Source: a virus. Taken from it: 25,159 nucleotides of DNA. The DNA lies in IMG/VR virus record IMGVR_UViG_3300042691_024302, positions 1-25,159 of that record. One strand, 5' to 3'. Under the pieces are notes generated by a model. The model was not told the DNA's origin. It saw nothing but the letters and a program-made list of their open reading frames with translations, and made no database searches. How positions within the stretch are numbered: the first letter of the stretch is position 1; each line of letters starts with the position of its first letter. Shown here piece by piece: positions 1 through 25,159 of this stretch. The translations under genes and the position numbers were made by a program.

Positions 1-2
1 CA

Positions 3-92
3 GGTACCGCCCAGCAGGTCGTGGGGGTAGCCACATTAATATCAATAGCCCTATGGCTTATCACCATCCCACTTCGTGAAGAAAAAGAATAA
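3..92 (+). CDS. C-terminal end of a small membrane protein (truncated by window edge)
   Basis: An open frame enters from the left edge and ends at TAA 90-92. The 29 visible residues contain a hydrophobic stretch (VVGVATLISIALWLITIPL) followed by a charged tail (REEKE). This is the usual end of a small membrane protein with its last helix near the C-terminus. It lies directly upstream of the lipoprotein and lysis-like genes, so a role in lysis or the envelope is possible, but nothing visible identifies the family. The 5' part is outside the window. Confidence 0.5.
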   Translation, partial: GTAQQVVGVATLISIALWLITIPLREEKE

Positions 93-97
93 TAAAT

Positions 98-106
98 TGG
101 TATAAT
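98..106 (+). promoter_or_regulatory. Extended -10 promoter (TGG-TATAAT) for the lipoprotein gene
   Basis: TGG (98-100) directly precedes a perfect TATAAT (101-106). The following ATG (113) begins exactly 6 nt after the hexamer, where transcription would be expected to start, so the mRNA may be leaderless. No good -35 box is seen 17 nt upstream, which fits an extended -10 promoter. No Shine-Dalgarno sequence lies in the 6-nt gap. Confidence 0.55.
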
Positions 107-112
107 GTTGGT

Positions 113-298
113 ATGAGAATTCGTCATATTTTACTATCATGTATACTTGTATTAGGCCTTAGTGGCTGTGGGTATGACGGTCACTATCGCTATCCTTGCC
201 AGGATCCAGCCAACTGGGAAAAGGCAGAATGTAATCCACCATTGTGTGAGGCTACAGGAACTTGTACAAAAGACTTGATAGGAAAACAGGATGAGTAA
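113..298 (+). CDS. Small secreted lipoprotein
   Basis: A 61-residue protein with a classic lipoprotein signal: basic MRIRH, a hydrophobic core (ILLSCILVLGL) and the lipobox LSGC with the modifiable cysteine at residue 19. The mature part is short, hydrophilic and cysteine-rich (residues 29, 40, 45 and 51), so it may be disulphide-stabilised outside the cell. It overlaps the next gene by 8 nt and opens a unit that continues into a two-helix membrane protein and a CHAP endolysin. Its position suggests an envelope or lysis role, but a diderm Rz1-type spanin is unlikely if the host is an actinobacterium. It could equally be an exclusion or surface lipoprotein. The start is supported by a -10 box exactly 6 nt upstream. 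Confidence 0.75.
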   Translation: MRIRHILLSCILVLGLSGCGYDGHYRYPCQDPANWEKAECNPPLCEATGTCTKDLIGKQDE

Positions 299-701
299 GC
301 AAAGATTAACACCGCAGGATCTTGATGCACGACTAAAGTTTATTCTTGGTTGTACACTTGGAGCAATTTTATTATTTACAGCATTAGGAATCTTATATGC
401 TCTTATATTTGTAACACAACCAATTGGAGCACAGTCAGAAAATGATAAGATGTTCTTTAATGTGCTTGGATCAGTTGCTACATTTATTACAGGAACACTC
501 GCAGGTTTGCTAATTGGACAGAGTGGTGCTAAAGATATTATGCAGGCACAGATGGATAATAAAAAAGTAGATTCAGAAATTAGAATGGCAGAAGATAAAC
601 TTGATGCAGAGTTAGATGAAGTAAGAGCAAGACTCGCTGCTAAACCAGACGGTGCAATGCCAGCAGAGCAACCAGTAGACACTAATTGGGATAAGGAGTA
701 A
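291..701 (+). CDS. Two-helix membrane protein with C-terminal coiled coil; holin candidate
   Basis: A 136-residue protein with two hydrophobic segments, about residues 18-41 (FILGCTLGAILLFTALGILY region) and 57-77 (VLGSVATFITGTLAGLLIG region). A charged helical segment at about 80-118, rich in Glu, Lys and Arg, is likely a coiled coil, and the tail is Pro-rich. Two helices, small size and a place immediately upstream of the endolysin fit a holin or holin partner that releases the endolysin. This is inferred from context, because holins share little sequence. The gene overlaps the lipoprotein by 8 nt and sits 3 nt before the endolysin, so the three are very likely one transcript. Confidence 0.6.
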   Translation: MSKQRLTPQDLDARLKFILGCTLGAILLFTALGILYALIFVTQPIGAQSENDKMFFNVLGSVATFITGTLAGLLIGQSGAKDIMQAQMDNKKVDSEIRMAEDKLDAELDEVRARLAAKPDGAMPAEQPVDTNWDKE

Positions 702-704
702 GCG

Positions 705-1340
705 ATGGCACAAGATGACTTTCCAGTACCAGCAGCAACAGAAAAGGCTCCACAAGGAACTGCTGCTCGTCTTATTCAAGTTGCTAAGTCTCAAGTAGGA
801 TATATTGAAGGCCCCAAAGACAATGAAACAAAATACGGTGCTTACACAAAGGCTAACTTTCAACCATGGTGTGGATCATTTGTTAACTGGTGCGCTAACG
901 AGGCTGGAGTAAAGGTTCCTAATACCGTTTATACCCCAGGTGGTGCACAGGCATTTAAAAAGGCTGGTTCATGGATTGATGGAGATGTTGCAGATCCAGA
1001 ACCAGGAGATATAGCCTATTTTGATTTTCCATCAGATGGCGTTGATAGAATCTCACATGTTGGAATTGTTATTGAAGATAATGAAGACGGAACTGTTTGG
1101 TGCATTGAAGGAAATACTTCTTCAAACAAGAAGGGCAGCCAAAGAAATGGTGGAGAATGCTGTAAACAACTTCGTGCCTATAAGAAAAATAAAGCAGGAG
1201 TAATGGTTTCAATAGTTGGATTTGGTCGTCCTAAATTCAAGGGTGCAGGAAAAACATCAGAAATAACTACTAATAAGACTGAGAAGCCTAAATCAACTAA
1301 AATAAAAACTTGTCCAACATGTGGACAAGAAGTAAAGTAA
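705..1340 (+). CDS. CHAP-domain endolysin (peptidoglycan amidase/endopeptidase) with C-terminal zinc-ribbon-like tail
   Basis: A 211-residue protein with a CHAP domain at about 20-155. The catalytic Cys56 lies in PWCGSFVNW, the His118 in SHVGIVIE, and a polar EGNT segment at 135-138 fits the third active-site position. CHAP enzymes cut peptide bonds of peptidoglycan and commonly serve as endolysins in phages of Gram-positive hosts. After a Lys/Thr-rich linker the protein ends in CPTCGQEVK, a single CxxC knuckle that might bind metal or help wall targeting. No signal peptide is seen, so a holin would be needed, and the membrane protein just upstream is the obvious candidate. AAGGAG upstream supports the ATG. 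Confidence 0.85.
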   Translation: MAQDDFPVPAATEKAPQGTAARLIQVAKSQVGYIEGPKDNETKYGAYTKANFQPWCGSFVNWCANEAGVKVPNTVYTPGGAQAFKKAGSWIDGDVADPEPGDIAYFDFPSDGVDRISHVGIVIEDNEDGTVWCIEGNTSSNKKGSQRNGGECCKQLRAYKKNKAGVMVSIVGFGRPKFKGAGKTSEITTNKTEKPKSTKIKTCPTCGQEVK

Positions 1341-1343
1341 TAG

Positions 1344-1372
1344 TTGACAAAATATTTTTAATTTGATATACT
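1344..1372 (+). promoter_or_regulatory. Consensus promoter TTGACA-17-TATACT (with TGn extension)
   Basis: TTGACA (1344-1349), a 17-nt spacer and TATACT (1367-1372), with TGA just before the -10. It lies in the gap after the endolysin stop and 26 nt upstream of the HslV-like gene, whose AGAAAGG Shine-Dalgarno is at about 1386-1392. This makes the HslV-like gene the start of a new transcript. Confidence 0.8.
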
Positions 1373-1397
1373 GATATAAACTATCAGAAAGGCTACC

Positions 1398-1931
1398 ATG
1401 ACTTGTATAGCAGTTGTACGTGATAAAATAAATAATAAAATATGGATGGCTGGAGATCGTGGTGTCTCTGATGACAATGTCATTAATGTTTGCTCAAGTC
1501 CTAAAATTTGGAAAAAAGAAGGATATCTATTTGGATATGCTGGATCTATGGATGGAGATAGAATAAAACATTTATTTGTGCCACCAATTTTTGAAGGTCG
1601 TGGCAGTATTGATAAATTTATGTATAGTAAATTTTTAAAGGCACTGAGAACATTTTATGAAAATTGGTGGGTAGATACTTCAACATCATCAGACTTTGGA
1701 ATGATTATCTGTGTTCGTGGAAAAATATACGAACATAATGCTGGAGATATGTCTCTAACACAATATGAACAAGATTATCTTGCAATGGGATCTGGCGGAG
1801 ACTTAGCCCTTGGGTCATTGTATTCAACACAAAAACAAAAAGACGCAAGGAAAAGAGCGGTACTTGCAGTAAATGCTGCGATTAATCACTCTATGTCTTG
1901 TAAAGGTCCTATTGACATCTTAAGTATTTAG
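1398..1931 (+). CDS. HslV/proteasome beta-like Ntn-hydrolase (threonine protease)
   Basis: A 177-residue protein whose whole length lines up with HslV-type subunits. Thr2 follows the initiator Met (MTCIAVVRD) and would become the N-terminal nucleophile after Met removal. AGDRGVS (18-24) supplies the Asp equivalent to HslV Asp17. Lys36 in SSPKIWK matches HslV Lys33. YLFGYAGS matches HslV GFAGG, and AMGSGGDLALGS matches AIGSGGPYAQAA. All expected catalytic positions are present, so activity is plausible. HslV normally forms a hexameric ring fed by HslU; no unfoldase is in the window, so it may use a host ATPase or act alone. It has its own strong promoter. Possible roles are turnover of host or phage proteins or prohead processing; none can be shown here. 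Confidence 0.75.
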   Translation: MTCIAVVRDKINNKIWMAGDRGVSDDNVINVCSSPKIWKKEGYLFGYAGSMDGDRIKHLFVPPIFEGRGSIDKFMYSKFLKALRTFYENWWVDTSTSSDFGMIICVRGKIYEHNAGDMSLTQYEQDYLAMGSGGDLALGSLYSTQKQKDARKRAVLAVNAAINHSMSCKGPIDILSI

Positions 1932-1940
1932 CGCTATACT
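1912..1940 (+). promoter_or_regulatory. Consensus promoter TTGACA-17-TATACT giving a leaderless mRNA
   Basis: TTGACA (1912-1917), a 17-nt spacer and TATACT (1935-1940), placed inside the end of the HslV-like gene. The next ATG (1947) lies exactly 6 nt beyond the -10, with no Shine-Dalgarno, so the predicted start of transcription coincides with the start codon. Confidence 0.75.
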
Positions 1941-1946
1941 AAATAT

Positions 1947-2150
1947 ATGAATCATATGGGTATGGAAGATCTGTCTCCAGAAGAGCAGGAATTTGGTATT
2001 TGGCTACAAAGTGGTATAGATAGAGGTTGGATTAGTGACCCATTCTGTCACACACATGATGGTGGATATTCATACATGAGTGAAGAAGAACTACAAGAGT
2101 GGGAAGATGGCGGAGATCCTTGTGAAACTGTAGTTAGGATATTTATTTAA
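1947..2150 (+). CDS. Small acidic protein of unknown function, probably translated from a leaderless mRNA
   Basis: A 67-residue, strongly acidic protein with many Glu and Asp, two tryptophan-containing acidic segments (EFGIWLQSG and LQEWEDGG) and a CHTHDGG stretch. I do not recognise a family. It is soluble, with no signal peptide or membrane segment. The start is chosen because a consensus promoter places transcription initiation at this ATG. It is followed 1 nt later by the secreted peptidase gene. Its size and charge would suit a regulatory or mimic protein, but that is only a guess. Confidence 0.6.
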   Translation: MNHMGMEDLSPEEQEFGIWLQSGIDRGWISDPFCHTHDGGYSYMSEEELQEWEDGGDPCETVVRIFI

Positions 2151-2151
2151 A

Positions 2152-3729
2152 ATGTGTGTTGTATGTGTTTCTACAGTTGCTATAGTATCTTTGCTGTCTC
2201 CCAATACAACACCAGTTGTAAAAAATAATATAAATGATTATGTGATTACTAAAACTGCATGTCCAAAATCAAAAGTAAATAAAATTGAAAATAGTCGTAT
2301 TTGTTTAAAAAATGGTAAAGTTTATAGATGGGCAATTAAAAAACCTACTAAGACAACTCCAACACCTACTCCAACACCTACTCCAACTCCAACATCAAAC
2401 AATAATACAGTTTTAACTAAAAATGATGAGTTTAAAAATAATTTTAAATTTTTTGATTCTCTATGTGAAATTGATAATGATATAGATGAATCATTTTTAA
2501 AATATAAAAACAATGTAAAAAATAATGACTGTCACCCTCCGTATAAATTTGTTTCTCAATTTATTGAGTCACAGCCAACAACAATATTATCTAATGATAA
2601 TTTATTTTTACCCACATCATCATGTAATATTGATTCAGACAAGTGGACTACAAGAAAAAATAAATGGCATCCAAATTATACAATAAGAATGATTCCATAT
2701 CAAACTACAGATTTCCCAACATCATCTAATCCAAAAGCCGACTGGTCTTTTGAAATTAAATATCTTCTAGATACTTTTGATAATATTACAGATGTTCCAT
2801 CTAATTATAAGATATTAGTAGATGAAACTTATTATAAAGTTGATGTAAATTTAAAGGATTATGATCTGAGTGGTAAATATATGCATGGAGATCGTGGTGC
2901 ACAGACTAGAGCAAAACAACTTGCTAATAAAATTATATCTATTGCTGATAGCAGCATTGATTTTGGTTCAGTTGATATGATTTATTTTTTACCTCCAAAA
3001 AATGTTCCTAATTCGGTTTTAGGAAATTTTATTTTACCTGGTTTAATTCAAACTCAAGAAAAAATATTTTATGATGGTATTTATATGGGTTCAAAATGGG
3101 ATGATTTTTCTTCAGAGTATTGGAATTCAAGAAATCCGTTTGGATTAATACATGAAATTATTACGCATGTATCAAATACACTAAGTGATTATACTGGAGA
3201 TCAGTTTCATGATAATAAATTAGGGCACTACGGTGTAGGTAACTGGGGAAATAATGCTGGCGGAATTATGGATTTTTTAGGTTTTGATAAATGGCAAGCA
3301 AAATTAATCGCTGACTCACAAGTTTATTGTATTAATTCAAATAAAGAAAATATTATTTGGTTAAGACCACTAACACACAATACTTTTGATAAAAAGTTAG
3401 CAATTATAAAGTTATCAGAAACAAATGCAATAACTATTCAGTCCATGAGATCAAGTGGGTATAACTATAAATTACCAAAAAAGTCAAATGGTGTTTTGGT
3501 TTCAACTGTTGATACAGATGCAGCATATGATAATTCTGTACATGACGACGGACAAGTTGTTTTATGCCCAAAACGCAATAACAGTTATAATATTCATGGC
3601 GGATGTAAGGAAAAAAATCTTTTTGACGCAACATTACAAGTAAATGAAAGTATTATTTATCAAGGATATGAAATTATTGTTCTTGAATCTGGTGAATTTG
3701 GAGATGTTGTTAAAATTAAAAAAATTTGA
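2152..3729 (+). CDS. Secreted M6-like (immune-inhibitor-A-type) metallopeptidase-like protein with Pro-Thr linker
   Basis: A 525-residue protein. Residues 2-16 are hydrophobic (a short signal peptide or anchor). Residues 35-62 (ACPKS...CLKNGKVYRW) resemble a short Cys/Trp segment common in secreted proteins of aquatic Actinobacteria. A Thr-Pro linker (68-81) follows, then a large domain. Around residue 334 is HEIITH, then SDYTGD, then GIMDFLGFDKWQAKL. The order (zinc-site helix, Asp-rich loop, MG-like turn, W/K helix) and a later SNGVLVSTVDTD stretch match the M6 layout. M6 enzymes normally have HExxH, while this has HExxxH, so activity is uncertain. It could digest host surface proteins, act as an adhesin or be a virion-associated peptidase. 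AGGAT at 2136-2140 is the ribosome site. The coding region is much more AT-rich than the lysis genes. Confidence 0.6.
   Translation: MCVVCVSTVAIVSLLSPNTTPVVKNNINDYVITKTACPKSKVNKIENSRICLKNGKVYRWAIKKPTKTTPTPTPTPTPTPTSNNNTVLTKNDEFKNNFKFFDSLCEIDNDIDESFLKYKNNVKNNDCHPPYKFVSQFIESQPTTILSNDNLFLPTSSCNIDSDKWTTRKNKWHPNYTIRMIPYQTTDFPTSSNPKADWSFEIKYLLDTFDNITDVPSNYKILVDETYYKVDVNLKDYDLSGKYMHGDRGAQTRAKQLANKIISIADSSIDFGSVDMIYFLPPKNVPNSVLGNFILPGLIQTQEKIFYDGIYMGSKWDDFSSEYWNSRNPFGLIHEIITHVSNTLSDYTGDQFHDNKLGHYGVGNWGNNAGGIMDFLGFDKWQAKLIADSQVYCINSNKENIIWLRPLTHNTFDKKLAIIKLSETNAITIQSMRSSGYNYKLPKKSNGVLVSTVDTDAAYDNSVHDDGQVVLCPKRNNSYNIHGGCKEKNLFDATLQVNESIIYQGYEIIVLESGEFGDVVKIKKI
2353..2394 (+). repeat. Thr-Pro dipeptide repeat (linker) in the M6-like protein
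   Basis: Alternating ACA/ACT and CCA/CCT codons encode a (Thr-Pro)n run at residues 68-81. Such runs form stiff, often glycosylated linkers between an anchor and an extracellular domain. The 12-nt unit CCAACACCTACT recurs imperfectly, so slipped-strand length change is possible. Confidence 0.8.
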
Positions 3730-3754
3730 CAATTGCTTTGATGTAATTTATAAT
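3726..3754 (+). promoter_or_regulatory. Perfect consensus promoter TTGACA-17-TATAAT for the first tRNA pair
   Basis: TTGACA (3726-3731), exactly 17 nt, then TATAAT (3749-3754). It overlaps the stop codon of the M6-like gene and lies 14 nt upstream of the Met tRNA. It matches the bacterial housekeeping consensus at 12 of 12 positions and should be strongly read by the host polymerase. Confidence 0.85.
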
Positions 3755-3768
3755 TAACTAAATAATAT

Positions 3769-3842
3769 GGAGCAGTAGCCAAGTTGGTTAAGGCCCCGAA
3801 CTCATAATTCGGCTATCGTAGGTTCGAGTCCTACCTGCTCTA
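3769..3842 (+). tRNA. tRNA with anticodon CAT (elongator Met, or Ile2)
   Basis: A full cloverleaf: acceptor GGAGCAG with CTGCTCT (one G-U pair), D-arm GCC...GGC, anticodon stem CCGAA/TTCGG around loop CTCATAA, T-arm GTAGG-TTCGAGT-CCTAC, and discriminator A. The paired acceptor end and an anticodon stem without three G-C pairs argue against an initiator tRNA. CAT could be read as Met, or as Ile after lysidine modification of the wobble C; the sequence alone does not decide. No CCA is encoded. Confidence 0.9.
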
Positions 3843-3846
3843 CTTT

Positions 3847-3919
3847 GCCCTTGTAGCCCAGTGGTAGAGGCACACGACTTAAAATCGTGCAAGCGTTGGT
3901 TCGAATCCAACCAGGGGCA
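3847..3919 (+). tRNA. tRNA-Leu(TAA) with a short, class I variable loop
   Basis: Acceptor GCCCTTG/CAGGGGC, D-arm GCC...GGC, anticodon stem CACGA/TCGTG around CTTAAAA (anticodon TAA, reading the UUA codon), T-arm GTTGG-TTCGAAT-CCAAC, discriminator A. The variable region is only CAAGC (5 nt), whereas bacterial leucine tRNAs are class II with a long variable arm. The A73 discriminator expected of tRNA-Leu is kept. UUA is frequent in this AT-rich genome and rare in G+C-rich actinobacteria, so supplying this tRNA makes sense. No CCA is encoded. Confidence 0.85.
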
Positions 3920-3922
3920 CGA

Positions 3923-3931
3923 TGGTATACT
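3923..3931 (+). promoter_or_regulatory. Extended -10 promoter (TGG-TATACT)
   Basis: TGG (3923-3925) then TATACT (3926-3931), just after the Leu tRNA and 16 nt before the ATG of the kinase-nucleotidyltransferase gene. A strong Shine-Dalgarno (GGAGGAA, about 3938-3944) lies between, so this message would have a short leader. Confidence 0.6.
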
Positions 3932-3947
3932 TATTATGGAGGAATAA

Positions 3948-4706
3948 ATGATTATACAAATTATAGGATTACCTGGATCTGGTAAAACAGAATTAGCAAA
4001 GGCATTAAAGGAACGTATTAATGCAATTCATATTAATGCAGATGAAGTAAGATCTACGGTTAATTCAGATCTTTCCTTTACTCCCGAAGATAGAATCGAA
4101 CAGGCAAGACGTATGGGAGAAATGGCAAGACTAATTGCCAAACAAAATGTTGCTCCAGTAATTGTAGATTTTGTTTGTCCAACAGATGAAACAAGGAGTG
4201 CATTTGGTTTTGCTGATATTATTGTGTGGGTTGACAGAATAAAGGAAGGAAGGTTTGAGGATACTAACAAACTTTGGAAAGATCCTATAAACTTTCATAT
4301 AAGAATTCTTGAAGGATATACTGTAGAGCAAGAAGTAGACACAGTAATACAGGCTTGTGGTTTGTTTGATTGGTCTGCTCCTACTACTTTGCAACTTGGC
4401 AGATATCAGCCCTGGCATGAGGGTCATCAGACTCTTAAAAACGAGGCACACAAAAGAACTGACCAGGTATTAGTTGGTGTACGAAATACTTATAATACAT
4501 CAGCAAAGGATCCACTAATGTATAATGAAGTTTCGGGGTATATAAAGAAGGACAACCCATACAAAAATACACTAATTCTCAGATTACCAAACATTACTAA
4601 CATTGTTTATGGTCGTGATGTAGGATATAAGATTGAACAAGTAGATTTGGGGGCAGAGATTCATGCTATATCGGCTACACAAAAGCGTAAAGAAATGGGT
4701 TTGTAA
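3948..4706 (+). CDS. Fusion of APS-kinase-like P-loop kinase and HxGH nucleotidyltransferase
   Basis: A 252-residue protein with two domains. Residues 1-140 are a P-loop kinase of the adenylylsulfate-kinase type: Walker A GLPGSGKT (7-14), then an INADEVR segment like the APS-kinase LDGDxxR region. Residues 145-252 are a cytidylyltransferase-fold nucleotidyltransferase: LGRYQPWHEGH (HxGH at 157-160) and a C-terminal ISATQKRKEM corresponding to the ISxTxxR motif. Both active sites look complete. Likely substrates are a small phosphate acceptor for the kinase and transfer of a nucleotidyl group for the second domain, but the real substrate cannot be read. A decayed paralog lies at 15334-16002. 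The gene sits between tRNA groups and has its own promoter. Confidence 0.75.
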   Translation: MIIQIIGLPGSGKTELAKALKERINAIHINADEVRSTVNSDLSFTPEDRIEQARRMGEMARLIAKQNVAPVIVDFVCPTDETRSAFGFADIIVWVDRIKEGRFEDTNKLWKDPINFHIRILEGYTVEQEVDTVIQACGLFDWSAPTTLQLGRYQPWHEGHQTLKNEAHKRTDQVLVGVRNTYNTSAKDPLMYNEVSGYIKKDNPYKNTLILRLPNITNIVYGRDVGYKIEQVDLGAEIHAISATQKRKEMGL

Positions 4707-4739
4707 AATTTTAGATAAAATAGGTAATGATAAAATAGA

Positions 4740-4952
4740 ATGGCCATCATGAACGCAACAAAATCTAGATCTGCAATAAAAGCAATTACATGGAGAATGG
4801 TTGGAACGACAGATACATTTGTTATATCTTGGTTTATTACTAAAAAGCCAGTAGTTGCTGCAAGTATAGCAAGTTTAGAGGTTATTACTAAAACAATTCT
4901 TTATTATTTTCATGAGCGTGGATGGAATAAAATACAATGGGGTAGAAAATAA
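4740..4952 (+). CDS. DUF2061 small membrane protein (copy 1)
   Basis: A 70-residue protein with the DUF2061 pattern: a basic start, KAITWRMVGTTDTFVISWFIT (helix 1), then ASIASLEVITKTILYYFHERGW (helix 2 ending in FHERxW). The family consists of small two-helix membrane proteins of unknown function. A second, diverged copy lies at 14556-14774, also near a kinase-nucleotidyltransferase gene. An alternative ATG nine bases downstream (4749) would remove MAI; neither start has a clear Shine-Dalgarno. The gene is followed 3 nt later by the Arg tRNA. Confidence 0.75.
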   Translation: MAIMNATKSRSAIKAITWRMVGTTDTFVISWFITKKPVVAASIASLEVITKTILYYFHERGWNKIQWGRK

Positions 4953-4955
4953 TAT

Positions 4956-5028
4956 ACCTCTGTAACTCAGTGGATAGAGTAGCGGACTTCTAATCCGTTT
5001 GTCGTTGGTTCAAATCCAATCAGAGGTG
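4956..5028 (+). tRNA. tRNA-Arg(TCT)
   Basis: Acceptor ACCTCTG/CAGAGGT, D-arm with loop AGTGGATAGA, anticodon stem GCGGA/TCCGT around CTTCTAA (anticodon TCT, reading AGA/AGG), T-arm GTTGG-TTCAAAT-CCAAT, discriminator G. AGA is the dominant Arg codon of the AT-rich genes here and rare in G+C-rich actinobacteria. No CCA is encoded. Confidence 0.9.
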
Positions 5029-5042
5029 CTACAATTAAATAT

Positions 5043-5115
5043 TGGTCTGTAGTTCAGTTGGTAGAACACTCGACTGTTAATCGAGATGTCGCAGGATCGA
5101 GACCTGCCAGACCAG
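5043..5115 (+). tRNA. tRNA-Asn(GTT)
   Basis: Acceptor TGGTCTG/CAGACCA, anticodon stem CTCGA/TCGAG around CTGTTAA (anticodon GTT), T-arm GCAGG-ATCGAGA-CCTGC (an A replaces the usual first T of the TTC motif), discriminator G. Asn codons are very frequent in the following island. No CCA is encoded. Confidence 0.9.
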
Positions 5116-5118
5116 CGA

Positions 5119-5127
5119 TGATACAAT
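5119..5127 (+). promoter_or_regulatory. Extended -10 promoter (TGA-TACAAT) for the halogenase
   Basis: TGA (5119-5121) and TACAAT (5122-5127) lie 4 nt after the Asn tRNA and 16 nt before the halogenase start. A clear AAGGAGA Shine-Dalgarno follows at 5134-5140. The halogenase could thus be transcribed on its own as well as by read-through from the tRNA genes. Confidence 0.5.
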
Positions 5128-5143
5128 GATATAAAGGAGAAAA

Positions 5144-6748
5144 GTGTCAGTAGATAAAATAGTAGTTGTAGGTGGAGGATCTGCTGGATGGATGACAGCA
5201 TCTACATTGATAAAAGCCTTTCCTAATAAAAAGATATATGTAATAGAATCTAAAAATGTACCTTTAGTTGGTGTTGGAGAATCAACTTTAGGAGAAATAA
5301 GAAGATGGACAAGGTTTATTGGCTTAAATGAAAAGGATTTTTTTAAACAAACGGACGCATCATATAAATTAAGTATTAAGTTTACTGATTTTTATAAAAA
5401 AGATTCTGGTAGTTTTCATTATCCTTTTGGACAACCAGCAGTAGATAAAAACAGAAATCCATTTCATGATTGGCATATTAAAAAATATATATACCCAGAT
5501 ACTCCAGTTACAGATTTTGTTGAATGTTTATTTCCAGCATCTGCTTTATTTACTCAAAATAAATATTCTCCTAATATTTTAAATAATTTTGATAATTTTG
5601 ATCATACTAATGATGTAGCATATCATTTTGATGCAGTTAAATTTGGAAAATGGTTAAAAGATTTTGTATGTCTTCCTAATGGGGTAAAACATATAGAGTC
5701 AACTGTAATAGATATTCATATCGAAGAGGATTTGGGTATTAAATTTCTTAAATTAGAAAACGGAGAAACTATTACTGCTGATTTATTTATCGATTGCACT
5801 GGCTTTAAAAGTCTTTTACTAGGACAAACTTTAAAAGAACCATTTACTTCATTTGAAAATTTACTTCCAAACAACGGTGCCTGGGCAACAAGAATACCAT
5901 ACAAAAATAAAGAAAAAGAATTAGAGGGATATACAAACTGTACAGCAATAGGAAATGGTTGGTGCTGGAATATACCATTATATTCAAGAATAGGTGCTGG
6001 GTATGTTCATTCAACAAAGTATATTACTAAAGAACAGGCACTTGATGAGTTTAAAGAATATTTAATGTCTAATAAAATGGTTGTTCCTAGAACCAAAGAT
6101 GAGGTTGAAAGTTTGGAATATAGATATATAGATATGCGTGTTGGACTTCACGAAAGAACTTTTGTAAAAAATGTAGTAGCAATAGGACTATCTGCAGGAT
6201 TTATAGAGCCTTTAGAATCTAATGGATTATTTACGGTTCATAAATTTTTATTTAAACTTATAGATATTTTACAAAGAAATGACATAAGCCAATTTGATCG
6301 TGACATGTATAACTCTTCAGCAAAGACTTTATTTGAATCTTTTACTAAATTTGTATCTCTACATTATCTTTTATCTCATAGGGATGATACAGAATACTGG
6401 AAAAATATAAAAAATGGAAATCAAATTAATATTCAAGATGAAGTGTATGATAGATATTATTATAAGTCTGGAGCATTTTATGATTTAGTTCAAAGATATA
6501 TGGATCATGGCAAACATCCATTAGACAGGGCTGGAATAACATACATAGCAACTGGAATGAATTTAAATATGATGAACAACTCAAGGGCAGAAAATGAATA
6601 TTTTACAACAAAAATACCATTAAAACAAATAGCAGATTTCTGTAATGCTGATTGGGAATTAAAAAAACAAAAATGGAAAAATAATGCACAAAATGCTCCA
6701 TCTCTTTATGAATATTTAAAAAATACTTATTTTGACGGACAAGAATAA
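5144..6748 (+). CDS. Flavin-dependent (tryptophan-type) halogenase
   Basis: A 534-residue protein, typical for the family. It has the FAD-binding GGGSAGW (10-16) near the N-terminus, GVGEST (43-48), the catalytic-lysine region DASYKLSIKF (Lys75, equivalent to PrnA Lys79), the signature GWCWNIP (272-278; family GWxWxIP), and EPLESNG (Glu358, equivalent to PrnA Glu346). These enzymes use FADH2, O2 and halide to chlorinate, brominate or iodinate electron-rich substrates; free Trp is only one possibility. Homologs in phages are known (VirX1 of a cyanophage). No flavin reductase is in the window, so reduced flavin would come from the host. A GTG start is chosen because AAGGAGA lies 3 nt before it. 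It sits between two tRNA groups, upstream of the DUF6065-like and oxygenase genes. Confidence 0.9.
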   Translation: MSVDKIVVVGGGSAGWMTASTLIKAFPNKKIYVIESKNVPLVGVGESTLGEIRRWTRFIGLNEKDFFKQTDASYKLSIKFTDFYKKDSGSFHYPFGQPAVDKNRNPFHDWHIKKYIYPDTPVTDFVECLFPASALFTQNKYSPNILNNFDNFDHTNDVAYHFDAVKFGKWLKDFVCLPNGVKHIESTVIDIHIEEDLGIKFLKLENGETITADLFIDCTGFKSLLLGQTLKEPFTSFENLLPNNGAWATRIPYKNKEKELEGYTNCTAIGNGWCWNIPLYSRIGAGYVHSTKYITKEQALDEFKEYLMSNKMVVPRTKDEVESLEYRYIDMRVGLHERTFVKNVVAIGLSAGFIEPLESNGLFTVHKFLFKLIDILQRNDISQFDRDMYNSSAKTLFESFTKFVSLHYLLSHRDDTEYWKNIKNGNQINIQDEVYDRYYYKSGAFYDLVQRYMDHGKHPLDRAGITYIATGMNLNMMNNSRAENEYFTTKIPLKQIADFCNADWELKKQKWKNNAQNAPSLYEYLKNTYFDGQE

Positions 6749-6769
6749 TTGTGATACTATTATAAAAAT

Positions 6770-6846
6770 GGTCCGTTAGTTCAGTTGGTTAGAACGCTAC
6801 CCTGTCACGGTAGAGGTCGTCGGTTCAAGTCCGATACGGATCGCCA
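6770..6846 (+). tRNA. tRNA-Asp(GTC) with encoded CCA
   Basis: Acceptor GGTCCGT/ACGGATC, anticodon stem CTACC/GGTAG around CTGTCAC (anticodon GTC), T-arm GTCGG-TTCAAGT-CCGAT, discriminator G and an encoded 3' CCA (6844-6846). It is the only one of the seven tRNAs that encodes CCA, which suggests a separate origin. It is followed one base later by the Glu tRNA. Confidence 0.92.
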
Positions 6847-6847
6847 A

Positions 6848-6919
6848 GGCACTATCGTCTATCGGCTAGGACATCGCCCTTTCACGGCGGAAAGACGGGT
6901 TCGATTCCCGTTAGTGCTA
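6848..6919 (+). tRNA. tRNA-Glu(TTC)
   Basis: Acceptor GGCACTA/TAGTGCT (first pair G-U), anticodon loop CTTTCAC on a CGCC/GGCG stem (anticodon TTC, reading GAA/GAG), T-arm ACGGG-TTCGATT-CCCGT, discriminator A. It is transcribed with the Asp tRNA. No CCA is encoded. Confidence 0.92.
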
Positions 6920-6925
6920 CAAGTT

Positions 6926-6934
6926 TGCTATAAT
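6926..6934 (+). promoter_or_regulatory. Extended -10 promoter (TGC-TATAAT)
   Basis: TGC (6926-6928) and TATAAT (6929-6934) stand 17 nt upstream of the Thr tRNA. It could drive the Thr tRNA and the following DUF6065-like operon together. No good -35 box is seen. Confidence 0.6.
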
Positions 6935-6951
6935 GGAATAACCAATGGATT

Positions 6952-7023
6952 GCCTCCTTAACTCAGGGGTAGAGTACTCGCCTTGTAAGCGAGATGTCGT
7001 AGGTTCAAATCCTACAGGAGGCT
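6952..7023 (+). tRNA. tRNA-Thr(TGT)
   Basis: Acceptor GCCTCCT/AGGAGGC, anticodon stem CTCGC/GCGAG around CTTGTAA (anticodon TGT, reading ACA), T-arm GTAGG-TTCAAAT-CCTAC, discriminator T. It ends 12 nt before the next ATG, so tRNA processing would free the 5' end of the downstream mRNA. No CCA is encoded. Confidence 0.92.
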
Positions 7024-7035
7024 CAGGAATACAAA

Positions 7036-7704
7036 ATGGAAAAACCAGATATATTACAAAGCAATGATTTTAATTTTAATGTTTGGTATGAGACATACGA
7101 TCCATTATTTTCAGATATTTCAAAAAAATCAAGACTTCCAGAAAAATGGATATCTTATCAATATATAAAAAATAATTATTACAAACAAAGTTTTATAAAA
7201 CCAATTAATAGATATGTTGAAGCACTTTATCCAAAACCAAATCTTATATCTATTAATGATAATACTGTTACATTAAGACAACATAATCATGCAGATTTTT
7301 TTCTTTTAGTAGAAAATAACGGAATATTATATAACTTAGATAGGCCATGGATGAGACAATATTATAATACAAAATATTCTACTGAAATACCAAATGATTG
7401 CTTTAATTATATTTATAAATTTTATACTCCGTGGTATGTCGATTTTGAAGGAAATGTTGAATACAAAAATATCGAAAATTCTCCATTTCATATTTATGAT
7501 ATATCTATAAAGCATAACTCAGTATCTCAGCAACTTAATTATCTAGAACCAAACTTTATTCCTTTTAGTTTTAAAAAAATAGGAGACCACATGGTAGATG
7601 ATGGTTTCGGAAAAATTTTAAGAGGTTCTCCAATGTTTGACATTATATTTAAAGCAGATGATATAATGATTAGTAGAGTCAAGGAGTTTTATGAAAAAAA
7701 TTAA
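7036..7704 (+). CDS. Protein of unknown function, distant relative of the two following DUF6065-like proteins
   Basis: A 222-residue soluble protein, rich in Asn, Tyr, Phe and Ile. I recognise no catalytic motif. Its second half seems to keep landmarks of the next two proteins: FYTPWYVDFEGNVEY corresponds to PYWSVGTPKGYSA, IPFSFKKIGDHMVDDGF to LPFWSFGGFVDTDGF, and LRGSPMFDIIF to KQGTPFIQIIP, in the same order and spacing. It is therefore probably a third, more diverged family member. It overlaps the next gene by 14 nt and starts 12 nt after the Thr tRNA with an AGGA ribosome site. Function is unknown; the company of the halogenase and tailoring enzymes suggests a part in the same process. Confidence 0.65.
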   Translation: MEKPDILQSNDFNFNVWYETYDPLFSDISKKSRLPEKWISYQYIKNNYYKQSFIKPINRYVEALYPKPNLISINDNTVTLRQHNHADFFLLVENNGILYNLDRPWMRQYYNTKYSTEIPNDCFNYIYKFYTPWYVDFEGNVEYKNIENSPFHIYDISIKHNSVSQQLNYLEPNFIPFSFKKIGDHMVDDGFGKILRGSPMFDIIFKADDIMISRVKEFYEKN

Positions 7705-8413
7705 ATTTTATCCATTTAGTGAGTCAATAGTAGATCTTGTTCCAAAACCATCTCCTGCTTCCAGGCATGTGCCAGATTGGTATAAACATCAACCAGGATC
7801 TGTCAATGAAGAACAAGCCTTTTCAAATGGAGCAGGTGGAGCAACAATTAAAAAATGTATGCCAGTATTTGACATGATGACTGCAGGATATATTTTGGGA
7901 TTTCCCTGCGATATTTTTATAGATGCTACCGATCCTAATAAATTAAAATGGTCTACTCCTCAGCCCATGAGGCAGGTAATACCAGATGTAGTATCGCATC
8001 ACTCATTTGAACAATACTCACACTATCCAATTGATACAACACAATACCATAAAGAACTTTTTAGAATATTGCCTTATTGGTCAGTTGGAACTCCTAAAGG
8101 CTATAGCGCTATGTTTATCCATCCAATTCATAGAGATGAACTGCCATTCTGGTCTTTTGGAGGTTTTGTAGATACAGACGGTTTTATATCAGATGGACAT
8201 TTTTCTATGCTTATTAGAAAAAACTTTAAGGGTGTTATAAAACAAGGAACTCCATTTATTCAAATAATTCCAATACAAAGAGAATCTTGGGAAACTGAAT
8301 TAGTTGATCCAAAAGAAGCATCTAAAATATTACAAAAACAAAGAGTAAATGTAAGGGCAAATTTTGTTAATGCATATAAAAATAAATTTAGGAGTAAAAA
8401 AGAATTTAAATGA
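7691..8413 (+). CDS. DUF6065-like protein (copy 1)
   Basis: A 240-residue protein closely related to the next gene. Shared landmarks in order are VPDWY (MLPEWF in the neighbour), TIKKCMPVFDMMTAGY (TKMCMPFLDATTAGY), PYWSVGTPKGYS (WYYETPKGYS), HPIHRDELPFW (HPMNRYDLPFY), FVDTDGF, KNFKGVIKQGTPFIQIIP (RNFRGIIPKGTPIFQIVP) and QRESWE. I take this to be the DUF6065 family by memory of the pattern. It has no signal peptide or membrane segment. Conserved His, Asp, Cys and TPKGY positions would suit a metal- or substrate-binding role, but no reaction is known. A strong AAGGAG precedes the ATG, which overlaps the previous gene by 14 nt. Confidence 0.7.
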   Translation: MKKIKFYPFSESIVDLVPKPSPASRHVPDWYKHQPGSVNEEQAFSNGAGGATIKKCMPVFDMMTAGYILGFPCDIFIDATDPNKLKWSTPQPMRQVIPDVVSHHSFEQYSHYPIDTTQYHKELFRILPYWSVGTPKGYSAMFIHPIHRDELPFWSFGGFVDTDGFISDGHFSMLIRKNFKGVIKQGTPFIQIIPIQRESWETELVDPKEASKILQKQRVNVRANFVNAYKNKFRSKKEFK

Positions 8414-9171
8414 AAGACGATTTACTAAAAATAAAATTTATTCCTGGCTTTATTCCATATAAAAATCATTTAACACCTCCAGAACCAGCAATAAAGATGT
8501 TGCCAGAATGGTTTAGAACTTTGGCACGTCATGATAAATCTAATGACGACAGAACTTTACATCCAGTAAATCACATAGGCGCAGATGGGGCAATGGTTGC
8601 TACAAAAATGTGTATGCCATTTTTAGATGCTACTACAGCAGGATATCATTATTTATTAGAAGACGATTTATATGTAGATTTAGATGAAAATGGAAAACCA
8701 ATACTGTCTTGGAAAGGAGACGTTTTATTAGTTGATGTTAGGCCAACAATAGAATTGCCAGTGCCAGATAATTGTCACCCAATACATTATGGATGGAGAA
8801 TGAATTGGTATTATGAAACTCCTAAAGGATATTCTTGCTTAATTACACACCCAATGAATAGATATGATCTTCCATTTTATGTTCAGTCTGGAATTGTAGA
8901 ATCAGATATTTGGGGATTGCCAGTATTTACTGCATTTTTTTTAAAAAGAAATTTTCGTGGAATTATTCCTAAAGGAACACCAATATTTCAAATAGTACCC
9001 TTTAAAAGAGATAATTGGGAATTAGAAGTTATAGATACTCCAGAAGAGTTGGACAAGCATGAATTGATGGCAGAAAATAGACGATCAAGACTGTATGGTT
9101 ATTATAAACAAACTGCATGGAGAAGAAAAATATTTGGAGTATTCGGAAAGACTGAAAAATATGAAGAATGA
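8410..9171 (+). CDS. DUF6065-like protein (copy 2)
   Basis: A 253-residue paralog of the gene before it, joined by an ATGA overlap. It keeps all landmarks: MLPEWF, KMCMPFLDATTAGY, ETPKGYSCLITHPMNRYDLPFY, RNFRGIIPKGTPIFQIVPFKRDNWE. The N-terminal third differs (an HPVNHIGADGAMVATK insert), so the two may be subunits with different partners rather than redundant copies. The tandem arrangement points to duplication, or to a heteromeric complex. Its 3' end overlaps the following glycosyltransferase by 11 nt, which implies coupled translation. Confidence 0.7.
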   Translation: MKDDLLKIKFIPGFIPYKNHLTPPEPAIKMLPEWFRTLARHDKSNDDRTLHPVNHIGADGAMVATKMCMPFLDATTAGYHYLLEDDLYVDLDENGKPILSWKGDVLLVDVRPTIELPVPDNCHPIHYGWRMNWYYETPKGYSCLITHPMNRYDLPFYVQSGIVESDIWGLPVFTAFFLKRNFRGIIPKGTPIFQIVPFKRDNWELEVIDTPEELDKHELMAENRRSRLYGYYKQTAWRRKIFGVFGKTEKYEE

Positions 9172-10003
9172 TATTGATATTATTATATATTCATATAAAG
9201 GTAAATATGTAAAAGATATTTTACAAAAACTAGATGAATATTCTATGTCTGTAACACTAATAGATCAGCATCCATTAGATAGGAAAAAGATGTTTGATCA
9301 AATGATAAAAAAATATTTACATGTTTTTTGGGATCATCAAAAAAGTCCGTGCAAATATAAAAATAATCAAATTAAAATATCTAACGCTAAATATATAATG
9401 TTATTATCTGATAATGTATTTTTAGAAAAAAATATTATTGATACGTTAATTAATTTTATAGAAACAAATAATTGCATAGTTTCTGGTTTTGGGAAAAATA
9501 AAATAGAAAAAAAAGATTTATTCTCAATAAACCAAAAAAGAGAAAATTCTTTAGATTATACCTTAACAAACTTTATTAATCGTGATTTTATAATTGGGAA
9601 AAATGAACATTTTAAACAGATAGAGTATCCAGAGTTTTTAAAGTATAATGGAGAGGAAGAGTTATTATCTTTACTTTTTTACAATAATAAAATTGATATA
9701 TATTCCGCACCTAATAGTTTTGGCGTTAAGGTTGGTAAAAGAAGCATAGAGGAGATATACTGTCCATTTTCTATTGATCATAAATATAATAAAGTAATAA
9801 AAATATTTAAAGGGGAAATTTATAAAAATTATAACATTTCTAAAGAAATACTTGAAGATTTTAATCGATTCCACAACTTTAATTTTTCAGACCTAAAAGA
9901 ACTTCCATATATTAATGATGATGTTCTTTATGATCAAAATCAACTTGAATTTTTATCCGTAGATGGTAGAAAATTTGTTGAAAAAACAAGGGCCATCCAT
10001 TAA
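9161..10003 (+). CDS. GT-A-type glycosyltransferase-like protein
   Basis: A 280-residue protein. The N-terminus (DIDIIIYSYKGKYVKDILQKL) is a nucleotide-fold beta-alpha unit. It is followed by YLHVFWDHQKSPCKYKNNQIKISNAKYIMLLSDNVFLEKNIIDTLI in one continuous region (about 52-97), which matches the GT-A layout in which an acidic motif at the end of a strand (here SDN, 83-85) binds the metal and nucleotide-sugar. It resembles PF11397/GT60-like enzymes and may be a relative of the clearer transferase at 13571. Only one acidic residue remains in the DxD position, so activity is less certain. Start 9161 is chosen over an upstream in-frame ATG because it gives the usual short overlap with the previous gene and begins at the conserved fold. 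Confidence 0.55.
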   Translation: MKNDIDIIIYSYKGKYVKDILQKLDEYSMSVTLIDQHPLDRKKMFDQMIKKYLHVFWDHQKSPCKYKNNQIKISNAKYIMLLSDNVFLEKNIIDTLINFIETNNCIVSGFGKNKIEKKDLFSINQKRENSLDYTLTNFINRDFIIGKNEHFKQIEYPEFLKYNGEEELLSLLFYNNKIDIYSAPNSFGVKVGKRSIEEIYCPFSIDHKYNKVIKIFKGEIYKNYNISKEILEDFNRFHNFNFSDLKELPYINDDVLYDQNQLEFLSVDGRKFVEKTRAIH

Positions 10004-10012
10004 TGGTATAAT
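10004..10012 (+). promoter_or_regulatory. Extended -10 promoter (TGG-TATAAT)
   Basis: TGG (10004-10006) and TATAAT (10007-10012) overlap and follow the stop of the glycosyltransferase. A Shine-Dalgarno (AGGAG, about 10018-10022) and the ATG of the first 2OG oxygenase (10029) follow. It divides the island into two transcription units. Confidence 0.65.
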
Positions 10013-10028
10013 GTAATAGGAGAATAAT

Positions 10029-10631
10029 ATGCATAGAATAACTGTAATTGAAAATTTTATAACACCAGAAGATGCCAAAACATTAATAGATCAGCAACTG
10101 GATCCGTCCGCCGTCAGGCTTCCTTATCCAAATTACTATAGTGATAGATATGGTGGAACCTCTTTGCCGTATAATCCCACGGTAATGTCAATTTTAAAAA
10201 AATATGGACATAAATCAAATGAAATGCATAAAGCATTAAATGGTTTTAAAAATCCAATGTATGTTTTTAAGGCTTTTGGATCTCACTGGTTGCCTGGTAC
10301 TAAAGGTGACTTGCATATAGATGCACAGGGTCCAGAACCATGGATTGAGTTTAGTACAATAATGTATTTAAATAATGAATCAGAATACGATGGCGGAGTA
10401 ATATATTTCCCAAACCAAGATTTTCAGTATAAGCCTAAACAATATTCTGCAGTGTTTTTTCCTGGTGCTGGAACAGAATATATTCATGGAATAACAACTG
10501 TTACACGTGGCAATAGATTTACTGCTTTATATATGCATACTAGTTTGCCAGAACATGCAGATCCAGATTTTTATGATGGAGTAAAGCCTACAAGGTGGGA
10601 GGCACAGCACTATGACCTTAGACAACATTGA
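10029..10631 (+). CDS. Prolyl-4-hydroxylase-like 2OG-Fe(II) oxygenase (1 of 5)
   Basis: A 200-residue single-domain protein with the double-stranded beta-helix signature. Iron ligands are His96 and Asp98 (GDLHIDAQG) and His153 (YIHGITTV), with Arg163 (NRFTALYMH) for the 2-oxoglutarate carboxylate. STIMYLNNESEYDGGVIYFP is the typical P4H-like strand pair. All four key residues are present, so it should hydroxylate (or otherwise oxidise) a substrate using O2 and 2OG. P4H-like enzymes often act on proline in proteins, but relatives act on other residues and small molecules. It overlaps the next oxygenase by 20 nt, so the pair are probably made together. Confidence 0.85.
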   Translation: MHRITVIENFITPEDAKTLIDQQLDPSAVRLPYPNYYSDRYGGTSLPYNPTVMSILKKYGHKSNEMHKALNGFKNPMYVFKAFGSHWLPGTKGDLHIDAQGPEPWIEFSTIMYLNNESEYDGGVIYFPNQDFQYKPKQYSAVFFPGAGTEYIHGITTVTRGNRFTALYMHTSLPEHADPDFYDGVKPTRWEAQHYDLRQH

Positions 10632-11289
10632 ATATGATATATTAGATTTGGGTTTAGTATATTATAAAAATATATTAAAAGATTCAGAATCTATTATAGA
10701 AAAAGTTAATCAGATTGATTCAAGGTATATGTCTGGAGAACATGGCAATAATTTTACAGAAATGAAACCATGGCATGCATGGCAAAATGAAAGTGCTGGA
10801 ACATATGAAACTTTTTGTTGGCAAAAATTTTTTCCAAAACCACAAGACATAAAATATAATGATTATTATTATTTGGATCAATTAGATATATCAAAAAAAC
10901 TATACGATGCTCTTGACTTGGCAACTGATCATTATAAAAAAATAATTTATCCATTTGCAGATAAAAATATAAAATCTAGAGAATATAATATACATTTATT
11001 AAAATATACTCCTGGAGGATATCTGCCAGCACACCAAGATCAGGGTGTTAGTAGCAGAGTGTTGTCAAGTGTAATGTATTTAAATAATAATTATGTCGGA
11101 GGAGAGATAGAATTTAGACAATCTAAAATTAAAATAAAACCAGAACCTGGCAGTATAATATTTTTCCCATCAAACTTTTTATATGTTCATGAAGTTTATC
11201 CAATTATAAGTGGAGAAAGATATTCAATGCCACACTGGTACCATAATATACCATTTGGCGAGGCAAGAAATTCTACTGGTGCTGAATAA
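10612..11289 (+). CDS. Prolyl-4-hydroxylase-like 2OG-Fe(II) oxygenase (2 of 5)
   Basis: A 225-residue protein with complete active-site residues: His141 and Asp143 (PAHQDQGV), His193 (YVHEVYPI), Arg203 (ERYSMPHWYH), and VMYLNNNYVGGEIEF between. It is only distantly similar to the oxygenase it overlaps, so the pair probably act on different positions or substrates. About 100 residues at the N-terminus precede the core and may set substrate choice. Its stop overlaps the next ATG by one base. The run oxygenase, oxygenase, SGNH hydrolase, carbamoyltransferase, glycosyltransferase is uninterrupted. Confidence 0.85.
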   Translation: MTLDNIEYDILDLGLVYYKNILKDSESIIEKVNQIDSRYMSGEHGNNFTEMKPWHAWQNESAGTYETFCWQKFFPKPQDIKYNDYYYLDQLDISKKLYDALDLATDHYKKIIYPFADKNIKSREYNIHLLKYTPGGYLPAHQDQGVSSRVLSSVMYLNNNYVGGEIEFRQSKIKIKPEPGSIIFFPSNFLYVHEVYPIISGERYSMPHWYHNIPFGEARNSTGAE

Positions 11290-12044
11290 TGATATCTATT
11301 ACGTCAATTGATAAAAAAGAATTAGACGGTTATTGGCATATTACAAGAACTTTTAATAATAACTATAATGATGAATTACAAAATTTACAAATTAAACAAA
11401 AAAATTATAATAAAAATGGAAAAAGTATTTTATTTTCTGGATGTTCCGTAACAGAAGGTTCTAGTGTTAAAGAAAATAATTTATGGGTTAACTTACTTTC
11501 TAGTGAAATAAATAAAAAAATTCCAATAATGAATTCTATAAATATTGCAAAACATGGTAATAGTATATTTGACTCAATTGTAAGTATTTTTTCTTATATA
11601 AAAAATAATAATAAGCCAGACTTTATATTTTTAAATTTACCAAATATTGAAAGAAACTATTTATATTTAGAGGAAAATAAATATGCAACTATTTCGTTTT
11701 CTACAAAAAATAAAAATTCTTTAGACTTATATGCAAAATCATCAATGATACATATACTAAATTATTATTATATGCTAGAAGAATATTGTAGAAAAAGTAA
11801 TATACAATTATTTTCATTTACATGGGATCATGGAATATGGGATCTTAGTACTGCATCTCAATTTAAAGGTTTTAATTTTAATACCTTTCATACTTACAAA
11901 TGGGAAGAACTAACAAATTATATTTATGAATATAAAAGTAGTAAAAATGATCAGTATTATTTAATAGCGGAAGATGGTTATCATCAAGGCAATGCCTACC
12001 ATCATTTTTGGTCTGATTGGATACTAAAGGAAATCTTTAAATGA
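11289..12044 (+). CDS. SGNH/GDSL-type hydrolase (esterase or acyltransferase-like)
   Basis: A 251-residue protein. The block I motif is ILFSGCSVTEGSSV at about 47-60, with Ser nucleophile in GCSVTEG. Block II fits INIAKHGNS with its Gly, and block III is FLNLPN with its Asn. The C-terminal catalytic pair is EDGYHQGNAYH (DxxH), close to the end as expected. SGNH enzymes remove or move acyl groups on sugars, lipids or antibiotics, here probably on the product of neighbouring tailoring genes. No signal peptide is present, so it acts in the cytoplasm. It is translationally coupled to both neighbours. Confidence 0.7.
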   Translation: MISITSIDKKELDGYWHITRTFNNNYNDELQNLQIKQKNYNKNGKSILFSGCSVTEGSSVKENNLWVNLLSSEINKKIPIMNSINIAKHGNSIFDSIVSIFSYIKNNNKPDFIFLNLPNIERNYLYLEENKYATISFSTKNKNSLDLYAKSSMIHILNYYYMLEEYCRKSNIQLFSFTWDHGIWDLSTASQFKGFNFNTFHTYKWEELTNYIYEYKSSKNDQYYLIAEDGYHQGNAYHHFWSDWILKEIFK

Positions 12045-12118
12045 TTAAGAAAATTAAATTTATTATATGGAAATATAAAAATAGAAAAAAATTTAAATTT
12101 AAGGATTTTATATATTAG
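12041..12118 (+). CDS. 25-residue Lys-rich peptide gene
   Basis: A short frame begins with an ATGA overlap on the SGNH gene stop and ends at TAG 12116-12118, 7 nt before the carbamoyltransferase ATG. It encodes a very basic peptide starting MIKKIKFIIWKYK and ending DFIY. The coupled start, the fact that it fills the gap exactly, and my recollection of small basic proteins ending in FIY in other phages support a real gene. It might also be only a leader that couples translation. No function is known. Confidence 0.4.
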   Translation: MIKKIKFIIWKYKNRKKFKFKDFIY

Positions 12119-12125
12119 GAGTTAT

Positions 12126-13571
12126 ATGAAAATTTTAGGAATTAATGAAACTACACATGATGCTTCTATAACACTCATAGAAGATGGAAATATATTATTT
12201 GCTGCTCACGCAGAAAGATTCAGCAAGCAAAAAAATGATTGGTTTACAAATGACGATATTATTAATGAGGCATTGTCTTACGGAAAACCAGATCAACTAG
12301 CCTACTATGAAAATAGATGGCTAAAAAAACTACGCATAATTACTCGTGGTGGTTTTGGCGGAGACAAACCTTATTATCTTGCTAGACCAGATTTAAAATG
12401 GATTCCAAGAGAATCGTTTAGCCATCATCATTCACATGCAGCAGCAGGCTACTATACATCTAAATTTGACAATGCGGTAATTGTAGTATTAGACGCAATT
12501 GGAGAATTTAACACATCCACAGTATGGGTGGGAGAAGGCAGTAATTTAAAGAAAGTATTCACAAAAAATTATCCATTTAGTTTCGGATTATTTTATTCCG
12601 CATTTACTCAATTAGTTGGATTAAAACCAAATGAGGAGGAGTATATTTTTATGGGTATGGCAGCATATGGAGATTGGACTAGATATTATCTAAAAATAAA
12701 GGAATATTTTCCTGATATTCATACTCAAAAATATAATTTTCATAAAGGTATTTTTGACTGGGATGAAGTAATAGATGATCAGGCTAAATTTGATATTGCT
12801 GCTGCTGTTCAAAAAATATATGAAGACCGATTAGTTAATTTTATGTCCATGTCACAAAAACTTACTGGAAAACGTAATCTTGTTTTTATGGGTGGATGTG
12901 CATTAAATTGTGCAGCAAATACAATGCTTTGGAAGATGTTTGATGATGTCTGGATTATGCCCAACCCAGGGGATGCTGGATCGTCGCTTGGAGCGGCTGC
13001 AGCAGCCTATGGAAGCCATATAAATTGGCAGCATCCGTATCTTGGTCATGACCTTGGCGGGGAATACCCAGTAGGACCTATAATTACAGAACTAATAAGA
13101 AATAAAATTGCTGCGGTAGCAACAGGAAGGGCTGAATACGGTCCAAGAGCATTAGGAAACAGAAGTATTCTTGCAGATCCAAGAGATCCAAATATTAAAG
13201 ATAAAGTTAATTTAATTAAAAAAAGAGAGTTGTTTAGACCTTTTGCTCCAGTAGTAATGGAAGAGCATGCAAGTAAATGGTTTGATATGAATTTTACATC
13301 GCCATATATGCAGTATGCAGTCAAATGTTTACAACCAGATAAAATTCCATCTGTTGTACATAAAGATGGTACATCAAGAGTTCAAACTGTAAATAAAAAA
13401 CAGCATCCTGGGCTATATGATGTATTATCAAATTGGTACGCCATGACAGGGGTTCCAGTATTATTAAATACAAGTTTAAATATAAAAGGACAACCACTGT
13501 TAAACGATGAAAATGATATACTTGACTGGGAAAAAGAATATTCTTCTTTAATTATAAGGGGTAAAAATTAA
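12126..13571 (+). CDS. NodU/TobZ-type O-carbamoyltransferase
   Basis: A 481-residue protein with both domains of the family. The N-terminal ASKHA-like domain starts KILGINETTHDASITLIEDG (His11-Asp12) and has the metal/adenylate site SHHHSHAAAGYY (His100-102, His104). Then FMGMAAYGD, FMGGCALNCAANTML and PNPGDAGSSLGAA follow. The C-terminal domain has EYGPRALGNRSILADPR (338-353) and GVPVLLNTSLN. Family enzymes make carbamoyl-adenylate from carbamoyl phosphate and ATP, then transfer carbamoyl to a hydroxyl on a sugar or antibiotic. Slightly short at the C-terminus relative to NodU, but motifs are intact. Phage homologs have been linked to carbamoylated hydroxymethyl-cytosine, so DNA is an alternative target. 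AGGAG lies 6 nt before the ATG. Confidence 0.9.
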   Translation: MKILGINETTHDASITLIEDGNILFAAHAERFSKQKNDWFTNDDIINEALSYGKPDQLAYYENRWLKKLRIITRGGFGGDKPYYLARPDLKWIPRESFSHHHSHAAAGYYTSKFDNAVIVVLDAIGEFNTSTVWVGEGSNLKKVFTKNYPFSFGLFYSAFTQLVGLKPNEEEYIFMGMAAYGDWTRYYLKIKEYFPDIHTQKYNFHKGIFDWDEVIDDQAKFDIAAAVQKIYEDRLVNFMSMSQKLTGKRNLVFMGGCALNCAANTMLWKMFDDVWIMPNPGDAGSSLGAAAAAYGSHINWQHPYLGHDLGGEYPVGPIITELIRNKIAAVATGRAEYGPRALGNRSILADPRDPNIKDKVNLIKKRELFRPFAPVVMEEHASKWFDMNFTSPYMQYAVKCLQPDKIPSVVHKDGTSRVQTVNKKQHPGLYDVLSNWYAMTGVPVLLNTSLNIKGQPLLNDENDILDWEKEYSSLIIRGKN

Positions 13572-14566
13572 TGGATAAAATATTTGTTTCAATAGCAGCA
13601 TGGGAAGACTCTCATTTAATAGATGCAATGAGAAAATTTATAAATACTTCTGATCACCCAAACAGTATAGTTTTTGGACTAGGATTAAATTATGAAGTAG
13701 AACCAGATTTTTCTGAATTTAAAAATAATAACATTAAAATAGTTAGAGATAAAGAAATAGGCGACGGGTTCCCAGGAATTATAGGAATAAGAGAAGCAAT
13801 AAGAAAATTAATAACAGATGAAAAATATTTTATGGGAGTAGACGCACATGTTGATTTAGAAAAAGGATGGGACACAAAATTAAAAAATGATATTGATGAA
13901 TTAACTCAGAATAATGAAAAAATTATAATTTCTAGACAGGCAACTGCAGCCATTTTTGGTAAAAAAAATTACGCAACAGCCTGGAGTTTAAGAGGAGATA
14001 TTATAGAATTTGGTCTTGATGGATATGTTATTGAAGTAGATGAAACATATTTAAAAGAAAAAATGGTTAATAATAAATATTTTAAAAATTATTATGTATC
14101 TTGTAATTTTATTTTTGCTAAAACAAAAGATATAAAAAATATTAATTTCCCTTCTTATCATAAATTTCCATTCGAGGAGCCAGAGCAAAGTCTTGCAATT
14201 TATTGTCATGGCTATGATGTTGTAAGCCCTATAGCAGAAGAAATTTGTCATTATGCTGGAAATGATATTAAATATATGTTTGATCCTGATAAAGGATACA
14301 ACCCAAAGTTTTGGAAACTTTCTGGAAATGATCCAACAATAAAAAATAATTGGAAAAAGATATGGGTTGAAGATGATGACGAAATGAGATTAGAAGTAAA
14401 AAAATTAATGATATTTGGAGAAAATCAATATTATTGCCTTGATAATAAGCGTACAATCAGAGATTTTTATAAACAAATAGGGCAACTTGACAATTATGAA
14501 AAAATCCTGTATGATGGTTTATCAAAACAATACATGTATGCAAAGGGAGATCACAATGGAATCTAA
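13571..14566 (+). CDS. PF11397/GT60-like glycosyltransferase (polypeptide GlcNAc-transferase type)
   Basis: A 331-residue protein with the GT60 layout: IFVSIAAWEDSHLIDAM at the start, VFGLGLNYE, then GFPGIIGIREAI (the position of the family GPxxAR motif) and FMGVDAHVDLEKGWD (DxH at 91-93, the metal/nucleotide-sugar site). Later, FPFEEPEQSLAIYCHGYDVVSP matches the conserved acceptor-side acidic segment. The best known family member adds GlcNAc to hydroxyproline of the eukaryotic protein Skp1, after a prolyl 4-hydroxylase has acted; bacterial and viral members are mostly unstudied. The gene overlaps the carbamoyltransferase by one base and the next DUF2061 by 11, closing the island. Confidence 0.75.
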   Translation: MDKIFVSIAAWEDSHLIDAMRKFINTSDHPNSIVFGLGLNYEVEPDFSEFKNNNIKIVRDKEIGDGFPGIIGIREAIRKLITDEKYFMGVDAHVDLEKGWDTKLKNDIDELTQNNEKIIISRQATAAIFGKKNYATAWSLRGDIIEFGLDGYVIEVDETYLKEKMVNNKYFKNYYVSCNFIFAKTKDIKNINFPSYHKFPFEEPEQSLAIYCHGYDVVSPIAEEICHYAGNDIKYMFDPDKGYNPKFWKLSGNDPTIKNNWKKIWVEDDDEMRLEVKKLMIFGENQYYCLDNKRTIRDFYKQIGQLDNYEKILYDGLSKQYMYAKGDHNGI

Positions 14567-14774
14567 AAAGAAAAGCCTTTTAAAAACACTGAGTTGGGAA
14601 ACCTTTCACCTCATTGGTGTTGCTGGAGTTATTGCTGTTATAACGTATATAATGACTGGCGAGGTTGAATATGAATACGCTACTCTAGGTGCGCTAGTTT
14701 ACATCATGTGGGAGGCTTTGGGATATTTCCTTCATGAAAGAGTTTGGGCCAGATTTGGCAAGGGGGTAAAGTAA
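14556..14774 (+). CDS. DUF2061 small membrane protein (copy 2)
   Basis: A 72-residue protein: basic MESKKKSLLKTLSWETFHLIGVAGVIAVITYIMTG, then ATLGALVYIMWEALGYFLHERVWARFG, with the family FLHERxW ending. It is a diverged copy of 4740-4952. Start 14556 is chosen because GGGAGA lies just upstream and the protein then has the family length; a longer reading of this frame would run back into the glycosyltransferase gene. Its stop overlaps the next ATG by one base. It precedes the zinc-ribbon genes and the decayed kinase copy. Confidence 0.75.
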   Translation: MESKKKSLLKTLSWETFHLIGVAGVIAVITYIMTGEVEYEYATLGALVYIMWEALGYFLHERVWARFGKGVK

Positions 14775-14881
14775 TGAGATTAAAGATAATTAAGTTTGTT
14801 GTTAAACTTATGGGTTATGAATGGTCTGGAGATGAACTAAAACTTCCAGTATGGCAGGTAAAGGCTAAGAAAAAGAAGTAA
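14774..14881 (+). CDS. 35-residue basic protein of unknown function
   Basis: A short frame begins at an ATG that overlaps the DUF2061 stop by one base and ends TAA 14879-14881, 5 nt before the FmdB-like gene. The product begins MRLKIIKFVVKLMGYEW and ends in a Lys-rich tail (KAKKKK). Tight packing on both sides argues for a true gene. No family is recognised. Confidence 0.5.
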   Translation: MRLKIIKFVVKLMGYEWSGDELKLPVWQVKAKKKK

Positions 14882-14886
14882 AGGCT

Positions 14887-15072
14887 ATGCCAGCATACGA
14901 ATATGACTGCATGGCTTGTGCTGTGCGATATACTAAAGTTAGAGGCATGGCTGAAGAAGATCCAGGGTATAAATGTGATACTTGCAATAAGGACTTAGTT
15001 CGTGTATACTCTAATATAGGAGTCACATTTAATGGCTCTGGATTTTATAAAACAGACAATAGAAAGGTATAA
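14887..15072 (+). CDS. FmdB-type zinc-ribbon protein
   Basis: A 61-residue protein with the FmdB layout: PAYEYDCMACAVRYTKVRGM at the start, CxxC pairs at 8/11 and 30/33, and the characteristic end GSGFYKTDNR. The family binds zinc and is named for a formamidase-operon regulator; phage roles are unknown. It ends one base before the next start. Confidence 0.75.
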   Translation: MPAYEYDCMACAVRYTKVRGMAEEDPGYKCDTCNKDLVRVYSNIGVTFNGSGFYKTDNRKV

Positions 15073-15073
15073 T

Positions 15074-15334
15074 ATGTTCAGTATGCTTAAAGGAAAAGAA
15101 CAAGAAGAAAAAATTTGGCTTCTTGACGCTACAGATCGCTGTGACCGTTGCGGTGCCCAGGCATACGTAAAGGTTATTGGAAAAAATAATTCAGATTTAT
15201 TATTTTGTGGACATCATTATAATAAGGCGATTGATAATGCAGTAGGCTATGACAACATGATGAAATTTGTTTTAGAAATAATAGACGAAAGAGAAAAACT
15301 TGTTGAAAATAAAACAAAAGGACAAGACTATTAA
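15074..15334 (+). CDS. Actinobacterial zinc-binding DUF7455-like protein
   Basis: An 86-residue protein containing DATDRCDRCGAQAYVKV, then LLFCGHHYNKA. Cys23, Cys26, Cys45 and His48 can hold one zinc. The pattern is that of a small protein widespread in Actinobacteria (DUF7455), so it is a host-range clue. Start 15074 is chosen because AGAAAGG stands 6 nt upstream; an in-frame ATG at 15032 lies inside the FmdB-like gene and adds nothing conserved. Its stop overlaps the next ATG by one base. Confidence 0.75.
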   Translation: MFSMLKGKEQEEKIWLLDATDRCDRCGAQAYVKVIGKNNSDLLFCGHHYNKAIDNAVGYDNMMKFVLEIIDEREKLVENKTKGQDY

Positions 15335-16002
15335 TGATTATTCAATTATTTGGAATGGACTCAAAAACCAGAGAAGAGATTGGCCTTGCTCTTGCTGACA
15401 GAATTAATGCTTGGCATGTTATAGATACAGACCTTCCACATGCACAACTACAGCCACAATATGCTAGATGGTTAAGAAGTATAGCAAGTTTATATTGTAA
15501 AAATGAAAAAAAGCCAATTATATTAAGCGGATATTTTCCAAGCAAAGAAGCAAGACAACAATTTAAAGAAGGTTTAGAAAAACACATATCTATATGGATT
15601 AATACTGGAACTGAAAAAAGTTTTATAGATAAATTTGGTGTAGAGCAATTTTGGGAAGATGTTGATATTACTGATTATGATTTTGAAATTATAAACACTG
15701 GAGATTCTTACCTTGATGCTTTACCAACTAGAGCATTTAGCATAATAAAAAAGTTTAATTTGTTTGATTGGAAACCTGAACAAATTTTAATGATAGGAAG
15801 ATTTCAAGACTGGAATTCTAAAAATGTTGACACATATAATGAATTAAAGAAAAATGGAAATGTCACTATAGCAGTAAAGCATTGCTCAGGCATGACAGAT
15901 AGTGATAAACTACATTTTCAAGAAATATGTAAGGTAATTAAAACAGACATACCAGATGCAAATATTATAAAAATTCCAAATATAACAAAGGTGGTAGAAT
16001 AG
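15334..16002 (+). CDS. Decayed paralog of the kinase-nucleotidyltransferase fusion (active-site motifs lost)
   Basis: A 222-residue protein that parallels the one at 3948-4706 along its length. MIIQLFGMDSKTREEIGLALADRINAWHV corresponds in one block to the first 28 residues there, NLFDWKPEQILMIGRFQDW to GLFDWSAPTTLQLGRYQPW, and PNITKVVE to PNITNIVYG. The Walker A loop GLPGSGKT is replaced by GMDSKT with a two-residue loss. HEGH becomes NSKN. The protein stops where the C-terminal ISATQKR segment should follow. It cannot work by the same chemistry; it may be a regulatory or structural partner, or be on its way out. The frame is intact with normal phage-like spacing, so it is listed as a coding gene. 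Confidence 0.7.
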   Translation: MIIQLFGMDSKTREEIGLALADRINAWHVIDTDLPHAQLQPQYARWLRSIASLYCKNEKKPIILSGYFPSKEARQQFKEGLEKHISIWINTGTEKSFIDKFGVEQFWEDVDITDYDFEIINTGDSYLDALPTRAFSIIKKFNLFDWKPEQILMIGRFQDWNSKNVDTYNELKKNGNVTIAVKHCSGMTDSDKLHFQEICKVIKTDIPDANIIKIPNITKVVE

Positions 16003-16007
16003 TAATT

Positions 16008-16421
16008 ATGTATGAATACAGAATAAAAAAAATTACTGGAGTAGTAGATGGAGACACCATAGATGTAGATATAGATTTAGGGTTTAATGTTTCGTTCTCT
16101 CAAAGAGTAAGGCTTGCTGGAATTGATACCCCTGAATCTAGAACTTCAGATAAATTTGAAAAAGCACTTGGTCTTGAAGCAAAAGAATATCTTAAATCAA
16201 AACTTAAAGATGCAAAACAAATTATTATTAAAACAGAAAAACCAGATTCATCTGAAAAATATGGACGTATATTGGGATGGCTTTATGTAGATAATAATAC
16301 TGTATCTATTAATGATCAGATGATCGAAGATGGATATGCCTGGGGATATCTTGGAGAAACAAAGATTAAAGACTTTTCCGTACTTGCCAAACAAAGAGAA
16401 ATGTCAAAAAATAAAAAATGA
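16008..16421 (+). CDS. Staphylococcal-nuclease-like (SNase/thermonuclease) protein
   Basis: A 137-residue OB-fold nuclease. VVDGDTIDVDIDLGF carries the calcium-binding Asp16 (equivalent to SNase Asp21), RVRLAGIDTPE carries Arg35, Asp40 and Glu43, and KYGRILGWLYV carries Arg87. All catalytic residues are present. It should cut DNA or RNA with calcium. No signal peptide is seen, so it acts in the infected cell, perhaps in host DNA breakdown or nucleotide recycling. It overlaps the next oxygenase by 4 nt (ATGA). Confidence 0.85.
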   Translation: MYEYRIKKITGVVDGDTIDVDIDLGFNVSFSQRVRLAGIDTPESRTSDKFEKALGLEAKEYLKSKLKDAKQIIIKTEKPDSSEKYGRILGWLYVDNNTVSINDQMIEDGYAWGYLGETKIKDFSVLAKQREMSKNKK

Positions 16422-17095
16422 AAACAATAAATGATTCTTTTAAACCAAATTATAGATTAGTAAAAAACTTTTTATCTGAAGATGATTGTTTATCTATAAT
16501 TAATGATGCAAATAAATCTGGAGAAGACTTATGGCTTATTGATTTTGACTTGCATTATCCAAAACAAGAGGAAGTAACTGCAGATTATTGGACAGCGATA
16601 AAAGATTGGCAAGGAATGTCTTTAAATTTAGATATGCCAAACTGGGAATTGACATATTCTCTTGATAAAAATAAATATACTAACATATTATCGTTAGCCC
16701 AAGAGCAAATTGAAGATCGTTTTAAAGTAAAAGTTTTTAAAGAACAATTTTTGATAAGTAGATGGCGTGAAGGAAGAGATCAGAAGCCTCACATTGATTA
16801 TTTAAAAGATGAAGAGGATAACAATATAAAAGATTTATATAGTGTTGGTATGAATGATGATTTTATTGATCAGTTTAAAGAAAGATTTAAAACAAAACAT
16901 TACTCAACAATCATTTATTTAAATGATAACTTCGATGGTGGTGAGTTATATTTTCCGCAATACAATAATTTAACACTTAAGCCAGAAACTGGTATGATGA
17001 TTTGTTTTAAGGGAGATACCCACCACTTGCACGGAGTAAAAGAAATTATAAGAAACATAAGGTACACAATATCTATTTTTTGGACGGAGATATAA
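16418..17095 (+). CDS. Prolyl-4-hydroxylase-like 2OG-Fe(II) oxygenase (3 of 5)
   Basis: A 225-residue protein: KPHIDYL (His125, Asp127), THHLHGVKEI (His205), NIRYTISIFW (Arg215), with STIIYLNDNFDGGELYFP between. A longer insert (about 130-160) separates the HxD from the strand pair compared with the other copies. Active-site residues are complete. It lies outside the halogenase island, next to the nuclease, so it may have a different substrate. It is translationally coupled to the nuclease gene. Confidence 0.85.
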   Translation: MKTINDSFKPNYRLVKNFLSEDDCLSIINDANKSGEDLWLIDFDLHYPKQEEVTADYWTAIKDWQGMSLNLDMPNWELTYSLDKNKYTNILSLAQEQIEDRFKVKVFKEQFLISRWREGRDQKPHIDYLKDEEDNNIKDLYSVGMNDDFIDQFKERFKTKHYSTIIYLNDNFDGGELYFPQYNNLTLKPETGMMICFKGDTHHLHGVKEIIRNIRYTISIFWTEI

Positions 17096-17096
17096 T

Positions 17097-17411
17097 ATGG
17101 AAGAAATAGACAAATTAATTTTGGCTGGAGCAATTGAGGCAGCAGGAATAGATTCTGATACTGGAGAAATTTTATACAGTTTTACCAATAAGTTAGAAAC
17201 TGTTAGTCCAGTATTGCACAATGCTGCCATGAACTATTTTGCTATTCATGCACTAAAACTATGGGAAATGGGTTTTATAAATATGGATGTAACAGAAAAA
17301 AATCCCCTAATATCATTAACAAAATTAGCATTTAATGAAAAAAGGGTAGGAGAGTTAGAAAAAGAAATACAAATGACTCTTAAAGAAATTAAAAGAAACC
17401 TAATGGAATAG
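17097..17411 (+). CDS. Small protein of unknown function
   Basis: A 104-residue soluble protein, predicted to be mostly helical, with a C-terminal charged helix (ELEKEIQMTLKEIKRNL) that may form a coiled coil. A DSDTGEILYSFTNK segment sits near the start. It begins one base after the previous stop, with GGAG just upstream, so it belongs to the same transcript. I recognise no family or motif. Confidence 0.65.
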   Translation: MEEIDKLILAGAIEAAGIDSDTGEILYSFTNKLETVSPVLHNAAMNYFAIHALKLWEMGFINMDVTEKNPLISLTKLAFNEKRVGELEKEIQMTLKEIKRNLME

Positions 17412-17416
17412 AGTAG

Positions 17417-17422
17417 TATAAT
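17417..17422 (+). promoter_or_regulatory. -10 box (TATAAT) for the following gene
   Basis: A perfect TATAAT lies 10 nt upstream of the ATG at 17433, in a 21-nt gap between genes. No TGn extension, no clear -35 and no Shine-Dalgarno are seen, so the message would have an extremely short leader. Confidence 0.45.
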
Positions 17423-17432
17423 TAGTCTTACT

Positions 17433-17861
17433 ATGGACTACTTATTTGGGTTTCTTGTAGCAATTTGTTTATTTTATATAGTAAATATATTACAAAATAA
17501 AAAAAATATATTTCAGGAAAATAAGATAAAAAATATTAGATATAGTCAATCACATATTCATTCTATTGTTTTCCCCTTGCTACCAAAAAATAAAATAATC
17601 AAAAAAATAAAAAAAACACAGTCCTTAGCACACCACCAAAAAACAACATTAAAGGTAATAATTATGGATAATCGTGCCTATTGGATTAAAGATAATGCCT
17701 TTTATATGGCAGATATGTACACAGATGGCACAGTTAATAAAGATACTACAAGGCTAGTTGACACAACCACTATGAATAAGGTACAATTAGATAAAATGCT
17801 GTTTATAGTAGATAAATTATCGGAAGGAAATTTAAATGATAGTGGCGGTTCAGGGGTCTAA
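17433..17861 (+). CDS. Membrane-anchored protein of unknown function with conserved C-terminal module
   Basis: A 142-residue protein. Residues 1-20 (MDYLFGFLVAICLFYIVNIL) form one membrane helix, a basic linker with many Lys follows, and the C-terminal 65 residues (from DNRAYWIKDNAFYMADMY to VQLDKMLFIVDKL) form a compact module. An internal ATG at 17664 with AAAGG upstream could produce the module alone, so two products are possible. I recall similar modules in other phage genomes of aquatic Actinobacteria, but no function. The 3' end overlaps the next gene by 26 nt. Confidence 0.6.
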   Translation: MDYLFGFLVAICLFYIVNILQNKKNIFQENKIKNIRYSQSHIHSIVFPLLPKNKIIKKIKKTQSLAHHQKTTLKVIIMDNRAYWIKDNAFYMADMYTDGTVNKDTTRLVDTTTMNKVQLDKMLFIVDKLSEGNLNDSGGSGV

Positions 17862-18186
17862 GAGTTTTGATGACTACCAGATCTTCCTTCGTGCTGTAGG
17901 TGTTGCTTTGTCTAGTATGACTGCAGAAGATCAATACTTCTACATATATTCTGCTGGACCAGCAAAAGTAAATTCTATGGTTATGGAATTTGTAAATGTT
18001 TCTGAAAAAGGCATGAGATCAAGAGGTAAAAAAATAAAAATGTTCAAGGTGCCACCTTCTTGGATAAAAGAAAATATAAAAGAAATAAACTATTTTGCAT
18101 ACTTGTCAAGACCAAATGAGTCTAACTCTAACTTAGTTGCAGAAGCAGAATCAAATAATATAGAAGTAGGAATATTTAAATACTAA
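17836..18186 (+). CDS. SLOG/DUF2493-like nucleotide-fold protein
   Basis: A 116-residue protein beginning MIVAVQGSKSFDDYQIFLRAV, which resembles the GSRxFxDY start of the DUF2493/SLOG (YspA-like) family, a Rossmann-type fold that binds nucleotides or their derivatives. A later SRPNESNSNLVAEAESNNIEV matches the family end, in which an exposed residue is followed by a helix and the last strand. SLOG proteins often act in nucleotide signalling or NAD metabolism; here the ligand is unknown. AAGGAAA precedes the ATG. Confidence 0.55.
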   Translation: MIVAVQGSKSFDDYQIFLRAVGVALSSMTAEDQYFYIYSAGPAKVNSMVMEFVNVSEKGMRSRGKKIKMFKVPPSWIKENIKEINYFAYLSRPNESNSNLVAEAESNNIEVGIFKY

Positions 18187-18195
18187 AGGAGAAAC

Positions 18196-18429
18196 ATGAA
18201 TATTACAACACTAGAACAAATGGAGTCTATAGTATCATCTAATAAAAATCTTTTTTGGGATGGATGGGATGTAGTTAATTACACTAGATCAGAAAAGGCA
18301 CGAACGTCAAAATATGGTAAATTTATTAACGGTAACTGGTATTTAACAAAAGTTTTTAAGTTAGAGAAAAGTGGTTGGAATATACCAGACAGGATAATAG
18401 GAAATGCACAAACAAAAATGGAAGGATAG
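18196..18429 (+). CDS. Small protein of unknown function
   Basis: A 77-residue soluble protein rich in Trp, Asn and Lys, with DGWDVVNYTRSEKARTSKYG and a GNWYLTKVFKLEKSGW segment. It follows a strong Shine-Dalgarno (AAAGGAG) and overlaps the WhiB gene by 26 nt. The overlap suggests it is made together with WhiB. No family is recognised. Confidence 0.6.
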   Translation: MNITTLEQMESIVSSNKNLFWDGWDVVNYTRSEKARTSKYGKFINGNWYLTKVFKLEKSGWNIPDRIIGNAQTKMEG

Positions 18430-18697
18430 TGCCTCATGTTTAGATTATGATACAAATTTATTTTTTGATAAATATGAAGAGGACGAGAGTTTAAGATCGG
18501 CAATCGATACTCTTTGTCTCTCTTGTCCAGTAATAAAGACTTGCTTTTCTGTTGGAGTTTCTAGTAAAGAATGGGGCGTTTGGGGTGGAGTATATTTAGA
18601 AAGTGGTAATATTTCTAAAGAATTTAATTTACATAAAAGTAAAAGTAATTGGAATAATGCATGGATAAAGTTAACTAATGAGGAACAAACAGAATAA
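18404..18697 (+). CDS. whiB: WhiB-family Fe-S transcription regulator
   Basis: A 97-residue protein with the full WhiB signature: Trp6-Lys-Asp-Ser-Ala-Ser-Cys12, DTNLFF, then Cys38-LS-Cys41-PVIKT-Cys47 (CxxCx5C), and the turn GVWGG (58-62). The four cysteines hold a [4Fe-4S] cluster, and WhiB proteins act through the major sigma factor of Actinobacteria. Phage copies such as WhiB of mycobacteriophage TM4 reduce host WhiB action. The basic DNA-contacting end after GVWGG (KSKSNWNNAWIK) is weaker than in host proteins, so it could act by competing for sigma rather than by binding DNA. Its presence is the strongest pointer to an actinobacterial host. Confidence 0.9.
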   Translation: MHKQKWKDSASCLDYDTNLFFDKYEEDESLRSAIDTLCLSCPVIKTCFSVGVSSKEWGVWGGVYLESGNISKEFNLHKSKSNWNNAWIKLTNEEQTE

Positions 18698-19743
18698 TGT
18701 ATATTACACATCCTAGACTTTCTGAAGGATTTTTTTATTCTAATCCAGTTTTAATTCAATTAAATAAAAACAATGCACCATTTATATTAACTGGGGGACA
18801 TTCTAATCCATATTCAATAAAAGAATTAAATCAGGATGAAGACTTAAATTTAAAAAATTTCTCAGACTCTAATATAATTAAACTAATCGATAACAGAAAA
18901 AAGGTCATGCTAAGTATTAATATGATATACGGTCATGGCCTTCCTGAAGGACTTGGAACTATTTTAAAATTTTTAGAAAAAGATCCTACAACATTTTTTA
19001 TTTTAGATTGTCCATGGATACATGTTCCAGAAAATTTTTATTTTAGTAATAATAAAAATAGAATAATTGATGAAGCAAATACCCCATTTAATAAATTCTT
19101 ATTTGAATTTTTAGATAGTAAAAATGTTAATTATGTAATTTTTGGAAAAGATGATTTTTCTAATAAAGAACCAAGCATTATAGCCAACAATATAAGTGTA
19201 TTTCAACAAATGATGCCATTTTATAGGAATATACGCTTAATAGGAAGTGCTGTTGACTATTTAAGAAAACCAGAAACTAAGCCATACAAGAGGGTCTACT
19301 TAAGTAGAAGAAGTTGGACTGGTAATAGAAATCCAAAACTTTTATATGGTGATAATGACCCAGCACAATATCTTACTTTAGGAGATTTTAGAATAGATGA
19401 TGAAAAAAGAGTAGAAGAATATTTAATAAAAAAGGGCTTTGAAATATGCTATCCAGAAGACTTTAAAGATTTTAGAGATCAGATAAGATATTTTGATTTA
19501 ACAAAAACATTGTGTACCACAACTGGTTCAGGAATGTTTAATCAAATTTTTATGAGACCTGGCGGTAGCATTATCGAATTATCAAATCCAATGATAAATA
19601 ATGGCATAGAAATGATACATGGACATAGTCAGGCAATAGCATGGGCAATGAATCATTTTCATGTGTCTATTAGTCATAAAAAAAGTGCAGATGAAATAAT
19701 AGACAAACTTGAAAAATATGAACATATTTTCAACATGGTATAA
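18697..19743 (+). CDS. GT61/DUF563-type glycosyltransferase
   Basis: A 348-residue protein. The C-terminal half matches the family: KRVYLSRRSW, then KRVEEYLIKKGFEICYPEDFKDFRDQIRYF in one region, and TTTGSGMFNQIFMRPGGSIIEL. Members transfer sugars to surface polysaccharides or glycoproteins. The N-terminal half is less conserved and may bind the acceptor. A GAGGAA Shine-Dalgarno stands 11 nt upstream; the ATG overlaps the WhiB stop by one base. It opens a second sugar-related group (18697-21627). Confidence 0.75.
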   Translation: MYITHPRLSEGFFYSNPVLIQLNKNNAPFILTGGHSNPYSIKELNQDEDLNLKNFSDSNIIKLIDNRKKVMLSINMIYGHGLPEGLGTILKFLEKDPTTFFILDCPWIHVPENFYFSNNKNRIIDEANTPFNKFLFEFLDSKNVNYVIFGKDDFSNKEPSIIANNISVFQQMMPFYRNIRLIGSAVDYLRKPETKPYKRVYLSRRSWTGNRNPKLLYGDNDPAQYLTLGDFRIDDEKRVEEYLIKKGFEICYPEDFKDFRDQIRYFDLTKTLCTTTGSGMFNQIFMRPGGSIIELSNPMINNGIEMIHGHSQAIAWAMNHFHVSISHKKSADEIIDKLEKYEHIFNMV

Positions 19744-19744
19744 T
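19736..19744 (+). promoter_or_regulatory. Extended -10 promoter (TGG-TATAAT)
   Basis: TGG (19736-19738) and TATAAT (19739-19744) overlap the end of the GT61 gene. An AAAGGA ribosome site and the ATG of the nucleotidyltransferase-HAD gene at 19764 follow, so the message would start at about 19751 with a 13-nt leader. Confidence 0.65.
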
Positions 19745-19763
19745 ATAACAAACAAAGGACTTT

Positions 19764-20864
19764 ATGAATATTTTAATTCCAATGGCTGGTCTTGGGTCTA
19801 GATTTTCTAACGCTGGAATATTAATACCAAAACCACTTATAAGAGTAAATGGTAAAACTTTAATAGAACATTCTATAGAATCTTTAGGAATAGAGGGTCG
19901 ATATATTTTTATTACAAGAAAATACGATACTATAGAACACAATAAAGAATTAAGTTTAATTTTAAAAAATATATCTCCTGATTGCGTAGAGATACAAATT
20001 GATTCTGTAACAAGTGGTGCTAGTGAAACTGCGTTATATGCAAAAGACTTAATTAATAATGATGAAGAGTTAATAATATCTAATTGTGATCAATTATTAT
20101 ACTGGGATCAAAATAATTTTATACAAAATGCAAAAAATATTGATGCTGACGGGTCAGTGTTATTATTTAAATCCAGGGATGCTAAAAATAGTTTTGCCGA
20201 AATTGATGAAGATTATATAGTAAATATTGTAGAAAAAAAGGCTATTAGCGATAATGCTTTGGTGGGAGTTCATTATTGGAAACACGGAAAAGATTTTGTT
20301 GAGTCTGCCTCAAAATTGTTAGATCAGTTTAGATCAAATGGATTGCCAGAATGCTATATTTCTGAAACTTATAATTTTTTAATTGAAAAAAATAAAAAAA
20401 TATCTCCATATTTTATTTCTAAAAATAGTTATATACCACTTGGAACTCCAGAGGATATATCTATTTTTATCGGCAAAATAAAAGAATTTTATACAGATAA
20501 ACCTAAAACTATATTCTGTGATATAGATGGCACAATTTTGAGACATTCTCATAAATTTAGTGATATTACTTTACATGATCCTGAACTTTTAGAAGGCGTA
20601 TTGTCAAAATTTAATGAATGGGATTCTAAAGGGTATAAAATAATTCTTACAACAGCAAGAAAAGAATCCGCAAGAACTATGACACAGATGCATCTCGCTT
20701 CTTTAGGTATATGTTGGGATTATTTAATAATGGGAATAACAAGTGGCCAAAGAGTTCTTATTAACGATAAACTAAGGAATGAAGATAAAGATCGTGCATT
20801 AGCAGTAAACTTAATAACAGATTCTGGATTTGATAAAGTTGAATGGGAAGATATGGGATTATGA
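19764..20864 (+). CDS. Fusion of sugar-nucleotidyltransferase and HAD phosphatase
   Basis: A 366-residue protein. Residues 1-240 are a nucleotidyltransferase: MAGLGSRF (7-14) and IPKPLIRVNGKTLIEH give the nucleotide loop and the PKP lysine (Lys23); SNCDQLLYW supplies the metal-site Asp. Residues 245-366 are a HAD phosphatase: FCDIDGTILR (Asp253 nucleophile, Asp255), ILTTARK (motif II Thr) and LINDK (motif IV-like Asp). Such fusions make activated sugars for surface polysaccharides, with the HAD part removing a phosphate from the sugar-phosphate precursor. It probably feeds the glycosyltransferases nearby. The stop overlaps the cupin start (ATGA). Confidence 0.8.
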   Translation: MNILIPMAGLGSRFSNAGILIPKPLIRVNGKTLIEHSIESLGIEGRYIFITRKYDTIEHNKELSLILKNISPDCVEIQIDSVTSGASETALYAKDLINNDEELIISNCDQLLYWDQNNFIQNAKNIDADGSVLLFKSRDAKNSFAEIDEDYIVNIVEKKAISDNALVGVHYWKHGKDFVESASKLLDQFRSNGLPECYISETYNFLIEKNKKISPYFISKNSYIPLGTPEDISIFIGKIKEFYTDKPKTIFCDIDGTILRHSHKFSDITLHDPELLEGVLSKFNEWDSKGYKIILTTARKESARTMTQMHLASLGICWDYLIMGITSGQRVLINDKLRNEDKDRALAVNLITDSGFDKVEWEDMGL

Positions 20865-21190
20865 TTATTAAAAAAATAGATGAAATGATCAAAGGATGGT
20901 TTGTCGGTAACTTCGAGCCAACTGCCTATAAAACTGATGTAGTTGAAGTAAGTTATAAGAAACATAAAAAAAATGAACAATACGAAATGCATTATCAAAC
21001 ACAAGTAACAGAGGTTAATTTATTGATTAGTGGAGAAATGATAATGCACGGTAAAAAAATAACTGCTGGAGATATTTTTATTATGTATCCATTTGAAATA
21101 TCAGATCAACAATTTCTAGAAGACTGCGAGGTAATTTGCGTAAAAATTCCTGGAATTGTTAATGATAAGATTGTTGTTGAAAAAATATGA
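20861..21190 (+). CDS. Small cupin-fold protein
   Basis: A 109-residue protein. EMHYQTQVTEVNLLISGEMIMHGKKITAGDIFIMYPFEI matches the cupin layout (G-rich turn, GDIFIMYP in motif 2), with EVICVKIPG as the last strands. Metal ligands are only partly kept (His in MHYQ; no clear second pair), so binding rather than catalysis is likely. Start 20861 gives an ATGA overlap with the previous gene and is preferred over an in-frame ATG at 20843. Possible roles are sugar binding or epimerisation in this sugar group; this is unproven. Confidence 0.55.
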   Translation: MIIKKIDEMIKGWFVGNFEPTAYKTDVVEVSYKKHKKNEQYEMHYQTQVTEVNLLISGEMIMHGKKITAGDIFIMYPFEISDQQFLEDCEVICVKIPGIVNDKIVVEKI

Positions 21191-21627
21191 TATTAATTTC
21201 ACATAGGGGAAATTTATTAGGTCCAAATTTAAACTTAGAAAATAGTCCAGAATATATAAGTGATGCAATAAAATCTGGTTATGATGTTGAGGTAGATTTT
21301 TGGGTGATTGATAATTTATTATATTTTGGACATGATGAGCCGCAATATAAAATTGAAAAATTTTTTATTGATTCTTATGTAAAAAATTTATGGCTACACT
21401 GTAAAAATATAAATGCATTAAATTATATACTTGATAAACCAAAATATTATCAAGGTTTTTGGCATGAAAATGATAAATATACACTTACAACAAATAATTA
21501 TATTTGGACATACCCGAACATGCCAACAACAAATAGAAATATTATAGTCCACTTAGGACCTTTAACAAATATTAAACTAGATTCAGTTGCTGGAGTTTGT
21601 AGTGATTACATTGGTTTGGTCAAATAA
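21187..21627 (+). CDS. GDPD/PI-PLC-fold protein (glycerophosphodiesterase-like, short)
   Basis: A 146-residue protein beginning MILISHRGNLLGPNLNLENSPEYI, then DVEVDFWVIDNLLYFGHDEP and LWLHCKN. This recalls the glycerophosphodiester phosphodiesterase opening (HRG, ExD, GHD) of a TIM barrel. Total length is about half of a normal enzyme, so later strands are lacking and the protein may bind rather than cleave, or form dimers. The pattern is known from sugar-related gene groups of phages and bacteria. It is joined to the cupin by an ATGA overlap. Confidence 0.6.
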   Translation: MILISHRGNLLGPNLNLENSPEYISDAIKSGYDVEVDFWVIDNLLYFGHDEPQYKIEKFFIDSYVKNLWLHCKNINALNYILDKPKYYQGFWHENDKYTLTTNNYIWTYPNMPTTNRNIIVHLGPLTNIKLDSVAGVCSDYIGLVK

Positions 21628-21634
21628 TTAAATG

Positions 21635-21640
21635 TATACA
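21635..21640 (+). promoter_or_regulatory. -10-like box (TATACA), possibly for a leaderless gene
   Basis: TATACA ends 6 nt before the ATG at 21647, the same spacing seen at 101-113 and 1935-1947. No Shine-Dalgarno is visible for this gene. No good -35 is seen (TTGGTT at 21611-21616 with an 18-nt spacer is weak). Confidence 0.35.
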
Positions 21641-21646
21641 GATAAT

Positions 21647-21871
21647 ATGCGTAAGGCTTTTAGATCTTTAGATTATCTTTCACCTAAAGGATTTAGTTTA
21701 GAACTAATAGATAATGATAGTTTTATAACAGTTCGTGCTTCAGAAAAATCTTTTATGTCACTACTTGACGAAGATAAGCGTCGTGCTGTAGAATATATGA
21801 TAAGGGTTAAAAAAGCCCTAGAGGATAATGGGGCCATTGTCCTTCTTGTTCGTGAAGGCGGTAAAAAATAA
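21647..21871 (+). CDS. Small protein of unknown function, possibly leaderless
   Basis: A 74-residue soluble protein starting MRKAFRSLDYLSPKGFSLELI, with a helical EDKRRAVEYMIRVKKALEDNGAIVLLVREGGKK end. Start 21647 is preferred because the conserved-looking sequence begins there and a -10-like box is 6 nt upstream; a further in-frame ATG at 21632 would add five residues. It overlaps the next gene by one base. A similar protein may exist in other actinophages, but I know of no role. Confidence 0.6.
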   Translation: MRKAFRSLDYLSPKGFSLELIDNDSFITVRASEKSFMSLLDEDKRRAVEYMIRVKKALEDNGAIVLLVREGGKK

Positions 21872-22371
21872 TGCAAACATTTCTACCACAGTCAGATTAT
21901 TACTTGTCTGCCCGTACATTAGATAATAAAAGACTAAACAAACAAATCTTAGAAGGCTATCAAATATTAAATGTTTTGTCTGGTAAATCTAAGACTGGTG
22001 GCTGGCGTAATCACCCTGCAGTATTAATGTGGAAAGGCTATGAGCATGGCCTATGGCGTTATATTCAAGCAATGATTCATGAGGCTAAATATCGTGGTAT
22101 TAAGACACAAAATAATGAAGCAAATCTTAATAAACTTAAAGATTTATGCTGGGAAGACTGGGGATACGACATTCCAGAATATTTTAAAGACGAAAAAAAG
22201 TTAGTAAGAATTGTAACTACTCATCGTGCTAATCTATTTAAAAAAGATCCTATATATTATGCTCCATTCCAATATGCCATAACTAGTTTAAACAATGTTC
22301 CCTGCTGTCCTGATCGCAAAGAGCCATGTAAATATTACTGGCCAACACATGAAGGAAAAATTTATGTATAA
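21871..22371 (+). CDS. Pyr_excise/MSMEG_6728-family protein (pyrimidine-dimer-glycosylase-like fold)
   Basis: A 166-residue protein starting MQTFLPQSDYYLSARTLDNKRLNKQILEGYQIL, followed by GWRNHPAVLMWKGYEHGLWRYIQAMI. This is the pattern of PF03013, which includes T4 endonuclease V (DenV) and actinobacterial MSMEG_6728. DenV cuts at pyrimidine dimers using its N-terminal Thr; here Gln2-Thr3 follow Met, so the same N-terminal chemistry is not assured. The CCPDRKEPCKYYWP end adds three cysteines. A DNA-repair role is likely but not proven. It overlaps the following oxygenase by 8 nt. Confidence 0.75.
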   Translation: MQTFLPQSDYYLSARTLDNKRLNKQILEGYQILNVLSGKSKTGGWRNHPAVLMWKGYEHGLWRYIQAMIHEAKYRGIKTQNNEANLNKLKDLCWEDWGYDIPEYFKDEKKLVRIVTTHRANLFKKDPIYYAPFQYAITSLNNVPCCPDRKEPCKYYWPTHEGKIYV

Positions 22372-22930
22372 CTCATCGCAAATAGATAAAATAGGACATT
22401 CTTTAGATAATATCATAGAAATACAAGATGTAATAAATAAAAAAGAACATGAAAAACTTTTATCTGATTGTAAAAATTTAAAATTTACTGGAGGAAGCAA
22501 TGATCCAGATAATTTTTGGTTTAATAGAATTGCAGATAATAGTGAAATTGATGAAGAAACAACAGAAATTTTAAAAAAAATTTTTTTAATTGCTAAAAAA
22601 TCAATAGAATCAAAATATGACATTAAAATTGTAAATAAAAAAAATTCATATAATATTACAGTATGGAGACCTGCAATGTCAATGCATGCACATTACGATG
22701 ATGCAGACTATAAAGATTATAATTTTGCGGCATTATTTTATATAAATGATAATTATCATGGAGGAGAGATAAATTTTATTAATTTAAATAAAATTATTAA
22801 ACCTAAAGCAAATTCTCTTTTAATATTTCCTGGGCATGAAACATATACTCATGAAGTAAAAACAATAATAAATGGGCACAGGTATACATCAAGTCTTTGG
22901 TTTTCATTTAGTCAGGAAAATAATGATTGA
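22364..22930 (+). CDS. Prolyl-4-hydroxylase-like 2OG-Fe(II) oxygenase (4 of 5)
   Basis: A 188-residue protein: MHAHYDDAD (His110, Asp112), ALFYINDNYHGGEINF, YTHEVKTI (His163), HRYTSSLWF (Arg173). Active-site residues are complete. Start 22364 is chosen because AAGGA stands about 7 nt upstream; an in-frame ATG at 22343 would add seven residues inside the previous gene. It is coupled to the repair-like gene before it and to the membrane protein after it. Confidence 0.85.
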   Translation: MYNSSQIDKIGHSLDNIIEIQDVINKKEHEKLLSDCKNLKFTGGSNDPDNFWFNRIADNSEIDEETTEILKKIFLIAKKSIESKYDIKIVNKKNSYNITVWRPAMSMHAHYDDADYKDYNFAALFYINDNYHGGEINFINLNKIIKPKANSLLIFPGHETYTHEVKTIINGHRYTSSLWFSFSQENND

Positions 22931-23327
22931 GTTAATAACTTTTATTGGAGTAGTTTCTATAATTTTAGGAGCAATTATACAAAACATAAGACTAAAAAAT
23001 AATAATGTTCAATTAATGTATATGTTAACTCAAACTTATATAGATAATAATGAAATAAAAAACAAATTAACTAAAGAAAGTGATACAGAAAAAGATCATT
23101 TGATAAAATTTTTATCAGAAAGCAGAGAGATATCTTATAAATATATAGAAGAAATTCAGAATAAAATTAAATATTTTATAGATGATTTAGAAAATGAAAT
23201 AAATTTTTTTGATCAGTATGGCTCCTTGTTTCAAGAACATCCTAATTATGAAACATTAATTAAACTTTCTAAACATTATAAAATTTTTAAAGATGAAATT
23301 CCAAAGGATGATGAGTATGGACGCTAG
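22923..23327 (+). CDS. Membrane-anchored coiled-coil protein of unknown function
   Basis: A 134-residue protein with one N-terminal membrane helix (LITFIGVVSIILGAIIQNI, about 4-22). A long charged helical part follows (about 45-105, rich in Glu, Lys and Ile in heptad-like spacing) and probably forms a coiled coil. Start 22923 overlaps the oxygenase stop by 8 nt and places the helix at the very start. The shape suits a spanin-like or scaffold protein, but no family is recognised. Confidence 0.6.
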   Translation: MIELITFIGVVSIILGAIIQNIRLKNNNVQLMYMLTQTYIDNNEIKNKLTKESDTEKDHLIKFLSESREISYKYIEEIQNKIKYFIDDLENEINFFDQYGSLFQEHPNYETLIKLSKHYKIFKDEIPKDDEYGR

Positions 23328-23505
23328 AGGAATTCCAACCTGTACTTGTCCTAACTGTGGATCTGTATATTTTACTGCTACTGTTCAATTTGATCCAACA
23401 GATTATGAAATAGGACTATATTTTTTAGATGGCAGTTGCAAGGAATGTGGAACATTGGTAACATTACCTACTCCACTAGACAAAATAAAGGAGAATGAGT
23501 TATGA
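23317..23505 (+). CDS. Small zinc-ribbon protein
   Basis: A 62-residue protein with TCTCPNCGSVYF and GSCKECGTLVTL, two CxxC pairs (11/14 and 41/44) that can hold one zinc. Start 23317 is chosen from several nearby ATGs because AAAGGA lies about 7 nt upstream and the protein then begins just before the first pair. The stop overlaps the next ATG (ATGA). It may bind nucleic acid or protein. Confidence 0.65.
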   Translation: MDARGIPTCTCPNCGSVYFTATVQFDPTDYEIGLYFLDGSCKECGTLVTLPTPLDKIKENEL

Positions 23506-23660
23506 AAGAGATAATATTTTCAGTATTAACAGGATTTGGCTGCGGGATAATATTTGCAGCGTTTAAACTTCCAGTTCCAGCCCCACCAGTATTTGCTGGA
23601 GTTGCTGGTATAATTGGATTGTGGCTAGGTTACGATGCCATAACTAGATTCATATCCTAG
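23502..23660 (+). CDS. XapX-domain small membrane protein
   Basis: A 52-residue protein with two hydrophobic segments around a central KLPVPAPPVFAGVAGIIGLWLGY, the XapX-domain pattern. It starts with an ATGA overlap on the zinc-ribbon gene and ends TAG 23658-23660. Members are small membrane proteins of unknown function in bacteria. Next to a second membrane protein it may be part of a late lysis or envelope function. Confidence 0.7.
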   Translation: MKEIIFSVLTGFGCGIIFAAFKLPVPAPPVFAGVAGIIGLWLGYDAITRFIS

Positions 23661-23671
23661 GAGGAATAAAA

Positions 23672-23980
23672 ATGAAACTTAGTGAACAAAACAAAGCAAT
23701 GCTTGCATCATATGGACGATCTGTTTTAGGTGCTGCGCTTGCTCTATATATGTCTGGGGTAACAGATCCTAAGACACTTGCCTACTCATTGTTGGCTGCA
23801 ATTGCACCAGTTGCGTTAAGAGCACTAAATCCTAATGACACTGCATTTGGCAGAATGCCAGCAGTCTCTGCATTACAAGATGCCCTTGCAAGTCTTTCGG
23901 TAAAGGCTCCTGCAAAGAAGAAAAAGGCTCCTGCAAAGAAGAAAACTGGCGGTGGCGGAAAGCCACAACAAATGCTTTAA
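23672..23980 (+). CDS. Small membrane protein with Lys/Ala-rich tail; holin-like
   Basis: A 102-residue protein. The hydrophobic stretch SVLGAALALYMSG and a second, ALAYSLLAAIAPVALRAL region, give two membrane helices. The C-terminal 30 residues are basic, with two copies of KAPAKKK and a Gly-rich end. Small size, two helices and a charged tail resemble class II holins, but the gene stands apart from the endolysin. A strong GGAGGAAT Shine-Dalgarno precedes it, and a terminator follows 16 nt after the stop. The sequence is G+C-richer than upstream genes. Confidence 0.6.
   Translation: MKLSEQNKAMLASYGRSVLGAALALYMSGVTDPKTLAYSLLAAIAPVALRALNPNDTAFGRMPAVSALQDALASLSVKAPAKKKKAPAKKKTGGGGKPQQML
23902..23943 (+). 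repeat. Tandem 21-bp direct repeat encoding KAPAKKK twice
   Basis: AAAGGCTCCTGCAAAGAAG followed by AA repeats exactly after 21 bp (23902-23922 and 23923-23943), within the basic tail of the holin-like gene. It is a recent in-frame duplication of a Lys/Ala/Pro-rich segment. Confidence 0.85.
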
Positions 23981-23996
23981 CTGGCATTAAGAATTT

Positions 23997-24023
23997 GGGG
24001 GCCTTTCGGCCCCCTTATTTTTT
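23997..24023 (+). terminator. Strong rho-independent terminator between convergent genes
   Basis: GGGGGCC (23997-24003), loop TTTC, GGCCCCC (24008-24014), then TTATTTTTT. The seven-pair G/C stem followed by a T run is a classic terminator. It ends the long + strand transcript. On the - strand the same stem has no good T run after it, so it mostly acts rightward, but it may also slow transcripts of the convergent oxygenase. Confidence 0.9.
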
Positions 24024-24723
24024 ATCCTTCTAACTCTCTAATATATTTTAAGTTTGCTTTATATGGATATGGAATCTTAGAAAGTCGCTCTTTTCTTTCT
24101 TCTTCTGTTATGTTGCAGAAAAATGCAACTATTGTATATCTAGGATTACCAGAACCTATATCGTGTATCTTGTGTTCATAAATATAAGAAGATGGGAAAA
24201 TAAATAATTGATTTGCTTTTGGTTTTAATTTTACACCAAAATGTATAAACTCTAACTCTCCGCCTTCATAATCGTCATTAGGATAATATACAATAGACAC
24301 GGTTCTTGGAGTTCCAAAAGAATCATCTGGGTGCATTCCAAAATAGTCTCCTTCTTTATACTTGCTTATTCTCCAATATTCCCTACTTTTTGGATCAAGA
24401 TCATAGTGCCATAGATAGGAATCTATAACGTCTTCTAAGGCATTGCAAATTTCATTATCTTTTTCTTCTAAGGTTTTAGTTACCCATGTACTTACGCCTC
24501 TTTTTCCTACTGCGGGATCAATTTCGTTTCCATCTGCATCATACAGGTAATCTTCTCTAACAAAACTACCTTCATCATCTAACTTTTTAACAAAATTAAA
24601 ACCGTTATCCCAAACATTTTCATAAACGTGAATGCCAGGCGCAGGGGCAAAATATTTATAAGATTGACCCTTTCTACTTGTTGTTACACTAGATTTTCTA
24701 TCTTCTAGTTTATTGTTATCCAT
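24022..24723 (-). CDS. Prolyl-4-hydroxylase-like 2OG-Fe(II) oxygenase (5 of 5), on the - strand
   Basis: A 233-residue protein: FGMHPDDS (His131, Asp133), VSIVYYPNDDYEGGELEF, YEHKIHDI (His184), PRYTIVAFF (Arg195). All active-site residues are present. About 110 N-terminal residues (with YFAPAPGIHVYENVW and a Lys/Glu-rich part) precede the core. Start 24723 is chosen because AAGGAG stands 5 nt before it; an in-frame ATG at 24747 lies upstream of that ribosome site. It is the only - strand gene seen, diverges from Hsp20 and converges on the terminator, so it is controlled separately, perhaps early or in response to stress. Confidence 0.85.
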   Translation of the reverse strand: MDNNKLEDRKSSVTTSRKGQSYKYFAPAPGIHVYENVWDNGFNFVKKLDDEGSFVREDYLYDADGNEIDPAVGKRGVSTWVTKTLEEKDNEICNALEDVIDSYLWHYDLDPKSREYWRISKYKEGDYFGMHPDDSFGTPRTVSIVYYPNDDYEGGELEFIHFGVKLKPKANQLFIFPSSYIYEHKIHDIGSGNPRYTIVAFFCNITEEERKERLSKIPYPYKANLKYIRELEG

Positions 24724-24739
24724 ATTTTCTCCTTCGGAC

Positions 24740-24768
24740 TTTACCATTATACCATGTTATGCTATAAT
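24740..24768 (+). promoter_or_regulatory. Promoter for Hsp20: TTTACC-17-TATAAT with TGC extension
   Basis: TTTACC (24740-24745), 17 nt, TATAAT (24763-24768), with TGC (24760-24762) directly before the -10. Transcription should begin at about 24775, at the base of a hairpin in the leader. It overlaps the divergent oxygenase promoter. Confidence 0.65.
24746..24754 (-). promoter_or_regulatory. Extended -10 promoter (TGG-TATAAT) for the - strand oxygenase
   Basis: Read on the - strand, TGG (24754-24752) precedes TATAAT (24751-24746); the oxygenase start is at 24723 with its ribosome site between. It stands close to the divergent Hsp20 promoter, so the two -10 regions (9 nt apart) would compete for polymerase. 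Confidence 0.65.
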
Positions 24769-24774
24769 ATATAT

Positions 24775-24796
24775 GTACCTGCCCAAGGGGGGGTAC
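24775..24796 (+). promoter_or_regulatory. Hairpin at the 5' end of the Hsp20 leader
   Basis: GTACC (24775-24779) can pair with GGTAC (24792-24796), with weaker inner pairs between CC (24782-24783) and GG (24788-24789) around a C/A/G loop. It starts about where the mRNA should begin and lies about 20 nt before the AAGGAGG ribosome site (24817-24823). It might stabilise the mRNA or form part of a heat-sensing leader. It does not itself cover the ribosome site, so a simple thermometer is not shown. Confidence 0.4.
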
Positions 24797-24826
24797 TTAA
24801 AATGACTCGCTTAACAAGGAGGAAAA

Positions 24827-25159
24827 ATGGTAAGTACATGGTCATTGGATCTTTTTAAAGATCCTTTTTTTATTGGTTTCAACAGAGAGTTGGACCGCTT
24901 CTACAACATCCATCGTGAGGCAACTCGTCAATCCTATCCACCATATGATGTGGTAAAGATAGATGAGGACACTTACAAGTTATCTTTGGCCATTGCTGGT
25001 TTCAGCAAGGACGAAGTTGAGGTTTCTGTGGATAATGGAAGTCTAATCGTCAAGGGTGAGAAAACCGAAGAGGGTACAGAGAATGTACTTCATAAGGGTA
25101 TCGCAACTCGCAAATTCACACGCACCTTTGCTCTTGGAGAGTATATGGAGGTTGATCGT
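24827..25159 (+). CDS. Hsp20/alpha-crystallin small heat-shock protein (3' end beyond window)
   Basis: The visible 111 residues begin MVSTWSLDLFKDPFFIGFNRELDRFYNIHR in one block, then SYPPYDVVKIDEDTYKLSLAIAGFSKDEVEVSVDNGSLIVKG in another, the classic start of the alpha-crystallin domain, with KFTRTFALGEYMEV near the edge. Small heat-shock proteins hold unfolded proteins; copies are common in large tailed phages and may aid folding of virion proteins. A strong AAGGAGG stands 4 nt before the ATG. The DNA is visibly richer in G+C than the central island, suggesting a different history. The C-terminal IxI motif lies outside the window. Confidence 0.9.
   Translation, partial: MVSTWSLDLFKDPFFIGFNRELDRFYNIHREATRQSYPPYDVVKIDEDTYKLSLAIAGFSKDEVEVSVDNGSLIVKGEKTEEGTENVLHKGIATRKFTRTFALGEYMEVDR

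Follow-up and report, generated by a model that had tools for sequence, protein, structure and literature searches.

In 2021, Iyer et al. (PMC7824862) reported a cyanophage cluster in which a halogenase occurs together with carbamoyltransferases, 2OG oxygenases and sugar genes. Its S-SSM6a-type form, like the locus reported here, groups sugar genes and several 2OG oxygenases with a flavin halogenase and a carbamoyltransferase in one region, and large structural-looking genes lie upstream of that region. A related array occurs in Kyanoviridae (Syn9/Syn10, S-CREM1, S-RIM44, Sf-FR1, P-TIM40), where the same halogenase family lies adjacent to a DUF6065-like protein, with multiple 2OG oxygenases and tail-fibre or collagen-like neighbours; GT60 and carbamoyltransferase were not detected in this array. 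In Dictyostelium, a P4H followed by a GT60 enzyme acting on hydroxyproline is a known pathway (PMC3515798), whose members PhyA and Gnt1 are likewise a P4H-type oxygenase and a PF11397 (GT60) transferase; their substrate, Skp1, is a cytosolic eukaryotic protein.

The window analysed here is a whole stretch of 25,159 nucleotides of a viral record (IMGVR_UViG_3300042691_024302), in which an initial annotation had proposed a ten-ORF tailoring island forming one pathway. All ten ORFs were found intact, and the features considered are the following:

3769-7024, + strand: tRNA array (tRNA Met, Leu, Arg, Asn, Asp, Glu, Thr), enclosing the halogenase, a kinase-like gene (3948) and a DUF2061-like gene (4740)
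5144-6748, + strand: VirX1-type flavin-dependent halogenase, carried by the tRNA array and outside the cassette
7036-7704, + strand: D1, cassette gene distantly related to D2/D3, beta fold predicted
7691-8413, + strand: D2, DUF6065-like (phrog_7084), dUTPase/dCTP-deaminase-type fold by family
8410-9171, + strand: D3, DUF6065-like, dUTPase/dCTP deaminase fold in a structure model
9161-10003, + strand: GT9095, GT60-like protein; ORF open from 9095, with 9161 as the likely start
10029-10631, + strand: P4Ha, 2OG-Fe(II) oxygenase of prolyl-hydroxylase type, Fe and 2OG ligands complete
10612-11289, + strand: P4Hb, 2OG-Fe(II) oxygenase (PF13640), ligands complete
11289-12044, + strand: SGNH-type hydrolase/acyltransferase candidate, optional member
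12126-13571, + strand: O-carbamoyltransferase, TobZ/NodU type, backbone-linked neighbour
13571-14566, + strand: GT13571, GT60-like glycosyltransferase (PF11397), DxH conserved, optional
18404-18697, + strand: WhiB-like factor (PF02467, E 1.7e-11)

The combination had been thought undescribed, which holds only narrowly, a similar cyanophage cluster having been known since 2021 (PMC7824862). Compared with the S-SSM6a-type cluster, the window halogenase stands apart in a tRNA array, the core contains DUF6065-like and GT60-like proteins, and the phage is not T4-like. Its host is probably an actinobacterium, as suggested by the WhiB-like factor and by a portal resembling those of Streptomyces phages.

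Three units in the island

The genes from 7036 to 14566 are tightly spaced as first described, except for an 81 nt gap before 12126, and the halogenase, said to lie just upstream, is separated from 7036 by 287 nt and three tRNA genes. We found that the island consists of three units: the halogenase with the tRNA array, a cassette spanning 7036-11289, and the carbamoyltransferase with the optional SGNH and GT13571 genes.

The halogenase is a flavin-dependent tryptophan halogenase of the VirX1 type, matching PF04820 (Pfam, E 1.8e-102) and, over its full length, the VirX1 structure 6qgm (E 1.2e-97), with the GGGxxG motif, K75, the WxWxxP motif (W273xW275) and E355 conserved in 39 homologues. It has the same motifs as VirX1 of cyanophage Syn10, but its identity to the two halogenases of that phage is only about 36-38%. 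Within the window it sits between tRNA-Asn and tRNA-Asp, a position and tRNA order shared by two relatives (G016 and G045) in which it lies 13-18 kb away from the cassette; in a third (L002), the halogenase and flanking tRNAs are contiguous at 79% DNA identity. A scan keyed on P4Ha yielded 25 distinct contexts with full flanks, and in none of them (0/25) was a halogenase found within 6 kb of the cassette, so that the genes united in the cluster of Iyer et al. do not form one linked unit here. The halogenase is a cargo gene of a mobile tRNA-array unit separate from the cassette; its target may be similar to that of the cassette.

Among the same 25 contexts, P4Hb was present in 23, D1, D2/D3 and GT9095 in 22 each, the carbamoyltransferase in 21, SGNH in 14 and GT13571 in 3. 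The same gene order was seen in about 45 of the 53 loci found with one block member as bait, an arrangement far from chance, and cassette genes co-diverged with each other (r of 0.94 for D1-D3 and 0.84 for D3-GT9095) versus 0.3-0.6 with backbone genes. Neighbourhood comparison thus bore out the idea of a block moving in related phages for 7036-11289, kept as a unit in order and co-divergence, and not for the carbamoyltransferase, SGNH, GT13571 and halogenase. The divergence of the carbamoyltransferase tracks the backbone (Mantel test), and the gene is kept in two loci (L059/L060) that lack the cassette together with the rest of the window's 2.4-12.1 kb, marking a variable site. Paralogues of SGNH, P4H and GT60 are scattered. 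The cassette itself is conserved in tailed phages of about 100-125 kb that probably infect aquatic actinobacteria.

These gene neighbourhoods in related viral contigs lead us to reject the idea that all ten genes make up one pathway: the halogenase is part of a tRNA array that is sited elsewhere in its closest relatives, the carbamoyltransferase is found without the block, and SGNH and GT13571 are optional. With the halogenase a separate mobile neighbour, the block is therefore real but not one ten-gene pathway.

Protein families of the cassette and its neighbours

Three proteins had been called DUF6065-like. Two of them, D2 (7691) and D3 (8410), do form one family (phrog_7084), 22 of whose 49 members match DUF6065 (PF19541) at E<=0.01, with the window copies falling short of the cut-off (D3, E 0.15); D1 (7036) gave no PF19541 profile match and is only remotely related (hhalign 68% with D2, a remote profile similarity only). 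For the D3 model, the top 50 PDB matches were all dUTPase-superfamily proteins, mostly at probabilities of 0.9-1.0, and Foldseek against viral models returned mostly unnamed phage proteins. D3 has the predicted fold and glycine-rich motif positions of the dUTPase/dCTP deaminase superfamily, but the motif-3 Tyr of dUTPase is missing. This likeness comes from fold alone, as no sequence match was found to any PDB chain, nor to the dUTPase profile PF00692 at E<=0.1. The D1 model (pLDDT 91) is a beta fold with only a weak dUTPase match, and its structure search gave no confident match. No DUF6065-like relatives were confirmed in bacterial genomes. Assignment of D1-D3 as 2OG oxygenases was ruled out, no profile similarity being found.

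Both P4H-like oxygenases have complete Fe/2OG ligand sets, as initially proposed. P4Ha has no Pfam match and carries invariant H96/D98/H153/R163, and P4Hb, a PF13640 protein, has H141/D143/H193/R203, so that both show the HxD...H...R pattern of 2OG-Fe(II) oxygenases; their sequence similarity to P4H, P3H and PKHD hydroxylases is only weak.

The two annotated glycosyltransferases both fall in the PF11397 (GT60) superfamily, only GT13571 scoring above the cut-off (55.4 bits, cut-off 21) as a GT60 member. Its metal-binding DxH (D91/H93) is invariant in 11 homologues, and no relative of solved structure was found by sequence. GT9095, with a likely start at ATG 9161 from alignment to homologues, has no direct PF11397 match in its window copy; its family nevertheless aligns with that of GT13571 (hhalign 98%), 15 of the 33 members of the joint alignment matching PF11397. 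The DxD position varies among homologues, and judging from sequence the catalytic capacity of GT9095 is uncertain.

The SGNH and carbamoyltransferase assignments were confirmed. In the former, which matches no Pfam or PHROG family, Ser53 (block I) and Asp229 and His232 (block V DxxH) are invariant in 78 homologues; the latter matches both the PF16861 and PF02543 domains and has invariant H100, H104, D123, D283 and GPRALGNR, as in O-carbamoyltransferases.

The target of the cassette

In one relative (G003), two collagen-domain tail-fibre genes (PF01391) precede a P4H gene (6714-7331) and a GT60 gene (7350-8276, PF11397 E 4e-52), and a D2-like/D3-like pair (16287-17770) follows, ahead of large structural-module genes. 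In another (G037), what separates cassette and carbamoyltransferase is a tail-fibre-like gene that includes a short collagen-like segment, and P4H genes lie about 1-6 kb from collagen-like genes in G003, G004, G005 and G034. In cyanophages, the DUF6065-like gene is directly downstream of the halogenase in 14 of the 15 records carrying one, with 2OG oxygenases next, while the two are unlinked in actinophages; in S-CREM1, Sf-FR1 and S-RIM44 the array adjoins tail-fibre, collagen-like or neck genes. Counting against a fibre target, the cassette adjoins lysis and protease genes in most relatives, tens of kb from collagen-like genes.

Two observations on the proteins themselves also sit poorly with a fibre model: GT9095 has no conserved DxD, and a dUTPase fold is more in keeping with a nucleotide than with a protein. 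Among 107 collagen-like triplets, proline occupied X in 44 and Y in 13, so classical collagen 4-hydroxylation at Y is not indicated. The (TP)n tract of gene 2152 was considered as a substrate as an idea only and set aside; relatives share only about 32% of that protein.

Among the scaffolds initially suggested, the target with the best support is a virion protein, given the homologous P4H, GT60 and DUF6065-like genes in tail-fibre modules. We infer, at somewhat less than an even chance, that the cassette decorates a protein made by the phage, the likeliest candidates being tail fibres or other proteins at the virion surface. P4Ha and P4Hb would hydroxylate its side chains, and a GT60-like transferase (GT9095 if active, or GT13571) would then put a sugar on the hydroxyl so formed, in the way that Gnt1 follows PhyA on Skp1. 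D1-D3 might be partners, perhaps a hetero-oligomer binding substrate or nucleotide, and the backbone carbamoyltransferase, with SGNH where present, could trim or cap the sugar.

Competing explanations and significance

The cassette could instead act on the infected host, altering a glycan of its cell surface or a polymer that it secretes, with the blocking of superinfection as one conceivable purpose. TobZ/NodU-type carbamoyltransferases act on sugars, that of S-CAM1 adjoins heptose genes, and GT61, nucleotidyltransferase/HAD and sugar-type cupin genes at 18697-21190 co-occur in several relatives; Iyer et al. (PMC7824862) also proposed that the cyanophage cluster either decorates polysaccharides or makes a secondary metabolite. 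We consider this unlikely, however, as a pair of P4H-type oxygenases with GT60-like transferases is easier to reconcile with a protein than with a glycan, the block is without a membrane-anchored polymerase or flippase, and homologues of its genes reside within virion tail modules.

DNA-base hypermodification, with D1-D3 acting on nucleotides and the oxygenases hydroxylating a base that then receives a sugar or carbamoyl group, would suit the fold of D3 and the annotation of the S-CREM1 DUF6065-like protein as a triphosphate nucleotidohydrolase. Phage hypermodification by TET and carbamoyltransferase exists. Yet the oxygenases are closer to prolyl/PKHD hydroxylases, and 14 phage-group records, mostly fragments, revealed no C5 methyltransferase, thymidylate synthase or dUTPase-family protein, Tet_JBP matching below cut-off only, on P4H genes. 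The TET/JBP plus C5 methyltransferase pair of TET-type 5mC hypermodification was thus not recognised in these partly fragmentary records, which makes a DNA-base target quite unlikely.

That the genes are unrelated cargo of a hypervariable site, sharing no substrate, agrees with the L059/L060 gap and the scattered SGNH, P4H and GT60 paralogues, but is distinctly improbable when D1-D3, GT9095, P4Ha and P4Hb hold their order and co-diverge among themselves more closely than they do with backbone genes. Least probable of all is one natural-product-like pathway to a small molecule or peptide including the halogenase: the chemistry resembles antibiotic tailoring, the cyanophage cluster was so interpreted (PMC7824862), halogenase and DUF6065-like genes adjoin in cyanophages and a P4H-like gene lies near 22 of 34 halogenase loci, but the island has no scaffold-making enzyme and the halogenase travels with tRNAs, away from the block.

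In its widest form, the reading would be that phages hydroxylate and then glycosylate their own tail fibres with a prolyl-hydroxylase-type oxygenase and a GT60 enzyme, that tandem dUTPase-fold proteins are new non-nucleotide partners, and that cyanophages add a halogenation step or use one instead, a generalisation that is possible but doubtful. To our knowledge, the many 2OG oxygenases, halogenases, carbamoyltransferases and DUF6065 proteins of aquatic phage genomes have no known target, and likewise VirX1, a marine viral halogenase, no known natural substrate. The neighbourhood evidence points to virion fibre proteins as one testable answer. If this is true, a kind of protein modification met chiefly in eukaryotes and giant viruses would also be performed by bacteriophages, and a widespread fold family would be given a function.

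Gene content of the island

All ten genes that the initial annotation had assigned to a tailoring island were found at the positions given there, and further genes were detected in the same 25 kb:

5144-6748, VirX1-type flavin halogenase
7036-7704, D1
7691-8413 and 8410-9171, D2 and D3, DUF6065-like
9095 (ORF opening), GT9095, GT60-like
10029-10631 and 10612-11289, P4Ha and P4Hb, prolyl-hydroxylase-type 2OG-Fe(II) oxygenases
11289-12044, SGNH candidate
12126-13571, carbamoyltransferase
13571-14566, GT13571, GT60-like
16418-17095, 22295-22930 and 24022-24747, three further P4H-type oxygenases (five in total)
18697-21627, second variable sugar-type module (GT61, nucleotidyltransferase/HAD, cupin-like, GDPD-like), common to several relatives

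The halogenase is complete (PF04820, E 1.8e-102 by profile search; E 1.2e-97 against the VirX1 structure), the carbamoyltransferase has both domains plus the metal and C-terminal motifs, and P4Ha and P4Hb conserve the full set of Fe and 2OG ligands (40-42 homologues). The SGNH candidate conserves Ser53 and Asp229/His232 (78 homologues) and obtained no family name from any profile library searched. Of the three proteins proposed to be DUF6065-like, D2 and D3 belong to a single family with phrog_7084, only some members of which reach DUF6065, but D1 is just a remote relative. GT9095 and GT13571 are homologous (hhalign, 98%) and both group with PF11397; GT13571 scores above its cut-off and keeps DxH, while GT9095 does not reach it and has a DxD position variable among homologues.

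Gene 1398-1931 encodes a small protein (start MTCIAVVRD) resembling by eye HslV-like N-terminal nucleophile hydrolases, with no Pfam match; in relatives it often lies directly upstream of the cassette (D1 to P4Hb) or the carbamoyltransferase. The product of 2152-3729 looks secreted and, with a HEIITH motif, is a possible metallopeptidase; its (TP)n tract is repetitive in the relatives L059/L060 too.

The source record, a 25 kb fragment, encodes a WhiB-like protein, used as an actinophage marker (PMC6802176). In addition, a 123 kb relative has a portal sharing 46% identity with those of Streptomyces phages such as Jada and Gilson (~128 kb), and relatives carry tape-measure-sized genes. The phage would therefore be a large siphovirus, with an actinobacterium from an aquatic habitat as its probable host.

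Conservation of the cassette

Four separate bait genes (halogenase, carbamoyltransferase, D2 and P4Ha) were used to scan viral contigs (~190 loci in total), and neighbours were counted within 6 kb of P4Ha in 25 distinct contexts with full flanks. The idea of one block held for D1, D2/D3 and GT9095 (22/25 each) and P4Hb (23/25), but not for the halogenase (0/25), GT13571 (3/25) or the SGNH candidate (14/25); the carbamoyltransferase was present in 21/25. Random cargo is disfavoured for the core and likely for the halogenase, SGNH candidate and GT13571 as locus members. Pairwise distances over 26 loci, whose shared kinship makes the correlations descriptive only, gave r 0.94 for D1-D3, 0.84 for D3-GT9095, 0.80 for D1-GT9095 and 0.70 for P4Ha-P4Hb, against 0.19-0.56 between these genes and backbone gene 1398. 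The carbamoyltransferase correlated with gene 1398 (r 0.81) and just at 0.29-0.58 with the cassette.

In the window, the tRNA array reads Met, Leu, (kinase-like gene), Arg, Asn, Asp, Glu, Thr, with the halogenase between tRNA-Asn and tRNA-Asp. The halogenases of relatives G016 and G045 (72-73% identity) occupy the identical slot in the identical tRNA order, ~13-18 kb away from the cassette. Locus L002 aligns contiguously at the DNA level over tRNA-Asn, halogenase and tRNA-Asp (79% identity); in L040 and L042 the two tRNA genes are directly adjacent, without a halogenase. L059/L060 match the window over 1-2150 (88% identity) and the carbamoyltransferase (~82%), and lack the window's 2.4-12.1 kb and gene 13571. 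Because the halogenase keeps its tRNA slot away from the cassette in G016/G045, and L059/L060 have the carbamoyltransferase without 2.4-12.1 kb, the island is three units joined here: the tRNA array with its halogenase, the cassette and a backbone carbamoyltransferase.

Predicted fold of the D proteins

AlphaFold models were built from family alignments for D1 (pLDDT 91) and D3 (pLDDT 85). The top 50 PDB matches of the D3 model all belonged to the dUTPase/dCTP-deaminase superfamily (50/50, probability mostly 0.9-1.0), with moderate TM-scores (0.37-0.58 on target) and E-values >0.001; the D1 model gave only a weak dUTPase match. Sequence-profile searches found no dUTPase. By eye, the motif order TAGY, TPxGYS, SGIVDTD, KGTPxxQxIPFKR would resemble dUTPase motifs 1-4.

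Candidate targets

Homologous genes occur in tail modules. In G003, a 100 kb relative, two collagen-domain proteins matching tail-fibre PHROGs are followed by a P4H adjoining a strong GT60 and then a D2-like/D3-like pair; in relative G037, the cassette and the carbamoyltransferase are separated by a gene that weakly matches tail fibres. Among 15 cyanophage records with a DUF6065-like gene (approximately seven distinct phages, same-species isolates included), it immediately follows a halogenase in 14, and in S-CREM1, Sf-FR1 and S-RIM44 the halogenase/DUF6065-like/2OG oxygenase array sits among collagen-like, tail-fibre or neck genes. Moreover, P4H-like genes are present at 22/34 halogenase loci, and PF11397 is the family associated with GlcNAc addition to hydroxyproline in the PhyA/Gnt1 pathway. 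For these reasons a virion protein is the favoured candidate substrate, although in the collagen-like repeats proline is chiefly at X (44/107) and less at Y (13), and the cassette's usual neighbours are lysis genes. The PhyA/Gnt1 pathway belongs to Dictyostelium (PMC3515798).

Several other loci carry related genes. A single actinophage relative, L039/G003, has three or more genes of GT60-like type, and one of them gave the best PF11397 score of all (E 4e-52). An unnamed family starting PHKFFE (L227:17779-18438, L218:6210-6878), with an HDH...H...R pattern, is a further likely 2OG oxygenase that is found now in the tail module, now in the cassette. Halorubrum/Haloarcula viruses (haloarchaeal Hafunaviridae; L222, L223) have a lone DUF6065-like gene adjoining tail-fibre/adhesin genes, and cyanophage S-CAM1 (L225) a carbamoyltransferase flanked by a tail-fibre-like gene and genes for heptose biosynthesis.

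A host glycan as target, or a small molecule as product, is possible, in line with what Iyer et al. (PMC7824862) proposed for the cluster of S-SSM6a. DNA bases are a less likely target than a virion protein: 14 mostly incomplete records yielded neither a C5 methyltransferase nor a thymidylate synthase nor any member of the dUTPase family, and TET matched only under its cut-off, on P4H genes.

Cyanophages with similar enzyme sets (PMC3037559, PMC7824862) and pelagiphages with groups of 2OG oxygenases (PMC9599517) were already described. New here, with no prior account in the papers searched, are a conserved actinophage cassette separate from halogenase and carbamoyltransferase, the predicted dUTPase-like fold of DUF6065-like proteins, the adjacency of halogenase and DUF6065-like genes in cyanophages, and the association of GT60 and P4H with collagen-like tail genes.

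Follow-up and report, generated by a model that had tools for sequence, protein, structure and literature searches.

The window analysed here, the whole 25,159 nucleotides of the viral record IMGVR_UViG_3300042691_024302, carries on its plus strand three consecutive genes, A (7036-7704, 222 aa), B (7691-8413, 240 aa) and C (8410-9171, 253 aa), whose products appear to be diverged members of a DUF6065/phrog_7084 superfamily that would be joined in a heteromer, probably a dUTPase-like trimer of three different subunits. B would supply the conserved site of the family, with C and A as altered partners, and the complex would work with a glycosyltransferase, two 2OG-Fe(II) oxygenases and a NodU-like carbamoyltransferase encoded directly downstream. 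Jointly, these proteins would add hydroxyl, sugar and carbamoyl groups to a protein of the phage, most probably a tail or surface protein that contains repeats. To this combined proposal, in which the complex, its stoichiometry, its substrate and its chemistry are all inferred, we give slightly less than an even chance; several of its parts stand on firmer ground and are taken up below.

B and C are paralogs. Their BLASTP alignment (102 bits, E 4e-31, 29% identity over 249 columns) contains, in order, the landmarks that the first-pass annotation had described for the two proteins, and both are matched over their full length by phrog_7084, a family that has no assigned function (E 1.9e-44 for B, the canonical member, and 2.8e-29 for C). 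A, which opens the set, is not matched by phrog_7084 at E 0.1 and has no BLASTP match to B; to C it aligns in a single segment of the second half (E 9e-4). Profile-profile comparison placed A in order on the joint alignment of B and C (E 0.0018, 125 columns), and with deeper alignments it matched the whole B family at E 1.2e-4 and a probability of 55%, whereas five families from this region with no relation to them scored no better than E 0.3. The faint second-half resemblance noted earlier in A is thus real, and A groups with the B family, closer to C (E 1.2e-3) than to B (E 0.038). The second halves of the A and B models also show strands and helices in identical order. Since the profile match is accompanied by a shared model fold, with both models matching dUTPases, we regard A as a true but distant relative whose sequence signal is weak, and the three proteins as one superfamily to which A is assigned mainly by its predicted fold.

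The name DUF6065, proposed at first sight for the family, applies at the level of the superfamily and does not extend to the window proteins under the curated Pfam rule. PF19541 (DUF6065) matched nothing across the whole record at E 0.001; in the window it gave 12 bits for C (E 0.15), against a curated cut-off of 26.6 bits, and nothing for A or B. The intermediates behave differently: the first of the bacterial relatives retrieved with the profile of B and C scores 39.4 bits, PF19541 is matched at E 0.1 or better by 16 of 17 bacterial relatives and by 20 of the 33 members of the viral alignment (A1), and an HMM built from the phage B family matches twelve true DUF6065 proteins (E 1e-8 to 1e-19). 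The window proteins fall below the cut-off but these intermediates match, and therefore the group is, as judged by sequence, DUF6065-related rather than DUF6065 proper. Our search of the literature on DUF6065, phrog_7084 and NSSS repeats found nothing relevant. A family of unknown function, with members on hundreds of viral contigs and in numerous bacterial genomes, now gains a predicted fold and a testable partner.

All statements on structure refer to monomers predicted with AlphaFold2 from alignments built in this analysis. The models of B (pLDDT 88.5, pTM 0.84) and A (pLDDT 87.7, pTM 0.85) were compared with solved structures, and the best 50 matches of B were all dUTPases (Z 9.3-10.2), the best of them covering 121 residues at 3.4 A; Foldseek likewise gave a dUTPase as the best match of B (E 1.1e-3). 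For A, ranks 1 to 38 were all dUTPases or dCTP deaminases, with a best Z of 6.1, and unrelated structures followed at Z 3.3 or less. Such middling Z values call for care, yet the match lists are uniform and the sequence evidence is concordant. In profile-profile comparison the bacterial relatives match dUTPases with E 4.5e-4, and other families score no better than 0.25; the whole family matches them only at E 0.047, yet with motifs III and IV in register. The dUTPase profile PF00692 matched none of A, B and C at E 1, and when the profiles of the B family and of the bacterial relatives were run against the sequences of solved structures, nothing useful emerged. Taken together, a dUTPase-type fold is very probable for all three proteins.

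The family members are not ordinary dUTPases. Profile alignment shows that the residues of motifs III and IV are retained (Asp161, Asp163 and Gln191), the Asp of motif I is lost (TAGYIL in the family, AGYDL in dUTPases), and motifs II and V were not found on inspection of the alignment. This bears on the possibility that the three proteins act on nucleotides, standing in for a dUTPase or dCTP deaminase in the DNA metabolism of the phage. Such a role might be thought of from the fold, from the lack of PF00692 in ten large phages with the cassette and in two cyanophages, and from the stand-alone B genes of HF2 (L050) and S-RIM4 (L051), which lie a few kb at most from ribonucleotide reductase. 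The missing Asp of motif I and the missing motifs II and V speak against it, HF2 encodes a separate PF00692 dUTPase, one of the bacterial genomes, which carries two homologs of DUF6065, also has a dUTPase of its own, and the genes nearby encode glycosyltransferases and 2OG oxygenases, or else repeat proteins. We thus consider a role in nucleotide metabolism quite improbable.

The view that three versions kept side by side form a set instead of being redundant is borne out by the distribution of A, which occurs with two B-family partners in all 72 cases not cut by a contig end and never alone. The 74 unique A proteins comprise 64 in the order A-B-C, seven in the order B'-A-C', one in A-B-B-C and two at a contig end; A overlaps the next gene in 72/74 and B overlaps C in 61/65. 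In the tree, the B clade forms one group (branch value 97) and C together with C' another (branch value 99), so that B and C are old, separate groups. In the reordered cassettes C' falls within the C group, and B' comes from another clade, one of stand-alone proteins. This indicates that another lineage took over the B slot and that A and C were retained, as though only the canonical subunit of the triple had been exchanged.

The residues are divided among the three proteins in a matching way. Lys54, Cys56, Asp61, His104, Gln108, Asp161, Asp163, Gln191 and Arg197 are near-universal in stand-alone members and all kept in B, with His104 and Gln108 present in 61/61 B proteins. In all 69 C proteins, by contrast, His104 is replaced by Arg and Gln108 by Asp or Glu, and Asp161 is changed to Glu in 75%; A carries an Arg-Pro where C has one, as seen on inspection of the alignment. 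The same split between B and C residues was found in four loci with B-C pairs and no recognisable A (L086, L092, L095 and L097). Just before B in these pairs lies a third gene that resembles A weakly (best E 0.01; other families 0.04-0.7), which is only suggestive, at the sequence level, of a divergent A.

Trimers with sites between subunits are the rule in dUTPases, and an A:B:C trimer is therefore the natural model. We lean towards a single heteromeric complex of A, B and C, whose physical existence and stoichiometry we infer from co-occurrence, gene overlap and the division of residues, although co-occurrence and overlap are also compatible with a tight operon of separate enzymes. Agreement between trees was considered as proof of a trimer and rejected, because B agrees even better with the glycosyltransferase (r 0.90) than the members of A-B-C do with one another (0.75-0.87, the best being A with C at 0.87). 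If the three proteins were instead separate enzymes, each its own homotrimer carrying out successive or parallel steps on related substrates, the cassette order would suit a pathway; moreover, B-type relatives work alone in many genomes, and homo-oligomers must therefore be possible. Such a pathway does not account for A never occurring alone or with a single partner, nor for a C that lacks residues universal in stand-alone members and an A that is still more divergent, and we judge it fairly unlikely. Should the heteromer be confirmed, it would be a dUTPase-type trimer built from three different gene products, of which we know no described example; a search of the literature did not turn up the phrase "heterotrimeric dUTPase".

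The first-pass annotation had the three genes follow a halogenase and saw in that proximity a testable context. By position they do follow it, with tRNA genes in between: the tryptophan-halogenase-like protein (5144-6748, plus strand; PF04820, E 1.8e-102) is separated from A by genes for tRNA-Asp, tRNA-Glu and tRNA-Thr (6770-7024, plus strand) and preceded by tRNA-Arg and tRNA-Asn (4956-5116), all called with ARAGORN. Flanked by tRNA arrays, the halogenase looks as if it were an exchangeable insert, a neighbour outside the conserved cassette. A survey across the family did not bear out this context. Halogenases showed no enrichment near the family genes as compared with far ORFs, either in loci with A or in loci without it (Fisher p = 1), occurred in three of 73 cassette loci (the window, L045 and L046) and were absent from the 80 bacterial loci examined; the enriched neighbours were 2OG oxygenases, the glycosyltransferase and the carbamoyltransferase. 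That A, B and C would cooperate with the halogenase in making a small molecule that is halogenated or hydroxylated is suggested by adjacency on the map and by L045 and L046, where a halogenase follows the cassette at 2.4-2.5 kb; given the survey and the flanking tRNA genes, this is very unlikely indeed.

The context that is conserved lies downstream. Searches of IMG/VR with A and with B and C, each collecting up to 80 loci, revealed the order A-B-C-glycosyltransferase-2OG oxygenase-2OG oxygenase-(G)-carbamoyltransferase, and after removal of duplicates the cassette with A was present in at least 73 viral loci. The glycosyltransferase cluster, in which the clustering also puts G, was found in 69 of the 73, the oxygenase cluster in 66 and the carbamoyltransferase cluster in 51, counts that are lowered by the many loci ending at contig ends. 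In the window, where the cassette genes all lie on the plus strand, the fourth gene, D (9161-10003), encodes a GT-A-type glycosyltransferase-like protein; its ORF could start at 9095, and the ATG at 9161 agrees better with homologs. E (10029-10631; phrog_61, E 8.4e-13) is a prolyl-4-hydroxylase-like 2OG-Fe(II) oxygenase, and F (10612-11289; PF13640, E 5.2e-16) is a second oxygenase that an iterated profile unites with E in one family. G (11289-12044), present in part of the cassettes, has no Pfam or PHROG match and shows an SGNH-hydrolase-like motif by eye only. The usual last core gene, H (12126-13571), encodes a NodU/Nol-like carbamoyltransferase (PF16861, E 4.9e-53; PF02543, E 3.6e-39) and is followed, in a minority of cassettes, by I (13571-14566; PF11397, E 9.4e-15), a glycosyltransferase of the GlcNAc family with which D converges in iterated profiles. 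In loci without A, 2OG oxygenases made up 30 of 404 near ORFs and 3 of 344 far ORFs (Fisher p 6.7e-6), although the 30 come from 11 of 57 loci and are thus not independent.

Other features of these genomes were recorded alongside the cassette. The window contains three more 2OG-Fe(II) oxygenases (16418-17095, 22295-22930, 24022-24747 (-)), making five in 25 kb, and a 525-aa protein (2152-3729) with a (TP)n linker and an HEIITH motif, relatives of which occur in about 10 cassette loci. In 33 of the 73 cassette loci a secreted subtilase-like protein is encoded some 1.6 kb before A (L001:4144-4917, L162:7735-8772, 32 relatives); its Asp, HGT and TtS pattern was seen by eye, and the L162 copy has no Pfam match at E 0.01. 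The window also carries a gene for a WhiB transcription factor (18404-18697; 44.9 bits, cut-off 23.6); WhiB is regarded as an actinophage indicator (PMC10202952), and the host is therefore probably an aquatic actinobacterium.

Relatives outside the cassette may point to a class of substrate. In bacteria they are single genes, in Rhizobiales and others; the loci we collected (L200-L275) come from Rhizobiales, Devosia, Hydrogenophaga and other hosts. We examined 80 bacterial loci, with genes called by simple ORF and GC3 rules, and most of them encode, next to the family gene, a small protein that has a signal peptide and repeats of (NSSS)n (for example L205:10718-11077); the count of 68 is an upper bound, as the pattern also caught a few other serine-rich tracts. 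In ten of ten whole bacterial genomes, (NSSS)n is confined to a single site no more than about 1 kb from the DUF6065-like gene, and a control with the pattern reversed gave no occurrence in any of them. Genes for an ECF sigma factor, an anti-sigma factor and an S8 subtilase with poly-Asp lie nearby. This pairing of one DUF6065-like gene with one exported (NSSS)n protein per genome is open to direct testing in culturable Rhizobium strains and could reveal the role of the family.

In phages, stand-alone B-family genes are also seen in haloarchaeal viruses and cyanophages, near ribonucleotide reductase genes. An aromatic tandem-repeat neighbour (PFGFT, SFVPY, FGA, PFFP or HYAGF) was found in 17 of 103 non-redundant loci, twelve of them without a recognised A and five with B'-A-C' or a variant A-B-C. 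Such proteins account for 17 of 677 ORFs near B and none of 753 far ORFs (p 2.7e-6), for a class that was defined after inspection; when every type of tandem repeat is counted, there is no enrichment near B (p 0.39). The aromatic-repeat proteins usually carry fn3 domains and a C-terminal Hint-like part, as in the tail-type proteins with fn3 or PASTA domains, aromatic repeats and a Hint/intein-like C terminus encoded directly upstream of B-family genes (L013:275-1432, L018:5763-7094, L084:8814-9965, L078:8520-9974, L095:5203-6135 and others). Repeat-protein loci in phages often have extra 2OG oxygenases, and in L085 and L094 Pro-rich PFFP repeats occur together with many of them, which fits proline hydroxylation. 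We also noted that L085, L094 and L096 combine several clustered 2OG oxygenases, two or three B-family genes and Pro/Phe-rich PFFP proteins. No tandem-repeat protein was found consistently beside the A-B-C cassettes, and the sole such tract seen in the window is the TPTP of the protein at 2152-3729. Since the relatives adjoin tandem-repeat proteins, the DUF6065-related family probably acts on repeat proteins.

The same neighbourhoods could be read structurally. Trimeric beta-clip folds can form virion parts, and in several phages B starts 9-38 bp past an aromatic-repeat fn3 tail-protein gene, so A, B and C might be neither enzymes nor partners of enzymes and instead a cap or decoration on the tail or head. 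The bacterial relatives, however, adjoin genes for an exported repeat protein, a sigma factor and a subtilase with no evident phage context, and the conserved set of Cys, His, Asp, Lys, Gln and Arg suggests a site; a structural role is accordingly improbable in our estimation.

We return to modification of a phage protein as the preferred reading. Whether the target is a protein rather than a nucleotide or a free sugar is, in our judgement, evenly balanced. The A-B-C complex might bind the repeat substrate or might catalyse a step that uses an activated nucleotide. As the Asp of motif III and the Gln of motif IV are still present, a dUTPase-like attack in which a protein hydroxyl replaces water is conceivable. 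A more far-reaching hypothesis unites bacteria and phages in one repeat-protein modification system on a dUTPase-fold scaffold, which in bacteria would be homotrimeric; in aquatic phages it would be an A:B:C heterotrimer, and obligately so. It would act on surface or tail proteins with tandem repeats such as (NSSS)n and (PFGFT)n, possibly through such an attack by a protein hydroxyl on an activated nucleotide, and together with 2OG hydroxylases, glycosyltransferases and a carbamoyltransferase. In this full form the hypothesis is speculative and rather unlikely.

Among known systems, phrog_7084 is matched by B and C over the whole length of these proteins and not by A, and PF19541 includes the bacterial relatives above its cut-off and leaves the window proteins below it. 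The last core gene of the cassette is of the same kind as the phrog_1601 "Nol-like carbamoyltransferase" genes of cyanophages and pelagiphages; A had no tblastn match in the records of isolate phages, and the A-B-C cassette is therefore not known from these phages. A further comparison is with the trimeric dUTPases and dCTP deaminases of the beta-clip type, whose fold is predicted for A and B alike. The dUTPase motifs IDxDY (III) and GDRIAQ (IV) correspond to VDTD and GTPxxQ of the family, which differs from dUTPases in an extra N-terminal segment and in its conserved Lys-x-Cys...Asp and His...Gln. A dUTPase, finally, is the product of one gene, whereas here three unlike genes stand in its place.

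What the first reader, a model, noticed from the sequence alone, without database searches (positions are those of the whole stretch)
10029..14566. P4H-like oxygenases beside a GT60-like transferase: possible viral hydroxyproline glycosylation, parallel to the Skp1 pathway
Seen: two oxygenases with full HxD...H...R sets (10029-11289) and a PF11397/GT60-type transferase (13571-14566, DxH at residues 91-93) in one run. Known: in Dictyostelium and Toxoplasma, a P4H hydroxylates Skp1 and a GT60 enzyme adds GlcNAc to that hydroxyproline. Inferred: the phage could use the same two-step chemistry on one of its own proteins or a host protein. A candidate acceptor inside this window is the Thr-Pro-rich linker of the M6-like protein.
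Basis: partly seen in the sequence, partly recalled or inferred. Interest (0 to 1): 0.8.

Follow-up and report, generated by a model that had tools for sequence, protein, structure and literature searches.

The report
Phage hydroxylase and sugar-transferase gene cassette
A phage carries, as part of a gene cassette conserved in many related phages, two enzymes resembling prolyl hydroxylases beside an enzyme resembling those that put sugars on proteins, which suggests that the phage chemically decorates a protein, although the decorated protein has not been identified.

Summary
Observation confirmed; interpretation partly supported. O1 (10029-10631) and O2 (10612-11289) are 2OG-Fe(II) oxygenases with HxD...H...R; their nearest solved relatives include prolyl hydroxylases. 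13571-14566 is a PF11397/GT60 transferase whose model is closest to polypeptide GalNAc-transferases. They belong to a conserved cassette, A-Y-Z-G2-O1-O2-(S)-C-(GT60), found in about 25 other phage regions, with a NodU/TobZ-type carbamoyltransferase (C) and a GT60 paralogue (G2) that has lost its metal motif in all 28 copies. In bacteria PF13640 hydroxylases and GT60 domains occur as direct neighbours and as one-protein fusions, so the enzyme pair is a real unit. Related phage oxygenases form arrays beside FPPFFPP-tailed proteins (79/107 loci versus 1/67 control), and phage GT60 genes tend to follow Thr/Pro- or collagen-repeat genes (6/15 contigs). But no cassette contig encodes an FPP tail (0/26), O1/O2 are their own clades, and a T. 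cruzi GT60 acts on Thr, so hydroxyproline is plausible, not shown. The acceptor is unknown; the Thr-Pro linker protein is a fair candidate. DNA (5hmC) carbamoylation looks unlikely.

The parts
   Evidence: No Pfam match; homologues with (TP)n directly abut the cassette in L506, L507, L536 and shorter ones abut C in L516, L517; L509 homologue lacks the linker
7036..7704 (+). cassette gene A, unknown function
   Evidence: conserved first gene of the cassette; weak similarity to Z
7691..8413 (+). cassette gene Y, phrog_7084
   Evidence: E 1.9e-44; homologous to Z
8410..9171 (+). cassette gene Z, phrog_7084, dUTPase-like fold
   Evidence: AlphaFold2 model pLDDT 86; Foldseek best dUTPase E 2.5e-4
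9095..10003 (+). G2: GT60-like paralogue without the DxH metal motif, probable pseudo-glycosyltransferase (true start may be later than 9095)
   Evidence: hhalign to GT60 E 5e-9, blastp of L001 copy 1e-9; DxH lost in 28/28 cassette copies
10029..10631 (+). O1: 2OG-Fe(II) oxygenase, prolyl-hydroxylase-like
   Evidence: phrog_61 8e-13; PDB best P3H1 5.6e-5; HxD/H/R 28/28
10612..11289 (+). O2: 2OG-Fe(II) oxygenase PF13640, prolyl-hydroxylase-like
   Evidence: PDB PKHD 1e-4, P4H 7e-4, PBCV-1 P4H 0.04; HxD/H/R 24/24
11289..12044 (+). S: SGNH-type protein (GCS near N-terminus, DGYH near C-terminus), optional cassette member
   Evidence: motifs; homologues in 54 of 80 carbamoyltransferase loci
12126..13571 (+). 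C: O-carbamoyltransferase, NodU/TobZ family
   Evidence: PF16861 4.9e-53, PF02543 3.6e-39; PDB novobiocin CTase, GdmN, TobZ
13571..14566 (+). GT60/PF11397 transferase, DxH 91-93
   Evidence: GT-A model closest to polypeptide GalNAc-transferases

Best explanation
The run 7036-14566 is a conserved phage protein-modification cassette. Proposed mechanism: O1 and O2 use Fe(II), 2-oxoglutarate and O2 to hydroxylate residues, most likely prolines, of a phage-encoded protein. GT60, a GT-A polypeptide transferase, then adds a sugar (GlcNAc-type by family precedent) to those hydroxyls or to neighbouring Thr/Ser. G2 serves as a non-catalytic partner or acceptor binder. C places a carbamoyl group on the sugar or on the hydroxylated residue. 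Shown here: cassette conservation and order, family membership, intact catalytic motifs in O1, O2 and GT60, the lost motif in G2, the predicted fold of the GT60, and adjacency and fusion of the two enzyme classes in bacteria. Inferred: peptide acceptor, proline as the site, sugar identity, order of steps, roles of G2 and C. The acceptor protein is not identified; the Thr-Pro linker protein at 2152-3729 is the best candidate in the window, and a collagen-like protein encoded elsewhere in related genomes is another.
For: Cassette recurs in about 25 phage regions in one order. GT60 profile score and DxH. GT60 model: the first 29 rows are all polypeptide GalNAc-transferases, Z 17.9 to 16.0; the hydroxylysine glycosyltransferase LH3 and mimivirus R699 are also among the best Foldseek rows. 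O1/O2 relation to P3H1, P4H and PBCV-1 P4H. Bacterial P4H-GT60 divergent neighbours in 8 SAR86-type loci and GT60+PF13640 fusions in L638, L640, L649. Related phage oxygenases beside FPP-tail proteins 79/107 v 1/67, p 5e-24. GT60 genes directly downstream of Thr/Pro- or collagen-repeat genes in 6/15 contigs, 0/5000 randomisations. Thr-Pro protein abuts the cassette in L506, L507, L536. Collagen-like proteins in two of the cassette genomes.
Against: No acceptor shown. Cassette contigs have no FPP tails (0/26) and O1/O2 form their own clades. GT60 directly follows C in only part of the cassettes, and 38 of 50 GT60 contigs show no PF13640 gene. The linker is missing in the L509 homologue. The dUTPase fold of Z has no obvious place in protein glycosylation. 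The carbamoyltransferase family is best known from sugar and small-molecule acceptors.
Confidence: 0.5

Rival explanations
1. The GT60 glycosylates Thr/Ser of repeat or linker domains directly (mucin-type, as T. cruzi OGNT does), and O1/O2 act on something else; the two only share a genomic island.
For: GT60 genes without oxygenases lie next to (TP)n, (SP)n and collagen-like GTS/GTN repeats. T. cruzi GT60 makes GlcNAc-alpha-Thr (PMC9472816). DxH and fold match Ser/Thr polypeptide transferases.
Against: O1 and the GT60 paralogue G2 are adjacent in every cassette found; P4H and GT60 are fused or adjacent in several bacteria.
Confidence: 0.25
2. The cassette modifies a surface polysaccharide, lipid-linked glycan or small molecule: GT60-like transferase, SGNH protein and carbamoyltransferase build and cap a glycan, O1/O2 hydroxylate a precursor.
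For: NodU/TobZ relatives carbamoylate sugars and antibiotics. SGNH motif. GT61 and nucleotidyltransferase-HAD genes at 18697-20864. TarP/TarS and RmlT wall-teichoic-acid transferases also appear among structural matches.
Against: The best structural matches are polypeptide transferases as a block; GT60 members with tested activity act on protein (PMC8724618); O1/O2 resemble protein hydroxylases.
Confidence: 0.17
3. The cassette hypermodifies nucleic acid or nucleotides: an oxygenase makes a hydroxymethyl base, C carbamoylates it (as 5-hydroxymethylcytosine carbamoyltransferase does), the GT glycosylates it.
For: A phage carbamoyltransferase does make 5-carbamoyloxymethylcytosine (PMC8670742). 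Z has a dUTPase-like fold.
Against: C keeps ALGNRS where the 5hmC enzyme has ALCNTT. No thymidylate-synthase homologue in 25 related contigs. O1/O2 are PF13640/P3H-like, with only a 0.05 Tet_JBP match for O2.
Confidence: 0.08

Closest known systems
Skp1 modification pathway (PhyA P4H then Gnt1, GT60) of Dictyostelium, Toxoplasma and Pythium
   Same: P4H-type oxygenase coupled to a GT60 polypeptide transferase; a P4H/GnT fusion exists in Pythium (PMC8724618, ref. 121)
   Different: Phage cassette has two divergent oxygenases, a motif-less GT60 paralogue, a carbamoyltransferase, dUTPase-fold proteins and no Skp1 or Skp1 chain-extending GTs; acceptor unknown
T. cruzi OGNT (GT60) mucin-type O-GlcNAc initiation
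   Same: GT60; Thr/Pro-rich acceptors parallel the Thr/Pro-repeat neighbours of phage GT60 genes
   Different: no hydroxylase involved; Golgi enzyme
Viral protein hydroxylation/glycosylation: PBCV-1 prolyl 4-hydroxylase; mimivirus collagen lysyl hydroxylase and collagen glucosyltransferases
   Same: virus-encoded 2OG hydroxylases and GT-A transferases acting on viral repeat proteins
   Different: eukaryotic viruses; mimivirus acts on hydroxylysine with non-GT60 enzymes; no carbamoyltransferase cassette
NodU/TobZ O-carbamoyltransferases, incl. phage 5hmC carbamoyltransferase
   Same: PF02543/PF16861 architecture
   Different: window enzyme has ALGNRS, not the 5hmC-type ALCNTT; different neighbours
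GT27 polypeptide GalNAc-transferases
   Same: GT-A fold (Z about 17.9), DxH metal motif
   Different: about 11% identity, no ricin-type lectin domain, PF11397 by sequence

Membership tests
GT60 (PF11397) | sequence score over the Pfam cut-off | tested here: met
   55.4 bits v 21
GT60 (PF11397) | GT-A fold related to polypeptide GalNAc-transferases | tested here: met
   model pLDDT 75, pTM 0.82. No Toxoplasma Gnt1 structure or model was available for direct comparison
GT60 (PF11397) | DxH/DxD metal motif | tested here: met
   D91-A-H93; D and H nearly invariant in 48 sequences
GT60 (PF11397) | UDP-GlcNAc:polypeptide transfer to Thr or Hyp | not testable with these tools
   needs enzyme assay
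Prolyl hydroxylase (2OG-FeII) | HxD...H and basic 2OG-binding residue | tested here: met
   invariant in 28 O1 and 24 O2 copies; Arg as in PHD2/PhyA-type enzymes, not Lys as in collagen P4Hs (own knowledge)
Prolyl hydroxylase (2OG-FeII) | PF13640 over cut-off | tested here: inconclusive
   O2 met (59.8 v 27); O1 no Pfam match, though phrog_61 8e-13
Prolyl hydroxylase (2OG-FeII) | significant similarity to enzymes with known peptidyl-Pro activity | tested here: met
   O1: P3H1 5.6e-5; O2: P4H 7e-4, but PKHD-type best at 1e-4
Prolyl hydroxylase (2OG-FeII) | activity on peptidyl proline | not testable with these tools
   needs assay
Skp1 pathway | P4H and GT60 encoded as a unit | tested here: met
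   cassette; bacterial neighbours and fusions
Skp1 pathway | chain-extending GTs (GT2/GT74, GT77 or GT8) | tested here: not met
   Pfam scans of 20 larger window proteins show only GT61 and a nucleotidyltransferase besides GT60; the window is a fragment
Skp1 pathway | Skp1 as acceptor | not tested
   Skp1 is eukaryotic (own knowledge)
NodU/TobZ carbamoyltransferase | both Pfam domains over cut-off | tested here: met
5hmC carbamoyltransferase | substrate-type residues at TobZ G421/R423 | tested here: not met
   ALGNRS v ALCNTT
5hmC carbamoyltransferase | linked thymidylate-synthase homologue | tested here: not met
   0 of 25 contigs (fragments)

The most novel reading that the evidence does not exclude
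Tailed phages encode a dedicated hydroxyproline O-glycosylation pathway: two prolyl hydroxylases make Hyp on a phage protein, a GT60 attaches a sugar to Hyp, and a carbamoyltransferase caps it, giving a carbamoylated Hyp-glycan. The same P4H-GT60 logic exists in free-living bacteria as fused enzymes.
Probability: 0.33. Interest if true: 0.87.

Novelty: new variant of a known kind. Interest (0 to 1): 0.68.

Why it matters
T4-like phages of marine and fresh water carry many 2OG-Fe(II) oxygenases that have been explained, if at all, as modulators of 2-oxoglutarate and nitrogen signalling (PMC3037559) or called cryptic (PMC9301287). The gene neighbourhoods found here point instead to modification of repeat-rich proteins, and name concrete enzyme and acceptor pairs to test. 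If the hydroxyproline step holds, hydroxyproline glycosylation would extend from eukaryotes to phages and bacteria, with bacterial P4H-GT60 fusions as ready-made test enzymes, and would bear on where the Skp1 pathway came from.

Tried and rejected
(1) FPP tails as the acceptor of this cassette: strong association for the wider oxygenase family, but 0 of 26 cassette contigs encode such a tail and O1/O2 are separate clades, so only indirect. (2) 5hmC carbamoylation: residues and thymidylate-synthase linkage not found. (3) GT60-P4H co-occurrence counted per phage contig: 12 of 50 GT60 contigs have PF13640. My reversed-pattern control turned out to hold FPP tails in 15 of 50 contigs, and contig lengths differ, so this count is not used; PF11397 in FPP contigs 8/65 v 0/35 is only borderline (p 0.048). 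(4) Distance test of FPP genes to oxygenases by random placement is uninformative because oxygenase arrays fill the loci; strand and downstream position are informative (75 of 79 downstream). (5) tblastn of O1, G2 and the Fn3-FPP protein against isolated phages: no match. (6) GT60 profile against PDB sequences: only a weak GALNT7 match, E 0.007.
Full report
1. Check of the observation. The window is a 25,159-base virus record. O2 (10612-11289) scores 59.8 bits against PF13640. O1 (10029-10631) has no Pfam match but matches the phage 2OG-oxygenase family phrog_61, E 8e-13. The transferase 13571-14566 scores 55.4 bits against PF11397, cut-off 21, with D91-A-H93. Genes 7036-14774 are almost back to back. 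A WhiB gene at 18404-18697 suggests an actinobacterial host (inference).

2. The genes belong to a cassette. The relative L001 has the same genes in the same order, without S. A scan with the carbamoyltransferase C returned 80 further phage loci at 69-86% identity. About 25 regions carry the run A-Y-Z-G2-O1-O2-(S)-C-(GT60) or close variants. In the 80 loci: oxygenase 60, S 54, any GT60-like gene 29, Y/Z 25, G2 24, A 22, GT60 15. The oxygenase motif HxD...H...R is invariant in 28 O1 and 24 O2 copies.

3. A second GT60-like gene. G2 (9095-10003) is homologous to the GT60 (hhalign E 5e-9; its L001 copy aligns to GT60 with blastp E 1e-9). All 28 cassette copies lack DxH, whereas GT60 copies keep it. 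G2 is therefore probably not a catalyst (inference); a role as partner or acceptor binder is a guess.

4. What the enzymes resemble. The GT60 model (pLDDT 75, pTM 0.82) has GalNAc-T2 as best Foldseek row, E 1.2e-7, with LH3 (hydroxylysine glycosyltransferase domain), mimivirus R699 and the teichoic-acid transferase TarP close behind. In the second look the first 29 rows are all polypeptide GalNAc-transferases (Z 17.9 to 16.0), then B4GALNT1 at 15.9. The step is small, but the block is uniform, and DxH is the GT27 metal motif (own knowledge). By sequence the nearest solved relatives of O2 are a PKHD-type hydroxylase (1e-4), bacterial P4Hs (7e-4) and PBCV-1 P4H (0.04); of O1, human prolyl 3-hydroxylase 1 (5.6e-5) and PiuC. 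C is a NodU/TobZ-type carbamoyltransferase. Z has a dUTPase-like fold (pLDDT 86; best E 2.5e-4); its role is unexplained.

5. Are P4H and GT60 functionally coupled? Among 80 cellular GT60 loci, 14 hold a PF13640-like domain within 6 kb or in the same ORF. Eight are divergent direct neighbours in SAR86 and related gammaproteobacteria (hydroxylases 59-98% identical, so few independent events). One is a tail-to-tail neighbour (L659). Three are fusions: L640 (GT60+PF13640, 641 aa), L649 and L638 (several GT60 domains, an AhpC-type domain and two PF13640 domains). Only two lie elsewhere in roughly 1 Mb of flanks. A P4H/GnT fusion is known from Pythium (PMC8724618, ref. 121). This supports coupling of the two classes in general, not the activity of the phage copies.

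6. Oxygenases and polyproline. Tail-type proteins ending in PPPVFTPPPVF or FPPFFPFFPP repeats lie beside oxygenase/GT60 genes in L018 and L060. An independent scan for DNA encoding FPPFFPPF gave 107 loci with the repeat in frame: 79 hold an oxygenase and 58 a Y/Z gene, against 1 and 1 of 67 control loci from the reversed pattern (p 5e-24 and 5e-15). The nearest oxygenase is downstream of the repeat gene in 75 of 79. Within 50 contigs of the reversed-pattern scan, PF13640 occurs in 11 of 15 with FPP repeats and 1 of 35 without (p 4e-7). Caveat: no FPP repeat occurs in 26 cassette-bearing contigs, about 1 Mb, and O1 and O2 are their own clades with full support.

7. GT60 and repeat proteins. On 15 long GT60 contigs, a gene within 600 bp upstream on the same strand encodes Thr/Ser-Pro or collagen-like repeats in 6; random placement gives 0.65 on average and never 6 in 5000. 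Thr may thus be the acceptor in those phages, as for T. cruzi GT60 (PMC9472816). The repeat definition was chosen after seeing examples, so this is exploratory.

8. Acceptor in this phage. The Thr-Pro protein 2152-3729 has full-length homologues that overlap or abut gene A in L506, L507 and L536, and shorter (TP)n proteins that abut C in L516 and L517. The L509 homologue has no such linker. Cassette genomes also encode collagen-like proteins (G154, G170), secreted proteins with Thr-Pro stretches (G170) and a PEPT-rich protein. None is proven.

9. Against DNA modification. The known phage 5hmC carbamoyltransferase (PMC8670742) differs from C at the substrate-type residues (ALCNTT v ALGNRS), and thymidylate-synthase homologues were not found in 25 related contigs (fragments).

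10. Verdict. Observation confirmed. The pairing of protein-hydroxylase-like and GT60 enzymes is real, conserved, and mirrored in bacteria. The hydroxyproline step is plausible and now testable; the acceptor, the sugar and the role of carbamoylation are open. 'Works like' the first two Skp1 steps: possible. 'Is' the Skp1 pathway: no.

Noticed in passing
L638:5047-12414, L640:1072-2994, L649:2-3940: Bacterial proteins fusing GT60 domains with one or two PF13640 hydroxylase domains (and an AhpC-type domain in two); good test enzymes.
   Followed up: partly
L648, L652, L664, L665, L679, L684, L690, L695: Divergent neighbours P4H and GT60 in SAR86 and related marine gammaproteobacteria.
   Followed up: partly
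L094-L213: Arrays of up to 11 oxygenases interspersed with Y/Z (phrog_7084) genes directly downstream of Fn3-type proteins with FPPFFPP tails in aquatic phages.
   Followed up: yes
L140, L171, L175, L191-L194, L200: FPP repeats in proteins that end in an intein/Hint-like domain (weak PF14890 match in L596:5446-7173, the L175 contig).
   Followed up: no
window 18404-18697: WhiB-family regulator, pointing to an actinobacterial host.
   Followed up: partly
window 5144-6748: Flavin-dependent (tryptophan) halogenase upstream of the cassette, flanked by tRNA genes; substrate unknown.
   Followed up: no
window 8410-9171; HF2 and other haloarchaeal tailed viruses: Y/Z family (dUTPase-like fold) has homologues of unknown function in haloarchaeal tailed viruses, a few genes from baseplate genes.
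   Followed up: no
L535:222-1079, L572:2055-2855, L546:12245-14206: Apparently secreted proteins near the cassette, one a trypsin-family protease (PF00089), some with Thr-Pro stretches.
   Followed up: no
L003 (Xanthomonas phage XacN1) 5995-9712: GT60-like gene directly followed by a carbamoyltransferase in a jumbo phage, without annotated oxygenases nearby.
   Followed up: partly
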